Part shown: positions 1-64,000 of the stretch, one piece after another
Layout: each line of letters starts with the position of its first letter
Position numbering within the stretch: position 1 is the first letter of the stretch
Origin: Pseudomonas asiatica
GTDB taxonomy: Bacteria; Pseudomonadota; Gammaproteobacteria; Pseudomonadales; Pseudomonadaceae
DNA: 64,000 nt
Direction of reading: 5' to 3'
Assembly (NCBI RefSeq): GCF_040214835.1
Contig: NZ_CP157874.1
Span: 2,608,001-2,672,000, forward strand
The notes under the pieces: generated by a model
Told to the model about the DNA's origin: nothing
Databases searched by the model: none
Seen by the model: only the letters and a program-made list of their open reading frames with translations
Position numbers and translations under genes: made by a program

Positions 1-369
1 GCCGGCTTAGTCAAAGTGCCTTTCGATGGAGCGTATGCCGCCTCCAAGCACGCGGTCGAAGGCATCTGCTCGGCAATGCACGATGAACTGATGCCCTACG
101 GTGTCCAAGTAGTGACGGTCAACCCAGGTGCCTACCGCACGGGCTTCAACGACACGGGCATGGAGAGCATGGATCAGTGGTGGGGTCAGGGTGATAGGGT
201 TGTCGCTCATTGGCCGGTGCGTGAGCTCAATCGTCAACATGATCCTGCCGAGATGATCAGTGCCATCATTGCGGTGATTGAACAGGACAAGCCCAGCTAT
301 CGTACTGTTCGACCAGCCAGTGCTGAAGAAATGGTGAAGAAAGAGCAGTCAGACGTATGGAAACGATAG
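1..369 (+). CDS. Short-chain dehydrogenase/reductase, C-terminal part (cut by window edge)
   Basis: The frame is open from base 1, so the start and the N-terminal NAD(P)-binding part lie outside the window. The visible 122 residues begin just before the SDR catalytic signature Y-A-A-S-K (YxxxK), followed by the usual 'VNPG...T' segment after the active site. Classical SDRs reduce ketones or oxidise alcohols with NAD(P)(H). The substrate cannot be told from this fragment. It is followed on the same strand, after about 95 bp, by an NTF2-like gene. The family call is firm; specificity is unknown. Confidence 0.85.
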   Translation, partial: AGLVKVPFDGAYAASKHAVEGICSAMHDELMPYGVQVVTVNPGAYRTGFNDTGMESMDQWWGQGDRVVAHWPVRELNRQHDPAEMISAIIAVIEQDKPSYRTVRPASAEEMVKKEQSDVWKR

Positions 370-463
370 CCTCATTGAAATAGCCCAGGATGCTGTAGAA
401 AAATTGGAGGCGCTTGAAATCGGCATTGCCCAATATGTCGGCTGATGAATCGAGGAGTTTAAG

Positions 464-886
464 ATGCAAGCATCCGTAGACATCGCTAAGCACTTTTTCT
501 CGCGGTATAACGCTCATGACCTTCAAGGCATGTTGGCCTGTTTCTCTCCAGAGGGTCGAGTTGATTATCTGCCCATTGGCCTAGAGGGGACGGTGGATGT
601 TGCTGGCCTTGAAATATGGGGAGCACTGATTGATGCATTTCCCGATTTGAACAATCAGGTGACTGCACACTATATTGATGAGCACGCACAAACGATTGTA
701 GTCGAAGTGACTATTCGCGGTACTCAGGCGAAAGATGTATTTGGCATTGACAACCTGGGGCGCAGCTTCGAGTTACCTCATGTCTTCATACTTGGACTTA
801 CCGACGATGGCCTGATTCTGGCGATGAAGGCCTATTGGGATAACGTCACGTGGTATCAAGCCCTGGGTAAAAAGCAAATTGGCTAG
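464..886 (+). CDS. NTF2-like / SnoaL-type protein
   Basis: A 140-residue single-domain protein with the SnoaL/NTF2-like pattern: an N-terminal helix with 'FFSRYNAHDLQGMLACFSPE', a 'W..L.DAFPDL' segment and alternating beta strands ending in 'YWDNVTWYQALG'. Such alpha+beta barrel proteins act as small-molecule isomerases, cyclases or hydrolases, or as accessory binding proteins. The start is supported by a GAGGAG ribosome-binding site about 7 nt before the ATG. It lies between an SDR and an acetoacetate-decarboxylase-family gene on the same strand. A role in catabolism of a small ketone or ester is an inference from context only. Confidence 0.75.
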   Translation: MQASVDIAKHFFSRYNAHDLQGMLACFSPEGRVDYLPIGLEGTVDVAGLEIWGALIDAFPDLNNQVTAHYIDEHAQTIVVEVTIRGTQAKDVFGIDNLGRSFELPHVFILGLTDDGLILAMKAYWDNVTWYQALGKKQIG

Positions 887-905
887 CTGCCCGTAATAAA
901 TATCA

Positions 906-933
906 CTCAACTCAGTTGAGGAAGCAATTCCTC
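906..933. promoter_or_regulatory. Two overlapping palindromes, possible operator
   Basis: CTCAACT-C-AGTTGAG (906-920) is a perfect 7-bp inverted repeat around one base. It overlaps GAGGAA-GCAA-TTCCTC (918-933), a perfect 6-bp inverted repeat. There is no following T-run, so a regulator site upstream of the gene at 985 is more likely than a terminator. No binding protein can be named. Confidence 0.4.
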
Positions 934-984
934 TAGCGCTGTAGCGACTAGCTGTTTCTCAACTATCGCTTGGAGGCAACAGTC

Positions 985-1887
985 ATGAACTGTCCAGTTG
1001 ATTTTTCACGCAGGCAGGTTTTACTAACGGCAGGCATCGGGCTTGTGGCAGCTTCGTCACCCTTGCTCGCCCAGTCGCTAAATGGCACACAGCTCTCCAC
1101 TCGCTCGTCGGGCGGGCTCTATCTTCCGAATTCTGCCGCCGGTACGCCATGGACGCCTGAAAGCGTTCGTCAAAAGGCTTATGCGATGCCAGTAGTTTCG
1201 CCCGGTTACCCGCAACCGCCAAGTTGGTTTCTGGACCGCCCGTCGCTGACGATAACTTATCGCACCGACATTGAGCTCGCGCGGGCAATGGTGCCTGAAC
1301 CATTGATGGTCAAAGACCCGCTCGTCAGCCTTTCGTTCCTTTGGATGGTTGCGCCCGGGATCGGTGACTATTACGAGTTCGCCCAGAGCATCGCTTGTTT
1401 TCTGGGTGATGAGGCTGTCAGTTTTCGCCCGCTCATGGTGGCCGAGAATGTCACCGCCATCATGCTGGGCCGCGAGGTCTGGGGATTGCCCAAGAAATAC
1501 GGCCATCCTCGTGTTGGGCAAAACAATGAATCTTATGTCGGCACGCTCGAGTACGACGGCACGTTGGTGGCCAGGGCCAGCATGGCCTACAAGTACCAGG
1601 AGGTCGACTTGGCGCAAGCAGCGGCGGCCATGCGCACCCCCGGGGTTGTTCTCAAAGTCATTCCCGATGTGGACGGCAAGACAGCGCGTATTGCCGAACT
1701 GGTGAGGTTCGAATATTCGACGGTAGAGCTCAAGGAAGCCTGGACGGGGGCAGCGAGCCTCGAGCTGTTCGACCACGAGGCAGTCCCGATAGCCGCGCTG
1801 CCCGTTCGCCAGATCGTGTCAGTGCGCCATACGCTTGGCAACTTCATGCTGGCGCCCGGCAAGGTCGTGCACGACTATCTCAAGTAG
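985..1887 (+). CDS. Acetoacetate decarboxylase-family protein with N-terminal leader
   Basis: About 300 residues. Residues 1-30 have 'SRRQVLLTAGIGLVAASSP' followed by A-Q-S, a twin-arginine-like leader with a hydrophobic core, so the mature protein is probably exported. The rest resembles the acetoacetate decarboxylase (ADC) superfamily: 'PPSWFLDRPSLTITYRTD' near residue 80, 'VPEPL' and a 'REVWGLPKKYG' segment, which normally carries the family's active-site lysine area. The ATG at 985 is chosen because TTGGAGG at 970-976 is its ribosome-binding site; a TTG at 970 would lie inside that site. Many ADC-superfamily members are not decarboxylases, so the reaction is open. Confidence 0.75.
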   Translation: MNCPVDFSRRQVLLTAGIGLVAASSPLLAQSLNGTQLSTRSSGGLYLPNSAAGTPWTPESVRQKAYAMPVVSPGYPQPPSWFLDRPSLTITYRTDIELARAMVPEPLMVKDPLVSLSFLWMVAPGIGDYYEFAQSIACFLGDEAVSFRPLMVAENVTAIMLGREVWGLPKKYGHPRVGQNNESYVGTLEYDGTLVARASMAYKYQEVDLAQAAAAMRTPGVVLKVIPDVDGKTARIAELVRFEYSTVELKEAWTGAASLELFDHEAVPIAALPVRQIVSVRHTLGNFMLAPGKVVHDYLK

Positions 1888-1974
1888 CCGCGGATGGCGG
1901 CCGTAGACCGGGTCTTGGCTGCGTTTTGATCCCGGCAGCAGCACACAATATATTTCCATGCAGAGAACCCGCCG

Positions 1975-2268
1975 ATGTCCACGTTGTATGTCACTGCCAG
2001 TTTCATGGTCAAAGCCCAAGGGCTCGAAAATGTACTCGAAGTGTTGACTACACTGAGCGAAACTACCCTGCAAGAGCCAGGTTGCCTGGACTATGGCTAT
2101 TACCAGTCGCTGGAAAATCCGTTGCAGCTGACATCCTTCGAAGTCTGGCAAGACGAAGAGGCCGAAGCGCAGCATTGGCGAACCGAACACCTCGAGGCCG
2201 CGCTGGTCCAGGTTTCCGAATGGCTGCAGGGGCCGGCGCAAGTCACCCAGTATCGTCGCGTGTGCTGA
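1975..2268 (+). CDS. Antibiotic biosynthesis monooxygenase (ABM) domain protein
   Basis: A 97-residue protein with the dimeric alpha/beta-barrel ABM pattern: 'LYVTASFMVKAQGLENVLEVL', a 'EPGCLDYGYYQS' turn and the 'F.VWQDEEAEAQHWRTEHL' helix typical of YgiN-like proteins. Members act as cofactor-free quinone monooxygenases, haem-degrading enzymes or simple quinol handlers. The gene follows the ADC-family gene by about 90 bp on the same strand and converges on the acyl-CoA dehydrogenase gene. The family is clear but the substrate is not. Confidence 0.75.
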   Translation: MSTLYVTASFMVKAQGLENVLEVLTTLSETTLQEPGCLDYGYYQSLENPLQLTSFEVWQDEEAEAQHWRTEHLEAALVQVSEWLQGPAQVTQYRRVC

Positions 2269-2337
2269 ACCGGGTGATGGCGTTGGATTTTCGCGGCCCT
2301 GGCCAGCCTGGGTCGGCCATCCAGGCCAGACCCCGGC

Positions 2338-2356
2338 GGCGCTGCGCTGCAGCGCC
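2338..2356. terminator. GC-rich hairpin between convergent genes
   Basis: GGCGCTGC (2338-2345), loop GCT, then GCAGCGCC (2349-2356): a perfect 8-bp stem between the ends of the ABM gene and the acyl-CoA dehydrogenase gene. It lacks a clear T-run on either strand, so its use as a bidirectional terminator is only likely from position. Confidence 0.4.
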
Positions 2357-2362
2357 GATCTC

Positions 2363-4129
2363 TCAGAACTGTTCGGCGTCCAGCACGTAAAGGCAGGCAC
2401 TTCCCACGCGAGCGACACTGATCAGGGACTCGATGCGAGGTAACAGGCGGTCGAAGTAGAAGTGGGCGGTGGCCAGTTTAGCTTGATGGAAACTGTCTTC
2501 CTTTCCGGTAGCGGCCCGTGCCATGCGTGCCCACATATAGGCGTAGGCGGTGTAACCGAAAATATGCAGGTAGTCGACGGCCGCGGCACCTGCCTCGTAA
2601 GGGTTGGTCCTGGCAATTTTGATCAGATAATGGGACAGCGCCTCCAGTTGCCCTAGTGCTTCCAGCAGGCGGTGGCTGAAGGCTTCATGGGGCACTTGCG
2701 CCACGAAGGCGCGTATTTCTCCGGCAAAAATATTAAATAGCGTGCCTTCATTGGTCAGAACTTTACGTCCCAGCAAGTCCAGGGCCTGGATACCATTGGT
2801 CCCCTCATAAATCTGCGAAATGCGTACATCGCGAACAAGCTGTTCCTGACCCCACTCGCGGATGTACCCATGCCCACCGAAGACTTGCTGGCCGTGTACG
2901 CAGCTTTCCAAACCGGTGTCGGTAAAAAACGCTTTTGCGATTGGGGTTAGCAGCGCGACCAGTCCTTCCGAGCGGGCACGCTCCGTCGCCACCTCGGAAT
3001 ATTTGGCAATGTCCAGGTGTTGACCAAGATAGGTGGCGAATGCGCGCCCCCCTTCAGTCAGCGCCTTCATGGTAAGCAGCATGCGACGCACATCTGGGTG
3101 GACGATGATCGGATCGGCCACTTTGTCATGTTGTTGAGGCCCGCCCGGTGCGCGACTTTGCAGCCGGTCACGGGCATAGCTCACTGCATTCTGATAGGAG
3201 TTCTCGGCGCAGCCTATGCCTTGAACGCCTATGGACAGCCGTTCGTAGTTCATCATGGTGAACATTGCCGCAAGGCCTTTGTTGGGTTCGCCCACCAGCC
3301 AGCCGACCGCACCGTCGAAGTTCATTACACAGGTGGCCGAGGCCTTGATGCCCATTTTGTGTTCGATGGAGCCGCAATGGACCTGGTTGCGCTCACCCAG
3401 TGATTGGTCCGCATTGACCAGCACCTTGGGCACCAGAAATAGCGAGATACCGCGGGAGCCGGCCGGGGCGTCAGGCAGTTTGGCCAACACCAGGTGGATG
3501 ATGTTTTCGGTAAGGTCTTGTTCCCCACCGGTAATGAAGATCTTGGTGCCGGTGATGGCGTAGCTGCCGTCTGCGTTCGGTTCGGCCCGGGTTCGAATCA
3601 GCCCGAGGTCGCTGCCGGCGTGAGCTTCGGTGAGGCACATCGACCCGGCCCAGCGTCCTTCGTACATGGCCGGTAGATAGGTAGCCTTCAGTGCTTCGCT
3701 GGCATGCGCGTCGATGGCCAGGCAGGCACCTGCAGATAGCGTGGAGTAAAGGGCGAAGCTGGCATTCGCGCCGTACATCATTTCCTCGAACTGCACAGAG
3801 AGCATTTTCGGCATGCCCATGCCGCCATACTGCGGATTGCCCGCCAACCCGACCCAACCACCCTCGCCATAGATGCCGTAGGCATCGCGAAAGCCGTTGG
3901 GGGTAGTGACTTCGCCGTTGTTCCACTGCGCACCTTGCTCATCGCCACTGCGGTTTAGTGGGGCAACCAGTTCACGGCTGATCTTTGCCGCTTCTTCAAG
4001 AACCGCGTCGGCGATATCGGCGTCGATGCGTTCGGCCAAGGCCGGTAGCCGTTGCCACAGTGCGGGCGCGTCAAATACCTCGTTGAGCAGAAAGCGCATG
4101 TCGCGCAGTGGGGCATTGTATTCGGGCAT
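2363..4129 (-). CDS. Acyl-CoA dehydrogenase, long (about 588 aa) form with extra C-terminal domain
   Basis: FAD-dependent alpha,beta-dehydrogenation of an acyl-CoA. The sequence shows the flavin-binding 'CLTEAHAGSDLGLIRTRAE' stretch, 'ITGTKIFITGGEQDL', and near the end 'QIYEGTNGIQALDLLGRKV', which holds the catalytic glutamate region of this long subfamily (the DmdC/AidB-like class with an added C-terminal helical domain). ATG at 4129 is preferred because AGAGG precedes it by about 8 nt; an upstream in-frame start would add 15 unlikely residues. It is the last gene of the left arm, 60 bp after the symporter gene, and could supply the beta-oxidation step for acyl-CoA made by the ligase at 6260-7861. 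Confidence 0.9.
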   Translation of the reverse strand: MPEYNAPLRDMRFLLNEVFDAPALWQRLPALAERIDADIADAVLEEAAKISRELVAPLNRSGDEQGAQWNNGEVTTPNGFRDAYGIYGEGGWVGLAGNPQYGGMGMPKMLSVQFEEMMYGANASFALYSTLSAGACLAIDAHASEALKATYLPAMYEGRWAGSMCLTEAHAGSDLGLIRTRAEPNADGSYAITGTKIFITGGEQDLTENIIHLVLAKLPDAPAGSRGISLFLVPKVLVNADQSLGERNQVHCGSIEHKMGIKASATCVMNFDGAVGWLVGEPNKGLAAMFTMMNYERLSIGVQGIGCAENSYQNAVSYARDRLQSRAPGGPQQHDKVADPIIVHPDVRRMLLTMKALTEGGRAFATYLGQHLDIAKYSEVATERARSEGLVALLTPIAKAFFTDTGLESCVHGQQVFGGHGYIREWGQEQLVRDVRISQIYEGTNGIQALDLLGRKVLTNEGTLFNIFAGEIRAFVAQVPHEAFSHRLLEALGQLEALSHYLIKIARTNPYEAGAAAVDYLHIFGYTAYAYMWARMARAATGKEDSFHQAKLATAHFYFDRLLPRIESLISVARVGSACLYVLDAEQF

Positions 4130-4189
4130 TGATTGGACCTCTTGTTGCGGTGGCGGGTAGGGCCTTTGCGGCAACGCTTACCCGATGAG

Positions 4190-5848
4190 TCAATGTTCGC
4201 TGGCGCCAGCGATGCCCACGCCAGTCTGGGCGCGGACCATTTGATCGTCGAAGCCCTCATGATCGAGCGCTGCTCTGGCGCTGCGGTCGAGCTTGGAAAC
4301 CAGCACGATGACCAGGAACGTCAAAGGCATGGCGAACAGTGCAGGATGGTCGTAAGGGAAGATGGCGTGTTCGTGCCCTAGAACAGTGACCCACACTGTC
4401 GGCGACAAAATCACCAGGCCCAGCGCGCTGAGCAGGCCTGTCACGCCGCCATAGATGGCGCCTCGCGTGGTCAGCCCGTGCCAATACATCGCCATGAGCA
4501 GCACAGGGAAATTGGCCGAGGCGGCAATGCCGAACGTCAGGCCGACCAGAAATGCGATGTTCACTTGCTCGAACAGGATGCCGAGTGCGATCGCGAGCAC
4601 GCCCAGAGCGACCACCGCCGCACGTGAAACCAGCATCTCCCGCGCTTCATCGGCGACGCCGCGCTTGATGACCATGGCATAGAGGTCGTGGGAAATGGCG
4701 GATGCTCCGGCCAATGTCAGCCCTGCGACCACCGCCAGAATGGTGGCGAAGGCAACAGCGGACAGGAAGCCGAAAAACAGATTGCCGCCAACAGCCTTGG
4801 CAAGGTGCATGGCCACCATGTTGTTCCCGCCCAGGATCGCTCCGCCAATCTTGCCGTCGACGTAGTAGGCAGGGTCTGTACCGACGATTACGATGGCGGC
4901 GAAGCCCAACACACAGACCACCACAAAGAAGTAACCGATGAAACCGGATGCGTAGAACACCGATTTTCGTGCTTCACGGGCATCGGGCACGGTGAAGAAA
5001 CGCATCAGGATATGTGGCAGACCTGCAAGGCCAAACACCAAGCCCAATGCCATTGAGGCGACATTCAAGGGGTTTGCCAACATGCCGCCGGGCGCCATGA
5101 TGGCCCAACCGCCGGAGTGGCTTTCTATTGCGCGGCGCGCCAGTTGCTCCAGGCTGAAGTCGAAGGGCGCCAAAGCCAGCAACATGAGCAGGGTCCCGCC
5201 CACCAACAGCAGGATCGCCTTGGTGATCTGCACCCATGTCGTTGCCAGCATGCCGCCGAAGATTACATACACCAGCATCAGCAGCCCGACTATGACCACC
5301 GCCACGGAGTAGTCCAGGCCAAACAGCAGTTTGATCAGCTGACCTGCGCCCACCATTTGCAATAGCAGGTAGCAACACACCACCGTCAATGAACCGCAGG
5401 CTGCAAGCACACGTATTCGACGTTGATCCAGACGGAATGAAACGATGTCTGCGAAGGTGAAACGGCCGAGGTTGCGCAGGCGCTCAGCCATCAGGAACGT
5501 GAGGATTGGCCAACCGACGAAGAAGCCGGTCATGTAGATGATGCCGTCGTAGCCTTTGCTGAACACCATGCTGGATAAGCCCAGCAGGGTCGATGCCGAC
5601 ATGTAGTCACCGGCAATTGCCAAGCCATTTTGCAGGCCGCTGATGCCTCCGCCTGCTGTGTAGAAGTCGCGGGTCGATTGGGTTCTTCTGGCCGCCCACC
5701 ACGTGATGACCAGCGTAATGGATACGAACAACAGGAACATGCCGATCGCATTCAGGTTCACTCCGGGTTCTGTAGCGACAACGGTGGACGCATACGCGGG
5801 TTGCCAAGGCAAGGCGATGACGGCAAGCAAGGCATGGATGGGCTTCAT
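4190..5848 (-). CDS. Cation/acetate-type sodium:solute symporter, ActP-like (LvaG-like)
   Basis: A 552-residue sodium:solute symporter with about 13 membrane segments, close in length to acetate permease ActP (about 550). After a short leader ('[20 protein letters not shown]') it shows '[27 protein letters not shown]' in pieces typical of ActP, with '[20 protein letters not shown]' in the middle. It should import a short carboxylate with Na+. The start at 5848 overlaps the DUF485 stop by one base (TGATG), the standard YjcH-ActP arrangement. In the lva pathway of P. putida the equivalent gene is lvaG. Upstream in-frame codons to 6079 lie inside DUF485 and are rejected. Confidence 0.9.
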
Positions 5849-6174
5849 CACTGGCACTCCTCGACGATCTTCGCACTGAGTTTGTCGAAGTGCGTGTTGG
5901 CACGGTGCACGTACCAACCGGTCAGCAACCAGGCCATCACTATCAGCAAGATCGCAATGGGGATACCTGACGACAGGTGGCTGCTTTGATGCAGGGGTAT
6001 CTGCAGTAGCTGCGGCCGGCAGGCGGCAACTGCCATGAACGAGAAATAGGAACAGAGCACCAGCGCACTCAGCCCCCATGTAAGCCTTGAGCGGGCATTG
6101 ATCAACGCGATGAACCCAGGGTTTTCCCGGATTCGTTGGTAGTGCTCGGCCTGTGAGACAGTGACCTTGTTCAT
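5848..6174 (-). CDS. DUF485 membrane protein, YjcH-like (LvaF-like)
   Basis: A 108-residue protein with the DUF485 signature: '[21 protein letters not shown]' at the N-terminus, two hydrophobic segments (about residues 32-52 and 66-86) and a charged tail. DUF485 proteins nearly always precede ActP-type symporters and are thought to assist them at the inner membrane. ATG at 6174 is preceded by GGAGG 4 nt away. The gene is coupled to the symporter by a one-base stop/start overlap and follows the CoA ligase gene by 85 bp. Confidence 0.88.
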
Positions 6175-6259
6175 GGCGCCTCCGTTTTTTTGTTGTAGGG
6201 CTACCTGTTGGCTCACCAGCAGGCGAGCCAATTAGCGCGGTGCGTAACAGGGTGTCGGG

Positions 6260-7861
6260 TCAAGGCCAGACGTAATGGTCGAATTGCTCGCGCAAGGTCT
6301 TTTTACTCACCTTGCCAGTGGCGGTATGGGGCAGTTCGTTCAGGTACTCGCTTGCATCGGGCAGCCACCATTTGGGGATTCGCCCTTCCAGGAATGCGAT
6401 GAGCTCATCGTGTCGAGGGACTTTTTCGGGATGCTTCGGCACAACGATCAGCAAAGGACGTTCGCTCCAACGCGCATGCGGTACACCAATGACGGCCGCC
6501 TCCGCGATCAACGGATGAGCCGTTATCGCGTTCTCGATCTCGACAGAGGAGATCCACTCGCCGCCAGACTTGATGACGTCCTTGATGCGGTCGGTGATCA
6601 GCAGGTACCCGCGGCGGTCAATGGTTGCCACATCGCCGGTATCGAACCACACGTGCGAAGCAGGCTGGCCGAAGTAGCCACTGCATACCCAAGGGCCACG
6701 TACCTGCAACGAACCGGAGGACTGGCCGTCGTGGCTCAGCGCATTGCCGGCCTCATCGACGATGCGCATCTCGACGCCGAACAATGCCCGGCCTGACTTG
6801 AGCACTTGCTGGCTACGGGGCTCTTCTGGCAACACGTCGTACCACGGCTGATGGCGGTTGTAGCTGCCCATCGGGCTCAGCTCGGTCATGCCCCAACCAT
6901 TTTCCAAGGCCACACCGTGACGCCCCATCGCATGAATCAGCGAAAGTGGACACGCCGCGCCACCGCTGACGGCACGTTTCAAAGTAGGAATACGCTCGCC
7001 CTGGGCATCGAGATACGTCGAGATGTTGGTCCACAAAGTAGGTACAGCCAGGGAGAAACTCACGTGCTCCTGATTGATCAGCCTGACCATGGCTGCAGCA
7101 TCGCCGACTCTTGGCCCCGGCAGCACCAGTTTCGCTCCCACCATTGCGGCATTGTATGGCATGCCCCAGGCATTGACATGGAACATGGGGACCATCGGCA
7201 TTACAACATCGAGGGCACGCAAACCAACATTGTCCGCCATGTTTTGCGCCATGCCGTGCAAGACGGTACTGCGGTGACTTGCCAGCACGCCTTTGGGGTT
7301 TCCCGTAGTCCCGGAGGTATAGCAAAGCCCGCTGGCGCGGTTCTCGTCCAGTTCTGGCCAGTTGTAGTTTTCATCGGCATCTGCAATCAGCTTTTCGTAA
7401 CTGAGCAGGTTGGGAAGGGTGCTGTCCGGTATCTCATCCCCATTGCACAGGGCAACGTACCAACGCACGCAATCCAGCTCGGGTTGAATGCTTTCCAGCA
7501 AAGGAATGAACTGCGGATCGACGAACAACACATCATCTTCAGCGTGGCGAATGATGTAGCTGATCTGTTCTGGGAACAATTTGGGGTTGATGGTATGGCA
7601 GATTCGCCCCGAGCATGGAATCGCGTAGTGCAGTTCGAAGTGCCGATGATCGTTCCAGGCCAGGGTGCCCACCCTCGCATCGCCAGGGCAACCCAGTGCG
7701 TCCAACCCATCGGCTAATCGTCGTGCTCTGGCAAAGGCGTTGGCGTACGTGTATCGATGTACTCGGCCATCGGCTAAGAGAGAGACAATCTCGGTATCGG
7801 CAGCAACCATGAGTGCCTGCCGCATGACCGCGGCAATACTCAGGTTGAAGTTCATCATCAT
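6260..7861 (-). CDS. Acyl-CoA synthetase / AMP-dependent ligase (LvaE-like)
   Basis: About 533 residues, ANL superfamily. The AMP-binding P-loop '[13 protein letters not shown]', the A5-type '[17 protein letters not shown]', the hinge '[17 protein letters not shown]' and the C-terminal '[13 protein letters not shown]' with the catalytic lysine are all present, so the enzyme should be active. It activates a carboxylic acid as its CoA thioester. Three ATG codons in a row (7861, 7858, 7855) make the exact start uncertain; GGAGG lies 14 nt before the first and AAGG 7 nt before the third. It is the first gene of the left arm, behind a sigma-54 promoter at 7945-7960. By analogy with lvaE it would make levulinyl- or 4-hydroxyacyl-CoA. 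Confidence 0.9.
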
Positions 7862-7944
7862 GCCTTGCACAGGCACCTCCAGCCTTGTTCTTCTTGAGGT
7901 TCGAGGCTGGGCGCGCGAGGGCGCCGAGCTTGGAATGAGCAAGG

Positions 7945-7960
7945 AGCAAGGGGTGTGCCA
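7945..7960 (-). promoter_or_regulatory. Sigma-54 (-24/-12) promoter of the left arm
   Basis: Read on the minus strand, TGGCACACCCCTTGCT matches the consensus TGGCAC-N5-TTGCW with exact GG-N10-GC spacing. It lies about 85 bp upstream of the CoA ligase start and downstream (minus strand) of the stop of the sigma-54 activator gene, so it would drive ligase-DUF485-symporter-dehydrogenase separately from the regulator. Confidence 0.8.
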
Positions 7961-8046
7961 ATTTGCAGATCAATCGGGGTGCGTGAAAAAAACGATAAAA
8001 ATCATATGGTTGTACTTAGGGTCAGTTTTCCGGGGTTCAGCAGGTC

Positions 8047-8082
8047 CTGAAAAGCTGATTTCAGAATTGAATCGGATTTCAA
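8047..8082. promoter_or_regulatory. Two palindromic boxes upstream of the left-arm promoter (putative activator sites)
   Basis: CTGAAA-N6-TTTCAG (8047-8064) is a perfect 6-bp inverted repeat. TTGAA-N6-TTCAA follows at 8067-8082. They sit about 90-120 bp upstream of the -24/-12 promoter at 7945-7960, the usual enhancer distance for sigma-54 activators. A box of the same form occurs upstream of the right arm at 10088-10103. Assignment to the neighbouring PrpR-type regulator is inference. Confidence 0.6.
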
Positions 8083-8102
8083 GGTTGCAAAGGCGCAGAC
8101 GC

Positions 8103-10058
8103 CTAGCTTTTTTCATCCTTGAGGCGTCGCCACAGGGTCGTGCGGCTGATGCCAAGTCGCTTGGCGGCTTCATCCATGTCACCTGCGCAATGAGCCAGCA
8201 CTTCCCGAACTCGCCTTACTTCTTCGGCGCGACTGTGGCTGCGCAGGTCCTGGCTTGTCATGCCTTGCAATGTTGCATGCGGGGCCGGCTCGAAGAGTTC
8301 GTCGAACAAGGCCTGTAACAGCCGAGGGTTGTCCTGGCCTTGCAGTGCACTTGCTGAAAGCGCGGCACGCTCGACGATGTTTTCCAGCTCTCGGATGTTT
8401 CCTGGCCAACTGTGCCGCTCCAGTTGAGGCATGAGCCTCTCGAGCAGGCTGCTGGACGATTCATTGGCCGAGCTGTGTCCCGTCAGTTTGTCCAGAATCG
8501 ACCTGGCAAGCATTGGAATGTCGCGGGAGCGTTCGCGCAGGGGTGGCATGGTCAAGCGCAGGATGTTGAGGCGATAGTAGAGGTCTTCGCGGAAACAACC
8601 TTCGGTGATGCGTTGGCGAAGGTCCCGGTGCGTGGCAGCGATTACCCGGATGTCTACCGGTGTCGGCTCTGCCGCCCCCAGGCGTAACACCTCACGTTCT
8701 TGAAGCACGCGTAGTAGGCGCGTTTGCAAAGTGACCGGCATATCACCGATTTCATCGAGGAACAGGGTCCCGGTGTGGGCGTTTTCTATCAAGCCAGCCT
8801 TGCCACCCTTGCGCGAACCCGTGAAGGCACCTTCCTCGTAGCCGAACAGCTCACTTTCGAGCAATGTTTCAGGGAAGGCTGCGCAGTTGATTGCAACGAA
8901 AGGGCCTGCCTGGCGTTGGCTGGCGTTATGTATGCTTTGTGCCAGGAGCTCCTTGCCCGTCCCGCTCTCTCCATGAATCAACACCGTGGCGTCGGCCCCC
9001 GCGTAGTGGCGGGCAAGCCCCAGCATGGCCTGGAACCCGGCTGTGTCTCCAAGCATTTGTTCAAAGTGATAGCGAGCCGTGAACTGCTTGGGCTTCACCT
9101 GACTGCGGATACGCCGGTCCGCGCGTTGGATTGCATTGGCTTCCTGACAGGTGATGACGACCCCGTCGGGCTTGTCGTTTTCGATGATGGGCGTGATGTT
9201 CGCCGCCAGTGTCCGGCCCGCTGCTTTCAGAATCCGGTTTTCCTCGCTTTCACCACTGCAAAGTACCGTCGTTATATCCAGGCCTGGGATGACCTCGGCG
9301 AGCGGGCGTTCGCGTGCCCACTCGCTGGAAATACCGAGAAGTGCGGCCATGCGTGGGTTCAGGGACTGAACGAGCCCTTCAGCGTCCACCGCGATTACGC
9401 CATCGGACAAGTTGCGCAGTATCGAATTGAGGCGCTGTTGTTGAACCAGGCTCTGCTGGCGACTGCGGCAGATGGCCAATGCATCTTCCATGGCGCGCCG
9501 CACGGTGTCGGTGTTCAGCGCCAGTACGCCTTGTGCGCCGACCGACTCGGCAAGTTCAACGGCTGTAGATGACCCTACCACCACTCGGTAACCGTCATCG
9601 ACCAGGCGGTGTACCTGCTGGCGGGCCTCTTCATAGCTGGTGTAGGTAGCCTGGCGGATATCGACGGTAAAAAGCGACGACATCGCCTCAAGCTCTGGAT
9701 GAGCGTGCTGGAAACTGAGAATACCGACCTGGGTGGCTCGGGCACGGGCGAGGTCCAAGGCACGGATCAGGTCGTACTCGCCCATGCGAATCGACAGGAT
9801 GGCCGTCGCGATGTGCTGCCTCAGGTACTCGGAGGTTGCGCCCGAGCAGATGATGACGTCCACATCCCCTCTGGCCTCCAGCTCAAGGCCTGTGTTGCGC
9901 AGTTCGCCGACCGTGGTTTCGACAATTTCGACGCGCGCACGGCCGGTATAGTCGGGAATCACCTGTTCGACTATTCGCGCCATGCGGCTGAGCCCCTCAG
10001 GCAGACGAAGGTGGGTAATCAGGGCAACCACTTTGGGAAGGTACTCTCGACCACGCAT
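8103..10058 (-). CDS. Sigma-54-dependent activator with PrpR-type N-terminal domain (LvaR-like)
   Basis: 651 residues. Residues 1-200 resemble the PrpR N-terminal sensor domain ('VDVIICSGATSEYLRQH', 'VGILSFQHAHPELE'). Residues 205-310 are a PAS-like domain ('ILRNLSDGVIAVDAEG'). The AAA+ domain follows with Walker A GESGTGKE (363-370), the sigma-54 contact loop GAFTGS (410-415) and Walker B LFLDEIGD (432-439). The C-terminus is a Fis-type helix-turn-helix ('AAKRLGISRTTLWRRLKDE'). The contact loop reads GAFTGS where GAFTGA is usual. The gene lies between two catabolic arms, each with a -24/-12 promoter, so it probably activates both on sensing an acid or its CoA ester. It corresponds in position and type to LvaR of P. 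putida. Confidence 0.92.
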   Translation of the reverse strand: MRGREYLPKVVALITHLRLPEGLSRMARIVEQVIPDYTGRARVEIVETTVGELRNTGLELEARGDVDVIICSGATSEYLRQHIATAILSIRMGEYDLIRALDLARARATQVGILSFQHAHPELEAMSSLFTVDIRQATYTSYEEARQQVHRLVDDGYRVVVGSSTAVELAESVGAQGVLALNTDTVRRAMEDALAICRSRQQSLVQQQRLNSILRNLSDGVIAVDAEGLVQSLNPRMAALLGISSEWARERPLAEVIPGLDITTVLCSGESEENRILKAAGRTLAANITPIIENDKPDGVVITCQEANAIQRADRRIRSQVKPKQFTARYHFEQMLGDTAGFQAMLGLARHYAGADATVLIHGESGTGKELLAQSIHNASQRQAGPFVAINCAAFPETLLESELFGYEEGAFTGSRKGGKAGLIENAHTGTLFLDEIGDMPVTLQTRLLRVLQEREVLRLGAAEPTPVDIRVIAATHRDLRQRITEGCFREDLYYRLNILRLTMPPLRERSRDIPMLARSILDKLTGHSSANESSSSLLERLMPQLERHSWPGNIRELENIVERAALSASALQGQDNPRLLQALFDELFEPAPHATLQGMTSQDLRSHSRAEEVRRVREVLAHCAGDMDEAAKRLGISRTTLWRRLKDEKS

Positions 10059-10087
10059 GATTGATCACTCGACAATTTTTTCCATGT

Positions 10088-10103
10088 TGAAACAGAAATT
10101 TCA
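10088..10103. promoter_or_regulatory. Palindrome TGAAA-N6-TTTCA upstream of the right arm (putative activator site)
   Basis: A perfect 5-bp inverted repeat with a 6-bp spacer, of the same form as the box at 8048-8063. It is 98 bp upstream of the -24 element at 10202 and 30 bp upstream of the activator's own start codon, so it could serve both activation of the right arm and autoregulation. Confidence 0.6.
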
Positions 10104-10157
10104 TGTCTGCAACGAGGGCCATTCTTCAACGATTGCTGATTGAATCAATAATCTCAA

Positions 10158-10170
10158 TAACTAATTGATT
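10158..10170 (-). promoter_or_regulatory. IHF-type binding site
   Basis: On the minus strand the sequence AATCAATTAGTTA matches the IHF consensus WATCAANNNNTTR at every defined position. It lies in an AT-rich stretch between the putative activator box (10088-10103) and the -24/-12 promoter (10201-10216), where DNA bending by IHF normally brings a sigma-54 activator to the polymerase. Confidence 0.65.
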
Positions 10171-10200
10171 TAAAATAAGAATTTAAAAAATATCGTCATC

Positions 10201-10216
10201 TGGCCCAGCTCTTGCT
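10201..10216 (+). promoter_or_regulatory. Sigma-54 (-24/-12) promoter of the right arm
   Basis: TGGCCCAGCTCTTGCT: GG and GC separated by exactly 10 bases, with TTGCT at -12. It lies 39 bp upstream of the kinase ATG at 10255, so the leader would be about 27 nt. Confidence 0.82.
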
Positions 10217-10254
10217 CAGTCGCTTTGAGTCATTAGAGCGAGTTCGATATTGCG

Positions 10255-11313
10255 ATGAACAGTATTTCCAACCCAGGCCCCGCAGATGCTCGGGTCAGCA
10301 TCCCAGATGCGTACCCGGCACTTGCACGATATTTGCAGCAACAACTCGGCGCCGATCTGGTGAACATAGATCAGGGCCAGCGCCTTTCAGGTGGCGCCAT
10401 TCAGGAAAATTGGCTACTGAATGGCACAGTCCAGTTTGGGACAAAGACATTCGTCGACAGCTGGGTGCTGCGAACCGATGCCGCTTCGTCCGTGGCCGTC
10501 AGCATGAGCCGCGCAGAAGAGTTTGCGGTGTTGGCCGCCGTTCACACTGCTGGAGTCCGCGTACCAGAGCCGCTTTGGTTATGCGAAGACGCCTCGGTCA
10601 TAGGCCGCCCGTTCTTCATCATGCGTAAGTTGAACGGCATTACCAACGGCCATCGGCTGACATCAGATCCAGGCCTTGATCCGAAGCGCGACGAACTGTG
10701 CAGATCGCTTGGTCTGAATCTCGCCCAACTGCATCAGATCCGTCCGCACCACCCAATGCTGGCGTTTCTGGTACCACCGGCCGCTGACCCCATACAGGCC
10801 AGCATCGACCAGTACCGGCGGTTTCTGGATGCATTGCCCGACAACCATCCGGTCATCGAATGGGGGCTTCGATGGTGTGAACTCAACAAGCCCGCACCGT
10901 TGCCTGCCGGGCTGATCCATCGTGATTACCGCACTGGCAACTTCATGGTCGAGCAAGGCCAGCTCAGTGGCATCCTGGACTGGGAATTCACTGGTTGGGG
11001 AGACCCCCGTGAGGATATTGGCTGGTTCACCGCCCGTTGTTGGCGCTTTGCCCGGCGAGACCGTGAGGCGGGCGGTATAGGGGACATCGACGCCTTCTTG
11101 GCCGGCTACGCGTCTGTATCCGGTTACTGGGTGAGTCATGAAGAGCTGCGGTACTGGCAACTGATGGCTCATCTACGTTGGGCGGTCGTGGCGCTGCAGC
11201 AAGTGCAGCGGCATATCTCCGGCCAGCAGCCCTCTCTTGAATTGGCGCTGACTGGCCATCTGCTGCCCGAACTCGAACATGAAATCCTGGCCCTCAGTGG
11301 AGAGACCGTATGA
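10255..11313 (+). CDS. Phosphotransferase (APH/ACAD10-11 kinase type; LvaA-like)
   Basis: 352 residues of the aminoglycoside-phosphotransferase/choline-kinase fold. The Brenner motif 'LIHRDYRTGNFM' (catalytic Asp) and the metal-binding 'GILDWEFTGWGDPREDIGW' (Asp of the DFG-like site) are intact, as is 'LSGGAIQENW' near residue 45. Kinases of this type next to acyl-CoA dehydrogenases phosphorylate 4-hydroxyacyl-CoA at the 4-OH; in P. putida LvaA, helped by LvaB, does this to 4-hydroxyvaleryl-CoA. It is the first gene behind the right-arm sigma-54 promoter and overlaps the DUF6285 gene by four bases (ATGA). Drug resistance is unlikely given this context. Confidence 0.9.
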   Translation: MNSISNPGPADARVSIPDAYPALARYLQQQLGADLVNIDQGQRLSGGAIQENWLLNGTVQFGTKTFVDSWVLRTDAASSVAVSMSRAEEFAVLAAVHTAGVRVPEPLWLCEDASVIGRPFFIMRKLNGITNGHRLTSDPGLDPKRDELCRSLGLNLAQLHQIRPHHPMLAFLVPPAADPIQASIDQYRRFLDALPDNHPVIEWGLRWCELNKPAPLPAGLIHRDYRTGNFMVEQGQLSGILDWEFTGWGDPREDIGWFTARCWRFARRDREAGGIGDIDAFLAGYASVSGYWVSHEELRYWQLMAHLRWAVVALQQVQRHISGQQPSLELALTGHLLPELEHEILALSGETV

Positions 11314-11693
11314 ACGCTAGCAACGTCAGCGCGATTGACCTGTTGAACACGGCCAGACATGTCCTGATCGACGACCTTTTGCCCTTGCTGGGTGAGGCGA
11401 ACCACTACGAATGCAGAATGATTGCCCGGGCCATGTCAATCGCTGCCCGAGAGATCGAGTTGCGCGCAGAAGTCAGTGCACTTGAATCGAATGTTTTGGG
11501 CGAAGTCATGGGGCGCCATGGGCTGTTGAAGCTGACGCCGGCCCATGCGCGCCATTTGCTGGCCGGTTTCATCAGAAAAGGCGTTTTCGATAATGCCGAC
11601 TCTGCTCAGTCCAGCATGCTTGAAGCCCTGAGACAAATTACCCATGCACGACTGGCCATCAGTAATCCGAAGGTTGCGTGCCATGGCAAATAG
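11310..11693 (+). CDS. DUF6285-type small protein (LvaB-like)
   Basis: 127 residues, mostly helical, no signal or membrane segment. It contains 'NHYECRMIARAMSIAAREIE' and 'HARHLLAGFIRKGVFD', a pattern of the DUF6285 family that accompanies APH-type kinases in acyl-CoA pathways. In the lva system the corresponding small protein LvaB is needed by kinase LvaA. The ATGA overlap with the kinase gene implies coupled translation and a 1:1 complex. The DUF number is from memory of the family; the pairing with the kinase is the stronger evidence. Confidence 0.75.
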   Translation: MNASNVSAIDLLNTARHVLIDDLLPLLGEANHYECRMIARAMSIAAREIELRAEVSALESNVLGEVMGRHGLLKLTPAHARHLLAGFIRKGVFDNADSAQSSMLEALRQITHARLAISNPKVACHGK

Positions 11694-12396
11694 CATCGGG
11701 ATCAAACGACGACGCTGTTATCTGGTTCGTCATGGCCATGTCGATTATTTCGACGCACAAGGCCGTCCTTTGGACCCGCGCTCGGTGAGTCTCTCCGACC
11801 AAGGTGCTTTGCAGGCGAGAGCGCTTGGCGTGGTGATGCACGCAACTGCGTTGGATCGCGTACTGGTTTCCGATTATCCGCGGGCGCAGCAAACACTCGA
11901 CCTCGTGCTGATGGGGCGAGCGCTGAAGGTTGAATCCACGCCTGCGTTACGCGAAATCAGAGCCGGCCGTTTGCGTGAGATACCTGAGCCATCCATGCAA
12001 GAGGCCATCGTGGGCGCCTATCGCAATGCCGCCGAGCCTGATGCCACGTTCCTGGGCGGCGAACGCTGGAGCGATTTCAGCCAACGCGTGCTGGACAAGT
12101 TTCACGCAGTGCTGAACGAGGATGGCTGGGAGTCGCTGCTGATCGTTGCCCATGACGCCGTCAACCGCATCGTCCTGGCATGGGCCGCTGGTACAGGCCT
12201 GCCAGGGATTGCGGCCTTCGAACAGGACACCGCGTGTCTCAATGTCATCGACATCGACGGGGAGGGCGATGGCTCATTCGCCGCGATCATCCGCGCGCTC
12301 AATGTCACGCCCTACGACCCAGGCAAGGCAGGTATTCGCGACACCGTCCTAGAGAACCTTTACCGCCACATTCGCCCGGGCAAGCCATTGGCCTGA
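11683..12396 (+). CDS. Histidine phosphatase (phosphoglycerate mutase-like)
   Basis: 237 residues. The phosphate-binding 'YLVRHGHVDY' carries the RHG motif with the nucleophilic histidine; 'VSDYPRAQQT' supplies the second arginine region, 'LREIRAGRLREI' the acid region, and 'LLIVAHDAVNR' the second catalytic histidine. The ATG at 11683 has GAAGG 9 nt before it and overlaps the DUF6285 gene by 11 bases; the in-frame start at 11644 is less likely. The known lvaABCD order has no phosphatase between B and C. Here it could remove phosphate from a 4-phospho-acyl-CoA or rescue stalled intermediates (inference). Confidence 0.88.
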   Translation: MANSIGIKRRRCYLVRHGHVDYFDAQGRPLDPRSVSLSDQGALQARALGVVMHATALDRVLVSDYPRAQQTLDLVLMGRALKVESTPALREIRAGRLREIPEPSMQEAIVGAYRNAAEPDATFLGGERWSDFSQRVLDKFHAVLNEDGWESLLIVAHDAVNRIVLAWAAGTGLPGIAAFEQDTACLNVIDIDGEGDGSFAAIIRALNVTPYDPGKAGIRDTVLENLYRHIRPGKPLA

Positions 12397-12421
12397 CTCA
12401 GGACTATCCGAGGAAACAACA

Positions 12422-13597
12422 ATGAACTTCGCATTTCCCGATGATCTGGTTGCGCTGCAGTCGCGTGTCCGAGAATTCATCCTCAACGACATCATTCCCA
12501 TGGAAGCTGACCCTCGACAAAGCCCCCATGGCCCGTCGGAAGAACTTCGCCACGCGCTCGTCGAAAAGGCGCGTGCCAAGGGCCTGCTGACCCTGCACGC
12601 TTCCCGCGAGATGGGCGGGCAGGGCCTGAGTCACGTTGAAAAGGCTGTAATCTTCGAGGAGGCCGCCTACTCACCCTTGGGCCCCACGGCGATGAATATT
12701 CATGCGCCCGACGAAGGTAACATCCACCTGATGGAAGTTGTCGCCACCGAAGCGCAGAAAGACCGCTGGTTGAGGCCCCTCGTACAAGGTCACATTCGCT
12801 CCTGCTTCGCCATGACCGAGCCTGCGCCTGGGGCAGGTTCTGACCCTTCCATGCTTGCCACCACGGCCGTCCGAGACGGTGATGATTACATCATCAATGG
12901 CCAGAAGTGGCTCATTACCGGCGCTGAGGGGGCAGGCTTCGCCATCATCATGGCCCGGACCGAAGACGGTAACGCCACGATGTTCCTCACCGATACGAAC
13001 CAGCCAGGTTTCATTCTCGAGCGAATGATGGACTCCCTGGACAGCTGTTTCACCGGTGGCCATGCGGTGCTGCGTTTTGAAAATCTTCGCGTGCCCGCTA
13101 CCCACGTTCTAGGTGAAGTCGGCAAGGGCTTCCGGTATGCCCAGGTGCGACTGGCGCCGGCACGCCTGACCCACTGCATGCGTTGGCTGGGCCAAGCACG
13201 TCGTGCTCACGATGTGGCCTGCGCCTACGCCAAGCGGCGCGAGTCCTTTGGCAAGCGGCTGGGCGATCACCAGGGGGTGGGCTTTATGCTCGCCGACAAC
13301 GAAATGGACCTGCTCACCACACGCTTGACCATCTGGAACTGCGCCTGGGTGCTGGACCAGGGCTCACGTGGCAATTTCGAGTCGAGCATTGCCAAAGTGG
13401 TGAGCTCGGAGGGCATTTGGCGAGTGATTGACCGCAGCGTGCAGGTTTTGGGCGGGCAAGGGGTTACCAGCGAGGCGATCGTCGATCGGATTTTCCTAGA
13501 CGCCCGCGGTTTCCGCATCTATGACGGCCCTAACGAAGTCCATCGGATGAGCCTTGCACGAAAAATCCTGGACCGTGTCGTCGGAGGTGAACAGTGA
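12422..13597 (+). CDS. Acyl-CoA dehydrogenase-fold enzyme, ACAD10/11 type (LvaC-like)
   Basis: 391 residues with complete ACAD architecture: 'CFAMTEPAPGAGSDPSML' and 'INGQKWLITGAEGAGFAII' in the flavin region, 'RRESFGKRLGDHQ' and 'SVQVLGGQGVTSE' for FAD and CoA contacts. The last motif reads 'YDGPNEVHRMSLA', as in ACAD10/11 relatives, where ordinary acyl-CoA dehydrogenases have YEG(T). In the lva pathway LvaC turns 4-phosphovaleryl-CoA into an enoyl/3-hydroxyacyl-CoA. The gene follows the phosphatase by 25 bp and overlaps the SDR gene by GTGA. Confidence 0.9.
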   Translation: MNFAFPDDLVALQSRVREFILNDIIPMEADPRQSPHGPSEELRHALVEKARAKGLLTLHASREMGGQGLSHVEKAVIFEEAAYSPLGPTAMNIHAPDEGNIHLMEVVATEAQKDRWLRPLVQGHIRSCFAMTEPAPGAGSDPSMLATTAVRDGDDYIINGQKWLITGAEGAGFAIIMARTEDGNATMFLTDTNQPGFILERMMDSLDSCFTGGHAVLRFENLRVPATHVLGEVGKGFRYAQVRLAPARLTHCMRWLGQARRAHDVACAYAKRRESFGKRLGDHQGVGFMLADNEMDLLTTRLTIWNCAWVLDQGSRGNFESSIAKVVSSEGIWRVIDRSVQVLGGQGVTSEAIVDRIFLDARGFRIYDGPNEVHRMSLARKILDRVVGGEQ

Positions 13598-14373
13598 GCG
13601 CTCTCGTCTCCAAGCTCTTTGATCTGACCGGTAAACGTGTGCTGGTGACCGGGGCGTCGAGTGGACTGGGTTTGCACTTTGCCAAGACCTTGGCTTCGGC
13701 AGGTGCTCGTGTTGCGGTTGCGGCTCGGCGTGTCGATCGCCTTCATGACCTGGTAAGCGGCTTGTGTTTCGAGGGGCACGACGCAAGAGCCTACGCACTG
13801 GATGTGACTTCGCGCCAATCGGTGATCGAGTGCATCGACGCCATCGAAGCGGATTTTGGTGGGCTGGATATCGTGGTCAACAATGCCGGCGTAAGCGATA
13901 CCAAAAGGGTGCTCGATTATGACGATCAGGATTGGCAAGCGATTGTGGATACCAACCTCAAAGGCGCGTGGATCGTGGCGCAGGAGTCGGCCAAACGGAT
14001 GGTCAAGGCCGGGCAGGGGGGGAGTGTGATCAATATCACCTCGATCCTCGCAAGCCGCACCGGAGGAGGTGTAGGGCCTTATTGTGCGGCCAAGGCAGGG
14101 CTTAGCCATTTAACCCGATCACTCGCGTTGGAGCTGGCACGTCACGGAATACGGGTGAACGCGCTTGCGCCTGGGTACATCGCTACGGAAATCAACGACG
14201 CGTTTCTTTCCAGTGAAGCCGGTGAACGCTTGCGTGCGCGTATACCCAGTCGTCGTTTTTGCACGAGCAGCGACCTTGATGGTGCCCTGTTGCTCCTGGC
14301 CTCTGAAGCTGGGCGAGGCATGACGGGCGCAGAGATCATTGTCGATGGCGGTCACGCCTGTGCGGGTCTTTAA
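13594..14373 (+). CDS. Short-chain dehydrogenase/reductase (LvaD-like)
   Basis: 259 residues, classical SDR. The cofactor loop 'VTGASSGLG' (about residues 16-24), 'NNAG' (about 95), the catalytic serine in 'INITSILASRTGG' and the 'YCAAK' tetrad Tyr/Lys are all present. A strong GGAGGTGA site precedes the GTG start, which overlaps the stop of the LvaC-like gene. LvaD reduces levulinyl-CoA to 4-hydroxyvaleryl-CoA in P. putida; the same interconversion of 4-oxo- and 4-hydroxyacyl-CoA is likely here. Confidence 0.88.
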   Translation: MSALVSKLFDLTGKRVLVTGASSGLGLHFAKTLASAGARVAVAARRVDRLHDLVSGLCFEGHDARAYALDVTSRQSVIECIDAIEADFGGLDIVVNNAGVSDTKRVLDYDDQDWQAIVDTNLKGAWIVAQESAKRMVKAGQGGSVINITSILASRTGGGVGPYCAAKAGLSHLTRSLALELARHGIRVNALAPGYIATEINDAFLSSEAGERLRARIPSRRFCTSSDLDGALLLLASEAGRGMTGAEIIVDGGHACAGL

Positions 14374-14387
14374 AAGAGGTTGCTACG

Positions 14388-14699
14388 ATGATTACGGCAG
14401 TAGTGCGCATTCGCCTTCCTGAAGGGCTTGAGCTGGCGGCAGCCAAGGACATTTTCAAAAGCACAGCAGTGCAATACCAAGCTGTGCCCGGGCTTGTCAG
14501 AAAATACTATTTATTGTCTGAAGATGGCCGCTCTGTAGGCGGCGTCTATTTGTGGGAGTCGCGAGAACAGGCGCTGGCGCAATACACAGATGAGTGGAAA
14601 GCTTTTGTAGAGGGCAAATACGGAACACCGCCGAGCGTTGAGTTGTTCGAAACCCCGGTGGTCGTAGACAATCTATTGAACAGGGTGGTGGTTTCGTAG
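14388..14699 (+). CDS. Small monooxygenase-like (YdhR/ABM-type) protein
   Basis: 103 residues with the ferredoxin-like alpha/beta-barrel pattern of YdhR-type proteins: 'VVRIRLPEGLELAAAKDIFK', 'YQAVPGLVRKYYLLSEDGRSVGG' in sequence, then 'YLWESREQALAQYT'. It starts 14 bp after the LvaD-like gene and ends the right arm. Its role is unknown; it might handle a reactive side product. A similar-fold ABM protein is encoded at 1975-2268. Confidence 0.7.
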   Translation: MITAVVRIRLPEGLELAAAKDIFKSTAVQYQAVPGLVRKYYLLSEDGRSVGGVYLWESREQALAQYTDEWKAFVEGKYGTPPSVELFETPVVVDNLLNRVVVS

Positions 14700-14717
14700 A
14701 GGCTCAGCTAAAAAGAG

Positions 14718-14744
14718 ATGACGCTGCCTTGAAGGCAGCGTCAT
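14718..14744 (-). terminator. Intrinsic terminator between convergent genes
   Basis: A perfect inverted repeat ATGACGCTGCCTT / AAGGCAGCGTCAT around a single G; in practice an 11-bp stem with a small loop. On the minus strand it is followed by CTCTTTTT, so it terminates the quinone oxidoreductase gene and may also stop the right arm from the other side. Confidence 0.75.
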
Positions 14745-14751
14745 GCTTGAA

Positions 14752-15777
14752 TCAGTTTTCCGTTGACACGCTCAAGACAACCTTGCCGATGTGTTGTCCA
14801 GACTCCATCAGGGCATGGGCCTTGTCAGCGTCCGAAAGTGGAAATTCTTTATAAAGCAGCGGCTTTATGGTGTTGTTCTTGAGGTGTGGCCAGACGTGCT
14901 GCTCAAGCTCGGCCAGAATGCTGGCCTTGTCGTCATGGGTTCTTGAGCGCAAGGTCGAACCGATATGAGTCAGGCGTTTGACAAGCATTGGGAAAAGATC
15001 GACGTTGGTTGCGGCGCCTTTGATAACACCAATTTGCACGATTCGACCGTTCATGGCAGCGACCTGGAAATTTCGCGAGACATAGTCGCCGGCAATAATA
15101 TCGACAATGACGTCAACGCCCTTGCCGTTAGTGCCCTGCATGACTTCATCGACGAAGTCCTGTTCGTTGTAATTTATCGCCACATCGGCCCCCAGGTTCT
15201 GGCTTGCAACCTGCTGCTCTTTATTGGCGACGGTCGTGAACACTTTAGAGGCGCCAAAAGCCTTGGCCAGCATGGTCGCGGTAGTGCCGATGCCGGAGGC
15301 ACCTCCGTGGATAAGTACCGAATCGCCTGCTTTGAACTGACCGCGTTGAAAGAGATTGACCCATACCGTCATGAAGGTTTCAGGAACAGCCGCAGCTTCC
15401 TGCATGGAAAGCCCAGCTGGCAAATGTACAACCGTCCGCTCATCCGACACGGCGTACTCGGCATATCCACCGCCTGGAACCAGCGCCATGACCTTGTCGC
15501 CGGCAGAGAAGCGCGTGACTTCATTGCCTACCACCGCGACCACGCCTGAGATCTCCAGGCCAGGAATGTCGGAGGCTCCGGCGGGCGGGTCGTAGAGCCC
15601 TTTGCGCTGAAGAAGGTCTGGTCCGTTTACGCCCGCTGCATGAACTTCGATCAGGACATCACGAAGACCCAGCGTCGGGACCGCTCGCAGGGTCGCTTTC
15701 AAAACCTCCGGGCCACCAGGCCGGGTAATTTCAATAGCCGTCATCTCAGCGGACGGCTTGCTGTTGGTTATGCTCAT
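14752..15777 (-). CDS. NAD(P)H:quinone oxidoreductase, PIG3-like medium-chain reductase
   Basis: 341 residues of the zinc-independent quinone oxidoreductase branch of the MDR superfamily. 'AGVNGPDLLQRKGLYDPPAG' and 'DIPGLEISGVV' lack the catalytic zinc cysteines; 'VLIHGGASGIGTTATMLAKA' is the NADPH-binding motif. It probably reduces quinones or enones by one or two electrons. AGGAATATTCC precedes the ATG at 15777. It is transcribed divergently from a LysR gene at 15911, its probable regulator, and ends at the terminator 14718-14744. Confidence 0.88.
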   Translation of the reverse strand: MSITNSKPSAEMTAIEITRPGGPEVLKATLRAVPTLGLRDVLIEVHAAGVNGPDLLQRKGLYDPPAGASDIPGLEISGVVAVVGNEVTRFSAGDKVMALVPGGGYAEYAVSDERTVVHLPAGLSMQEAAAVPETFMTVWVNLFQRGQFKAGDSVLIHGGASGIGTTATMLAKAFGASKVFTTVANKEQQVASQNLGADVAINYNEQDFVDEVMQGTNGKGVDVIVDIIAGDYVSRNFQVAAMNGRIVQIGVIKGAATNVDLFPMLVKRLTHIGSTLRSRTHDDKASILAELEQHVWPHLKNNTIKPLLYKEFPLSDADKAHALMESGQHIGKVVLSVSTEN

Positions 15778-15910
15778 GGAATATTCCTGAAAAAGAGTGA
15801 AAGCCAGCCAACGCGGCTAGCGTGAACTCAAGGGTACGGAAGAGTTGAACCTGGGGCGCGCGGCGTTTTTGCGACGCTCTGTTGCAGTTGTTCTTCAAGG
15901 AAAAAAGCTT

Positions 15911-16774
15911 ATGAACTGGGATGATGCACGGGTCTTGCTGGCGCTCGGGCGAGCGTTGACGTTGCGCCGCGCGGGGCGCGTGCTTCGGATTGACCAAGCG
16001 ACGGTGGGAAGGCGGATTGCCGCGATGGAGGAAGACTTGGGATCTACCCTGTTTCTGCGCACGCCTACGGGTTATCAATTGACCGCCATCGGAGAAGTGG
16101 CATTCGAAATGGCGGAAAAAATGGAGAGCGCCGCCATGGAGTTGGCCCGCCGAACACGCGGAGCCGACCAGGAGCAAGCGGGGGAAGTGCGTTTATCTAC
16201 AACGGACTCGCTGGCCTATGACTTTGTAATACCAGCATTGAAGCAGTTGCACATTACGCACCCCGAAATACGTGTTGTCTTGAACAGCACATCGGAAATT
16301 GTGAATTTGTCAAAGCGAGAGACTGATATCGCACTGCGAAATCAGCGTCCGGAGAACCCTGATTTAATACTGCGAAAGCTGGCCGAGTGGCCGATGGGGT
16401 TGTTCGCATCTGCGCAATACATAGAGAAACATGGCGAGCCGGAGCCTGGCACAGGGTTTGAGGGGCACGACCTAGTCATGTATGAGCCTTACTGGAGAGA
16501 CCGGGGCCACCCCAGGCTGGTCGATGAAAGCATTGAGCAAGGCCGGGTAGTGGTGGCCGCCAACACCAGCATGATGGTGCGGCGTTCGATAAAAGAAGGC
16601 CTGGGAATCGGAGAAATTCCGATTGAAATGGGAATCCGTGACGGGCTTCAAAGAGTGTGGCCCGATCGGGTAAGAGCCAAGCCTTATGACGTCTGGATGG
16701 TCACCCACAAGGACCTCAGACACACTGCGCGTATCCGCTTTGTCATTGAGCATCTGGCGCAGGCCTTCGCGTGA
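15911..16774 (+). CDS. LysR-family transcriptional regulator
   Basis: 287 residues. The N-terminal winged helix starts 'MNWDDARVLLALGRA' and reads 'VLRIDQATVGRRIAAMEEDL'; the effector domain follows from about residue 90 ('GEVRLSTTDSLAYDFVIPAL'). The ATG at 15911 is chosen because LysR proteins begin with this 'MNWDD' helix; an upstream start would add 22 atypical residues. The gene is divergent from the quinone oxidoreductase across 133 bp and probably controls it. Confidence 0.9.
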   Translation: MNWDDARVLLALGRALTLRRAGRVLRIDQATVGRRIAAMEEDLGSTLFLRTPTGYQLTAIGEVAFEMAEKMESAAMELARRTRGADQEQAGEVRLSTTDSLAYDFVIPALKQLHITHPEIRVVLNSTSEIVNLSKRETDIALRNQRPENPDLILRKLAEWPMGLFASAQYIEKHGEPEPGTGFEGHDLVMYEPYWRDRGHPRLVDESIEQGRVVVAANTSMMVRRSIKEGLGIGEIPIEMGIRDGLQRVWPDRVRAKPYDVWMVTHKDLRHTARIRFVIEHLAQAFA

Positions 16775-16843
16775 TGCGTCGGGAAAGTTGACGTCGATTT
16801 TAGTTGGCGTTCGCGCGTGTAGAACCTTGATCAGGATCAGGAA

Positions 16844-17794
16844 ATGGATATTGTACATGCCATGCACATTTTTGTTCGGGTAGCGGAGTTCAACAGCTTC
16901 ACCGCAGCCGCAGAGTCGTTGGGGTACTCGACCCCACATGTCTCGCGAAGTATTTCAGATCTTGAAATTCATCTGCGGGCAAAACTGATAAACAGAACGA
17001 CACGAAAGGTGGCGTTGACTGAAGCCGGCTACCGTTATCTCGAACGCTGCAAAGTGCTGCTGGAGGACCTGAAGCTTGCGGAGCTCGAAGCGGCGGGGGC
17101 GCATCTGGAAGCCTTTGGCAAATTGCGCATGCACTCGCCGAACGGCATCGGCCATTATCATATTATTCCGTTGATCGCCAAGTATTCTCAACTGCAGCCC
17201 AATGTAGACTTTGAACTCAACCTGTCTCAAGCCGCACCGGACTTGCTTGCCGAAGGCTATGATCTAGTCATTTCGGCGGACAGCCGGGTTTCCGACTCCA
17301 GTTTCATTGCCAGAGAACTGGGAGAGACCTACAGCGTTTTTTGCGCAGGCCCGGCTTATATCCAGGAACATGGGTTGCCAGAGGAAATTGATCAATTGAA
17401 AGACCATACCTGCCTCAGGCTTCATGACCCCAGTTTTCCGAAGGGTTGGGAAATTGATGGGTATGACATGGATGAAGTGATTTCTCCCAGACAAACGTTC
17501 ACGGTCAACGTGGCTGGGTCAATCGCTCAAGCGGCAAAGGAAAACATGGGGGTTTGCCTCATACCAAGCTATGTGGCTGCGAGTTCAATCGCCAGAGGTG
17601 ACTTGATCAGGGTGTTGCCCACGGTAAAGGCCAATCAGAGAAGTATTTCGGTGATTTATCCTTCACGGCACTTTCTGGATGCCAAGGTCAGAACCTGGGT
17701 CGAATTCTTGAAGGGGCAACTTCCAACACGGCTAGAGGGTGATGAGGCGGCATTGCAAGCCGGAGCGAGTGGCAGGCTCGCTCCAGGCCATTAG
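16844..17794 (+). CDS. LysR-family transcriptional regulator
   Basis: 316 residues: 'MHIFVRVAEFNSFTAAAESL' and 'STPHVSRSISDLE' form the N-terminal helix-turn-helix, followed by the two-lobed effector domain. It lies 69 bp after another LysR gene on the same strand and ends two bases before the convergent DUF2790 gene. AGGA lies about 8 nt before the ATG. The target is not evident. Confidence 0.9.
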   Translation: MDIVHAMHIFVRVAEFNSFTAAAESLGYSTPHVSRSISDLEIHLRAKLINRTTRKVALTEAGYRYLERCKVLLEDLKLAELEAAGAHLEAFGKLRMHSPNGIGHYHIIPLIAKYSQLQPNVDFELNLSQAAPDLLAEGYDLVISADSRVSDSSFIARELGETYSVFCAGPAYIQEHGLPEEIDQLKDHTCLRLHDPSFPKGWEIDGYDMDEVISPRQTFTVNVAGSIAQAAKENMGVCLIPSYVAASSIARGDLIRVLPTVKANQRSISVIYPSRHFLDAKVRTWVEFLKGQLPTRLEGDEAALQAGASGRLAPGH

Positions 17795-17795
17795 A

Positions 17796-18071
17796 TTAAC
17801 CATTGTCACACCGGCTCAGGTTGGAAACCTTGAGGTAATCGATGGTATGGGTTACACCCTGGTGGTCAACATAAGTGATGCTGGCAGGCACCACACCGCA
17901 TCCACTCTCATCGTTGTTGGTCATCGAAATGACATGGGCGATGTCCATCGCCATTCCGTAATGATAGCTCTCGACAGTATTTGATTTGTGTTGGCTGGCC
18001 TCATCGCTGGTTTGTGCGGCGAATGAATGGCTGGCAACGGTAAAGGCGATTATTGCGAACAGGTATTTCAC
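17796..18071 (-). CDS. DUF2790 small secreted protein
   Basis: 91 residues: a signal peptide ('MKYLFAIIAFTVASHSFAA') followed by a short domain with 'YHYGMAMDIAHVISM', 'CGVVPASITYVDHQG' and 'YLKVSNLSRCDN'. This is the DUF2790 pattern of small periplasmic pseudomonad proteins, often induced by metal stress. Two cysteines in the mature part could form a disulfide. Its stop nearly touches that of the LysR gene. Function unknown. Confidence 0.8.
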   Translation of the reverse strand: MKYLFAIIAFTVASHSFAAQTSDEASQHKSNTVESYHYGMAMDIAHVISMTNNDESGCGVVPASITYVDHQGVTHTIDYLKVSNLSRCDNG

Positions 18072-18561
18072 TTTTACATCTCCACGCTGGGGAACATACT
18101 TTTTCTACCGGCTCAGAAGTTACTGATACTGCTTGGCTTCGGTAGGGTTAATTCTAAGCTTCCTGCGTGCTGTGTAAATGTGCTGCCAGTTAATTCACTG
18201 TTTTGGTCTGCTTAATAATCCAGGGTTGATGCTGTGGCGGGATCTGTCTGTGCTTATCGCAAGCTTTTGGTAGGGTGTGAGTTGTCTTTCTAAAGTGTCG
18301 TGCTTCACTTTGTTATTTGAAGCTTTGTTTTGGTTGGATTTCACTACTGGTCGATCGAGTTCATGGGGCGGATGCTGCCATGCGATCTGCGGTTAAGCAC
18401 TTTGCGAAAAAGCTGCCACGCAGTCAGCGCGATATATTGTTCAGGATGGGCAGTAGTCCCGCGCCTCGGGAACTGGCTGGTCAACTTTGCCAGTTCTTGC
18501 CGTTCTGATTAGTCACATACATGAAGTTCGCTCAATGGCTATCCGGATCCCCGCCGGCGTT
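18072..18561. other. 490-bp gene-poor stretch left of the IS element
   Basis: It holds the promoter side of the DUF2790 gene and relatively AT-rich sequence. Two short overlapping frames (18317-18512, about 60 aa) have no recognisable features. A frame opening with ATG at 18521 runs into the left IS end and could be the stump of a disrupted gene, but this is not demonstrable. Confidence 0.4.
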
Positions 18562-18579
18562 TTTCAAGGTAGTTGTCGC
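18562..18579 (+). repeat. Left terminal inverted repeat of the IS
   Basis: Starts TTTCAAGG and ends with the core TAGTTGTCGC; pairs with 20202-20219. Mismatches with the other arm lie in the outer half. Confidence 0.65.
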
Positions 18580-18592
18580 GTCAACCATCCAA

Positions 18593-19648
18593 CTATGCGG
18601 CTTGCTTCACGTGCTGTTGTTCCCGATCAGGGTTCAGCAGCACCGTACCAATTGGCTCCCAGTTGCGAGTGCGTCCTGACCATCGCTCCGGATTTCTATT
18701 TCGAGCGCGCTCATAGAGTTCGTGGCGCAGGGTAAGGATTTGCCTGTCCTGACCTCGATGACGCTCTGCTGGCGTGACGAAGCGGATTCGGCTGTGCCGG
18801 TGTTCGTGGTTGTACCAACGGATAAAATCACGCACCCAGCATCGTGCAGCATCCAGGGTTTCGAAGCCCTTGGTCGGCCATTGCGGGCAGTACTTCAGTG
18901 TTCTGAAAAGCGCCTCCGAGTATGGGTTGTCATTACTGACACGCGGCCTGCCGCGGGATGGGGTTATGCCCAGTTCGTACATCTTACTCAGCAAAGTGGC
19001 CGATTTCATCGGCGTGCCGTTGTCCGAGTGCAACACCAACGGCTCTCTCAAGCGCTGTTCGCTGATCACACTTCTCTGCAGCAACACTGCTGCTTTGGCG
19101 CCGTCTTCGTTCTCGTGTACCTCCCAGCCCACAGTCTTGCGGCTGTAGATGTCTTCGATCAGGTACAGGTAGTAGTATTTTCCACGTACCGAAGACGGTA
19201 AGTATGTGATGTCCCACGACCACACCCGGTTAGGTGCGCAGGCAGCATGCGTTGTCGGCTCGGCATGACACCCAGGGCGTTGAGCGCGCCCTAGGCGTTC
19301 TCGCTGTCCAGCAGACCGAAGCACCCGGTAGAAGGTCGACTCCGAGCCTATATAGAGTTGCTTATCGGCCAGCCTCGGCACGATCTGGCTAGGTGGCAAG
19401 TGAGCATACTCAGCGCTGTTGCACAGGTTCAGAATCGCTTGTCGCTCGTGCTCGCTCAGCGCGTTCGGTGGGGCGGCGCGAACTGCAGTTGTGCGTGCGT
19501 CCGCCGCCACCTCTTCCGTTTGAGTCCAGCGCTGCAAAGTTCTGAGCGTCAAGCCAACTTCCTGACATGCCGTCAATTTCCGTGCTCCGGAATTAATCGC
19601 CTCAGTCAGCCAGGCCACCAGCAGTTGCCGTTCCGGCAGAGCAGTCAA
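18593..19648 (-). CDS. IS3-family transposase OrfB (DDE integrase catalytic domain)
   Basis: 351 residues from a TTG at 19648. The DDE triad is visible in 'VWSWDITYLPS' (first Asp), 'LHSDNGTPMKS' (second Asp) and 'SNDNPYSEALFRTLKY' (Glu). An N-terminal helical part precedes it. The TTG overlaps orfA's stop by four bases (TTGA), but the frame is open back to an A6G slippery site inside orfA, so the main product is likely an OrfAB fusion made by -1 frameshifting. The frame appears intact, so the element may still be active. Confidence 0.92.
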   Translation of the reverse strand: MTALPERQLLVAWLTEAINSGARKLTACQEVGLTLRTLQRWTQTEEVAADARTTAVRAAPPNALSEHERQAILNLCNSAEYAHLPPSQIVPRLADKQLYIGSESTFYRVLRSAGQRERLGRAQRPGCHAEPTTHAACAPNRVWSWDITYLPSSVRGKYYYLYLIEDIYSRKTVGWEVHENEDGAKAAVLLQRSVISEQRLREPLVLHSDNGTPMKSATLLSKMYELGITPSRGRPRVSNDNPYSEALFRTLKYCPQWPTKGFETLDAARCWVRDFIRWYNHEHRHSRIRFVTPAERHRGQDRQILTLRHELYERARNRNPERWSGRTRNWEPIGTVLLNPDREQQHVKQAA

Positions 19649-20208
19649 TTGTCCTCGTCGTCTACTCCCCAGTAGTCGTTGAGCTTTTTTCGCAGCACCA
19701 ATAACGCGGCTGTTTCAGCCAGCGCCTTATCCTTACGTCGCAGTTCGCGCTCAAGCTGTTTAATACGTTTTTTCTGATCCTGACGGGCCTGCTCCCGATC
19801 AACCTTAGGCTGCGCTTTTGGAGGCGCCATCCCGCTCAGGAACGCTTGCCGCCAGCCAGCAATCTGCTCGGGATACAAACCTTTGCGACGGCAGTATTCA
19901 CCCAGCTCAATCTCGGACAAGCTGGCACATTCGGCAACAGCCGCGAATTTCATTTCTGCCGACCAGCTCTCGGTCGGGTGTTTGGGATCGGTCACCACCA
20001 CGCATCCTTCGGCACTGGCTCGTTTGCGCCAGGTATACAGCGACATTTCAGTAACGCCCTCGCGCCTGGCGACTTCGGCCATCGTCAGGTTGAGTGGAGG
20101 GCCCAACATCTTGAGCAGTTCGGCTTTGCGCTCAGAGGAATAGTACGGCACAACGGCTCTCTTTCCGTCCCCGGATTCTGGTTTCAGGTAAATCTGGTAA
20201 GGCGACAA
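19645..20208 (-). CDS. IS3-family transposase OrfA (helix-turn-helix)
   Basis: 187 residues, longer than the usual ~100-aa OrfA. It has a helix-turn-helix region ('MAEVARREGVTEMSLYTWRK'), a second similar segment ('EIELGEYCRRKGLYPEQIAG') and a C-terminal lysine/glutamate-rich coiled coil ('KKRIKQLERELRRKDKALAE') for multimerisation. It binds the terminal repeats, alone or as OrfAB. The duplicated DNA-binding-like segment is consistent with its length. Confidence 0.88.
   Translation of the reverse strand: MSPYQIYLKPESGDGKRAVVPYYSSERKAELLKMLGPPLNLTMAEVARREGVTEMSLYTWRKRASAEGCVVVTDPKHPTESWSAEMKFAAVAECASLSEIELGEYCRRKGLYPEQIAGWRQAFLSGMAPPKAQPKVDREQARQDQKKRIKQLERELRRKDKALAETAALLVLRKKLNDYWGVDDEDN
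19662..19690 (-). other. Programmed -1 frameshift signal (A6G slippery heptamer plus hairpin)
   Basis: On the minus strand A-AAA-AAG (19690-19684) is in the canonical register within orfA. Eight bases later comes CTACT-GGGG-AGTAG (19675-19662), a 5-bp hairpin. A -1 slip enters the orfB frame, which is open from this point. Confidence 0.8.
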
Positions 20209-20219
20209 CTATCCTGACA
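20202..20219 (-). repeat. Right terminal inverted repeat of the IS
   Basis: Read inward on the minus strand it starts TGTCAGGA and ends with the core TAGTTGTCGC; pairs with 18562-18579. Confidence 0.65.
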
Positions 20220-20574
20220 CCGGGGGGGAGAGCCAAGTGGAGTTGGGGCGTAACCACGTCGATTGACGCGTCGTTTTGTTGTCAGGTGAAGGTTAGCGGC
20301 AGGGCTTTGTGAAGAGCAAGCTTACGGACAAATCCATTGATGGCTGTGGGCCGTGATCACTCGACGATCCAATTGCATTCAACGGCGATAGGGAACTGTC
20401 GCAGGTGATTTTTCGAGAAGATGATTGTTGAGCCCCAAGCTGGGGGCATCCTTTTCAAACCATCCAAAGCATGCCCTCAAATTTGCCCCACATGTAGCAA
20501 TTAGCTGGAAGCAAATGGCTATTCGAGGCTAGAAAAACGCAGAAATGATCAGCTAACAAGCATGCGCGAAGCCC
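20220..20574. other. 355-bp non-coding stretch right of the IS element
   Basis: Begins with a G-run (CCGGGGGGG) next to the IS end. No coding frame with recognisable features on either strand, no tRNA-like structure and no REP palindrome were seen. Confidence 0.4.
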
Positions 20575-21489
20575 CTAAAGACTGTCAGGGTCGCCGAAGA
20601 ACATCTGTATCCGCGACCGCAACCACCGCTCCGCCGGGTCATTGTCCTGCGCCCCGCGCCAGGCCATGTGCAGCTCGAAACTGCGCACATCCAGCGGCAG
20701 ATCCTCGGCCCGCAACCCACCCGCCGCGGTCAACGCATCTGCCGTGTAGTCCGGCACCGTAGCGACAATATCGGTGCCCGCCAGCAAGCTCCCCAGCCCG
20801 TTGAACTGCGGCACGGCCAGCACCACGTGGCGCTTGCGGCCAATCTCTTCCAGCGCCTCGTCGATGAACCCCGACAGGTCCCCGGCAAACGACACCAGCG
20901 CATGCGGCCGCGCGCAGAAGTCGTCCAGGGTGATGGCGCCGGGCACGCTGTCGGCGCGCAGCAGTTTCGGCATGCTGCGGCGCAGCACCTTGCGCTTGGC
21001 GTTGGCTGGCAGTTCGCTGGTATAGCTGACCCCCACCGAGATCTCGCCCGAGGCCAGCAGCGTCGGCATCAGCAGGTAATTGACCCGGCGCACCACCAGC
21101 ACGATACCCGGCGCTTCGGCGCGGATGCGCTTGAGCAGTTGCGGCAGCAGGGCGAATTCGGCGTCGTCCGACAGGCCGATGCGGAACACCGCATTGCTGG
21201 TGGCCGGGTCGAATTCGGCAGCGCGGCTGACGGCGGTGGAAATCGAGTCCAGCGCCGGGGACAGCAGGGCGAAGATTTCGTGGGCCCGGGCCGAGGGCTC
21301 CATGCTGCGGCCGGTGCGCACGAACAGCGGGTCGTCGAACAGGTTGCGCAGGCGCGACAGGGCCGCGCTGATGGCGGGCTGGCCGAGGAACAGTTTTTCC
21401 GCGGCACGGGTGACGCTGCGCTCGTGCATCAGCGTTTCGAACACGATCAGCAAGTTGAGGTCTACGCGACGCAGGTCGTTTCGATTCAT
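20575..21489 (-). CDS. LysR-family transcriptional regulator
   Basis: 304 residues: 'MNRNDLRRVDLNLLIVFETL' then 'RAAEKLFLGQPAISAALSRLR' is the winged helix, with the linker 'DDPLFVRTGRSMEPS' and a full effector domain. The opening 'DLNLLIVFETLM' resembles the NodD/NahR-like LysR branch. It is divergent from the oxidoreductase at 21696 across about 205 bp, so it probably regulates that gene. Confidence 0.92.
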   Translation of the reverse strand: MNRNDLRRVDLNLLIVFETLMHERSVTRAAEKLFLGQPAISAALSRLRNLFDDPLFVRTGRSMEPSARAHEIFALLSPALDSISTAVSRAAEFDPATSNAVFRIGLSDDAEFALLPQLLKRIRAEAPGIVLVVRRVNYLLMPTLLASGEISVGVSYTSELPANAKRKVLRRSMPKLLRADSVPGAITLDDFCARPHALVSFAGDLSGFIDEALEEIGRKRHVVLAVPQFNGLGSLLAGTDIVATVPDYTADALTAAGGLRAEDLPLDVRSFELHMAWRGAQDNDPAERWLRSRIQMFFGDPDSL

Positions 21490-21695
21490 CGGTGCGCTTC
21501 GCCTAAAGTGGGGCAGAGGTGAATCTTAAGGCCAAAGGCTGGTACCCTGCACGGGTTTAGGGGGACCAATCGCAGGGAAAGTCAGGTGCCCAATCGATGA
21601 CAAGCATGTCGACTATTAATGACCACTGATGGTCTAACCGGCAAAGCCCGGATAAAGTCCGTGGTAATTAGAGGTTCACAAAGGCGAGGTATGCG

Positions 21696-22718
21696 ATGTC
21701 CCGCATGATCCGTTTCCACAAGTTCGGCGCTGCCGATGTGCTCCGTTGCGAGGAGCAGGCCGAATCGTCACCTGCTGCCGACGAGGTACAGATCCGCGTC
21801 GAGGCGGTTGGCGTCAGCTGGTATGACGTGCTCTGGCGCCAGAACCTGGCACCGTCCCAGGCGCGCCTGCCGGCGGGGATCGGCCACGAGATGGCCGGGG
21901 TGGTGACCGCGGTCGGCGAAGGGGTCGAGGATATTGCGGTGGGCGACCGGGTTGCCAGCTTCCCGGCCACCAGTGCCAACGACCACCCGGTGTATGGCGA
22001 TGTCATCGTGCTGCCGCGTACGGCCATTACCCGTTATCCGGATGTGCTCACCCCGATCGAGGCCAGCGTGCACTACACGCCGCTGCTGATCGCCTATTTC
22101 GCCTACGTCGACCTGGCCCGGGCCAAGGCCGGGCAGACCGCGCTGGTCACCGACGCCAGCCACTGCGCGGGCCCTGCCTTCGTGCAACTGGGCAAGGCCC
22201 TGGGGCTGAAGGTGTTTGCCGCCACCAAGGAGCCGGAACAGCGTGAGTACCTGCTGGGCCTGGGCGCCGACAAGGTGATTGTCACCGAAGAGCAGGACCT
22301 GTTGCTGCAGGTTGGCAAGTACACCGATGGTCGTGGCGTGGACATGGTCCTGGATGGCATGGGCGGGCCGCAGATGTCGCTGCTGGGCGATGTCCTGGCT
22401 CCACGTGGCAGCCTGGTGCTGTATGGCCTGCAAGGCGGCAACCAGACGCCGTTCCCGGCCTGCGCGGCGTTCCAGAAGAACATCCAGTTCCATGTGCACT
22501 GCATCGGCAACTTCACCGGCAAGCCGGAGCTGGGCATCAGCCAGGATCAGGTGGCGCTGCAGCGCGCCCTGCGTGATATCAACCAGTTCACTGCCGACCA
22601 GTTGCTGACACCGCAGATCATCAAGGTGTACCCGTTCGAGCAGGTGGTCGAGGCGCATCGCTACATGGACCAATGCCCGTGCGGCGGGCGTGTGGTGCTG
22701 GACATGGCGCAACACTGA
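21696..22718 (+). CDS. Zinc-type alcohol dehydrogenase-like / quinone oxidoreductase (MDR family)
   Basis: 340 residues with the GroES-like N-terminal domain ('VGVSWYDVLWRQNL', 'GIGHEMAGVVTAVGEGVEDI') and the Rossmann domain ('LGADKVIVTEEQDLLLQ', 'GVDMVLDGMGGPQM'). The zinc-ligand Cys of true alcohol dehydrogenases is not at its place, so a quinone- or enone-reductase activity is more likely. The gene is monocistronic: divergent LysR on one side, a strong terminator at 22741-22766 on the other. Confidence 0.88.
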   Translation: MSRMIRFHKFGAADVLRCEEQAESSPAADEVQIRVEAVGVSWYDVLWRQNLAPSQARLPAGIGHEMAGVVTAVGEGVEDIAVGDRVASFPATSANDHPVYGDVIVLPRTAITRYPDVLTPIEASVHYTPLLIAYFAYVDLARAKAGQTALVTDASHCAGPAFVQLGKALGLKVFAATKEPEQREYLLGLGADKVIVTEEQDLLLQVGKYTDGRGVDMVLDGMGGPQMSLLGDVLAPRGSLVLYGLQGGNQTPFPACAAFQKNIQFHVHCIGNFTGKPELGISQDQVALQRALRDINQFTADQLLTPQIIKVYPFEQVVEAHRYMDQCPCGGRVVLDMAQH

Positions 22719-22740
22719 CAGCGGTCTGCATCTATCAGGA

Positions 22741-22766
22741 AACCCGGGCAGAGTCCCGGGTTTTTT
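22741..22766 (+). terminator. Intrinsic terminator
   Basis: AACCCGGG (22741-22748), loop, CCCGGGTT (22755-22762), continuing into a run of six T. It lies 22 bp after the oxidoreductase stop. Confidence 0.9.
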
Positions 22767-23232
22767 GTGCCTAATAGAGACTGGTTTTACGTTAAAAAAA
22801 GAAGTTTCCTACAATTAAATACGACGCGGACTATATTTGAACTGATTGCTCCGTGGCTTGCCGAAATATCCCGCCAAGTTTTTTGTCTTGTACTGTTCCC
22901 GTCTGGCAGTCAATGTGTTTTCTCACTTCCGCTGAATGGTTTTTTTACCCTGATCTGTATCTTCTATTCGCTTTGCATCCCTCGATAATGGCTCAATGAT
23001 AGTTTGCGCAAGGAGCGTGGAATGAGCATGGCTATGCCCAGGCCAGGGCGGTGTATGGCAGCGGCGGGGCGTCGCGACGATGGGTTTTTCTCGATGTCAT
23101 GGCGACAGTGATGGTTACGTCATTACTTCCAATTAGTTGTAGGAAATTTCTTCTGGAAAAGTTCGGGGCATGTTGATGTTCAGGTCCTCTGATCAACGTG
23201 CGCTGGCTGCATGAAGTTGATGAGGTGATCTC
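22767..23232. other. 466-bp AT-richer intergenic region
   Basis: Lower GC than its neighbours. It presumably holds the promoter of the 461-aa gene at 23233. I see no coding frame with features, no REP palindrome and no clear -24/-12 element. Confidence 0.4.
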
Positions 23233-24618
23233 GTGACTGCTATTCACGACCAGGCAATGCACTATATCTACCAGCAAGTACTCGAGCGCTTGCTCAGTCA
23301 TATGTCACAAGCGCAGCGTGCTTCCTTGCAATTGCTGATACAACGGCTGCTGGTTGCTGCAGGCGGGCCCGACTACATCGGTACCTGCCGCTTGCTGGTG
23401 CTGCAAGGCAACGATCGTCGCAGCGCCCGGCTGCTGGCCATGCTGCGTGCCGCACAACTGAGTATCGCCCTGCGTGCGCCGGTAACCTTCCAGCTGCGGG
23501 TGCTGGTGGTGAGCCTGCCCGTGGCTGACAGTGCCACGCTCGAATGCCATGAGCGCAGCTTCAATGCGCTGTTCTTGCAGGATGACCCGCGGGTGCAACT
23601 GCAGATGATCAAGGGGCGTGAAGTGGTGCCGTTCAGCCGGCATGCCCCTGCCGCGCCCGACAACTGGCTGTTGGCGAGGGAAGCCATGCTGATGTTCGGT
23701 CACCTGGTCGACGCCAGGCCCGAAGCGCTGCTGGGGTGTCGCCTGCACCTGGAACTGGCGGCGGCCGTCGGCTTTGCGCTGCAGGCCCATTCACCTGCGG
23801 ATGTATTTATCACCGCCATCCCTGCGCGCCAGCGCCGCCGGTACCTGGCCTGGGCACGGCGCAGCCTGCGCCTGGCAGGGGAGCGTGGTCCGCATGTGGT
23901 GCACCAGTGCCTGGCGACGCTGGCACAGGGGCTGAGCCGCCTGCACGGCAGTATCGGGTTGCCATCGGGTGCCTTGGCGGGGCCGACCTCGGCGAGCGTG
24001 CCGCAGAGTACGTCGGTGCGGTTGATTGCCATTGACGACCTGCTGCCGCCATTGCTCGAAGAGCAGCAGCTGGACCGCATGCTCGGTTGTCGCTTCGAGG
24101 GGGGGCAGGACGCCTGGCCATTGACCGCGTTCGTCGAGCCGTTGGCCCCGGTGCAGCTGCGGGAGCTGCACGCACGCAGTCTCGAGCCGCAGGGCAGTCG
24201 CCCGGCATTGCGGCTGGCTGGCCAGCCGGGCGCCAACAAGCGGCGCGACACGCATCAGCTGCAGTTCGGCAAGGCATATGGCATCAACCAGATCCAACAG
24301 GTGTGCCTGCTGTTCAGCCCGTTTGCCAGGCAGGGGAAGAACCTTGAGCGTTTTCTGCAATGCTGGCATGCCGACATGCTGGTGGCGCTGCCATACCTGC
24401 ATCGGGCCTTGCAGGGTAAACCCTGCCCAGATGCGGTGAAAAACTGGCTGGTGAATACCAGCGGCCTGCCGCTGGGGCAACTCCGGTTGATCTATGGCGG
24501 AGGCCTGCCGCTGGCCTCCTGGCGTCTCATGAGCCACCTGGCCCGTCGCGATGTACAGCTGAAGTTGCTGCCACGGCGGGCAGCGGGGCGGCGGCGTGGT
24601 CATGCGGGGCCGCCTTGA
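23233..24618 (+). CDS. Uncharacterised 461-aa cytoplasmic protein
   Basis: I do not recognise this family. The GTG start has GAGGTGA about 5 nt before it. There is no signal peptide or membrane segment. Residues 1-45 are helical ('HYIYQQVLERLLSHMSQAQR'); residues about 50-110 look like alternating strands and helices ('GTCRLLVLQGNDRRSARLLA', 'FQLRVLVVSLPV'); the C-terminus is very basic ('KLLPRRAAGRRRGHAG'). The stop overlaps the ATG of a MocR-type regulator by one base (TGATG), so the two are translated together. That coupling suggests a shared sensory or regulatory task. Codon and base usage match the host. Confidence 0.8.
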   Translation: MTAIHDQAMHYIYQQVLERLLSHMSQAQRASLQLLIQRLLVAAGGPDYIGTCRLLVLQGNDRRSARLLAMLRAAQLSIALRAPVTFQLRVLVVSLPVADSATLECHERSFNALFLQDDPRVQLQMIKGREVVPFSRHAPAAPDNWLLAREAMLMFGHLVDARPEALLGCRLHLELAAAVGFALQAHSPADVFITAIPARQRRRYLAWARRSLRLAGERGPHVVHQCLATLAQGLSRLHGSIGLPSGALAGPTSASVPQSTSVRLIAIDDLLPPLLEEQQLDRMLGCRFEGGQDAWPLTAFVEPLAPVQLRELHARSLEPQGSRPALRLAGQPGANKRRDTHQLQFGKAYGINQIQQVCLLFSPFARQGKNLERFLQCWHADMLVALPYLHRALQGKPCPDAVKNWLVNTSGLPLGQLRLIYGGGLPLASWRLMSHLARRDVQLKLLPRRAAGRRRGHAGPP

Positions 24619-25973
24619 TGGAGCAATCGGGCTCCGGCGAGTTCGCCTATCGCAAGGTCTATCGCTACCTGGAAGCCCTGATCGACCAGGCGCCACGCAG
24701 TGGCCCGTGCCGATTGCCGTCGTTGCGCGTGTTGGCCCGGCGGTTACGGGTGTCATTGGCCACCGTGCAGAGTGCCTACAGCCTGCTGGAAGAAGAGGGC
24801 CGCGTGCAGTGCCTGCCCAGGTCGGGCTATTACGTACAGGGCGCTGCCAAGGGGGATGCTGCGGCCATGCCCCGGCAGGCACCCTTGCCGGCACAGCCGA
24901 TGCTTGAGCGCACCCTGTTCACCCACGAGCGGCGCCTGGCACGTCAGCGCACGCACAGTGTCGCCCCGTGGGACGCGCCCGGCAGCGCCCGCCTGCGCAA
25001 TGCCATCGCCGAACGCTATACCCGTTCCTCCCACCAGTACTGGCGTGCCGAGGACGTGCAGCTGGCGCCAGATGTGCAGGCGTTGCTGGAGACTTTGCTG
25101 GCGGCGCTGGCCCTGCAAGGCGGGACCGTGGTGGTGCACTCGCCCTGTTGCTGGCAGGTGCTGCGTGCGTTGGCCCGTGCCGACATGCGAGTGCTGGAGG
25201 TACCACTGGATACCCGCGGCAACCCGGACCTGCGCGCCCTGGCCCGGCTGCTGGCCAGCGAGCCAGTGTGCATGCTGGTCATGCCATCGTGCCTTGGCAT
25301 GCCGCAGGGGCGGCTGGTTTCACTGCACTATCAGCAGCAGCTTGGCCAGCTGCTTGGCCAGCACCCTGTATGGTTGCTGGAGAACGACCTGGACAGCGAG
25401 CACTGTTACAGCGGGCCGCCGAATACGCGCCTGCGCGATTGGGTCGATCCTCGTTGGCTATTGGTGATGGGGGCGTTCGATGCCGCAGTGGGGAGCGAGG
25501 CGCCCTATGCCTACCTGCTGGGCCATGATGCCGTGCTGGCCCGGGCTTTCGCTGAGCGTGCATTTCGGCTTGCACCGCTTCGCCTGCAAGCGCTGGCGCA
25601 CATGCTGGGCAAAGGCGAGATCGAGGCGCAACTGGTGCGGCTGCGCACCGACCTGCAAAAGCGCATGCAGTGCCTGGCGCGTGAGTTGCAGCTGCAGTTC
25701 GGCCAGCGGGTGGTGTTGGAAACGCCGGAGGGTGGCCGGACACTGTGGGTGCGCTTTCGCCAGCCACTGCCGTGGGAGGGTATTGCTGCAGCGCTGGCTG
25801 GTTCAGCACTGCATGCCCTGCCGGGCGAGCAGTTCAGCCTGCAGGGTCGCTACCAACAGTGTCTGGCGATGGCGTGGCTGGGTGATCACCCGGGGGAGCT
25901 GCAACAGGCGGTAGAGCGCCTGGCTCAGGTGCTGGAACTGCGCTGTGGCCGGCCTGCCGGCGCTACACTTTGA
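24618..25973 (+). CDS. MocR-type GntR regulator with degenerate aminotransferase domain
   Basis: 451 residues. The N-terminal GntR winged helix is clear ('LPSLRVLARRLRVSLATVQS', 'LEEEGRVQCLPRSGYYVQ'). The remainder has the class I aminotransferase fold of MocR proteins, but the PLP-lysine segment, usually (T/S)-F-S-K near 'LxPGLRLGY', reads 'LLVMGAFDAAVGSEAPYAYL' with no lysine. The preceding 'DDY' element is 'NDL'. It probably cannot form the PLP Schiff base. ATG at 24618 is preferred over the TTG at 24615. Its partner is the uncharacterised gene just upstream. Confidence 0.85.
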   Translation: MEQSGSGEFAYRKVYRYLEALIDQAPRSGPCRLPSLRVLARRLRVSLATVQSAYSLLEEEGRVQCLPRSGYYVQGAAKGDAAAMPRQAPLPAQPMLERTLFTHERRLARQRTHSVAPWDAPGSARLRNAIAERYTRSSHQYWRAEDVQLAPDVQALLETLLAALALQGGTVVVHSPCCWQVLRALARADMRVLEVPLDTRGNPDLRALARLLASEPVCMLVMPSCLGMPQGRLVSLHYQQQLGQLLGQHPVWLLENDLDSEHCYSGPPNTRLRDWVDPRWLLVMGAFDAAVGSEAPYAYLLGHDAVLARAFAERAFRLAPLRLQALAHMLGKGEIEAQLVRLRTDLQKRMQCLARELQLQFGQRVVLETPEGGRTLWVRFRQPLPWEGIAAALAGSALHALPGEQFSLQGRYQQCLAMAWLGDHPGELQQAVERLAQVLELRCGRPAGATL

Positions 25974-26038
25974 GCCGCCGGGGTTGCTCGGGCTGCGCTG
26001 TCGTGCAGGGAGCAATGTTCAAGAGCGTGTCACATTCC

Positions 26039-26140
26039 CTGTGGGAGCGGGCGTGCCCGCGAAGCGTACAACACGGTGCATGGCACCGGCTTCGCCGGTG
26101 TTCGCGGCGGTTCGACGCCTCGACACGCCCGCTCCCACAG
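26039..26140. repeat. REP pair (GTGGGAGCGGG type)
   Basis: Inverted arms CTGTGGGAGCGGGCGTG (26039-26055) and its exact complement (26124-26140) enclose a shorter CACCGGC/GCCGGTG hairpin. Typical pseudomonad REP doublet between the MocR gene and the convergent MFS gene. Confidence 0.85.
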
Positions 26141-26161
26141 TTGTTCCATGAGCGCAGCCTG

Positions 26162-27472
26162 TCAGCAATTCGCTTGCTCCTGCCCTTGCCGCAAGCGGTT
26201 ACTGACCAGCGCTGCCACCACCAGCAACGCGGCGATGATCCACAAGCCATTGCGGGTACTGCCGGTGGCCTGCTCGATCAGGCCCATCACCGATGGGCCG
26301 ACGAAACCGCCAAACAGGCCGCAGGTGGTGACAAAGGCCAGCCCTGCCGCCAAGGCACTGCCACTCAGGCGGCTGGAGGGGAAGACGAAGATGATCGACT
26401 GCACCACGAACAGCATCAGGGCAGTCAGCGAAAACCCGATCAGGCCGATGAACGAGTTCGCCAGCGACGCCAGCAGCAGCCCGGCCGCCATGGTCAGCAG
26501 GCCGCAGAACAGCAGGGTGCGGCAACGGCTCGGCGAGGTGGCCAGGCGCGGGAAGGTGGCGGCGCCGATGGCGGCAGCAATCCACGGTACGGCGGTCAGC
26601 AGGCCGACCTGGAAGGGCGACAGCGCGCCGTAGGTGCCGATGATGCCCGGCAGGAAGAAAATTACCGTGTAGATGGTGATCTGGTGCACGAAGTACACCA
26701 CGATCGCCAGCCAGATCTGCCGGTCGCGGAACATCTGCCCCAACTTGCTCTGCTGCGGTGCGGCGGCCCGCTCCGCAGCCAGGCGGCGCTCGATGTCCGC
26801 GGCTTCGGCGGCCGACAGCCAGGGCGCCGAGGCTGGGCCATCGGGCAGTTTCTTCCATACCACATAAGCCAGCGCCACCGCCGGCAGGCCCTCGAGCACG
26901 AACAGCCATTGCCAGCCGTGCCAGCCCAGCACACCGTCCATTTCCAGCAGGGCACCCCCCAGCGGGCCGCTGAGGATGTTGGCCAGGCACACGCCCAGCA
27001 GGAAGTAACCCGTGGCGCGGGCACGCTGTTCACGGTCGAACCAGTAGGTCAGGTACAGCATCACACCGGGGAACAGACCCGCTTCGGCGACCCCGAGCAA
27101 CAGGCGCATGACGTAGAACGAGGTTTCGCCCTGGACGAAGGCCATGCCCGCCGAGAGCAGGCCCCAGGTGATCATGATGCGGGTGATCCAGAAGCGTGCG
27201 CCCACCCGATGCATGATCAGGTTGCTGGGTACTTCGGCCAGGGCGTAGGTGAGGAAGAACAGGCCGGCGCCCAGGCCATAGGCCGCTGCCGACAGGCCGA
27301 GGTCGATGCCCATGCTGGCCTTGGCCAGGGCAATGTTGGTCCGGTCAAGGAAGCTCATCACGTAGACAACGATGAGCAGTGGCATCAATTTGCGCAGCAG
27401 CAGGCCGTTCAGGCGCTGTTCGGTGGTGGCGGCAGGGGCGGGTGCCGCTGCAGTACCGGTGAGGATTGTCAT
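26162..27472 (-). CDS. MFS transporter, anion:cation symporter type (sugar acid)
   Basis: 436 residues with 12 predicted membrane segments. 'VVYVMSFLDRTNIALAKASM' in TM1 and 'YALAEVPSNLIMHRVGARFW' are hallmarks of the ACS/phthalate-hexuronate branch that carries sugar acids such as galactonate and glucarate. ATG at 27472 begins 'MTILTGTAAAP'; upstream codons are not conserved in style. It is followed on the same operon side by (and lies downstream of) the enolase-superfamily dehydratase at 27538, pointing to that enzyme's substrate as cargo. Confidence 0.9.
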   Translation of the reverse strand: MTILTGTAAAPAPAATTEQRLNGLLLRKLMPLLIVVYVMSFLDRTNIALAKASMGIDLGLSAAAYGLGAGLFFLTYALAEVPSNLIMHRVGARFWITRIMITWGLLSAGMAFVQGETSFYVMRLLLGVAEAGLFPGVMLYLTYWFDREQRARATGYFLLGVCLANILSGPLGGALLEMDGVLGWHGWQWLFVLEGLPAVALAYVVWKKLPDGPASAPWLSAAEAADIERRLAAERAAAPQQSKLGQMFRDRQIWLAIVVYFVHQITIYTVIFFLPGIIGTYGALSPFQVGLLTAVPWIAAAIGAATFPRLATSPSRCRTLLFCGLLTMAAGLLLASLANSFIGLIGFSLTALMLFVVQSIIFVFPSSRLSGSALAAGLAFVTTCGLFGGFVGPSVMGLIEQATGSTRNGLWIIAALLVVAALVSNRLRQGQEQANC

Positions 27473-27537
27473 TGTTTTTTCCCCGTGGAAAGTGCTGGTG
27501 GCGTGCCGCGCAAAGGCGGCACACCCAGGTAGGTGGG

Positions 27538-28851
27538 TCAGGAACGGTTGATGTCGAGCCACACCGCGCCGTTGGGGTACTGGTAGCGCTCCAGGGTCTC
27601 GGCATGCATTTCAATGCTGTAGCCCGGGCGTTGCGGTGGCATGTAGCGCCCGCGGCGGATCACCACCGGGTCGATGAAATGCTCGTGCAGGTGGTCGACG
27701 TACTCCAGCACCCGGTTGTGCAGCGAGGCCGATACCGCGATGTAGTCGAACAGGGCAATGTTCTGCACATATTCGCACAGGCCGACACCGCCGCCGTGCG
27801 GGCACACCGGTACGTCGTACCTGGCCGCCATCAGCAGCACGATCAGCACTTCGTTCAGGCCACCCAGGCGGGCCGCGTCCAGTTGGCAGAAGTCCAGCGC
27901 GCCGGCCTGGAACATCTGCTTGAACATCACCCGGTTGTGGCAATGTTCACCGGTGGCCACGCCAATCGGGGCAATGCGCTGGCGGATGGTGGCGTGCCCG
28001 AGGATGTCGTCCGGGCTGGTCGGCTCTTCGATCCACAGTGGCTCGAAGGCGGCCAGGCGGCGCATGTTGGCGACGGATTCCTCGACGCCCCATACTTGGT
28101 TGGCATCCATCATCAGGGTGCGCTCCCAGCCAATTTCGTCGCGCAGGATGCTGGCGCGGCGAATGTCTTCCTCCAGGTCCGCGCCGATCTTCTGCTTGAT
28201 GTGGGTCCAGCCATCTTCCACCGCCTCGCGGGCCAGCTTGCGCATCTTTTCTTCGCTGTAGCCCAGCCAGCCCGGCGCGGTGGTGTAGCCGGGGTAGCCT
28301 TCGCGCAGCATCTGCGCTTCGCGCTGGGCCTTGCCCGGGGCCTGGCGGCGCAGCAGGGCGATGGCTTCTTCGGGGGTGAGCACATCGGTGACGTAGCTGA
28401 AGTCCAGGCAGCGCACCAGCTGCTCGGGCGTCATGTCGGCCAGCAGCTTCCACACCGGCTTGCCTTCGTGCTTGGCCCACAGGTCCCACACGGCATTGAT
28501 GATCGCGGCGGTGGCCAGGTGGATCACGCCCTTTTCCGGGCCCAGCCAGCGCAACTGGCTGTCGCTGACGGTGAAGCGGTGCCAGAAACCGCCCATGTCG
28601 GCCGTGATTTCCTCCAGGGTGAGGCCGACGATCAGCGGCGCCAGCGACTGCACCGCGGCCGCGCAGATCTCGTTGCCACGGCCGATGGTGAAGGTCAGGC
28701 CGTGGCCTTCCAGGGCCTCGGCGTCGGTGTGCAGCACCACGTAGGCCGCCGAATAATCGGGGGCGCTGTTCATGGCGTCGGAGCCGTCCAGCGACAGCGA
28801 AGTGGGGAAACGAATGTCGCGAACGCTCAGGTGGGTAATACGTATGCTCAT
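27538..28851 (-). CDS. Enolase-superfamily sugar-acid dehydratase, L-fuconate dehydratase-like
   Basis: 437 residues, the length of FucD (about 436). It has the mandelate racemase-group residues: 'WTHIKQKIGAD' with the KxK pair, metal ligands in 'LMMDANQVW', 'LWIEEPTSPDD' and 'GVATGEHCHNR', and 'VCPHGGGVGLCEYVQ' with the conserved His. 'SDQ'-like and 'RCLDFSYVTD' segments also fit FucD. It would dehydrate L-fuconate or a related acid to a 2-keto-3-deoxy acid. The gene lies between an MFS transporter (same strand) and a divergent LysR. Other 6-carbon acid substrates cannot be excluded. Confidence 0.88.
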   Translation of the reverse strand: MSIRITHLSVRDIRFPTSLSLDGSDAMNSAPDYSAAYVVLHTDAEALEGHGLTFTIGRGNEICAAAVQSLAPLIVGLTLEEITADMGGFWHRFTVSDSQLRWLGPEKGVIHLATAAIINAVWDLWAKHEGKPVWKLLADMTPEQLVRCLDFSYVTDVLTPEEAIALLRRQAPGKAQREAQMLREGYPGYTTAPGWLGYSEEKMRKLAREAVEDGWTHIKQKIGADLEEDIRRASILRDEIGWERTLMMDANQVWGVEESVANMRRLAAFEPLWIEEPTSPDDILGHATIRQRIAPIGVATGEHCHNRVMFKQMFQAGALDFCQLDAARLGGLNEVLIVLLMAARYDVPVCPHGGGVGLCEYVQNIALFDYIAVSASLHNRVLEYVDHLHEHFIDPVVIRRGRYMPPQRPGYSIEMHAETLERYQYPNGAVWLDINRS

Positions 28852-28952
28852 GGTCGGCTCTTGTTCTGTTCAAGCACTGGGAGACCTGACTGTAGGTTGT
28901 CGAGCGATACAGGCATAATCGCCAAATCTTAACCAGCGATACCGGATTCGAT

Positions 28953-29900
28953 ATGTCTCGCTTGCCACCCGACAGCGCAAAGGCGCCTGCCAGCCTCGGC
29001 GCATTGAAGATCTCCAGCCGGCAGATCACGCTGCTCAACGCCTTGGGCGAGTTCGCTAACCTGCGCCGTGCTGCCGCGGCGATGCACACCACGCAACCGG
29101 CAGCGAGCCTGTTGCTGCAACAGCTCGAGGAGCGCCTTGGCGTACGCTTGTTCGAGCGTTTGCCACGGGGCATGCAAGCGACGCTGTATGGCGAAGTGAT
29201 GATCCGCTATGCGCAGAACGCGCTGCATGAGTTCGAGCACGCCCAGGCGCAGATTGCCGAGCTGGCGCGCGGGGCCCAGGGCCTGGTGCGGGTGGGCAGC
29301 GTCATGGGCCCGGTGCCGGGTGTGCTGACCAAGGCGGTACTGGCCTACAAGCGCGACCACCCCAAAGTGCGCATTTCCCTGGAGGTCGGCACCAGCGACA
29401 CCTTGCTGCCGGCCTTGCTGCGTGGCGACTTCGACATGGTGGTGGGGCGCCTGCCGGACCAGAGCGACAGCCAGGACCTGAACATCGAACTGTTCGAAGG
29501 CGGTGAGCAGATGCGCGTTATTGCCCGCGCAGGCCACCCGCTGGCCAATGCCACCGGGCTGCAACTGGCTGACCTGGTGGCCTTGACCTGGATACTGCAC
29601 CCCATCGGCAGCCCGATGCGCCGCCGCGTCGAAAGCGCGTTGCAGGCCGGCGGCATGGTGCAGTCGCTGGATATCGTCGAAACTGCCTCGATCCTGGCTA
29701 CCACCGCCATGCTCGAAGCCTCCGAGATGATTGCGGTGGTGCCCGATGACGTGGCCAAGCATTATGCCCGCTATGGCATGGTCGCCATCCTGCCGGTGGA
29801 ACTGCCGCTGGCGATGGCCAACCTGGGCGTGTTGACCCTGCGCTCGCGGCCCAACTCGGTTGCCCTGGACACCTTGCTGCACTACCTGCGGGCGCAATAG
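28953..29900 (+). CDS. LysR-family transcriptional regulator
   Basis: 315 residues: 'ALGEFANLRRAAAAMHTTQP' and 'ASLLLQQLEERLGVRLFERL' form the winged helix, with a GbpR/sugar-type effector domain after it. It is divergent from the dehydratase gene across about 100 bp, so control of the dehydratase/transporter pair is likely. A second LysR gene follows 35 bp later. Confidence 0.92.
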   Translation: MSRLPPDSAKAPASLGALKISSRQITLLNALGEFANLRRAAAAMHTTQPAASLLLQQLEERLGVRLFERLPRGMQATLYGEVMIRYAQNALHEFEHAQAQIAELARGAQGLVRVGSVMGPVPGVLTKAVLAYKRDHPKVRISLEVGTSDTLLPALLRGDFDMVVGRLPDQSDSQDLNIELFEGGEQMRVIARAGHPLANATGLQLADLVALTWILHPIGSPMRRRVESALQAGGMVQSLDIVETASILATTAMLEASEMIAVVPDDVAKHYARYGMVAILPVELPLAMANLGVLTLRSRPNSVALDTLLHYLRAQ

Positions 29901-29934
29901 CCCTGCCTTTTCACTTGCCTGAGGCCCTGCGTCG

Positions 29935-30888
29935 ATGCCGCCGGACATGACCCATTCCAGCTTTTGCAACTGGATCCGCTACAAGCACCTGGTGCTGATC
30001 GACACCTTGGCGCGCACCCGCAACATGCACGCCACCGCCACGCGCATGAACCTGAGCCAGCCGGCACTGAGCAAGATGTTGCGTGACCTTGAGGAGCAGT
30101 TCGGCTTCGCCCTGTTCGAACGCCTGCCGCGGAGCATGCCACCCACCGAACTGGGCGAATATGTGGTGCGTTATGCTCAAGGCGCGCTGGCCGAGTCGCA
30201 ACAGTTCGTCGATCAGGTAAACCGCCTGCGCAACGGCGGGCACGGCTTTATCCGCGTCGGTGGGATATTTGCCGCCACCGCGCTGGTGCTGCCGCAGGCC
30301 ATCGCCGCGATCAAGGCGCGCAGCCCGTTGCTGTCGATCGAAGTGGTGGAGCATTCCAGCGATCACTTGTTGACCATGCTGGAGCAGAACAAGCTCGACA
30401 TCATGATTGGCCGCTTCACTGAAGAACGCTTCAGCCAGCTGTTCGACTTCCAGCCCCTGGAGCCGGAACCGTTCAGCCTGGTGGTCAACAGCGAGCACCC
30501 GCTCAACCAGCTGGAAAGCACGCCACTGACGGCGCTGGGCGACTGGCCGTGGGTGCTGTACCCGGTGGGCACGCCGATTCGCAACCGCCTGGAGCAGGCC
30601 TTCCGGGTTGCCGGCATCGCCACGCCTGCCGACAGCGTCGAAACCATCTCCATGCCGATGTTCCTGCAATTGCTGCAGGCGGCGCCGATGATCGCCATGT
30701 TGCCGCGCTCGATGGTTGCCGCGCAGCTGGCCAGCGGCCAACTGAAAGAACTGCGCAGCCCCTTGCACCTGGCGGCGCTGGAGTACGGCGTGGTTACCCG
30801 CAAGGACGAGCCGCTGAGCGCTTCGGCCCGGGCGTTTGTCGAGATTTTGCTGGAGGGCGCACGGCGCCGTGAGCAGGAACAGAGATAA
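29935..30888 (+). CDS. LysR-family transcriptional regulator
   Basis: 317 residues with 'TLARTRNMHATATRMNLSQP' and 'ALSKMLRDLEEQFGFALFER'; similar in style to its upstream neighbour (both have 'LFERLPR.M' after the wing), which suggests an old duplication. ATG at 29935 or at 29947 ('MTHSSFCNW') is possible. It precedes the UxaA-type operon by about 320 bp and may regulate it. Confidence 0.9.
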   Translation: MPPDMTHSSFCNWIRYKHLVLIDTLARTRNMHATATRMNLSQPALSKMLRDLEEQFGFALFERLPRSMPPTELGEYVVRYAQGALAESQQFVDQVNRLRNGGHGFIRVGGIFAATALVLPQAIAAIKARSPLLSIEVVEHSSDHLLTMLEQNKLDIMIGRFTEERFSQLFDFQPLEPEPFSLVVNSEHPLNQLESTPLTALGDWPWVLYPVGTPIRNRLEQAFRVAGIATPADSVETISMPMFLQLLQAAPMIAMLPRSMVAAQLASGQLKELRSPLHLAALEYGVVTRKDEPLSASARAFVEILLEGARRREQEQR

Positions 30889-30910
30889 AGCCACCTGATA
30901 CGCGGTCAAC

Positions 30911-31027
30911 TGTAGGAGCGGCCTTGCGTCGCGAAAGGGCTGCGAAGCAGCCCCAGGGTTTCAGCGCAGAAGCACGAATTGCCGGGGCTGCTTTGCAGCC
31001 CTTTCGCGACGCAAGGCCGCTCCTACA
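30911..31027. repeat. REP pair (TGTAGGAGCGGCC type), 33-bp perfect arms
   Basis: Arms 30911-30943 and 30995-31027 are perfect complements over 33 bp, beginning TGTAGGAGCGGCCTTG. Lies between the second LysR gene and the UxaA-type gene. Confidence 0.9.
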
Positions 31028-31209
31028 AGGATCCGCGCAGCTGCCAAAAAATGGTCTTCATAGGCGATTGATAAACACGCGCTTAGACCGGCTTTTGATA
31101 ACCCAGGGTTATCGCACGATCGGATCATCTCATTGGGAATGTTGCCCAAGGCTTCTTACAGTGGTCGCAGCCATAACAAGAAGCCAGCCGCACCGCCCTG
31201 AGAGGTCCC

Positions 31210-32751
31210 ATGCAACTGATTGCCAAGTCCGGTGACCTTGCCGTCATCCGCCTCAACCCGCTGGACAACGTGCTCATTGCCCGCCAGGCCCTGCCGCAAG
31301 GCCTGCGCCTGGACGCCGAGGCGATTACCGTGCGCCAGCCGATCCCCTCGGGCCACAAGCTCGCTACCGAACGTGTGGAGCAGGGCCAGCCCCTGCGCCG
31401 TTACGGGCAGATCATCGGTTTTGCCTCGCAGGCCATCGACGCCGGCGAACACGTGCATGTGCACAATGTGCAGATGGGCGATTTCGCCCGTGACTACGCC
31501 TTCGGTGTCGACACCCGCAGCCAGCCCGGCCGCGAGGCGCAGTTCCAGGGCATCGTGCGCGCCGATGGCCGGGTCGCCACCCGCAACTACATCGGCATCC
31601 TCACCTCGGTGAACTGCTCGGCGACCGTGGCTCGGGCTGTGGCCGACCATTTTCGCCGCGACATCCACCCTGAAGTGCTGGCCGATTACCCGAACATCGA
31701 CGGCGTGGTAGCGCTGACCCACGGCGCCGGCTGTGCGGTGGACCCCAGCGGTGAAGCCTTGGGCCTGTTGCGTCGCACCCTGGCCGGGTACGCCGTACAC
31801 CCCAATTTCGCTGCCGTGCTGATCATCGGCCTGGGCTGCGAAACCAACCAGATCGAAAGCTTGCTGGAAACCCAGGGCCTGCAGGCCAGCGCCCAGCTGC
31901 GCCCCTTCACCATCCAGGGTATCGGCGGCACCAGCAAAACCATCGCCGCCGGTATCGACCAGGTCAAGGCGCTGCTGGCCGAGGCCAACCAGGTGCAGCG
32001 CCAGCCGGTCAGTGCGCGGCACCTGGTGGTCGGCCTGCAATGTGGTGGTTCCGATGGCTATTCCGGCATTACCGCCAACCCGGCGCTGGGCAATGCCGTC
32101 GACCGCCTGGTGGCCGCCGGTGGCACCGCGATTCTCTCCGAGACCCCGGAAATCTACGGTGCCGAGCACCTGCTGACCCGCCGTGCGGTCAGCCGCGAGG
32201 TCGGCGAAAAGCTGGTGGCCCGCATCCGCTGGTGGGAAGACTACTGCCAGCGCATGAACGCCGAACTGAACAACAACCCCTCGGCCGGCAACAAGGCCGG
32301 GGGCCTGACCACCATCCTCGAGAAGTCCCTCGGTGCGGTGGCCAAGGCCGGTTCCAGCAACCTGGTCGATGTGTACCAGTACGCGGAAGCGGTGCGCGCC
32401 CAGGGTCTGGTGTTCATGGACACCCCCGGTTACGACCCGGTTTCGGCCACCGGCCAGGTGGCTGGCGGGGCCAACCTGATCGCCTTCACCACCGGCCGTG
32501 GCTCGGCTTACGGCTGCGCCCCGGCGCCGTCGATCAAGCTGGCCACCAACAACCGGGTGTTCGAGCACCAGGAAGAAGACATGGACGTCAATTGCGGTGG
32601 CATCGCCGACGGCTCCACCAGCATCGAGGAACGCGGCGCGTTCATCTTCGAACAGATGCTGCGCATCGCTTCCGGTGAGCGCAGCAAGAGTGAGCTGCAC
32701 GGCTACGGGCAGAACGAATTCGTGCCCTGGCAGATCGGTGCCGTGACCTGA
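31210..32751 (+). CDS. UxaA-family sugar-acid dehydratase (altronate/galactarate dehydratase type)
   Basis: 513 residues. The N-terminal SAF-like domain (residues 1-90: 'NVLIARQALPQGLRLDAE', 'IPSGHKLA', 'GEHVHVHNVQMGDF') is fused to the catalytic domain, as in E. coli UxaA. The cysteine-bearing stretches 'TSVNCSATVAR', 'HGAGCAVDPSG', 'GLGCETNQIE', 'GLQCGGSDGYSG' and 'FTTGRGSAYGCAPAPSIK' are all present. UxaA enzymes dehydrate altronate, galactonate- or galactarate-type acids to 2-keto-3-deoxy acids. First gene of a four-gene run with Ldh, FAH and MFS genes. Confidence 0.9.
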   Translation: MQLIAKSGDLAVIRLNPLDNVLIARQALPQGLRLDAEAITVRQPIPSGHKLATERVEQGQPLRRYGQIIGFASQAIDAGEHVHVHNVQMGDFARDYAFGVDTRSQPGREAQFQGIVRADGRVATRNYIGILTSVNCSATVARAVADHFRRDIHPEVLADYPNIDGVVALTHGAGCAVDPSGEALGLLRRTLAGYAVHPNFAAVLIIGLGCETNQIESLLETQGLQASAQLRPFTIQGIGGTSKTIAAGIDQVKALLAEANQVQRQPVSARHLVVGLQCGGSDGYSGITANPALGNAVDRLVAAGGTAILSETPEIYGAEHLLTRRAVSREVGEKLVARIRWWEDYCQRMNAELNNNPSAGNKAGGLTTILEKSLGAVAKAGSSNLVDVYQYAEAVRAQGLVFMDTPGYDPVSATGQVAGGANLIAFTTGRGSAYGCAPAPSIKLATNNRVFEHQEEDMDVNCGGIADGSTSIEERGAFIFEQMLRIASGERSKSELHGYGQNEFVPWQIGAVT

Positions 32752-32785
32752 TCGCCAGCCCTGTCCCATTTCCGAGGCAACCGCA

Positions 32786-33844
32786 ATGACTCAAGCCACA
32801 CATTACAATGTGCAAGCGCTGACCACCTTCGTCGAGCGACTGTTCGAAAAGGCCGGCGCCGATGCCGAAGTCGCCCAGGTAGTGACCCGGGTACTGCTCG
32901 AAGGCGAATTGCTGGGCCATCGCACCCATGGCCTGAACCTGGTCAGCCGCTACATCGACGGCATGCTCGGCGGCCAGGTCAAGGCCCGCGCGCAGGCACT
33001 GGAGCAGGTATCGGACAGTGGCATTTCCAGCCTGTTCGATGGCCACTACGTGTTGGGGCCGTACTGCGTCAGCCGTGCCCTGGACTGCGCGGCAAAGGGC
33101 GCCACTTCGCAGGGTATCGGTATCGCCGTGGTGCGCCGTGCCGCGCATATCGGCTGCCTGGCAGCCTACCTCAAGCCCTACACCGACCAGGGCCTGGTAG
33201 CCATGCTGTATTCCTCGGACCCATCGGTAGGGCTGGTCTGCGCCCATGGTGGCGCCGACCCGGTGTACACCCCCAACCCGATTGCCGCGGGCATCCCGAC
33301 CCAGGGCGAGCCGATTCTGCTGGACGTCAGCATGTCCACCGTCACCCTCGGCCTGGTCGGCCAGTGTCGCGATGCCGGCAGCCGCCTGCCGCACCCGGTG
33401 CTGGTGAGCAATGACGGGCAACTGAGCGACGACCCGCGCGACTTCTTCACCAGCCCGCAAGGCAGCATCCTGCCCTTGGGTGGCCAGGCTTTTGGCCACA
33501 AAGGTTTCGCCCTGGCGCTGCTGGTCGAGGCCCTGACCTCGGGGCTGGCCGGCCATGGCCGCAAGGATGCACCAGACCAGTGGGGGGCCTCGGCCACCGC
33601 CGTGGTCATCGACCCGCGTTTCTTCGGCGGCCTGCAAGCGTTCACCGACGAAACCAGCTTCCTCGGCCAGCTGGTCCTGGCCAGCCGGCCACTCGACCCC
33701 GAGCGCCCGGTGCGCCTGCCTGGGCAGGCTGGCCTTGCCCTACGCCGCCAGGCCCTGGAGCAGGGCGCAAGCCTTTCGTCACAGCTGGTGGCCGACCTTG
33801 ACCGCCTGGCCGGGCAGCTGCAACTGCCGGCACTTTCCCAATGA
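32786..33844 (+). CDS. Ldh-family (malate/L-lactate/ureidoglycolate dehydrogenase type) oxidoreductase
   Basis: 352 residues of the type 2 malate/L-lactate dehydrogenase family: 'GHRTHGLNLVSRYIDGM' (the family's RS/THG motif with the catalytic His), 'VRRAAHIGCLAAYLKPYT' and 'NPIAAGIPTQGEPILLDVSM'. These enzymes use NAD(P)(H) on 2-keto or 2-hydroxy acids. Placement between a dehydratase and an FAH-fold gene suggests oxidation or reduction of the 2-keto-3-deoxy acid. The stop overlaps a possible FAH start at 33841 (ATGA). Confidence 0.88.
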   Translation: MTQATHYNVQALTTFVERLFEKAGADAEVAQVVTRVLLEGELLGHRTHGLNLVSRYIDGMLGGQVKARAQALEQVSDSGISSLFDGHYVLGPYCVSRALDCAAKGATSQGIGIAVVRRAAHIGCLAAYLKPYTDQGLVAMLYSSDPSVGLVCAHGGADPVYTPNPIAAGIPTQGEPILLDVSMSTVTLGLVGQCRDAGSRLPHPVLVSNDGQLSDDPRDFFTSPQGSILPLGGQAFGHKGFALALLVEALTSGLAGHGRKDAPDQWGASATAVVIDPRFFGGLQAFTDETSFLGQLVLASRPLDPERPVRLPGQAGLALRRQALEQGASLSSQLVADLDRLAGQLQLPALSQ

Positions 33845-33864
33845 ATGACAGTAAGGGTACACAG

Positions 33865-35082
33865 ATGACTGATCGAGCGAACGGCAAGCGACCGCTGCCT
33901 CTGAATCACGATGCCAGCGCGTTCGACAGCGGCAGTTGGGTAGGGCGGGTCTGGCTGCCGGAGCAGGGCCCTGCGGTGGTGCTGGTGAAGGCCGGCGCCG
34001 TGCACGATATCAGCGCCCATGTAGCCACCGTCTCGGCCCTGCTGGAAGTGGCCGACCCGGTGGCCTACCTGCGCAGCCTGCCGCTGGCCGAGCCGCTGAT
34101 CGGGCTGCCAGCGTTGCTTGGCAACAGCGACCCGGCCCTGCGCGACCCACGCCAGCCATGGCTGCTGGCACCCATCGACCTGCAGGCGGTGAAGGCCGCT
34201 GGCGTGACCTTCGCCACCAGCCTGCTGGAGCGCGTGGTCGAAGAGCAGGCCAAGGGCGACCCGGCCAAGGCCGATGCCATCCGCGACACCCTGGCCAGCC
34301 GCATCGGCGCCGACCTGTCGCAGATCGTGCCGGGCTCGGCCCAGGCCGAAGCGCTGCGCAAGGTGCTGGTGGAGCAGGGCCTGTGGTCGCAGTACCTGGA
34401 AGTGGGTATTGGCCCGGATGCCGAGGTGTTCACCAAGGCCCAGCCGCTGTCGGCGGTCGGCCATGGCGCCGACATCGGCATCCACCCCAAGTCGAGCTGG
34501 AACAACCCCGAGCCGGAAGTGGTGCTGGCGGTGTCGAGTGATGGTCGCATCAAGGGCGCGATGCTCGGCAACGACGTCAACCTGCGCGATTTCGAAGGCC
34601 GTAGCGCCTTGCTGCTGTCAAAAGCCAAGGACAACAATGCCTCCACCGCGCTTGGCCCGCTGCTGCGCCTGTTCGACGAAAGCTTCGGCCTGGACGACGT
34701 GCGCGCCGCCGAGGTGGACTTGCAGGTGGTTGGCGAAGACGGTTTCATCCTCGCCGGCCGCAGCTCCATGCGCCAGATCAGCCGCGACCCGCAGGACCTG
34801 GTGCAGCAAACCCTCAACGAGAACCATCAGTACCCCGACGGTCTGGTGCTGTTCCTGGGTACCTTGTTCGCCCCCAAGCAGGACCGCGACCAACCGGGCA
34901 ACGGCTTCACCCACAAGCCGGGCGATGTGGTGAGCATCAGCAACCCGCAACTGGGTACCCTGTGCAACCGCGTGACCACCAGCGACCTGGCACCGCAATG
35001 GCACTTTGGCCTGCGTGCGCTGATCGACAGCCTCGGCCGGCGCGGGCTGCTGGACGTTGCAACCACCGCGCGCCAGCCTTGA
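33865..35082 (+). CDS. Fumarylacetoacetate hydrolase-family enzyme (AraD1-like)
   Basis: About 405 residues with an FAH domain in the second half: 'GADIGIHPKSSWNNPEPEVV' holds the acidic metal-binding pair, followed by 'GNDVNLRDFEGRSALLLSKA' and 'KDNNASTALGPLLRLFDESF'. The last two stretches resemble 2-keto-3-deoxy-L-arabonate dehydratases and diketo-acid hydrolases. ATG at 33865 is chosen because AAGGG lies 8 nt before it; an ATG at 33841 overlaps the Ldh stop (ATGA) but has no ribosome-binding site. It probably dehydrates or cleaves the product of the preceding two enzymes. Confidence 0.85.
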   Translation: MTDRANGKRPLPLNHDASAFDSGSWVGRVWLPEQGPAVVLVKAGAVHDISAHVATVSALLEVADPVAYLRSLPLAEPLIGLPALLGNSDPALRDPRQPWLLAPIDLQAVKAAGVTFATSLLERVVEEQAKGDPAKADAIRDTLASRIGADLSQIVPGSAQAEALRKVLVEQGLWSQYLEVGIGPDAEVFTKAQPLSAVGHGADIGIHPKSSWNNPEPEVVLAVSSDGRIKGAMLGNDVNLRDFEGRSALLLSKAKDNNASTALGPLLRLFDESFGLDDVRAAEVDLQVVGEDGFILAGRSSMRQISRDPQDLVQQTLNENHQYPDGLVLFLGTLFAPKQDRDQPGNGFTHKPGDVVSISNPQLGTLCNRVTTSDLAPQWHFGLRALIDSLGRRGLLDVATTARQP

Positions 35083-35171
35083 GCGGCGCGCTGCGTCAGG
35101 GAGGGCGCAGCATGAACGAAGGATCGCCAAGGCGCTGACAGCGCGGCAACAATAATAATAAAGGTCATCAC

Positions 35172-36482
35172 ATGAACCCTATGAAGAAGTACCAACGCGT
35201 CACCGTCGTGTTCCTGCTGTTGATCGGCATCGTCAACTACCTGGACCGTAGTGCGTTGTCGATCGCCAACACCTCGATCCAGAAAGACATGATGATCAGC
35301 CCGTCGCAGATGGGCATCCTGTTGTCGGCGTTCTCCATTGCCTATGCCTTTGCCCAGCTGCCGATGGGCATGATCATCGACCGCCTGGGCAGCAAGATCG
35401 CCCTTGGTGCCTCGCTGCTGGGCTGGTCGGTGGCCCAGGCAGCGTTCGGCATGGTCAACAGCTTTGCCGGCTTCATGGGCCTGCGGGTGCTGCTGGGGAT
35501 TGGCGAGGCGCCGATGTTCCCGTCGGCGGCCAAGGCCCTGTCGGAGTGGTTCGATGCCAACGAACGCGGCACCCCGACCGGCGTGGTCTGGTCCTCGACC
35601 TGCCTCGGCCCGTGCCTGGCGCCACCCTTGCTGACGCTGTTCATGGTCAACTTCGGCTGGCGCGGCATGTTCATCATCACCGGCGTGATCGGCGTGGTGC
35701 TGGCGCTATGCTGGCTGACCTTCTACAAAAGCAAGGCCCGCTACCTGGCGGAGCTTGCTGCCGAGGGCAAGCCGTTGCCGAGTGGGCAGCAGGTGCCGGC
35801 AGCCACTGCACAAGCGCCGAAGGCCTCGTACTTCGCCGGCTGGCTCGACCTGTTCAAGCACCGCAGTACCTGGGGTGCGGTGCTGGGCTTCATGGGCGTG
35901 ATCTACATGCTCTGGCTGCACCTGACCTGGCTGCCTGGCTACTTCGAGCGTGAGCACGGCCTGGACCTGTACAAGACCGCCTGGGTAGTCTCGCTGGCCT
36001 ATGGCTTTGGCGCAGCGGGCACGATCGTTGCCGGGCGCTTCTGCGACTTACTGGTGAAGCGCGGCATGAGCGTGCTGGCCAGCCGCAAGTTCAGCGTCAT
36101 CACCGGGCTGGTGCTGGCGGCGCTGTTCACCCTGCCGCTGTCGTTCGTCACCGGCCTGACCGGTTGCATCGTCCTGCTGTGCCTGGCGCTGTTCAGCATC
36201 AACATGGCCAGTGCCACTGCCTGGATGATCGTCAACACCATCGTCGACAGCCAGCGCGTGGCCTCGTTTGGCTCGATCCAGAACTTCGGCGGCTACATTG
36301 CCGGCTCGGTGGCACCGATCGTCACCGGCTTCAGCATCCAGTACTCGGGCTCGTTCACCACGGCGTTCATGATCAGTGCGGTAGTGGCGCTGTGTTCGGC
36401 GGTGGCCTACTTCCTGCTGCTGCAGGCACCGATTGGCAGTGCCAAGGTCAAGGCGGCGGAGATGGTTGCCGCGACTGAGTAA
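35172..36482 (+). CDS. MFS transporter, hexuronate/galactonate type
   Basis: 436 residues, 12 membrane segments: 'GIVNYLDRSALSIANTSIQK' in TM1 and 'LPMGMIIDRLGSKIALGASL' in the TM2-TM3 loop are typical of the ExuT/galactonate branch. AAAGG lies 8 nt before the ATG. It is the last gene of the UxaA-Ldh-FAH run and should import the sugar acid used there. It resembles the MFS gene at 26162-27472 in class. Confidence 0.9.
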   Translation: MNPMKKYQRVTVVFLLLIGIVNYLDRSALSIANTSIQKDMMISPSQMGILLSAFSIAYAFAQLPMGMIIDRLGSKIALGASLLGWSVAQAAFGMVNSFAGFMGLRVLLGIGEAPMFPSAAKALSEWFDANERGTPTGVVWSSTCLGPCLAPPLLTLFMVNFGWRGMFIITGVIGVVLALCWLTFYKSKARYLAELAAEGKPLPSGQQVPAATAQAPKASYFAGWLDLFKHRSTWGAVLGFMGVIYMLWLHLTWLPGYFEREHGLDLYKTAWVVSLAYGFGAAGTIVAGRFCDLLVKRGMSVLASRKFSVITGLVLAALFTLPLSFVTGLTGCIVLLCLALFSINMASATAWMIVNTIVDSQRVASFGSIQNFGGYIAGSVAPIVTGFSIQYSGSFTTAFMISAVVALCSAVAYFLLLQAPIGSAKVKAAEMVAATE

Positions 36483-36498
36483 CCTTTGCGCCGTCGCC

Positions 36499-36613
36499 TG
36501 TAGGAGCGGCCTTGTGTCGCGATGGGCTGCGCAGCAGCCCCGGCGATTTCGGCGTTGGCTTCAAAATCCCGGGGCTGCTCCGCAGCCCATCGCGACACAA
36601 GGCCGCTCCTACA
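36499..36613. repeat. REP pair (TGTAGGAGCGGCC type), 33-bp perfect arms
   Basis: Arms 36499-36531 and 36581-36613 are perfect complements over 33 bp. It separates the transporter from the SOS-type operon and may act as a transcription end. Confidence 0.9.
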
Positions 36614-36628
36614 GACAGCGCCACCGAG

Positions 36629-36656
36629 ATGACCCACGGCACTTGCCAGGTATACT
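36629..36656 (+). promoter_or_regulatory. Sigma-70-type promoter of the FAN1/helicase operon
   Basis: ATGACC (36629-36634), 16-bp spacer, TATACT (36651-36656). The predicted transcription start falls at about 36662-36664, on the start codon itself, implying a leaderless message. Confidence 0.55.
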
Positions 36657-36659
36657 GGT

Positions 36660-36675
36660 CTGTATGTATAACCAG
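36660..36675. promoter_or_regulatory. LexA (SOS) box overlapping a start codon
   Basis: CTGTATGTATAACCAG has the invariant CTG-N10-CAG frame and matches about 13 of 16 positions of the gammaproteobacterial consensus CTGTATATATATACAG. It spans the predicted transcription start and the ATG at 36664. Confidence 0.75.
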
Positions 36676-38355
36676 TATCCATTCCAGCCGCCTGACCCCC
36701 AGCCCGTGATCGCCCATTCCGTCGACGACCCGTTCTACTACCTGCACAATTTCCGCCAGGTGCTGCTGTGGGTCGAACAGCGCTACGAAGACCTGCTCGA
36801 CGATCAGGAACTCGCTTTCATCCGCACCTTCAGCCAACTGGACGCCCCGGCACAGGCCCTGATGGTGCGCATGGTCATGCGCAAGGGCGAGCTGTTTCGC
36901 AGCGATCGGCTCGACTATGCCGAAATCGGCGATACCTGGCAGGCCCTGCAGCCGCTGCTGGCCCTCGGCTGGGTACGGGAGCCCGCGCAACTGGAACTGC
37001 AGCAACTATTCGCCCTGCTGCGCAAGGACGAACTTGCCCGTTGTTTTGCCCCGCAGCTGAGCCGCCCTCGCGCCGCCAAGCATGACCTGCTTGCACAGCT
37101 GCAACCCCTGGGCCTGCAAGCCCGTTCATTGGCCGAGTGGTTCCCGGACAGTGGCGTGCGCATCCTCCAGTGGTGCCTGCAACCCTTGTGCGACCGCATG
37201 CGCCTGCTGTTCTTCGGCAACCTGTACCAGGACTGGTCGGACTTCGTCCTCGCCGACCTCGGGTTGTTGCGCTACGAACAGGTGCCGTTCAGCACCGATT
37301 CGCGTGCCCTGCAGCAACGCGCCGAAGTCGACCTGGCCATGGCCTTGCACCAGTGCGCCGAGCGCCTGGAGCAGGGCGACGACCCGCTGTCGATCCTGGC
37401 AGCCATGCAGGGCCTGCACAGCGACAACCCATGGCTGGCCCGGCGCCATGCGCGCCTGCAATTCGCCCTGGGCCAGCAATGCGAGCGCCTGGGCGACTGG
37501 GCGCAAGCCATGGCTGTGTACACGCAGTGCAGCCATGCCCAGGCGCGCATCCGCCAGGTGCGGGTGCTGGAGCGCAGCGAACAGTGGCACCAGGCCCATG
37601 CACTGGCGCTGCAACTGGCGGCGGCGCCGGCCAACGCCCTGGAAGTGCAGGCGCTGGAGCGCATGTTGCCACGCCTGGCACGCAAGCTCGGTGGCCCGCC
37701 ACAGCGGCGCCAGCGTGTCGCGCCCCTGGAGCTGATCGAGCTGGAGCTGCCCCGGGAACTGGCAGCGCTGGGTGTGGAGGAGGCGGTACGCCAGCACCTG
37801 GCCGAAGCCGGTGGGCCGGTGCATTACGTGGAGAACACGCTGTTCAACAGCCTGTTCGGCCTGCTGTGCTGGGAGGCGATCTTCGCCCCGGTGCCTGGCG
37901 CGTTCTTCAACCCGTTCCAGGCCGCCCCGCAGGACCTGCACGACGGCGACTTCCAGCAACGCCGCAGTGCTCTGTTCGAACGTTGCCTGGGGCGGCTGGA
38001 CGATGGCAGCCATCACCGGGCGATTCTCGACTGCTACGCCGCCAAGCAAGGGCTGCAGTCGCCGTTCGTGTTCTGGTCCGTGCTCAGTGAAGCATTGCTC
38101 GAGCAAGCCTTGGCCTGCCTGCCGGCGGCCCATTTGAAACAGTGCTTCCTGCGCCTGCTGCAGGACATCCGCAACAACCGCGCCGGCATGCCCGACCTGA
38201 TCCAGTTCTGGCCCGAGCAAGGTCGCTACCGCATGGTCGAGGTCAAGGGCCCTGGCGACCGCCTGCAGGACAACCAGCTGCGCTGGCTGGAGTTCTGCCG
38301 GGCCCACGGCCTGCCTGTCGCGGTGTGCCACGTGCGCTGGAGCGAAACACCGTGA
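36664..38355 (+). CDS. Bacterial FAN1-type structure-specific nuclease (VRR-NUC domain)
   Basis: 563 residues, close in size to the characterised Pseudomonas FAN1. The C-terminal VRR-NUC/PD-(D/E)xK core is intact: 'NNRAGMPDLIQFWPEQ' (Asp), 'RMVEVKGPGDRLQDNQLRW' (Glu and Lys) and 'VAVCHVRW'. The N-terminal part has helical repeats with 'LFRSDRLDYAEI' and 'GWVREPAQ', matching the SAP-like and TPR-like parts of FAN1; there is no ubiquitin-binding zinc finger, as in other bacterial members. FAN1 trims 5' flaps and unhooks interstrand cross-links. ATG at 36664 lies inside a LexA box and lacks a ribosome-binding site. The stop overlaps the helicase start by GTGA. Confidence 0.9.
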   Translation: MYNQYPFQPPDPQPVIAHSVDDPFYYLHNFRQVLLWVEQRYEDLLDDQELAFIRTFSQLDAPAQALMVRMVMRKGELFRSDRLDYAEIGDTWQALQPLLALGWVREPAQLELQQLFALLRKDELARCFAPQLSRPRAAKHDLLAQLQPLGLQARSLAEWFPDSGVRILQWCLQPLCDRMRLLFFGNLYQDWSDFVLADLGLLRYEQVPFSTDSRALQQRAEVDLAMALHQCAERLEQGDDPLSILAAMQGLHSDNPWLARRHARLQFALGQQCERLGDWAQAMAVYTQCSHAQARIRQVRVLERSEQWHQAHALALQLAAAPANALEVQALERMLPRLARKLGGPPQRRQRVAPLELIELELPRELAALGVEEAVRQHLAEAGGPVHYVENTLFNSLFGLLCWEAIFAPVPGAFFNPFQAAPQDLHDGDFQQRRSALFERCLGRLDDGSHHRAILDCYAAKQGLQSPFVFWSVLSEALLEQALACLPAAHLKQCFLRLLQDIRNNRAGMPDLIQFWPEQGRYRMVEVKGPGDRLQDNQLRWLEFCRAHGLPVAVCHVRWSETP

Positions 38356-40613
38356 GCTACAGCGTGGCGGTACGCGCCTTGTGTGAATTCAGCGCCAAGG
38401 TCGGCGACCTGGACCTGCGCTTCACGCCATCACCTACCGCCCAGGAGGGGATCGAGGGGCATCGGCGGGTGGTGGCGCGACGCGCTGCGGGCTACGAGTC
38501 GGAAATTGCCCTCGAAGGCCAGTTCGATACCCTGAAAGTGCGTGGCCGTGCCGACGGTTACGACCTCGTCTGCAACCGCCTGGAAGAGATCAAGACCCAC
38601 CGTGGCGACCTGTCGCGCCAGCCGGCCAACCATCGCCAGTTGCACTGGGCGCAGGCCAAGGTCTACGGCTGGTTGATGTGCCAGGCACGGCAACTGCCGG
38701 CCATCGAGGTAGCGCTGGTTTACCTGGACGTGGACAGCGATGGCCAGACGCTGATCAGTGAACACTGCACGGCTGCCGAATTGCAGGCCTTCTTCGAAAC
38801 TCAGTGCCAACGCTTTCTGGCTTGGGCACAAGGGCAGGAGCAGCGCCTGGCCGAGCGTAACCGGGGCCTGCAAGCACTGGGCTTCCCCTATCCGGCGTTC
38901 CGCCAGGGCCAGCGACAACTGGCGGAAACCCTGTACAAGGCCGTGAGTACCGGCCGTTGCCTGATGGCCCAGGCCAGCACCGGAATTGGCAAGACCCTCG
39001 GTACCTTGTTCCCTCTGCTCAAGGCCATGGTGCCGCAGCAGCTGGACAAGCTTTTCTTTCTCACCGCCAAGACCCCGGGCCGGGCCCTGGCCCTGGATGC
39101 CATGCGCCAGATCACCGATGCCACGCCGCAGCCGGCCTTGCGCACGCTGGAGCTGATCGCCCGCGACAAAGCCTGCGAGCACCCCGACAAGGCCTGTCAT
39201 GGCGAATCCTGCCCCTTGGCCGCAGGCTTCTACGACCGCCTGCCGGCCGCGCGGCAGGCAGCGGCAGCGTTGCCCTTGCTCGACCGCGCCCAACTGCGCG
39301 AAGTGGCCCTGGCGCACCAGGTATGCCCGTATTACCTGGGCCAGGAGATGGCGTGCTGGGTAGACGTGCTGGTGGCGGACTACAACTACTACTTCGATGC
39401 CCATGCCTTGTTGTTCGGCCTGACCCAGGCCAACCAGTGGCGGGTCGCGGTGCTGGTGGACGAGGCGCACAACCTGGTCGAGCGCGGCCGCGGCATGTAC
39501 AGCGCCAGCCTCGACCAGGGCCAGTTGCAGGCCCTGCGCCAGAGCAAACCGCCCGGGCTGGTCAGTGCGCTGGACCGGCTGAACCGGCAGTGGAATGCCC
39601 TCTACAAGGAGCAGCGTGCGCCGTACCAGGCCAGCGAGTCGCTGCCGGACGCTTTGCTGCGCGCCCTGCAGCAATGCATCGGGCTGATCCAGGAACAAAT
39701 GAACCAGACGCCTGCGCAAATGGACCCGCAGGTGCTGCAGTTCTTCTACCAGGCGTTGCAGTTCAGCCGGGTTGCCGAGCTGTTCGACGAGCACTTCCTG
39801 TTCGACATCAGCCAGCGCCAGGGCCCGCGCAAGCGGCGGCTGGCCACCCTGTGCCTGCGCAATGTCACCCCGGCGCGCCTGTTGGGCCCACGCATGCAGG
39901 CGGCGCACAGCGTGACGCTGTTTTCCGCCACCCTGAGCCCACGGCACTTCTACAGCGACCTCCTGGGCATGCCGGCCGATACCGCCTGGCTGGAAGTGGC
40001 CGCGCCGTTTCGCGCCGAACAGCTGGAAGTGCACATCGCCAGCCAGGTATCCACCCGTTACCAGCAACGCCAGGCTTCGCTGGCGCCGATCGTCGAGCTG
40101 ATCGCCCGGCAATATGAGCGCATGCCGGGCAACTACCTGGCGTTCTTCAGCAGTTTCGAGTACCTGCAACAGGTGGCCGGGCTGCTGGCCGAGCGGCATG
40201 CACAGATACCCATGTGGGCCCAGGAACCGGGCATGGACGAAGCGGCTCGCCAAGGCTTTCTCGACCGTTTTGTAGCGGATGGCCGTGGGGTGGGTTTTGC
40301 GGTGCTGGGTGGTGCATTCGGGGAGGGGGTGGACTTGCCAGGCACACGGCTGATCGGCGCGTTTGTCGCCACCCTCGGGCTACCCCAGGTCAACCCGGTC
40401 AACGAGCAGTTCAAGCAGCGCCTGGGGCGGCAGTTTGGTGCGGGGTTCGATTACGCCTATCTCTACCCAGGCGTGCGCAAGGTCATCCAGGCGGCAGGCC
40501 GGGTCATCCGGGGCGACCAGGACCGTGGCGTTCTGATCTTGATCGACGAGCGCTTCGCCGAACCCCGGGTGCAGCAGATGTTCCCGGGGTGGTGGCCAGC
40601 GCCGGGAGGTTAA
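38352..40613 (+). CDS. ATP-dependent DNA helicase, DinG/XPD-like with iron-sulfur cysteines
   Basis: 753 residues, superfamily 2. Residues 1-170 carry a PD-(D/E)xK-like region ('GRADGYDLVCNRLEEIKTHR'). Walker A is 'MAQASTGIGKTLGTL', the DEAH box 'VLVDEAHNLVERGRG', and late motifs 'VLGGAFGEGVDLPGTRLIGA' and 'QAAGRVIRGDQDRGVLILID' are complete. Four cysteines between about 260 and 325 ('KACEHPDKACHGESCPL', 'VCPYYLG') are placed as in the 4Fe-4S domain of XPD/DinG helicases. GTG at 38352 overlaps the FAN1 stop. A nuclease-like domain fused to the helicase suggests joint processing of branched or cross-linked DNA. Confidence 0.9.
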   Translation: MSYSVAVRALCEFSAKVGDLDLRFTPSPTAQEGIEGHRRVVARRAAGYESEIALEGQFDTLKVRGRADGYDLVCNRLEEIKTHRGDLSRQPANHRQLHWAQAKVYGWLMCQARQLPAIEVALVYLDVDSDGQTLISEHCTAAELQAFFETQCQRFLAWAQGQEQRLAERNRGLQALGFPYPAFRQGQRQLAETLYKAVSTGRCLMAQASTGIGKTLGTLFPLLKAMVPQQLDKLFFLTAKTPGRALALDAMRQITDATPQPALRTLELIARDKACEHPDKACHGESCPLAAGFYDRLPAARQAAAALPLLDRAQLREVALAHQVCPYYLGQEMACWVDVLVADYNYYFDAHALLFGLTQANQWRVAVLVDEAHNLVERGRGMYSASLDQGQLQALRQSKPPGLVSALDRLNRQWNALYKEQRAPYQASESLPDALLRALQQCIGLIQEQMNQTPAQMDPQVLQFFYQALQFSRVAELFDEHFLFDISQRQGPRKRRLATLCLRNVTPARLLGPRMQAAHSVTLFSATLSPRHFYSDLLGMPADTAWLEVAAPFRAEQLEVHIASQVSTRYQQRQASLAPIVELIARQYERMPGNYLAFFSSFEYLQQVAGLLAERHAQIPMWAQEPGMDEAARQGFLDRFVADGRGVGFAVLGGAFGEGVDLPGTRLIGAFVATLGLPQVNPVNEQFKQRLGRQFGAGFDYAYLYPGVRKVIQAAGRVIRGDQDRGVLILIDERFAEPRVQQMFPGWWPAPGG

Positions 40614-40641
40614 CGCGGCCTCGGCAATCTGGGCATCAAGG

Positions 40642-41823
40642 CTAGCCAGGCATACCGTCAGCCCGTGGCCGCAGCAAGATGGGCAGGTAATGTTGCAGGA
40701 ACAGCAGCAGCGCCAGGCTCCAGCACACTACTGAAAGGCTCACCCCCAGCGGCGTGAACAGCGGCAGCACCACCCGCGCCAGCGTCGCCAGTTGTATCAA
40801 GGCAAAGGCCCAGGCAATGCTGGTCGGCACCTGCAGCGGCCTGCCGGTGTGGCCCAGGCTGACCCGTGCCATCATCGCCAGGATCAAGCCGCTCATGGCG
40901 CCCACGGTCAGTGCGTGGGTCACCAGGCTCGGGCTCAGTGCCACCCCGGCATGCCACAGCGCCATGCCCAGGCAGGCAATGGCAATCCAGGCATAGGCCA
41001 GGTGCAGCGACCACAGCAGGGGCACCCGCCACAAGCCACGGTCATGCCACAAGGCCAGGCGGGCGGTATGCAGGGCGAACAAGGCGCCGAACAGCGCGGC
41101 CAGGCCGATACGTGGCGTATCGGCCAAGCCCGAGGCGAAGGCCAGCGGTACCGCCACGCTCAGCAGCAGGCAGGCCCGGTCCAGCCAGGGGCGGGCAGGG
41201 GACGGGGCCATGTTGCCCAGGCCGCGTCGGGTGAAGAACGGGATCACCCGCCCGCCAAGCACGCTCATCATCGCGGCTACCAGCCACAACCCGGCAAACA
41301 CCCCGCGGCGCTGCCACAGTTCCTCCTGGCGCAGCCAGCCGACCAGGGTCAGCCACTGGCAGGCGGCGATCAACAGCACCAGGCCGACGATCGGGTAGTT
41401 GTTACGCAAGCGCCGTTGCACGATCGGCCGCGCCAGGGCCAGTGCCACCAGTGGCAGAAAGCTGCCCTCGATCACAACCAGCAAGCTGCCCGGTAATGGC
41501 AGGAACCAGCTTGCCCGGCCTAGCAGCCAAAGCAGGAACAAACCCTGCAGCGCACGCCCGCTCAAGCCTGGGGTGCCGCTCCAGTTCTGCACGGCGGTCA
41601 GCAGGAAGCCGGCGATGATGGCGGCAGTGAAGCCATAGAGCATCTCGTGGCGGTGCCAGGCGAGCATGCCGCCGGGGGGCGTTGGCTCCAGCACCCCGGC
41701 CAGTACGCCGGCCCACAACAGCAAGGCGAGTAGCGCAAACAAACTGCCACCCAGGAAGAATGGGCGGAAACCCAGGCCCCAGACGGCCTGGCGTGGGCGT
41801 GAATCGATCGGCTGCACAAGCAT
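40642..41823 (-). CDS. NnrS family membrane protein
   Basis: 393 residues with about 12 membrane segments and the NnrS signature 'GLGFRPFFLGGSLFALL' at the N-terminus, then 'AWHRHEMLYGFTAAIIAGFL' and 'RVIPFFTRRGLG'. NnrS is a haem- and copper-containing membrane protein that protects against nitrosative stress. It is convergent with the helicase gene (29 bp apart) and divergent from the tyrosine recombinase. No clear ANR (TTGAT-N4-ATCAA) box was found upstream, although a short CCTTG-N5-CAAGG palindrome lies at 41891-41905. Confidence 0.9.
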   Translation of the reverse strand: MLVQPIDSRPRQAVWGLGFRPFFLGGSLFALLALLLWAGVLAGVLEPTPPGGMLAWHRHEMLYGFTAAIIAGFLLTAVQNWSGTPGLSGRALQGLFLLWLLGRASWFLPLPGSLLVVIEGSFLPLVALALARPIVQRRLRNNYPIVGLVLLIAACQWLTLVGWLRQEELWQRRGVFAGLWLVAAMMSVLGGRVIPFFTRRGLGNMAPSPARPWLDRACLLLSVAVPLAFASGLADTPRIGLAALFGALFALHTARLALWHDRGLWRVPLLWSLHLAYAWIAIACLGMALWHAGVALSPSLVTHALTVGAMSGLILAMMARVSLGHTGRPLQVPTSIAWAFALIQLATLARVVLPLFTPLGVSLSVVCWSLALLLFLQHYLPILLRPRADGMPG

Positions 41824-42037
41824 GGGCGGACCTTCGTTCGTTCAGTAGGCTCAATTGGGGTAAGATCACGATCCGTGCCAGCTCCGAACCCCTTGTATAT
41901 CAAGGTGATGGCACCTCTCCGGGTCCGAATGACATGCGTTTTCTGCTGTTATTTGGACCTGCTTGTATGTCGTATTGACTTGCTTCAGGGTCTGGCCGGT
42001 TCGCCGCTGGCCAACGCTTCGCTACAGGATTCACGTT

Positions 42038-42952
42038 TTGTCCGACCTCTCGAAAAATCCACTGCTGCAGTACATGGCCCGCCTGGCCCCATCCAGCCAG
42101 CAAACCATGCGCTACATCCTTCAGGACGCTGCCGACCGGCTGGGGTTTGTCGACTGCAATATCGTCGATGTGCCCTGGCATCGGCTCGAGCCCGGCCATG
42201 TGATCGCCCTGGTGGCGGCGCTGCGTGCCGACGGTTACGCACCCAACAGCTCGTCGCTGTACGTCAACGCCATCCGCGGTGTGATGAACGAAGCCTGGCG
42301 CCAGGGCCTGATCGATCACGAGCAGTTGTTGCGCATCCGCGAGGTCAAACCGGCCACCGGCAGCCGCCTGCCACCGGGGCGCAACCTGCGCCGCAGCCTG
42401 ATTCGCGAGCTGATGGATGTGTGCGCGGCCGACCCACGGCCGCAGGGTGTGCGTGACGCGGCGATCATCGCCTTGCTGTACGGCACCGGCATGCGCAAGT
42501 CGGAATCGGTGGACATCGACCTGGCCCAGGTTGACTTCGAGGCGCGCAGCCTGCAGGTGCTGGGCAAGGGCAATCGCCAGCTGATCAAGTACGCCCCGCC
42601 ATGGGCGTTCGAGAAGTTGCAGGCGTGGCTGGACCTGCGCCGTCAGGAGTTGCCGGCAGGGGCCGAAGACGACCCGTTCCTGTTCAACCGCATCCGCCGT
42701 GGCAGCCATATCACCCGGGCGCGCATCACCAAGCATGCCATTTACTACATCGCCCGCCAGCGTGGTGCGCAGGTGGGCGTGAAGATCATGCCGCACGATT
42801 TCCGCCGGGCGTTCATCACCCGGGTGATCGAAGAGCACGACCTGTCCATTGCGCAGAAGCTGGCGCATCACGCCAATATCCAGACCACCGCCATCTATGA
42901 CCGGCGTGATGACAACGAACGCCGGCGTGCGGTGGACCGCTTCGATTACTGA
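42038..42952 (+). CDS. Tyrosine recombinase / site-specific integrase (orphan)
   Basis: 304 residues from a TTG at 42038, chosen because AGGA lies 8 nt before it. The catalytic set of tyrosine recombinases is complete: Arg in 'LYGTGMRKSESVDID', Lys in 'VLGKGNRQ', His-x-x-Arg in 'MPHDFRRAFIT', His in 'LAHHANIQTTA' and Tyr in 'AIYDRRDDNERRRA'. The N-terminal SAM-like core-binding domain is short. There is no excisionase, no phage gene and no tRNA or att-like repeat beside it, so it is an orphan recombinase rather than an obvious island integrase. Confidence 0.9.
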   Translation: MSDLSKNPLLQYMARLAPSSQQTMRYILQDAADRLGFVDCNIVDVPWHRLEPGHVIALVAALRADGYAPNSSSLYVNAIRGVMNEAWRQGLIDHEQLLRIREVKPATGSRLPPGRNLRRSLIRELMDVCAADPRPQGVRDAAIIALLYGTGMRKSESVDIDLAQVDFEARSLQVLGKGNRQLIKYAPPWAFEKLQAWLDLRRQELPAGAEDDPFLFNRIRRGSHITRARITKHAIYYIARQRGAQVGVKIMPHDFRRAFITRVIEEHDLSIAQKLAHHANIQTTAIYDRRDDNERRRAVDRFDY

Positions 42953-42986
42953 CGCCTTGTCGCCGTATGAAGGGCTTGCTCGAACC

Positions 42987-43073
42987 CTGTGGGAGCGGGT
43001 TCACCCGCGAACACGGGCGAAGCCCGTGCCATGCACTGGGTTGGATTCTTCGCGGGTAAACCCGCTCCCACAG
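42987..43073. repeat. REP pair (GTGGGAGCGGG type)
   Basis: Arms 42987-43011 and 43049-43073 are complementary over 25 bp with one mismatch, enclosing a CACGGGC/GCCCGTG hairpin. Confidence 0.85.
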
Positions 43074-43225
43074 AGGCCGTGTCGCAGCATCGGGTAATTT
43101 TTGCCTTGAGATGGGCTGGCACCGAAACAGGGCCAAAGCACGCCCCCGCCTTGTGCGCCATCCCCCCGTATGCCCGATGCCAGAGCGGCTTGGGCAAAAG
43201 TTTCATCTTCGTTCACCTGCGGAGT

Positions 43226-43241
43226 TGGCCCGCAACCTGCT
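43226..43241 (+). promoter_or_regulatory. Sigma-54 (-24/-12) promoter of the urease operon
   Basis: TGGCCCGCAACCTGCT with exact GG-N10-GC spacing (GG 43227-43228, GC 43239-43240), about 107 bp before ureD. Urease operons of pseudomonads are commonly nitrogen-controlled through NtrC and sigma-54. Confidence 0.7.
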
Positions 43242-43347
43242 ATATCCAGCCTGCGAATTTGATCGAGTGGTCAGGCCGCGCGCGCCGTAGCCGTGCGTGC
43301 CTGCCCCTCTAAACGGCCAGCAGGCCACGGATTTCAGGGGCCGCAGG

Positions 43348-44181
43348 ATGTCGCTCGCGGAGCAGATCGAACAACAACAAGACGATGCCGGCTGGAGCGC
43401 TCACCTGCAGTTGCGTTTCGTCAGGCGTGACGAGGTGACCCGCCTTGGTGCGTGGCGGCATTTCGGACCTCTTTTGGTGCAACGACCGTTCTATCCGGAA
43501 GGTGCGCCGTGCCATGTCTACGTGCTGCACCCACCCGGTGGGATCGTCGCCGGCGACCGCCTGGAGCTGGATATCCAGCTGGAGCCGGGTAGCCACGCGC
43601 TGCTGACCATGCCCGGCGCCAGCAAGTTCTACCGCAGCATCGGCCCGACCGCGCGGCTGGTCCAGCGTTTTCACCTGGCCGCCGACAGCACCCTGGAGTG
43701 GCTGCCGCAGGACAGCATCTTCTTCTCCGGTGCCCGCGCCAGCCTCGACAGCCGTTTCACCCTCGAACCGGGGGCGCGCCTGCTGGCCTGGGAAACCCTG
43801 TGCCTGGGGCGCCCGGTGATGAACGAGCGTTTCGAGCAGGGTGCCCTCGACAGCCGCCTGCACATCGAACTGCCCGACGAAGTGGGCCTGCACGAGCGCC
43901 TGCGCGTCGAAGGCGGGCGCCTGAGCAAGCTTGGCGGGCATCCGCTGCTGGCCACCTTCTGCGCCGCACCCGCCGACCAGGCTGTGCTGGATCTGGTGCG
44001 CCCGCTGCTCGACGAGATGGCCAACCCGGCCGGCGCGACCCTGCTCGGGTCGTTGCTGGTGATCCGCGTGCTCGACCATGACAACCAACACCTGCAACGC
44101 ACCCTGCAACGCCTGTGGCATGTGCTGCGCCCGGCCGTCCTCGGCCTGCCGGCCTGCCCACCGCGTATCTGGGCCACCTGA
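43348..44181 (+). CDS. ureD: Urease accessory protein UreD
   Basis: 277 residues with UreD hallmarks: 'RRDEVTRLGAWRHFGPLLVQ', 'RPFYPEGAPCHVYVLHPPGG', 'MPGASKFYRS' and 'EWLPQDSIFFSGA'. UreD binds the urease apoprotein and, with UreF and UreG, delivers nickel. ATG at 43348 follows GCAGG directly and AGGGG slightly further up; an upstream ATG-like start at 43297 would add 17 unrelated residues. First gene of the ureDABCEJFG operon, all on one strand with short gaps. Confidence 0.95.
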   Translation: MSLAEQIEQQQDDAGWSAHLQLRFVRRDEVTRLGAWRHFGPLLVQRPFYPEGAPCHVYVLHPPGGIVAGDRLELDIQLEPGSHALLTMPGASKFYRSIGPTARLVQRFHLAADSTLEWLPQDSIFFSGARASLDSRFTLEPGARLLAWETLCLGRPVMNERFEQGALDSRLHIELPDEVGLHERLRVEGGRLSKLGGHPLLATFCAAPADQAVLDLVRPLLDEMANPAGATLLGSLLVIRVLDHDNQHLQRTLQRLWHVLRPAVLGLPACPPRIWAT

Positions 44182-44190
44182 GAGAGCGCC

Positions 44191-44493
44191 ATGGAGCTGA
44201 CCCCGAGAGAGAAAGACAAACTGCTGCTGTTCACCGCCGCGCTGCTGGCGGAGCGGCGCCTGGCCCGTGGCCTGAAACTCAACTACCCGGAAGCGGTGGC
44301 GTTGATCAGTGCCGCCGTGCTCGAAGGCGCCCGTGATGGCCGCACCGTCGCCGAGCTGATGAGCCTGGGGCGCGAAGTATTGAGCCGCGAGCAGGTAATG
44401 CCTGGCATCGCCGAAATGCTCCACGACGTGCAGGTCGAAGCGACCTTCCCGGATGGCACCAAGCTGGTGACCGTGCATGACCCCATCGTTTGA
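44191..44493 (+). CDS. ureA: Urease gamma subunit
   Basis: 100 residues, the exact usual length. '[20 protein letters not shown]' and '[20 protein letters not shown]' at the start and '[18 protein letters not shown]' at the end are diagnostic. It forms the (UreABC)3 holoenzyme with UreB and UreC in the cytoplasm. Nine bases separate it from ureD. Confidence 0.97.
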
Positions 44494-44512
44494 AGTTGCC
44501 CAGGAGCCCCGC

Positions 44513-44830
44513 ATGATCCCAGGTGAAATCCAGGTCGCCGCCGGCGACATCGAGCTGAACAGCGGCCGCGCGACAGTCAGCGTCAGCGTGGCCAACCATG
44601 GCGACCGCCCGGTGCAGGTCGGCTCGCACTACCACTTTTACGAAGTCAACGAGGCGCTGGTGTTCGAGCGCGCGCCTACGCTGGGCTTTCGGCTGGACAT
44701 CCCCGCGGGTACCGCCGTGCGCTTCGAGCCTGGCCAGGCGCGTACCGTGCAACTGGTGGCATACGCCGGCAAGCGCGAGGTCTACGGCTTCCAGGGCAAG
44801 GTGATGGGCGCGCTGGAGGGCAGGGCATGA
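44513..44830 (+). CDS. ureB: Urease beta subunit
   Basis: 105 residues starting '[19 protein letters not shown]', with '[19 protein letters not shown]' and '[19 protein letters not shown]'. ATG at 44513 follows AGGAG at a normal distance; an in-frame start at 44477 is rejected. The stop overlaps ureC by ATGA, coupling synthesis of the two subunits. Confidence 0.97.
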
Positions 44831-46530
44831 GCCGCATTTCCCGCCAGGCCTATGCCGACATGTTCGGCCCCACCGTGGGCGACCGCTTGCGCCTGGCCGA
44901 CACCGCGCTGTGGGTCGAGGTGGAGCACGACTTCACCATCTATGGCGAAGAGGTGAAGTTCGGTGGCGGCAAGGTCATCCGCGATGGCATGGGGCAGGGC
45001 CAGATGCTGGCTGCCGAAGCCATGGACCTGGTACTGACCAATGCCCTGATCATCGACCACTGGGGCATCGTCAAGGCCGATATCGGTATCAAGCACGGGC
45101 GTATCGCGGTGATCGGCAAGGCTGGCAACCCCGATGTGCAGCCGGGCGTGAACGTGCCAGTGGGCCCCGGCACCGAGGTGATCGCGGCCGAGGGCAAGAT
45201 CGTCACCGCCGGTGGTGTCGACTCGCACATCCACTTCATCTGCCCGCAACAGGTGGACGAGGCGCTGAACAGCGGTGTCACCACCTTCATCGGCGGCGGT
45301 ACCGGGCCAGCCACCGGCACCAACGCCACCACCTGCACGCCCGGCCCCTGGTACCTGGCGCGCATGCTCCAGGCTGCCGACAGCCTGCCGATCAACATCG
45401 GCTTGCTGGGCAAGGGCAACGCCTCGCGGCCGGAAGCGCTGCGCGAGCAGATCGCGGCCGGCGCCGTGGGCCTCAAGCTGCACGAAGACTGGGGTTCGAC
45501 ACCAGCAGCCATCGACTGCTGCCTGGGCGTGGCCGAGGAAATGGACATCCAGGTGGCGATCCACACCGACACCCTCAACGAGTCCGGCTGCATCGAAGAC
45601 ACCCTGTCGGCGATCGGCGACCGCACCATCCACACCTTCCACACCGAGGGTGCTGGTGGCGGTCACGCCCCGGACATCATCCGCGCGGCAGGGCAGGCCA
45701 ACGTGTTGCCGTCCTCGACCAACCCGACCCTGCCGTACACGGTCAACACCGTGGACGAGCACCTGGACATGCTCATGGTCTGCCACCACCTGGACCCGAG
45801 CATCGCCGAAGACGTGGCCTTTGCCGAGTCGCGCATCCGCCGCGAAACCATCGCCGCCGAGGACATTCTCCACGACATGGGCGCCTTTGCCATGACTTCG
45901 TCCGACTCCCAGGCCATGGGCCGGGTTGGCGAGGTGGTGCTGCGCACCTGGCAGGTGGCCCACCAGATGAAACTGCGCCGCGGGCCACTGGCGCCGGACA
46001 CCAGCTACAGCGACAACTTCCGGGTCAAGCGCTACATCGCCAAGTACACCATCAACCCGGCCCTGACCCACGGCATCGGCCACGAAGTGGGCTCGGTGGA
46101 AGTCGGCAAGCTGGCCGACCTGGTGCTGTGGGCGCCGGCGTTCTTTGCGGTCAAGCCGGCCCTGGTGATCAAGGGCGGAATGATCGTCACCGCGCCCATG
46201 GGTGACATCAACGGTTCCATCCCCACGCCGCAACCGGTGCATTACCGCCCGATGTTCGGCGCCCTGGGCGCGGCGCGGCATGCCACGCGCATGACCTTCC
46301 TGCCCCAGGCGGCGATGGACCGTGGCCTGGCCGAGGAGTTGAACCTGCGCAGCCTGATCGGCGTGGCCCACGGCTGCCGCCGGGTGCGCAAGCCCGACAT
46401 GGTCCACAACACTTTGCAGCCGCTGATCGAGGTCGATGCGCAGACCTACCAGGTGCGTGCCGACGGCGAACTGCTGGTCTGCGAACCGGCCCGCGAACTG
46501 CCGCTGGCCCAGCGTTATTTTCTATTCTGA
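44827..46530 (+). CDS. ureC: Urease alpha subunit (catalytic)
   Basis: 567 residues, the standard length. It holds the dinickel site: '[16 protein letters not shown]' (two His), '[15 protein letters not shown]' with the lysine that is carbamylated, '[12 protein letters not shown]', '[12 protein letters not shown]', the flap '[13 protein letters not shown]' with the catalytic His, and '[13 protein letters not shown]' with the Asp ligand. It hydrolyses urea to ammonia and carbamate. All expected catalytic residues are present, so the enzyme should be active. Confidence 0.98.
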
Positions 46531-46540
46531 AGGAGCACCG

Positions 46541-47038
46541 ATGATCGTCTTGACCCGCCGTATCACCGAGCCCGGCCAGCTGGGCGAAACCGGCACCGTT
46601 ACCCTGGACGTGGACAGCCGCATCAAGAGCCGCCTGCGTGTGACCCTGGATGATGGTCGCGAGGCCGGGCTGATGCTCGAACGCGGCCACCTGCTGCGCG
46701 GAGGCGAACTGCTGGCCGATGCCGAGGGCACCCAGCTGATCCGTGTGCTGGCGGCGCCCGAGGCGGTGTCCACGGTGCGCTGCGCCGACCCGCACCTGCT
46801 GGCCCGCGCGGCCTATCACCTGGGCAACCGCCATGTACCGCTGCAGATCGAACCCGGCCTGTTGCGCTTCCAGCACGACCACGTGCTGGACGACATGTTG
46901 CGTGGCCTGGGCCTGACGGTAGAGGCCGAACAAGCGCCGTTCGAGCCTGAAGCGGGCGCCTACCAGAGCGCGCCGCACAGCCACAGCCATGCCCACGGCC
47001 ACGATCACCCGTTCGTGCGCCTGCCTGCCCATTCCTGA
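46541..47038 (+). CDS. ureE: Urease accessory protein UreE (nickel metallochaperone)
   Basis: 165 residues: N-terminal peptide-binding domain ('RVTLDDGREAGLMLERGHLL'), the metal-binding domain ('HLGNRHVPLQIEPGLLRFQH'), and a histidine-rich tail ('HSHSHAHGHDHPF') that binds nickel. ATG at 46541 follows AAGGAG; the longer frame upstream overlaps ureC in another reading. It hands nickel to UreG. Confidence 0.96.
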   Translation: MIVLTRRITEPGQLGETGTVTLDVDSRIKSRLRVTLDDGREAGLMLERGHLLRGGELLADAEGTQLIRVLAAPEAVSTVRCADPHLLARAAYHLGNRHVPLQIEPGLLRFQHDHVLDDMLRGLGLTVEAEQAPFEPEAGAYQSAPHSHSHAHGHDHPFVRLPAHS

Positions 47039-47055
47039 ACTGCCTGGAGCAACCG

Positions 47056-47601
47056 ATGAAAAAGACTTTCGCCCTGTTTCTGCTGATGCTGGCTCTGCCT
47101 GCCTTCGCCCACCCCGGGCACGACGCCAACCCGCTGCAGGACGGCCTGCTGCACCCGCTGACCGGTCTTGACCACCTGCTGATGCTGCTGGGCACCGGTG
47201 TACTCGCCGCGTTGACCCGGCGCAGCCTGACGCTACCCCTGGCAACCCTGGCGGCGATGTTCGGCGGCGCGGTGTGCGGCCACCTGTTCGGCGATGTGCT
47301 GGGCATGGAAACCCTGATTGCCGTGTCGCTGCTGGTGGCTGCCGGTGCCGTGCTACTGCCCAGCCGCCAACTGCTGCTGGCCATGGCCATGCCGGTGTTC
47401 GCCCTGTTCCATGGCTGGGCCCATGGCGTGGAAGCCACGCCAAGCGCGTTCTGGCAGTTCAGCGCCGGCTTCGTCACGGTCAGCGGCCTGTTGCTGGCGG
47501 CCGGCTTTGCGGTCGGTTGCCTGTTGCGCAGGCATAGCGGCCTGCAGAAGGCCTTTGGCGGTGGCCTGCTGGCCGGCGCCGCGCTGGTACTGGCCGGTTG
47601 A
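47056..47601 (+). CDS. ureJ: HupE/UreJ membrane protein
   Basis: 181 residues: a signal peptide ('MKKTFALFLLMLALPAFA'), then 'HPGHDANPLQDGLLHPLTGLDHLL' in parts (the HPG and HPLxGxDH motifs of HupE/UreJ) and about five more membrane segments with 'FALFHGWAHG'. The family is believed to import nickel across the outer or inner membrane. Its place between ureE and ureF supports nickel supply for urease. The stop overlaps ureF by one base (TGATG). Confidence 0.93.
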   Translation: MKKTFALFLLMLALPAFAHPGHDANPLQDGLLHPLTGLDHLLMLLGTGVLAALTRRSLTLPLATLAAMFGGAVCGHLFGDVLGMETLIAVSLLVAAGAVLLPSRQLLLAMAMPVFALFHGWAHGVEATPSAFWQFSAGFVTVSGLLLAAGFAVGCLLRRHSGLQKAFGGGLLAGAALVLAG

Positions 47602-48275
47602 TGGACAGCGACCTGGCGTTGTTGCGCCTGCTGCAGCTGGCCAGCCCTGGCTTGCCGGTGGGTGGCTTCACCTACTCGCAAGGCCTGGAGTGGGCGGTCG
47701 AGGCGGGCTGGGTACGGGGCGTGGATGGTTTCGCTGCCTGGCAGCGCGAGCAGATCGACGACACCCTGGCCTGCCTCGACTGGCCGGTGCTGGCGCGCCT
47801 GTACCACGCCTGCCAGGCCGAGGACGCCGAGGCCTTCGGCCACTGGAGCCGCTTTCTGCTGGCCAACCGCGAAACCGCCGAGCTGCGCCTGGAAGAACAG
47901 CAGCGCGGCGCGGCGCTGGCACGGCTGCTGGACGGCTGGCAACTGGGCCAGGCACCGGCCTGGCGGGCCAGCCTCGAACTCACCCAGCTGGGCGGTATGG
48001 CCTGGCTGGCTGCGCACTGGGCGATCCCACTGCGCCAGTTGGCCCTGGGCCATGGTTTTGCCTGGCTGGAGGGCGCGGTAATGGCCGGGGTCAAGCTGGT
48101 GCCGTTCGGCCAGCAGGCTGCCCAGACCTTGCTGCGCGACCTGGGGGCGGGGCTGCCCGCGGCCCTCGACCAGGCGCTGGGCCTGGGTGATGACCAGCTA
48201 GGCGGCGGCCTGCCGTTGCTGGCCATTGCCTCATCGCGACACGAAACCCAATACACCCGATTGTTCCGTTCCTGA
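47601..48275 (+). CDS. ureF: Urease accessory protein UreF
   Basis: 224 residues, all helical: '[20 protein letters not shown]' and '[11 protein letters not shown]' at the N-terminus and '[18 protein letters not shown]' later match UreF. It acts with UreD and UreG as the gate of the nickel-insertion complex. ATG at 47601 is used; a TTG one codon upstream is less likely. Confidence 0.96.
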
Positions 48276-48286
48276 GGACTGCCTGC

Positions 48287-48910
48287 ATGCAAAGCTATCA
48301 ACAACCCCTGCGCGTCGGTGTCGGCGGCCCGGTCGGCTCCGGCAAGACGGCGCTGCTCGAAGCCTTGTGCAAGGCCATGCGCGACCACTACCAGATCGCA
48401 GTGGTCACCAACGACATCTACACCAAGGAGGACCAGCGTATCCTCACCGAAGCCGGGGCCCTTGAGCCGGAGCGCATCGTCGGTGTGGAAACCGGCGGCT
48501 GCCCGCACACGGCGATACGTGAGGACGCCTCGATGAACCTGGCGGCAGTCGAAGCCCTGGCGCGCAAGTTTGGCAACCTCGAGGTGATCTTCGTCGAAAG
48601 CGGCGGTGACAACCTGAGTGCCACTTTCAGCCCGGAGCTGGCCGACCTGACCATCTACGTGATCGACGTGGCCGAAGGCGAGAAGATCCCGCGCAAGGGT
48701 GGGCCGGGGATTACCAAGTCGGATTTCCTGGTGATCAACAAGACCGACCTGGCGCCCTATGTGGGGGCTTCGCTGGAAGTGATGGAGCGCGATACCCAGC
48801 GCATGCGCCCGCAGCGGCCATGGACCTTCAGCAACCTGAAGAAGGGCGAGGGGCTGCAGGCGGTGATCGACTTCATCGTCGAGCGCGGGATGCTGGGCGT
48901 GCGCGGGTGA
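48287..48910 (+). CDS. ureG: Urease accessory GTPase UreG
   Basis: 207 residues, SIMIBI-class GTPase. P-loop '[18 protein letters not shown]', '[15 protein letters not shown]', the nickel-binding '[18 protein letters not shown]' (Cys-Pro-His) and '[13 protein letters not shown]' for guanine recognition are intact. GTP hydrolysis drives nickel insertion into UreC. Last gene of the operon, followed by two REP doublets. Confidence 0.97.
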
Positions 48911-48925
48911 CATATCACGGCCCCC

Positions 48926-49008
48926 GTGGGAGCGGGCGCGCCCGCGAAACAGGCGACGCGGTGCTTGGCACCGGCTTTGCCGGTGTTCGCGGGCATGCCC
49001 GCTCCCAC
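48926..49008. repeat. REP pair (GTGGGAGCGGG type)
   Basis: Arms 48926-48948 and 48986-49008 pair almost perfectly over 23 bp around a CACCGGC/GCCGGTG hairpin. It follows ureG by 16 bp. Confidence 0.85.
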
Positions 49009-49090
49009 AAGGGAAATGTGTTGCCTCACGTTATTTGTGGCAGCGCGCCCCAGTGGCGTGGCTGAGTGACTGCAGGTTTGCGCGGGCTTT

Positions 49091-49208
49091 TGTAGGAGCG
49101 GCCTTGTGTCGCGAAAGGGCTGCAAGGCAGCCCCGGCAATTTGTGCGTCGACGCTGAATATCCTGGGGCCGCTTTGCGGTCCTTTCGCGACACAAGGCCG
49201 CTCCTACA
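49091..49208. repeat. REP pair (TGTAGGAGCGGCC type)
   Basis: Arms 49091-49118 and 49181-49208 are perfect complements over 28 bp. This second REP class lies only about 80 bp from a pair of the other class. Confidence 0.88.
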
Positions 49209-49230
49209 ACGACCGCGTACGGGCTGAGTA

Positions 49231-49959
49231 TCACTTATGGCAGCAGCTGGGCTTGTCCGGCTGCCCTTCATAACGGTCATGGTGCCGCACCCAGTCCATG
49301 GTCCCGGCCTCATTGCGCCCCAGTGGCGCAATGTCGAGGAAGTTGTAGGTGTTGACCAGGATGTCCAGCCCGCGGGCATAGGTCGAATAGGTGTGGTACA
49401 CGCTGCCATCCGGCTCGCGATAGAACGCACTCAGCCCGGGAAGCTCGCTTTCATCGCCCTCGTATGGCTCATAGTTGTACTGCCGCTGGCCCTCGCTGCC
49501 AACGCTGACGCCAAAGTCCTCGTTGAACCCGCTGCCATGTGACGAATACCAGGGGAACTGCCAGCCCATGCGCCGGCGGAAGGCCTGGAACTCGGCATAC
49601 GGTGCCCGCGACACCGCCACCAGCGACACGTCGTGATGCGCCAGGTGCAGGTTGGCGCCGTCAAAGTGGTCGGCCAGGAACGAGCAGCCGTGGCAGCCTT
49701 CGCTCCAGCCCTCGGCGAACATGAAGTGGTAAACCAGCAACTGGCTGCGGCCCGCGAACAGGTCGGCCAGGCTCAGTTCGCCGTCCGGCCCCTCGAAGCG
49801 ATAGTCGTGCTCCACCTTGACCCAGGGCAGGGCGCGACGGGCTGCGGACAGCGCGTCGCGGTGGTGGGTGAAGGCCTTTTCGTGCAGCCACAGTTGCCGG
49901 CGGGCCACCAGCCACTGGCTGCGCGAAACCACCGGGTGCCTGCTTTCGCTCGTGCTCAT
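49231..49959 (-). CDS. DUF899 thioredoxin-like protein
   Basis: 242 residues with the DUF899 pattern: 'FAGRSQLLVYHFMFAEGWSE' followed by 'GCHGCSFLADHFDGA' (a CxxC pair at the thioredoxin-fold position), 'VAVSRAPYAEFQAFRRRMGW' and 'VYHTYSTYARGLDILVNTYN'. It ends in 'PSCCHK'. Probably a cytoplasmic redox protein; the substrate is unknown. It is monocistronic between REP elements and an LTA-synthase-family gene on the same strand. Confidence 0.88.
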   Translation of the reverse strand: MSTSESRHPVVSRSQWLVARRQLWLHEKAFTHHRDALSAARRALPWVKVEHDYRFEGPDGELSLADLFAGRSQLLVYHFMFAEGWSEGCHGCSFLADHFDGANLHLAHHDVSLVAVSRAPYAEFQAFRRRMGWQFPWYSSHGSGFNEDFGVSVGSEGQRQYNYEPYEGDESELPGLSAFYREPDGSVYHTYSTYARGLDILVNTYNFLDIAPLGRNEAGTMDWVRHHDRYEGQPDKPSCCHK

Positions 49960-50052
49960 GGTGCTGTCTCCACATTGGGGGATTCACACACTAGTCGAGC
50001 ACGGGCGGGTCGAATCGACAGGCCGCGGCGGCCGGGCGATGAGTGGTATTGC

Positions 50053-52254
50053 TCAGCCCGAATGGGCGATATGCCCTTCGGTCAGTTCATCCGCTGCTTC
50101 ATCTTCCCCAGGCAGCGCGGTGATCACGCTGAAGTCGCTGACTTCCACCTGGCCACCGCCATAGCCCAGCAAATGGAAGGAAAACGCTTTGCGCGCGGTC
50201 GGGTTGTCGAAGCTGAACTCCATCTCCAGCGGCTCGTCGGCGGTGACTTTCACTTCGTCAGGCAAGCCCAGCGGTACGTCTTGCTCCAGCTGCTTGGCCT
50301 TGAGCTGGATATAGGCTGCGCGCTTGGGGTCCAGCGAACGTACCTTGACCCGTACGCGGGTATGCGAACCCTCGGGCATTTCCAGGTACTGGGCGCCGAT
50401 CAGGTTGTCGGCCCAGTCATCTTTGATGCGCTTGCGCAGCTGGATCGGCGATGGGCCGCCGAACTGGTAACGCAGGTTGAGTGGTGTCTGCAGCAGGGAC
50501 TGGTCGAGCACCCCGGCGAGGGCACCGATCTGCTGGCCGAGCAGGCTGTCGCCCGGGCCAAGGTAACGTGCCTGGTCGGCGATGAAGCCCTCGCTGGCGT
50601 AACGCCGGCAGCGCTGCTGGAAGTCGCATTCGGTGAACACACCCTGGCCGTCGTGATAACGCAGCATGCCGTTGGTGTAGGAGATCATCTCGCGACCGCT
50701 GTCGTAGTCGCGGTACAGCGAGCGACCGCCGAGCGCCATGGGGATGGGCAGGGCCAAGTAGTCGAGCAGGGAGGTGGCCAGGTCGATATGGCCATAGGTA
50801 CCGCGCTTGATCCGTGGCAACTGCGCCTGCTCCGGCGCCAGGGTGAGGTTGAAGCCCCAGGACGAGGCCAGGCGCACACCGTCGATGCCGTGGGACTCGT
50901 CGGAAGTCACCACCACCAGGGTGTCCTTGAGCACGCCCTGGCGTTCGAGGTTGTCGAGGAATGCACCGAGTGCGTCGTCCAGGTAGGCGACTGCCGCCTG
51001 TTTCGGCGTGTCGTAGCGCTCCAGGTACTCGGCCGGTGCCGAGTAGGGCTGGTGGGTGCCCACGGTGAGCAGGGTCAGCATCCATGGCTTGTCCTGCTTT
51101 TGCAGCTGGCCGACGTAATCCAGCGCACCCTCGAAGAAGGCGCGGTCATCTTTGCCCCAGGGGAAGTCCAGGTAGTTCCTGTTGCGGAACCACTCCTGGC
51201 CGTGCACCGCGTCAAAGCCGATGTGCGGCATGATGCGGTCCTTGGCCATGAAGCGCAGGCCGGCGCCCTGCAGGTAGTGGGTGGTGAAGCCGGCCTGGCG
51301 CAACTGCGCCGGCAGGCAGGCCTGGTTGCGTTCGTTCTGGGTCAGCAGTTCCACGCCCTTGGGCGTGCCGTTGGCCAGCTTGTCGTAGTCACCGCACAGC
51401 ATTGCGTACAGGCCACGGATGGTCTGATGGGTATGCAGCACGTAGTCCGGGGTGTTCATGCCGCGCTCGGCCCACTGGCTGAGTTTGGGCATCAGCTCTT
51501 CGTCGAAGCGGCTGTGCAGGGCCTGGCGGTTGGGCCGCAGGTAGGCCCCGGGGATGCCTTCCACGGTGATGACCAGCAGGTTGCGGGCGTTGCCTGGCCC
51601 GGCGAGCAGGCGCTGGCCATGCAGGTCGGACTGGGTCAGGCCGGTGCTGGCCAGAGGGGTGAAGGTTTGCGTACGGCCCATCCAGCCTTCGACCTGGCGC
51701 TGCAGGTTGCCGGCCCCGGCCGACAGCAGCTGATGGGTGAGGTTGTATTGCCGCCATTGGTCGGCGTCGGAAGGTACCAGTTGCTGGCTGCCCCAATGGG
51801 CGCCGAACAGTAGCAGCGGAATGGCCCAGGCCGTGCGTGGCAGCGGCTGGCTGGGTTGGGTGCGGCTGCGCCAGGCGCTGGCCAGCCAGGCCAGCAGGCC
51901 GGCGCCCATGGCCCACGGCAGCCAGGCATGGGCCAGGCCGCCACCGGTCGAGTTTTCCATGAACTGCGGGTCGAGCAGGTACGTCAGGTCGGCGCTGGTG
52001 GGCAACCGGCCCACCGCGCTCACCAGTTCAGCCGAAGCCACCCAGAGGGCCGCCCAGGCCAGCAATACGGGGAACGCCAGCCACCACGGCCGACGGTGCA
52101 GCAGCAAGACCAGCAAGCTGCCGAGGGCGAGGTCGGACAGGTAACCGAGTGGGTTGGACCAGCCCAGCATGGCGCGCGTACCCAGTGGGATCACCAGTAC
52201 CAGGGTCGCCAGGGCGACAAGCCGGGTACGTGGGTGGTCTGACAGGTTCTTCAC
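50053..52254 (-). CDS. LTA synthase-family sulfatase-like phosphoglycerol transferase
   Basis: 733 residues. Five or so membrane segments fill the first ~160 residues, then an extracytoplasmic alkaline-phosphatase/sulfatase domain follows: 'NLLVITVEGIPGAYLRP' (metal site), 'HTHQTIRGLYAMLCGDYD' with the catalytic Thr, 'LTVGTHQPYSAPAEY' and 'VVTSDESHGIDG' (metal ligands). In Gram-negatives such proteins add phosphoglycerol to periplasmic glucans (OpgB-like) or modify envelope polymers. Which polymer is served here cannot be told. It stands alone. Confidence 0.88.
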   Translation of the reverse strand: MKNLSDHPRTRLVALATLVLVIPLGTRAMLGWSNPLGYLSDLALGSLLVLLLHRRPWWLAFPVLLAWAALWVASAELVSAVGRLPTSADLTYLLDPQFMENSTGGGLAHAWLPWAMGAGLLAWLASAWRSRTQPSQPLPRTAWAIPLLLFGAHWGSQQLVPSDADQWRQYNLTHQLLSAGAGNLQRQVEGWMGRTQTFTPLASTGLTQSDLHGQRLLAGPGNARNLLVITVEGIPGAYLRPNRQALHSRFDEELMPKLSQWAERGMNTPDYVLHTHQTIRGLYAMLCGDYDKLANGTPKGVELLTQNERNQACLPAQLRQAGFTTHYLQGAGLRFMAKDRIMPHIGFDAVHGQEWFRNRNYLDFPWGKDDRAFFEGALDYVGQLQKQDKPWMLTLLTVGTHQPYSAPAEYLERYDTPKQAAVAYLDDALGAFLDNLERQGVLKDTLVVVTSDESHGIDGVRLASSWGFNLTLAPEQAQLPRIKRGTYGHIDLATSLLDYLALPIPMALGGRSLYRDYDSGREMISYTNGMLRYHDGQGVFTECDFQQRCRRYASEGFIADQARYLGPGDSLLGQQIGALAGVLDQSLLQTPLNLRYQFGGPSPIQLRKRIKDDWADNLIGAQYLEMPEGSHTRVRVKVRSLDPKRAAYIQLKAKQLEQDVPLGLPDEVKVTADEPLEMEFSFDNPTARKAFSFHLLGYGGGQVEVSDFSVITALPGEDEAADELTEGHIAHSG

Positions 52255-52352
52255 AAAAACATCCCTTTTGCCATTAAATCGTCATGCAACTGTGCTTGAT
52301 GATAACAGGCCGTGGCAGGGAAGGCGGTCCGGGACAAGGCTGGTAACCAAAA

Positions 52353-52378
52353 GCCGGGCCCGTTCGCGCGAGCCCGGC
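52353..52378 (-). terminator. Intrinsic terminator of the fap operon
   Basis: GCCGGGC / GCCCGGC arms (52353-52359 and 52372-52378) followed on the minus strand by TTTTGG, 12 bp after the fapF stop. Confidence 0.7.
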
Positions 52379-52390
52379 CGATGGCAAGTA

Positions 52391-53671
52391 TCAGAAGTAG
52401 TAGGGGAATTTCAGGCTGAAGGAAAAGTCCGGCGCGTCATCGGTCAGACCAATGGCCAGGTTGGGCACGATGGTCAGGTTGTCGGTGGCGGCGAAGGTCA
52501 TGCCGATGTTGAAGTTGGCCGCGTTGTAGTCGCTGTTGGAGATCGACTGCCAGTCGCCGCCATCCGGTTTTATCTTGCTCTTGCGGGCGAACTGGTCGGA
52601 CACCGAGAACGACATGCTCATCTTCTCGTTCAGGGCAAAGGCGATACCGCCGCCGATCTGCCACGAGTCGCCCAGCTTCACATCGCCCGGCACCTTGCTG
52701 TTGACCTGTGGGCTGATGTCGCTGAACGAGTCTTCCATGTTGTAGGTGTAGGACAGGCTGCCGAACAGCACGGCGGGGTCGAAGGTCTTGACCAGCGAGA
52801 TGCCCGGCGTGATCGACCAGACGCCGTTGCCGGTCGGCAGGCTTTCCGGTACTGACAGGTTGTCGTTGCCCTCTACCTGGCGCAGTTTTATGCCATAGGG
52901 GTCTTTGCCGGTCGGCGCCTTGATGCGCAAGGTCGCGACGGCGTCAGGCCAGGTCTCGTCTTCGTCGAGGAACTTGTAGGCGACACCGACGTTGACGTCG
53001 CCGATTTCCGGGTCGCGGGTTACGGTTTCGTCCGAGGTGCTTGCCCCGGCGCCGCCCGCACCGCCGGAAGAGTAGGTGGATTCGCGGTACACCACCGGGA
53101 CGTTGATGTCGAACTGCCAGCGCTGGGCGAGGTTGTAGCGGGCAGTCATGTCCAGGGTCCAGTTATCTGCCTTAACCCGGTCAAGGTTGATACTGCCGAG
53201 GAATATCGAGTCCAGCGCCAGGAAGCCGTTGAGCACAAGCGCCCGGGTATCGTAGTGGGTATAGGTGACACCGGTCTCGAAGCTGAACTTGCCGCCGCCG
53301 AAGAAGCCGCTGGCCTCATCGTACAGGTTGGACACGCTCTGAGCCGGTTCAGCGTCGGCGGTCAGCGCCTGGCCATAGGAGCTGCCGGTGGTGCCCGGTG
53401 CACCCGATGCCACAGTCTGTGCACCTTTGACCCCTTCGGCCGGGGACCTGACCAGACGTTTGGGTGGGGGGGCTGCCGGGGTTTCTTCTACCTGGCGCAC
53501 GCGCTGCTCCAGCACCATCAGTGCTTGCTGCTGGGCTTCGTAGCGTTGTTTCAGTTCCATCAGTTCCTGCTTGAGAGCCTCGACCTGAGGGTCGGCTGCG
53601 GCGTAAAGCAATGTGGCCGGGGCCAAGGTGGTCAAACACACAAAAGCTTTGAGCGATAAAGATCGGTGCAT
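52391..53671 (-). CDS. fapF: FapF, outer-membrane channel for amyloid secretion
   Basis: 426 residues. A signal peptide ('[17 protein letters not shown]') is followed by a coiled coil of about 35 residues ('[20 protein letters not shown]', '[14 protein letters not shown]'), a proline-rich linker and a 12-strand-type beta barrel ending in '[11 protein letters not shown]' with the C-terminal Phe used for outer-membrane insertion. FapF trimers export FapA, B, C and E. ATG at 53671 ('[10 protein letters not shown]') is chosen to start the signal peptide. Last gene of fapABCDEF. Confidence 0.93.
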
Positions 53672-53717
53672 GGAATTGCCGTCCCTGCCGACTACTTTTG
53701 ATGAGACTGAGCGTAGA

Positions 53718-54470
53718 TCAGTATCCAAATGTGCGAAGACCTTTGAGCTGATCGAGGCTACCGTTCAGCGACGCGGCTGTCGGCACGCTTTCGCGCATCA
53801 CTACATTGAGCGTGGTGACGTTATTGACCCGGTTGCCATTGCCCAGCAGCGTCGAGTTCTGCATCAGGCCACCCTGCGCCAGGCGCTGCACGCTGCTGCC
53901 CTGGTTGTTACTGGCACTGATATTGAACTGCACCCCTACGCCGCTGGCGGACACACTCAGCGCGCCTGCGCCGTTTGCGCCTGTCAGTGTCTGGCCGTTG
54001 GCCAGTGCCTGGCCCTGTGGCTGCGCGGTAGGCGCCTGGTCGGCCTTGGAAACATTGATGGCGACATTGTTGTAGGCGGTATTGTTGTCGCCAGCTGCGC
54101 GTACCACCTGGGTAACACCCTCTGTGGTGTTGAGGCCGGCGCCGCCTGTAACGGTACCGGTGCCCGGTGCCGTGGCTCCAGCTGACGCTGTGCCAGTGCC
54201 GCTTTCGTCGATCAACGACACGTAGAATTGCGGTTTGATGGTCGACTGCTGAATCTGCATCGTGCTCGTCGCGCCGATCACGTCCCCTTTGGCATTCTGC
54301 CAGGTGCTGGACATGACAATGCCGAAACTCACGATCCGCCCCGGCATCACGTAGCGGCCACGCAAGGTCGCCAGCTCATGGTCCTTCAGCTCGATGGGCT
54401 TGAAGGTTTCGGCCTGGGTAGGAAGGCTGACGGTCAGGCATGCGATTGCAAGCCAGAATGCATTCTTCAT
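53718..54470 (-). CDS. fapE: FapE, minor amyloid-associated secreted protein
   Basis: 250 residues: signal peptide '[20 protein letters not shown]', then '[20 protein letters not shown]' and a Ser/Gly/Asn-rich region with '[20 protein letters not shown]' and 'NASNNQG'-like repeats. FapE is a minor component of extracellular Fap fibrils. ATG at 54470 follows GGGGAG. No cysteine remains after the signal peptide. Confidence 0.92.
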
Positions 54471-54516
54471 TGGGGTGCTCCCCGGAGCCTCGTGCTCCTT
54501 GTCGTTGCAAGAGTCG

Positions 54517-55197
54517 TTAGAAGAAGTCGCTTTTGATGAACCCGAAGTCCAGCAGCTCTGCATCCTGCACCGGGGTGAAGTTGTTCACCCGGCCCTTGGC
54601 GGTCAGGGGCAGGGGCGGGTCGAGCAGGATGTTGTTCTTGTCGTAGCCCTGGCCGATCACGGCGAAGATGATGCCGTTCCAGCCCTTGAGAAAGTCGTCG
54701 ACCCTGTAGCGCTTGTGGCCCAGTACCGGGTCACCGATGTACACCCAGCCCTTGTCTACCTTCTGCATGACCACGAAGTGCTTGTAGCCGCGCACGTCCA
54801 TCAGCACCACGACCGGAATGCGCACGCTGTGCAGGGTCTCGGGCGCCACCCGGTAGCCGCGGGCACGCATCCCCAGGCTTTCCACGTAGCGTTTCATGTC
54901 GAGCATCGAGAAGCCTTGCGTGCGCACCAGGTCCTGGTCGGCGTGGGCCAGCATGCCTTCGATGATCTGTTGTTCGTCCACGTCCAGCCAGTAGGCCTGG
55001 CGCAGGATGGTGGCCAGCGCGGCGGCGCCGCAGCTGAAGTCGGTCTTCTGTTGCACCAGGTCGGCGAACTTGCGCTCGCGTACGCTCTGGATGGGCTTGA
55101 ACACCACGGCGCCGCCCGGGAGGACGGACAGCGGCATTTGTGCAGCTTCGCTCACGCTGGCCAGGCACAGCAAAAACGCCAGGGCAATGATGCGCAT
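54517..55197 (-). CDS. fapD: FapD, C39-type cysteine protease of the fap system
   Basis: 226 residues: signal peptide 'MRIIALAFLLCLASVSEAAQ' and a C39 peptidase domain with the catalytic Cys in 'QQKTDFSCGAAALATILRQ', the His in 'DVRGYKHFVVMQKVDKG' and the Asp in 'VYIGDPVLGHKRY'. FapD is thought to process or regulate Fap export in the periplasm. It lies 62 bp after fapC, with a terminator-like hairpin in the gap. Confidence 0.93.
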   Translation of the reverse strand: MRIIALAFLLCLASVSEAAQMPLSVLPGGAVVFKPIQSVRERKFADLVQQKTDFSCGAAALATILRQAYWLDVDEQQIIEGMLAHADQDLVRTQGFSMLDMKRYVESLGMRARGYRVAPETLHSVRIPVVVLMDVRGYKHFVVMQKVDKGWVYIGDPVLGHKRYRVDDFLKGWNGIIFAVIGQGYDKNNILLDPPLPLTAKGRVNNFTPVQDAELLDFGFIKSDFF

Positions 55198-55227
55198 GAT
55201 CGGATGCCTTCCGGTTCTGTTGAAGAA

Positions 55228-55247
55228 AGGCCCCCCGAAGGGGGCCT
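55228..55247 (-). terminator. Attenuator-like hairpin between fapC and fapD
   Basis: On the minus strand AGGCCCCC-TTCG-GGGGGCCT is followed by TTCTTC: an 8-bp GC stem with a stable UUCG tetraloop and a short T-rich tail. It lies 12 bp after the fapC stop and 30 bp before fapD. It probably terminates part of the transcripts or protects the 3' end of fapABC mRNA. Confidence 0.75.
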
Positions 55248-55259
55248 CAAGCGCAGCGA

Positions 55260-56807
55260 TCAGAACGAGGTGTTGGAGATGGCCAGCGAGTTGCTCTGCT
55301 GGTTGCCCACACCGGCTGCCACGTTCACGCCCAGGTTGCCGCTGCCACCGTTCACCGAACCGCTAAGGGTTGCAGTGTTGGTAACAGGGTTGGCCCAGCC
55401 GGTCGGGGTCAGCACTTGGAAGGACACGGTATTGCTCAAGTCGTAGGCACTGCTTTCGCTGTAGCTCTTCGACACGTCGTTCGACGATTGAGACGATTTC
55501 TCGCCAGACTTTTCAAACGCCGATTCCGATGCGTTGGCATAGGTCGACTCGTGAGCCTTCTCATACGAGGAGTCGCGAGACTTCTCGTAGGCCGATGCGC
55601 GAGTCTTGTCGTACGACGATTCGTGGTTGCGGTCGAAGGAAGACTCGTTCGACTTGTCGAATGACGAGTCGAACGCTTTCTCGAACGACGCGTCGTACGA
55701 GCTGTCACGTGTGCGGTCTACATCGACATTGAGCGATGCGTTGAGCGATGCATCGAAGCTGTCGGTGCGGGTGCGTTCGCGACGGCCGTCATCGGTGGTC
55801 ACGGTACGGCTGGCATCGGCTGCAGCTGCCAGGGTGGCACTCAGGCTGGAGCTGCTGGACGAACTGGCAGTGGCGCCAACCGAGCCACTGGCATTCCAGC
55901 TGTTGGAGCCGCTGGCACTGGAGCTATTGGAACCACTGGCACTGGAGCTGTTCGACCCGCTGGCACTGGAGGTCTTCGAGCCACTGGCATTCATGCTGCT
56001 CGAACCACTGGAGGTCCAGCCATTGGAACCACTGGAACTGGCACTTTGCGAGCCGGCCACGCTGAAGCTCGAGGACGAGCTGCGGTCGTCGGTCGAGTTG
56101 AACGTGCCCTCACGCGAGCTGGAACCGCTCTTGGTGGTGGTGATGGTCAGTGTATCCACCCGGTAGGTGCGGTCGGCGCCGTTGTTCACCGTCAGGCCTG
56201 GGCCGTTCTGGTCGGCAGAGGCGGTGGCGGTGGCGTTGCCCAGTGGGGCTCCGGTGTTGGCGATGGCCATGGTGTTCTTCTGCTGGTTCAGGTCGCCGCC
56301 AGCGATGTTGACGCCGACGTTACCCTCTGCACCATCGGCCGAGCCGGTCATGACTGCCGAGTTCTGGGTGGACCAGTTGTCGACACGGTTGTTGTTGCTG
56401 AACTGGCTAACGTCAGCGGTGGCTTCGGCGGAGCCGAACACGAAGCTGTTGTCCAGGCTGGATTCGGACGATGCGTTGGCAATGGCCGCAGCATTGTCCT
56501 GCTGGTTGCCGTTACCGGCCGCCACGTTGACACCTACGTTGCCGCTGGCACCCGAAGCCGAGCTGCTCATCTCGGCTTCGTTGATGGTGCCTTGGTTGGT
56601 GATGGTGTTGCCGGTGCTGCGCTGGCTGTCCATGGCGTTGGCGGTGGCAAACACAGGGATCCTGGTGGGAGGAGGCGTGTGCTGCCCGTTGTTGTGGTGA
56701 CCATTGTGGTGCCCGCCACGCCGGTCGTTCTGATCAGCTTGTACAGCAACAGCCATGACCGCAGCAATTGCGAAAACCAGAGGCTTGATTGCCATCGAGG
56801 GTTTCAT
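55260..56807 (-). CDS. fapC: FapC, major functional-amyloid subunit, long-linker form
   Basis: 515 residues; FapC of well-studied strains is about 250-340. After a signal peptide come three amyloid repeats: R1 (about 66-113, 'GNVGVNVAAGNGNQQDNAA'), R2 (about 138-186, 'GNVGVNIAGGDLNQQKN') and R3 (about 458-515, 'GNLGVNVAAGVGNQQSNSLA'). Linker 1 is short. Linker 2 (about 187-457) is greatly expanded: a Ser/Gly octad array (251-309), an alanine-rich stretch, and an octad array of aromatic plus charged residues (367-434). A His-rich segment (33-43) follows the signal peptide. There is no cysteine. R3 at the very C-terminus ends in 'NTSF'. Confidence 0.92.
   Translation of the reverse strand: MKPSMAIKPLVFAIAAVMAVAVQADQNDRRGGHHNGHHNNGQHTPPPTRIPVFATANAMDSQRSTGNTITNQGTINEAEMSSSASGASGNVGVNVAAGNGNQQDNAAAIANASSESSLDNSFVFGSAEATADVSQFSNNNRVDNWSTQNSAVMTGSADGAEGNVGVNIAGGDLNQQKNTMAIANTGAPLGNATATASADQNGPGLTVNNGADRTYRVDTLTITTTKSGSSSREGTFNSTDDRSSSSSFSVAGSQSASSSGSNGWTSSGSSSMNASGSKTSSASGSNSSSASGSNSSSASGSNSWNASGSVGATASSSSSSSLSATLAAAADASRTVTTDDGRRERTRTDSFDASLNASLNVDVDRTRDSSYDASFEKAFDSSFDKSNESSFDRNHESSYDKTRASAYEKSRDSSYEKAHESTYANASESAFEKSGEKSSQSSNDVSKSYSESSAYDLSNTVSFQVLTPTGWANPVTNTATLSGSVNGGSGNLGVNVAAGVGNQQSNSLAISNTSF
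55506..55709 (-). repeat. 24-bp repeat array in fapC encoding charged/aromatic octads
   Basis: Codons 367-434. An aromatic residue recurs every eight residues at 383, 391, 399, 407, 415, 423 and 431 in units such as NESSFDRN, HESSYDKT, RDSSYEKA. The DNA repeats with a 24-bp period. Confidence 0.85.
55881..56057 (-). repeat. 24-bp repeat array in fapC encoding Ser/Gly octads
   Basis: Codons 251-309. Glycine recurs every eight residues at 252, 260, 268, 276, 284, 292, 300 and 308, in units close to ASGSNSSS. The DNA period is 24 bp. Confidence 0.88.
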
Positions 56808-56855
56808 GGTGATTCTCCGTACGATTAGGTTAAGTGTCGTTCTTGACTGGCAGGG

Positions 56856-57434
56856 TCAATCCGCGACCCGGATGCTCAGGGTGTTGGCCATGCGGTTTCC
56901 CACCCCGGCACTCTGGTTCAACTGAATCACTCCACGGCTACCGGTGAAGGCCTGGTCACTGGTGGTGACCTGGCGATGGCCAGTTGAAGTGTCAATCGGA
57001 CCGGAGTTGTTGAGCAGCGCCACGTTCTGCTGCATGAGGACGCTGTCGTCGATGCTTTGCGGCTGGGCACCGATACTGATGCTCAGTGCGTTCGCTTGCT
57101 GGGTGTTGGCGCCGGCGCTCTGGTTGATCCCGAGGGCGCCGCTACCGTTGCTGAAGGCGTCGCCCTGTATGGTCGAGCGTGCGTTCATTGCGGGGTCTGC
57201 AGGGGTGTTCAGGCGCTGGCGGATCTGCGTGGTGGCGCTGGCCTCGGGCCCAACGGCGAAGGCGCGCGCGTTGGCCTGTTGCTGTTGGTCACCGGCCGCT
57301 TGATTGACCGACAGGTTGCCCTGGTAACGGCTGCCCGAATTGTCGATATCGGCGTTGTTGATCACGGGAACCGGGGATTGCGCGAAGGTCGATGTACTGC
57401 ACAGCGTGATCAGGATCAGCAGCGTGTGCTTCAT
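56856..57434 (-). CDS. fapB: FapB, amyloid nucleator subunit
   Basis: 192 residues: signal peptide 'MKHTLLILITLCSTSTFAQS' and three amyloid-like repeats, each ending like 'GNLSVNQAAGDQQQQANARA', 'GALGINQSAGANTQQANALS' and 'GVIQLNQSAGVGNRMANTLS'. FapB resembles FapC with short linkers and nucleates the fibril. It starts one base after the fapA stop and uses a GGAGG site inside fapA; 48 bp separate it from fapC. Confidence 0.93.
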   Translation of the reverse strand: MKHTLLILITLCSTSTFAQSPVPVINNADIDNSGSRYQGNLSVNQAAGDQQQQANARAFAVGPEASATTQIRQRLNTPADPAMNARSTIQGDAFSNGSGALGINQSAGANTQQANALSISIGAQPQSIDDSVLMQQNVALLNNSGPIDTSTGHRQVTTSDQAFTGSRGVIQLNQSAGVGNRMANTLSIRVAD

Positions 57435-57435
57435 C

Positions 57436-57870
57436 TCACTTGCCTCCGGTCAGGATCTGCAGCGGCGCCAGGCCGCGCTGCAAGCTCGAATTGACCATGT
57501 TCGAGATGCCATTGCCCGAGCCCGTGCCGCGGCCACCGGCCAGGTTGGGCAGCTGGGACTGGTTGTTGAGGTTGCCGCCCAGGTTGTTGGTCTGCTGGGT
57601 AATCAGGGTACTGATACCTGCACCGCTGCTGATGTTGGCGAAGTCGCCATCACTCAGTTCGTTGGTTTGCTTGAGGATGTGGGCGGAAGGGTTGGCATTG
57701 ACGGTGGTGGGGTTGGGGTCGGGTCGTAACGGCGGGACAACGGCGTTGCGTGTCTGCACGTCACGGGTTATCACGATGATGCCGTTGTCGGCCTGGGCCG
57801 TCAGGCCCAACGAGCCCAGCACACATCCCATCAGCAACAGGTGATAGAGGCGTTTGTCAGTTTTCCTCAC
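57436..57870 (-). CDS. fapA: FapA, fibril-modulating subunit/chaperone
   Basis: 144 residues: signal peptide 'LLLMGCVLGSLGLTAQA', then 'PSAHILKQTNELSDGDFANI' and a C-terminal segment with 'NLGGNLNNQSQLPNLAGG'. FapA precedes fapB in all fap operons and influences the FapB/FapC ratio of fibrils. It is the first gene of the six-gene operon. Confidence 0.92.
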   Translation of the reverse strand: MRKTDKRLYHLLLMGCVLGSLGLTAQADNGIIVITRDVQTRNAVVPPLRPDPNPTTVNANPSAHILKQTNELSDGDFANISSGAGISTLITQQTNNLGGNLNNQSQLPNLAGGRGTGSGNGISNMVNSSLQRGLAPLQILTGGK

Positions 57871-58168
57871 GACGGCAACTCCTTCAATGAGCGCTGGCCC
57901 TGTTCAGCGATGCGAACCAGGCAGCAGAAGGTGTGCCGCTTTTGAGAAGCGTTTTCAGATCAAAAGCTTAAGGTGAGTACCATGACAAGCTGCGGCGTAT
58001 TTTGTCTCAGGATTGAAACAGGCAGCCGCTGGCGGTGCAGGCAAAGCCAGTGTTGGCCTTGATTGGAAGGGTTTTTGCAGGAGTGTTTCAGCGCCTTGAC
58101 ACTACCTTCGACGCCCAGCAAAACCCCATGTTTTCAGGGGCTTCGCCCCACAGGGGTGTGTCGGTGGA
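57871..58168. other. Intergenic region holding the fap promoter and a terminator-like hairpin
   Basis: About 300 bp. No exact GG-N10-GC sigma-54 element was found on the fap strand. Next to fapA, 57939-57967 is AT-richer with TTTTCAGATCAAAA. Toward the kinase gene, GGGGC-TTC-GCCCC and CCCC/GGGG arms around 58125-58150 run into TTTTGC on the minus strand and may terminate the pnuC-kinase transcript. Confidence 0.4.
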
Positions 58169-58738
58169 TTAACACTCGGTGGGGCAGGATGGCGCATCGC
58201 TACCAATGAACCTAGCCACTGTTTGTAGTGCCAGCAACTGGCGTTGCGGCCAATTGCCCTCAATTATTTTGTACGCCTGGTCATGCCGTTGCAGCCAGTG
58301 CAGGCTGTCGTCGAAAAAGCGCTGGCGGTCGCGCAGTTCGGGCTGGCTGCGCTGGCCATCGGCAACCCAATCCACGCCTTGCGGGCTCAGCAGCAGGTGC
58401 AGGTGGTAATGCCGTGCCAGCAGCGCCTGCTCCAGCCAGGCCGGGCAGTCGCCGAACAGGGCGTGGCTCCAGAGCATGTTACTGAGCAGATGGGTGTCGA
58501 GAATCAGCAGCGGCGGTGCCTGCTCGCGTGCGTGGTCTTCCCAGGCCAGCTGGCCGCGGGCGATGGCAGGGATGTCGGCATAGCAGGTGTCGCGGCATTC
58601 CTGGTCGATGAAGTGGCGCACGTATTCGGCCACCACCACGCCGCCGAAATGCGCCTGGATCACCCCGCTGAGCCAGCTCTTGCCGCTGGATTCCGGGCCG
58701 CACAGCACCAGTACTTTCATGGATTGTGCCACGCTCAT
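58169..58738 (-). CDS. NadR-type ribosylnicotinamide kinase-like ATPase
   Basis: 189 residues. Walker A 'VLVLCGPESSGKSWLSG' opens the protein, and 'LILDTHLLSNMLWSHALFG' and 'HYHLHLLLSPQGVDWVADGQ' match the C-terminal kinase domain of NadR. There is no helix-turn-helix and no adenylyltransferase domain, so it is a kinase-only form. It would phosphorylate nicotinamide riboside to NMN. It overlaps pnuC by four bases, and PnuC imports nicotinamide riboside, so the two form a salvage pair. The start could be 58738 or an in-frame ATG at 58720. Confidence 0.87.
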   Translation of the reverse strand: MSVAQSMKVLVLCGPESSGKSWLSGVIQAHFGGVVVAEYVRHFIDQECRDTCYADIPAIARGQLAWEDHAREQAPPLLILDTHLLSNMLWSHALFGDCPAWLEQALLARHYHLHLLLSPQGVDWVADGQRSQPELRDRQRFFDDSLHWLQRHDQAYKIIEGNWPQRQLLALQTVARFIGSDAPSCPTEC

Positions 58739-59301
58739 GGCTGCACCAACGCCGGGTCACGGCGCCATTCCAGCCAGCCACGCACGGCAATCAGGGTGAG
58801 CACGGCGAAGAAGCCTGCGGTGAAGTACAGCTGCTGGTGCAGGTACTGGCCCACGTAGATGATGTCTACCACCACCCACAGCGGCCAGCACTGCAGGCGC
58901 TTCTGCGCCATCCACAGTTGTGCCACCAGGCTGAAGCCGGTCAGGGTAGCGTCCAGCCAGGGCAGGGCGGCGTCGGTCCAGGTGGCCATCGCCGCGCCCA
59001 GGGCGGCGCTCAGCAGCACCCCGCCGGCCAGGCCGGCGAGCAATGCCGGGCGCTGCAGGCGGGTGACCTGGCGGGCGTCTTCAGCATGGCCCGGGCGCTT
59101 CCATTGCCACCAGCCGTAGACCTGCAGGATGGCATAGGCCACTTGCAGCAGCATGCCCGAGTACAGCTTCACCTCGTAGAACAGCCAGCCATAGATCAGC
59201 ACCATGACCAGGCCGATCGGCCAGCACCAGGCGTTCTGCTTGACCGTGAGCCAGACAGCGGTGACGCCGAGGACGGCGGCGATGAGTTCAAGGCCGGACA
59301 T
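58735..59301 (-). CDS. pnuC: PnuC nicotinamide riboside transporter
   Basis: 188 residues with about seven membrane segments. 'NAWCWPIGLVMVLIYGWLFY', 'LYSGMLLQVAYAILQVYGWW' and 'CWPLWVVVDIIYVGQYLHQ' are typical PnuC stretches, including the conserved W-x-x-D area. It is a facilitator whose cargo is trapped by the kinase encoded next. ATG at 59301 follows AAGGATCGCCG. Confidence 0.92.
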   Translation of the reverse strand: MSGLELIAAVLGVTAVWLTVKQNAWCWPIGLVMVLIYGWLFYEVKLYSGMLLQVAYAILQVYGWWQWKRPGHAEDARQVTRLQRPALLAGLAGGVLLSAALGAAMATWTDAALPWLDATLTGFSLVAQLWMAQKRLQCWPLWVVVDIIYVGQYLHQQLYFTAGFFAVLTLIAVRGWLEWRRDPALVQP

Positions 59302-59400
59302 CGGCGATCCTTGGAGACTGCGGGGGAGGGGCGCGATTGTAGCGGGTCGGCCGGGGAAGGTGTAGGGCGTTGGGGCCTTTGGGGCTGCTTTGCAGCCCAT

Positions 59401-59462
59401 CGCGACACAAGGCCGCTCCTACAGGGGGACGCGATCGTCTGTAGGAGCGGCCTTGTGTCGCG
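59401..59462. repeat. REP pair, tail-to-tail (TGTAGGAGCGGCC type)
   Basis: Arms 59401-59424 and 59439-59462 are perfect complements over 24 bp with only 14 bp between them; the orientation is the reverse of the other pairs of this class. Fragments of two further REP stems (GGCTGC/GCAGCC and GGGGCG/CGCCCC) flank it. Confidence 0.85.
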
Positions 59463-59496
59463 AAAGGGGCGCAAAGCGCCCCCGGCATTCTCAACC

Positions 59497-61131
59497 TTAC
59501 ACCCGGAACTGCCGCAACAACTGCTCCAGCTCTTCGCTCAGCTGCCCCAGCGCCATCCCGGCATCGCTGGACTGCCGCGCCGCATCGGCGGTCTGCTGGG
59601 ACAACCCGGCAGTATCCAGCACGTTGCGGTTGATCTCTTCGACCACGTGTGACTGTTGCAAGGTGGCGCTGGCAATGGAGGCATTCAACGCAGTGAGGTT
59701 GTTCAGCGACTGGTTGATGGCATCCAGGCTGGCACCGGCCTCGCGGGCCTGCTCGACGGTCTGGCGCGAGGCCTCGCTGCTGGTGTCGATGGCCTTGACC
59801 GCAGCGTCCGACTGGCTTTGCAGGTGCTCGATCATGGTATGGATCTCGGCCGTCGACTGCGCCGTGCGCTGGGCCAGCAGGCGCACCTCGTCGGCGACCA
59901 CGGCAAAGCCGCGGCCTTGCTCGCCGGCCCGCGCCGCCTCGATGGCTGCGTTCAGCGCCAGCAGGTTGGTCTGTTCTGCGATGGAGCGGATCACGTCCAG
60001 CACACCACCGATGCGCGTGCTGTGCCCGGCCAGGTCGCGGATCACCTGCACGGCCTGGTCGATGGTCAGCGACAGCCGGTCGATCTGCGCCAGGCTGCCG
60101 TGAATGGCCTCCTGGCCGTGTGCTACCTGCTGTTGCGCGGTGCGCATTTCGCCAGCGGCCTGTTCGGCGGTCTTGGCCACGTCCTGCACGGCGTAGGTCA
60201 CTTCGTTGACCGCAGTGGCCACCTGGTCCATCTGCAGCGATTGCTGGGCGCTGTGCTGTTGCGCGGCACCGGCATTGTCGCCGACATGCCCGGCGGACCG
60301 GGCCAGGGCATGGGCCGCCCCTTGCAACTGGCCGACCACGCCTTGCAGCTTGCCGTTGAAGCGGTTGAAGTGTTCGCCCAGGTGGGTGATTTCGTCACGG
60401 CCGTGAGTGTCCAGGCGCCGGGTCAGGTCGCTTTCGCCGCTGGCGATGTTGCCCATGGCCTGCACCGCTTCCTGCAGCGGGCGGGCGATGCTGCGGGCAA
60501 TCAGCATGACCACCAGCGCCATCAGCAGGGCAATGGCCACGCCTACCAGCGAGGCGTCACGCAACTGGCGAGCGAATTCGGCCTGCACATCGTCGACATA
60601 CACGCCTGAGCCGATGATCCAGCCCCAGGGCTTGAACAGCTGGATGTAGGACGTCTTGGCCACCGGCTCGCTGGCACCGGGCTTGGGCCAGCGGTAGTTG
60701 ACCGGCCCGGCGTCCTGCTGCCGGGCCAGGGCGACCATCTCGTTGAACACGGCAAAGCCGTCGGGGTCACGGATGGCCGACAGGTCCTGGCCGTCGAGCT
60801 TGGGGTTGGCCGGATGCATGATCATCTTCGGCCCCAGGTCGTTGATCCAGAAGTAGTCGTTCTGGTCGTAGCGCAGCGCGCGTACCACTTGCAGCGCCTG
60901 TTGCTGGGCCGCTTCGCGGCTGAGTGTGCCGGCTGCTTCCAGGCCTTGGTAATAGGCCAGCACACCGGCTGCGGTCTGTACCACGTGGCGGGTCTTTTCC
61001 GCTTTGGCCTGGTACAGGTCACCGTGGATCTGGCGCAGCATCAGCAGGCCCAATACCACCAGCATGGCCACCGCCACCAAAAGGATCAGCCACAGACGGC
61101 GGCTGATAGACATCGATCTCAGGGTTTTCAT
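59497..61131 (-). CDS. mcpP: Methyl-accepting chemotaxis protein with sCache sensor (McpP-like)
   Basis: 544 residues. One membrane segment (about 12-32), a periplasmic single-Cache domain ('[20 protein letters not shown]', '[20 protein letters not shown]', '[20 protein letters not shown]'), a second membrane segment, a HAMP domain and the signalling tip '[20 protein letters not shown]' then '[20 protein letters not shown]'. In P. putida, McpP with this sensor type, located beside uppP, responds to acetate, pyruvate, propionate and L-lactate. Identity with McpP is inferred from sensor class and neighbourhood. Confidence 0.85.
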
Positions 61132-61430
61132 ACCACAGCTCCCGCATTGTTCTTTTTATTCAGGCGCATCCAAGCATGCTTTGCGCCACGCCCCCACTCG
61201 ACTAATGGCTAAGTGCTATCCATCCAATAGTCTGCAGCAGTTTGTACAAGGCGATTGCAAACGCGCTCTGCTAGGATTTCGGCCGCGCAAGATGAAACCT
61301 TTAGGCGGCGTGAACTTTTCTACTGGCATTGCGCCCAACAGTCGCTGTAAAACAGCCGGGCCGCGTGCGGCAACTTCAAGCAAATCAAGAACAAGGGGCC
61401 TGCAACGAGCAGCGCTCCATCGGGGGAATG

Positions 61431-62261
61431 ATGGATTTTTGGACTGCCTTCCAGGCAATCATCTTAGGCGTGGTCGAAGGGCTGACGGAGTTTCTGCCGA
61501 TCTCCAGTACCGGCCACCAGATCATCGTCGCCGACCTGATCGGGTTTGGTGGCGAACGGGCCATGGCTTTCAACATCATCATTCAGCTGGCGGCGATCCT
61601 GGCGGTGGTGTGGGAGTTTCGCGGCAAGATCTTCGACGTGGTCTTCGGCCTGACCAGCCAGCCCACGGCGCGGCGTTTCACCGGTAACCTGTTGCTGGCG
61701 TTCCTGCCGGCAGTGGTGCTGGGCGTGCTGTTCGCCGACCTGATTCACGAATACCTGTTCAACCCGATCACCGTGGCGGCTGCGTTGGTGGTGGGCGGGG
61801 TGATCATGCTCTGGGCCGAGCGCCGCGAGCACCGTGTGGAGGTGGATCACGTGGACGACATGCGCTGGAGCCACGCGCTGAAGATCGGCTTCATCCAGTG
61901 CCTGGCGATGATCCCGGGCACTTCGCGCTCCGGCTCGACCATTATCGGTGGCCTGCTGTTCGGCCTGTCGCGCAAGGCGGCGACCGAGTTCTCGTTCTTC
62001 CTGGCGATGCCGACCATGGTCGGTGCGGCGGTGTATTCGGGCTACAAGTACCGCGACCTGTTCCAGCCCGGCGACCTGCCGGTATTTGCCATCGGCTTCG
62101 TGACCTCGTTCATCTTTGCCATGATTGCCGTGCGTGGCTTGCTCAAGTTCATTGCCAACCACAGCTATGCGGTGTTCGCCTGGTACCGCATTGCCTTTGG
62201 CCTGCTGATCCTGGCGACCTGGCAGTTCGGCTGGGTCGACTGGGCGACGGCACATGGCTGA
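61431..62261 (+). CDS. uppP: Undecaprenyl-diphosphatase UppP (BacA family)
   Basis: 276 residues with about eight membrane segments. The active-site motifs '[20 protein letters not shown]' and '[15 protein letters not shown]' are intact. It dephosphorylates undecaprenyl pyrophosphate to recycle the cell-wall lipid carrier and confers bacitracin tolerance. Two adjacent ATG codons (61428, 61431) are possible; 61431 ('[13 protein letters not shown]') fits the family better. It overlaps the DUF1294 gene by eight bases. Confidence 0.95.
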
Positions 62262-62667
62262 GGCAGCGCGGGGGCAAAGGGGGGAGGGCGTACGTAATTT
62301 GCGCCTGAAGCTGCTGCTGTTGGGCCTGCTGTGCCTGCTGCCGGGCCTGGGCGCGGCGCGCATGGCCTGGGTCGACCAGGCCTGGTGGCCGCTGGCGCTG
62401 TACCCGGCAATGAGCCTGATCAGCCTGTTGCTGTATTGGCAGGACAAACAGCAGGCGCGTACCCAGGCCTGGCGTACGCCCGAGAAGGTGCTGCATGCCA
62501 GTGAGCTGCTGGGCGGCTGGCCGGGGGCACTGCTGGCGCAGCAGCTGTATCGGCATAAGACGCGCAAGCTGTCGTACCAGCTGGTGTTCTGGGGGATTGT
62601 GCTGGTGCACCAGGTGTTCTGGGCGGACTGGCTGTTTCTTGGTGGGCGGTATCTGACCTTCAGTTGA
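62254..62667 (+). CDS. DUF1294 membrane protein
   Basis: 137 residues with three to four hydrophobic segments and the DUF1294 signature '[20 protein letters not shown]', then '[20 protein letters not shown]' and '[13 protein letters not shown]'. In longer relatives the domain is fused to a cold-shock domain; here it stands alone. Its start lies inside uppP, so it is translated from the same message. Function unknown. Confidence 0.9.
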
Positions 62668-62681
62668 TATGTGACTGTGCC

Positions 62682-62776
62682 GGCCCTTTCGCGGGTAAAC
62701 CCGCTCCCACAGGTACAGCACAAGTCTTGAGGCCAGTGGAGAACCCTGTGGGAGCGGGTTTACCCGCGAAAGGGCC
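62682..62776. repeat. REP pair (GTGGGAGCGGG type), 32-bp perfect arms
   Basis: Arms 62682-62713 and 62745-62776 are perfect complements over 32 bp. It separates DUF1294 from the convergent MmcQ/YjbR gene. Confidence 0.9.
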
Positions 62777-62788
62777 AGCACAGGGAAT

Positions 62789-63148
62789 TCACAACACCAA
62801 CCCCACCTGCAACCGCTTAGGCAACCGCCGCACCACCAGCTGGTGCGAGCGCTGCAACAGATCACACAGCTCCTCACGCCCCATGGGGTAGGGCAATGCC
62901 ATGCTGATCCACCGCGCCCGCGCCAGGTACGGCGCAGGCCGCACCCCCGGGCGATCGCAATAGCCGAGAAACAGTTCGTCGGCCACCTTGAACGACAACC
63001 CCGCACCCGCCAGGTCGAGCACCGCGAACATCTTGTTGCCCGCCACCGAGAACACCCGGATGCCGCCCCATTTGTAGTCTTCCCGCGCACCCGGCAGGCT
63101 CAGGCAGAACGCTGCCACCTGGGCTTCGCTCATGTTCCGCTCAGACAT
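62789..63148 (-). CDS. MmcQ/YjbR family protein
   Basis: 119 residues with the family pattern: 'FCLSLPGAREDYKWGGIRVF', 'GNKMFAVLDL', 'SFKVADELFLGYCDRPGVRP' and 'LARARWISMALPYPMGREEL', followed by a C-terminal 'RLPKRLQVGL'. These small proteins have a double-wing DNA-binding-like fold, but their role is unsettled. ATG at 63148 follows GGAGAAAAGT. Its first bases overlap the end of the LysR gene by eight bases, so the two are translated together. Confidence 0.9.
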   Translation of the reverse strand: MSERNMSEAQVAAFCLSLPGAREDYKWGGIRVFSVAGNKMFAVLDLAGAGLSFKVADELFLGYCDRPGVRPAPYLARARWISMALPYPMGREELCDLLQRSHQLVVRRLPKRLQVGLVL

Positions 63149-64000
63149 ACTTTTCTCCACAGGCCTCGAACGACGCCGCCAGGTGGTCGATCCATACCCG
63201 TACCGCAGGCAGCAAGCCGCGCCGGTGCGGGTACACCGCCTGCAGGTAGCCACCCGGCAGCGACCAGTCCGGCAGCAGGCGCACCAGTTCGCCGCGCGCC
63301 AGTTCTTCTTCACAGAACATGCTGGGCAGCGCGGTAAACCCGAGGCCTGCCCGTACAGCAGCATTACGTACTACGAAATCATCGATGGCGAGGCGCGGCT
63401 CCAGTGCGATTTCCTGCTGTTTGCCATGGGGGCCGAACAGGCGGAAGTGTACCAGCCGGTCAGCCTCGGCAGCGCCCAGCACCGGCAATGATGCCAGTTG
63501 GCCCGGTTCGCGGATGTGGTCGGCGAAACCGGGCGCTGCAACCAGCTGCATCTGCGCCTGGCGCAGGCGGCGGGTGACCAGGGCCGGGTCTTCATCGCCC
63601 AGGTCGCGTACGCGCAGGGCCACGTCGATACCTTCGGAAATCAGGTCGACCCGGCGGTTGAGCAGCACCATGTCCAGTTGCACCAGTGGGTACTGCGCGA
63701 GAAAGCGGCTGATCACATCCGGCAGAAAGGCGTGGGCCAATGCCACCGGGCAGGACACCCGCAAGCGCCCGCGCGGTTCGCTGCTCATGCTGGCCACGGC
63801 CTCGTCGGCGGCTTCGGCTTCCAGCAGCATGGCCTGGCAGTGGTGCAGGTAGCGCTCGCCCACCGCGGTGAGCTTCAGTTGCCTTGTAGTGCGTTGCAGC
63901 AGGCGCGTGCCCAGGCGTTCTTCAAGCTCGGCGATACGCCGCGACAGGCGCGACTTGGGGATGCCCAGCTGGCGGCCGGCTGCGGCGAAACCGCCGGCTT
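63141..64000 (-). CDS. LysR-family transcriptional regulator (N-terminus cut by window edge)
   Basis: About 285 residues are visible. The frame is open to base 64000 and starts within the winged helix ('AAAGRQLGIPKSRLSRRIAE' in the visible N-terminus), so roughly 10-20 residues lie outside. The wing 'RLGTRLLQRTTRQLKLTAVG' and a full effector domain ('PRGRLRVSCPVALAHAFLPD', 'LVQLDMVLLNRRVDLI') resemble the AaeR/PA-type subgroup. The stop lies inside the start region of the MmcQ/YjbR gene. An internal start at 63863 would lack the DNA-binding domain and is rejected. Confidence 0.92.
   Translation of the reverse strand, partial: AGGFAAAGRQLGIPKSRLSRRIAELEERLGTRLLQRTTRQLKLTAVGERYLHHCQAMLLEAEAADEAVASMSSEPRGRLRVSCPVALAHAFLPDVISRFLAQYPLVQLDMVLLNRRVDLISEGIDVALRVRDLGDEDPALVTRRLRQAQMQLVAAPGFADHIREPGQLASLPVLGAAEADRLVHFRLFGPHGKQQEIALEPRLAIDDFVVRNAAVRAGLGFTALPSMFCEEELARGELVRLLPDWSLPGGYLQAVYPHRRGLLPAVRVWIDHLAASFEACGEKYV

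Follow-up and report, generated by a model that had tools for sequence, protein, structure and literature searches.

Closest described systems

Pseudomonas putida KT2440: The lvaABCDEFG genes (Rand et al. 2017) form a single operon. As described in PMC6692424 and PMC9399607, this system has in common with the locus presented here a kinase, a DUF6285 protein, a dehydrogenase, an SDR, a PrpR-type activator, a DUF485 protein, and an ActP-type symporter. Its CoA ligase, however, lies on another branch, and the seven genes include neither a phosphatase nor a FadE, both of which are found in the present locus.

Pseudomonas citronellolis LA18T: A two-arm layout was published by Habe et al. 2019 (PMC6692424), with the symporter, DUF485 protein, LvaE2 ligase, and regulator on one strand and the kinase, histidine phosphatase, dehydrogenase, and SDR running divergently. 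On levulinate, no gene was induced more strongly than that of the symporter (48.4-fold); LvaE2 made levulinyl-CoA and had a larger modelled tunnel, and lvaB was reported to be absent (PMC6692424).

Mammalian ACAD10 and ACAD11: According to PMC12440821 and PMC11342911, these enzymes share the kinase and dehydrogenase chemistry on 4-hydroxyacyl-CoA and the signature residues, but the two activities are fused into one chain. The HAD domain of ACAD10 restrains its kinase, whereas the present locus has a histidine phosphatase gene next to that of the kinase.

Organization of the locus in Pseudomonas asiatica

The window is the whole 64-kb stretch of P. asiatica DNA that was analysed, and the features of the locus within it are as follows.

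2363-4174, minus strand: FadE2-like long acyl-CoA dehydrogenase, likely start about 4129; best solved relative 8png
4190-5848, minus strand: ActP/LvaG-type sodium:solute symporter (PF00474; NF006903 above cut-off); ORF opens at 6079, likely start 5848
5848-6231, minus strand: DUF485 protein, LvaF-like (PF04341)
6260-7855, minus strand: LvaE2-type acyl-CoA ligase, 531 aa, assigned by identities and by LvaE2-like length and start; ORF opens at 7942, likely start 7855
7945-7960, minus strand: predicted sigma-54 -24/-12 element of the left arm, TGGCACACCCCTTGCT, one mismatch to consensus
8048-8063: palindrome TGAAA-N6-TTTCA, left-arm copy, exact match, candidate activator site
8103-10058, minus strand: PrpR_N/PAS/sigma-54 activator, LvaR-type (PF06506, PF00158, PF02954)
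10088-10103: palindrome TGAAA-N6-TTTCA, right-arm copy, exact match, candidate activator site
10201-10216, plus strand: predicted sigma-54 -24/-12 element of the right arm, TGGCCCAGCTCTTGCT, two mismatches to consensus
10255-11313, plus strand: LvaA-type APH kinase (PF01636)
11310-11693, plus strand: LvaB-type DUF6285 protein (PF19802, 59.3 bits against a cut-off of 28.1)
11683-12396, plus strand: histidine phosphatase (PF00300, His_Phos_1, 117 bits); ORF opens at 11644
12422-13597, plus strand: LvaC/ACAD10-11-type dehydrogenase with signature residues R243, H251, R254, and D368
13594-14373, plus strand: LvaD-type SDR oxidoreductase (PF13561)
14388-14699, plus strand: ydhR-like small protein, a doubtful member (PF08803, 25.4 bits, below the cut-off of 27.1)

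Judging from sequence, the window holds, with a probability of about 0.85, an LvaE2-type two-armed lva locus for 4-oxo and 4-hydroxy acids such as levulinate. The basis observed in the window is its gene content, its conserved residues, and its conserved promoter elements and sites. The symporter, DUF485, ligase, and regulator genes diverge from those of the kinase, phosphatase, dehydrogenase, and SDR, as in LA18T, and the seven lva-type genes do not run in one direction, those in the E, F, and G positions being on the opposite strand. The ligase has the length of LA18T LvaE2 (531 aa) and a similar start (MNFNLSIAA; MNFNLGIAAI in LA18T). Unlike the LA18T cluster, the window has a DUF6285/LvaB gene and, after the symporter, a FadE2-like gene; a metal-site motif search of its 64 kb found no hemB.

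All nine genes named in a preliminary description of this DNA were recovered at the places it gave. The kinase, DUF6285 protein, dehydrogenase, SDR, and regulator were of the families it named, and the E-F-G-type genes indeed oppose the kinase arm in strand and are accompanied by an additional long acyl-CoA dehydrogenase; the histidine phosphatase, however, had been overlooked. The ydhR-like gene had also been left unmentioned; of the other Pseudomonas-type two-arm loci, 11 in all, only L039 has a match for it. The proposed role in 4-oxo/4-hydroxy acid catabolism is well supported, since the LvaC/ACAD11 residues are kept and the same layout is induced by levulinate in P. citronellolis (PMC6692424).

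A conserved two-arm lineage

The comparison set comprises 80 loci, those of 333 whose kinases are most similar to that of the window, with the window as row 81. Fifteen of the 80 were classed as two-arm, 18 as lva, and 47 as other. With the window included, the two-arm layout thus occupies 16 of 81 rows (12 Pseudomonas-type and four Marinobacter); these counts do not express prevalence because the loci were chosen by kinase similarity. L077, which shares its kinase row with L111, residue for residue, was classed as other because no CoA ligase met the classing rule. Three further family genomes (L142-L144) also carry the layout, with no SDR match in L144. L143 resembles LA18T in that hemB adjoins the symporter; its ligase is 75% identical to the window ligase and begins with the same ten residues as LA18T LvaE2. 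A plasmid origin was rejected: a ligase match occurred in 2,878 plasmid records, and the best place in each had less than 60% identity.

In the regulator tree, the two-arm regulators form one set with support 100. In a quick tree of the APH kinases, the two-arm rows are not one clade, the Marinobacter and Pseudomonas-type sets being split by rows classed as other; this counts against the LvaE2-type reading. Both cluster types, two-arm and canonical lva, occur in one Pseudomonas japonica assembly. A second full lva operon in the P. asiatica genome, raised in the preliminary description, was not found there: the genome has one DUF6285 gene, and its two other APH genes are remote (30% and 27%).

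Right arm

The window has an APH-type kinase of the kind used in the LvaA-LvaC and ACAD10-11 pathway, and its H222, D224, N229, and D242 (catalytic Asp and Mg-binding) are conserved in all 81 rows (the best 80 of 333 and the window). The dehydrogenase carries a catalytic Asp in place of Glu and an Arg-His-Arg phosphate site, its four signature residues being kept in 61 of 61 rows; they were matched to mouse R626, H634, R637, and D753, the ACAD11 signature residues (PMC12440821), by spacing in a printed alignment of human ACAD11. In the SDR, S150, Y163, and K167 occur in 60 of 60 rows and N96 in 59 of 60.

Every one of the 16 two-arm rows has a DUF6285/LvaB gene, as does one LA18T-like locus. 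The two-arm cluster type therefore has lvaB, against the published report that it does not, and the phosphatase accompanies LvaB and does not replace it. In 34 of the 81 rows (the best 80 of 333 and the window), the phosphatase adjoins the kinase; R80, E104, and H170 occur in all 34 and R29 and H30 in 32.

Left arm

The window ligase is 75-80% identical to the 11 other Pseudomonas-type two-arm ligases and 31-34% identical to those of the 18 lva-type loci, which places it on a different branch from the canonical LvaE ligases; by identity, an LvaE orthologue is absent. The DUF485 protein has 31-33% identity to the lva-type loci (seven with a match). The symporter is 58-65% identical to its counterparts in the 10 lva-type loci where it was matched, a likeness to LvaG that was dropped as evidence because two further ActP-like proteins encoded in this genome are equally close (60% each). 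The identities to lva-type proteins were measured against loci of other Pseudomonas and agree with the identities to KT2440 given for the P. citronellolis cluster in Table 2 of PMC6692424. The earlier matching of these genes to LvaE, F, and G thus stands for family and fails for orthology, and the lack of orthologues speaks against the LvaE2-type reading.

Promoter elements and palindromes

Predicted sigma-54 elements precede both arms in the 12 Pseudomonas-type two-arm loci, two of the right-arm elements being weak. In all 12, the right-arm palindrome TGAAA-N6-TTTCA lies 112-124 bp before the -24 element (11 exact). The exact palindrome occurs twice in the 64-kb window against 0.01 expected, and no exact copy was found in the 18 lva-type loci, where a search for a common palindrome with 5- and 6-base arms gave a commonest one in only three of 18.

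Among the two-arm rows, the exact left-arm palindrome is found only in the window and two of the four Marinobacter loci. A position-weight scan of the left-arm regions was built from the right-arm sites, which themselves score 31-40. It gave moderate scores of 9-19 for the window and for all four Marinobacter loci; the other eleven Pseudomonas-type loci stayed below 5. The rarity of the exact left-arm copy, and the right arm of L143, where the exact palindrome was not found, also weigh against the LvaE2-type reading.

Two relatives have an acetoacetate decarboxylase-family gene with the same pair of palindrome and sigma-54 promoter; in L042 the exact palindrome stands at 15284, ahead of such a gene. 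The exact copy at 16577 in L033 is probably due to chance because no sigma-54 element lies within 400 bp. Further exact copies outside the arm regions occur in L069, L073, and L058, in the last of these between the regulator and the kinase.

One PrpR-type activator probably acts at the predicted TGAAA-N6-TTTCA sites to fire the sigma-54 promoters of both arms. This gives levulinate-type promoters of a second kind a candidate site for their activator.

Proposed pathway

We infer every reaction step in the P. asiatica strain. The symporter/DUF485 pair would take up a 4-oxo or 4-hydroxy acid such as levulinate, and LvaE2 would form the CoA thioester. The SDR would reduce the 4-oxo group to 4-hydroxy, the APH kinase with the DUF6285 protein would phosphorylate the 4-hydroxyl, and the ACAD10/11-type dehydrogenase would eliminate the phosphate to give a 2-enoyl-CoA for beta-oxidation. 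The FadE2-like enzyme may desaturate any C4-C8 acyl-CoA remaining after the first round. Most likely, the histidine phosphatase would dephosphorylate stalled or hydrolysed 4-phospho-intermediates.

Alternative explanations

The locus could instead be a paralogous pathway acting chiefly on a longer 4-hydroxy or 4-oxo acid (C6-C12, e.g., from gamma-lactones or oxidised lipids), with levulinate as one accepted substrate, an explanation to which we give somewhat less than an even chance. The FadE2-like dehydrogenase is closest among solved structures to 8png (E 4.9e-274), which we take to be the medium-chain FadE2 of P. aeruginosa. FadE2 acts on C4, C6, and C8 acyl-CoAs (PMC11890623), and the FadE2-like gene, present in eight of the 12 Pseudomonas-type two-arm loci (among the best 80 of 333 and the window) with pocket residues Glu296 and Gln303 kept in all eight, hints at substrates longer than C5; levulinate breakdown itself has no need of this step. 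The larger modelled LvaE2 tunnel (PMC6692424) and the P. japonica assembly that retains both cluster types point the same way, as does a sister kinase clade with FadE-like genes nearby in seven loci, joined in L046 by thiolase and FadB-like genes. In P. linyingensis, where L045 and L145 are two halves of one contig, an LvaE2-like ligase (75%) and regulator (68%) head a kinase arm of this sister clade. On the other hand, the FadE2-like gene is missing in four of the 12 loci, the P. citronellolis relative responds to levulinate (PMC6692424), and an ActP-type symporter suggests short acids. Substrates longer than levulinate are plausible.

It is very improbable that the left arm forms an unrelated module for 3-methylthiopropionate (DmdB/DmdC-like) that merely lies beside an lva arm. 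Among NCBIfam models, the ligase fits 3-(methylthio)propionyl-CoA ligase best, with a score below the cut-off of that model, and the ligase and dehydrogenase have 6ihk and 6ijc, presumably Dmd proteins, among their solved relatives. The two arms nevertheless occur together in the 16 two-arm rows of the 81, both with sigma-54 elements; LvaE2 is active on levulinate (PMC6692424); and among solved structures the dehydrogenase is closest to 8png, not to 6ijc.

That an ordinary lva operon was locally rearranged in the P. asiatica strain was rejected as scarcely credible, for although the kinase, DUF6285, dehydrogenase, SDR, and regulator families are common to both types, the layout recurs across the 16 rows with its own regulator set and a different ligase branch, the extra phosphatase is in 15 of 16 two-arm rows and one of 18 lva-type rows, and both types coexist in one P. 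japonica assembly. The term "rearranged" in the preliminary description is therefore misleading for a separate lineage, and its other suggestion, a different gamma-hydroxy or gamma-keto acid, stays plausible.

Significance

Beyond the published layout, the new elements of the LvaE2-type locus are the apparent switching of both arms and the presence of lvaB, which had been reported missing. The latter touches a published claim on the LvaE2-type cluster (PMC6692424), and a recurrent phosphatase in a kinase-lyase pathway is a point for further attention.

A wider reading, which we regard as speculative and on balance unlikely, is that the two-arm lineage would be dedicated to 4-hydroxy acids of greater length than levulinate and would have a FadE2-like enzyme of its own for them. 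The phosphatase would then be a built-in safety valve that releases 4-phosphoacyl intermediates when they stall, and in bacteria it would correspond in function to the HAD domain of human ACAD10. Through the shared palindrome and sigma-54 promoters, a single activator would drive the two arms and, in some relatives, an exported enzyme of the acetoacetate decarboxylase family as well. Levulinate and 4-hydroxy acids are carbon sources derived from biomass and lipids, and the enzymes that act on them have recently been linked to human ACAD10/11.

Gene content and identity of the cluster

The left arm, on the minus strand, comprises an acyl-CoA dehydrogenase, an ActP-type symporter, a DUF485 protein, a CoA ligase, and a PrpR_N/PAS/sigma-54 activator. 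The right arm, on the plus strand, comprises an APH kinase, a DUF6285 protein, a histidine phosphatase, an ACAD10/11-type dehydrogenase, and an SDR. ORF calls and Pfam/NCBIfam matches agree with all genes named in the preliminary description, which had overlooked the right-arm phosphatase. A second full lva operon, for which that description proposed a search, was not found in the single-contig genome of 5.85 Mb, since only one DUF6285 gene is present and the two APH genes besides the cluster kinase are both remote.

The two-arm layout has been described in Pseudomonas citronellolis LA18T (Habe et al. 2019, PMC6692424), in which the symporter gene is induced 48.4-fold on levulinate compared with pyruvate and extracts containing the CoA ligase LvaE2 form levulinyl-CoA. 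No other literature on the cluster was found among the matches listed in text searches of the paper library. The LA18T proteins are 59% (kinase), 78% (dehydrogenase), 67% (SDR), 35% (ligase), 31% (DUF485), 64% (symporter), and 52% (regulator) identical to those of the canonical operon of P. putida KT2440 (PMC6692424), which resembles the identities between the window and loci of the lva type. The cluster in the window is most likely an LvaE2-type two-arm lva locus and a further member of the published kind.

Distribution and relatives

The best 80 of 333 kinase relatives in named genomes were painted with the window's proteins. Two-arm loci account for 16 of the 81 rows that these make up together with the window: four are from Marinobacter and 12 are Pseudomonas-type, including one binned as Paucimonas. 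Another 18 rows are lva-type, and the remaining 47 are classed as 'other'. The two-arm and lva types are distinguished by how similar their proteins are to those of the window: the 11 other Pseudomonas-type two-arm loci reach 70-78% for the regulator, 64-74% for the kinase, 85-89% for the dehydrogenase, 80-85% for the SDR, and 75-80% for the ligase, compared with 50-55%, 51-58%, 73-76%, 65-70%, and 31-34%, respectively, in lva-type loci. The P. japonica DSM 22348 assembly holds one locus of each type (L041 and L075) on separate contigs. The regulator tree splits the 16 two-arm rows from all others with support of 100. A kinase tree built by a quick method groups the 12 Pseudomonas-type rows together (support 98); the four Marinobacter rows stand apart, with rows of the class 'other' in between, within a 33-row set of support 95.

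Of 199 genomes drawn from the genus, 14 have a kinase of at least 47% identity, and these 14 also carry DUF6285; the phosphatase adjoins the kinase in four of them, including the window's genome. Among 398 family genomes, eight besides the window's have a ligase of at least 75% identity, four of which (L034, L036, L037, and L038) were already in the 80-locus set. These genomes also provided two further two-arm loci, L142 and L143, and L144, which has the two-arm layout without an SDR match; L145 shares a contig with L045.

Genomic surroundings

The G+C content is 58% in the cluster region versus 65% in the rest of the window, and transposase genes near this border suggest an acquired island. 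Two such genes (rve and HTH_Tnp_1 domains) adjoin each other at 18593-20208. To the left of the window, a defence island at 1003-15305 of the longer stretch L121 (window base 1 is L121:18001) contains Gabija (GajA and GajB) and a Wadjet set (JetA, B, C, and D). It is flanked by near-identical YhaV-like toxin genes at L121 1003-1464, recognised from its first letters, and 14844-15305, called by Pfam.

Catalytic residues and the phosphatase

The kinase catalytic residues are kept in all 81 rows. The Arg, His, Arg, and Asp of ACAD11, assigned to phosphate recognition and catalysis in PMC12440821, were located by their spacing within a printed human ACAD11 alignment and are present in the dehydrogenase of 61 of 61 rows. 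In the SDR, three residues occur in 60 of 60 rows and the Asn in 59, the remaining row having a gap. All 34 phosphatase rows have R80, E104, and H170, and 32 have R29 and H30, with a gap at that place in the other two. Habe et al. suggested that it may dephosphorylate 4-phosphovaleryl-CoA (PMC6692424). The role of the phosphatase may extend beyond the kinase/dehydrogenase pathway because homologues lie away from the kinase in two of six genus genomes with a match of at least 45%. In L113, the genes near a phosphatase (53%) include a FadE-like one and an ORF of FadB size, with no kinase or ACAD10/11-type dehydrogenase within the 18 kb examined.

FadE2-like dehydrogenase and substrate length

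The nearest solved relative of the 2363-4174 protein is 8png. This chain is taken as FadE2, since the changes given for the FadE2 triple mutant in PMC11890623 are seen in its paired chain, 8r1e. FadE2 is active on C4, C6, and C8 (PMC11890623). Glu296 and Gln303 are retained in all eight two-arm copies, and the Met130 position holds Thr in five and Ala in three. Substrates longer than levulinate are plausible, since levulinate needs no FadE2-like step, its C5 product yielding acetyl-CoA and propionyl-CoA. On the other hand, four of the 12 Pseudomonas-type loci lack the gene.

FadE-like copies in a sister kinase clade mostly have Asn and Ser at the Glu296 and Gln303 positions. In L046 of this clade, the kinase arm lies opposite thiolase, FadB-like, FadE-like, and MalT/LuxR-type genes, and on the P. 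linyingensis contig (L045/L145) LvaE2-like and LvaR-like genes head the arm. These loci look like a self-contained version of the pathway with its own beta-oxidation genes.

LvaB

No lvaB was found in the LA18T cluster by Habe et al. (PMC6692424). It was probably overlooked, because all 16 two-arm rows have DUF6285 after the kinase, as do L142-L144, including the LA18T-like L143. In L143 (7.2 Mb genome), the first ten ligase residues are identical to those of LA18T LvaE2, and a protein of 127 residues scores 64.6 bits against DUF6285. The two-arm row L065 has DUF6285 and no phosphatase.

Levulinate is an inhibitor of ALAD. An ALAD (hemB-like) gene adjoins the symporter in L143 (11931-12923), as in P. 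citronellolis, and is perhaps an additional haem-synthesis copy that offsets this inhibition. The P. citronellolis gene is induced 44-fold on levulinate (PMC6692424).

Promoters and a candidate activator site

A scan for a 16-base sigma-54 element (GG and GC pairs fixed, at most two mismatches) found three predicted elements in 20 kb of the window on both strands, including one upstream of each arm. The left-arm element has one or two mismatches in all 12 Pseudomonas-type loci; the right-arm element has at most two in ten and three in two. Such sites number 42 in 463,058 positions over 11 loci, true elements counted in. The palindrome TGAAA-N6-TTTCA occurs twice in the 64 kb, once per arm, versus 0.01 expected. 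All 12 Pseudomonas-type loci have the right-arm copy 112-124 bp upstream of the -24 element (11 exact; one mismatch in L037), and no exact copy occurs in the whole retrieved stretch of any of the 18 lva-type loci. The palindrome also stands, without mismatch, between the regulator and kinase genes of L058, a locus of the class 'other', and of three loci outside the discovery set two have exact copies and L143 has none. Control of the right arm through this candidate activator site is well supported by these motifs. For the left arm it is suggestive, since among the 16 two-arm rows an exact left-arm copy is limited to the window and two of the four Marinobacter loci.

A further gene adjoins four of the 12 Pseudomonas-type clusters (window, L087, L042, and L039), at either end:

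970-1887: acetoacetate decarboxylase-family protein

We take its N-terminus to resemble a Tat signal. The window copy is 98% identical to that of L087, compared with 61-87% for the cluster genes there. The gene may be tied to the regulon in two of the four loci, as a possible third unit, because a sigma-54-like element and a palindrome precede it in L042 (element at 15177, minus strand, two mismatches; exact palindrome at 15284, 107 bp further out) and L039 (element at 15528, two mismatches; palindrome at 15656, two mismatches). No such pair was found upstream of the window and L087 genes. A quinone oxidoreductase-like gene and a divergent LysR gene (14752-16774 in the window) stand beside nine of the 12 Pseudomonas-type clusters and possibly belong to the pathway.

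To the published picture of this cluster, the window adds regulatory detail and a likely correction concerning lvaB.
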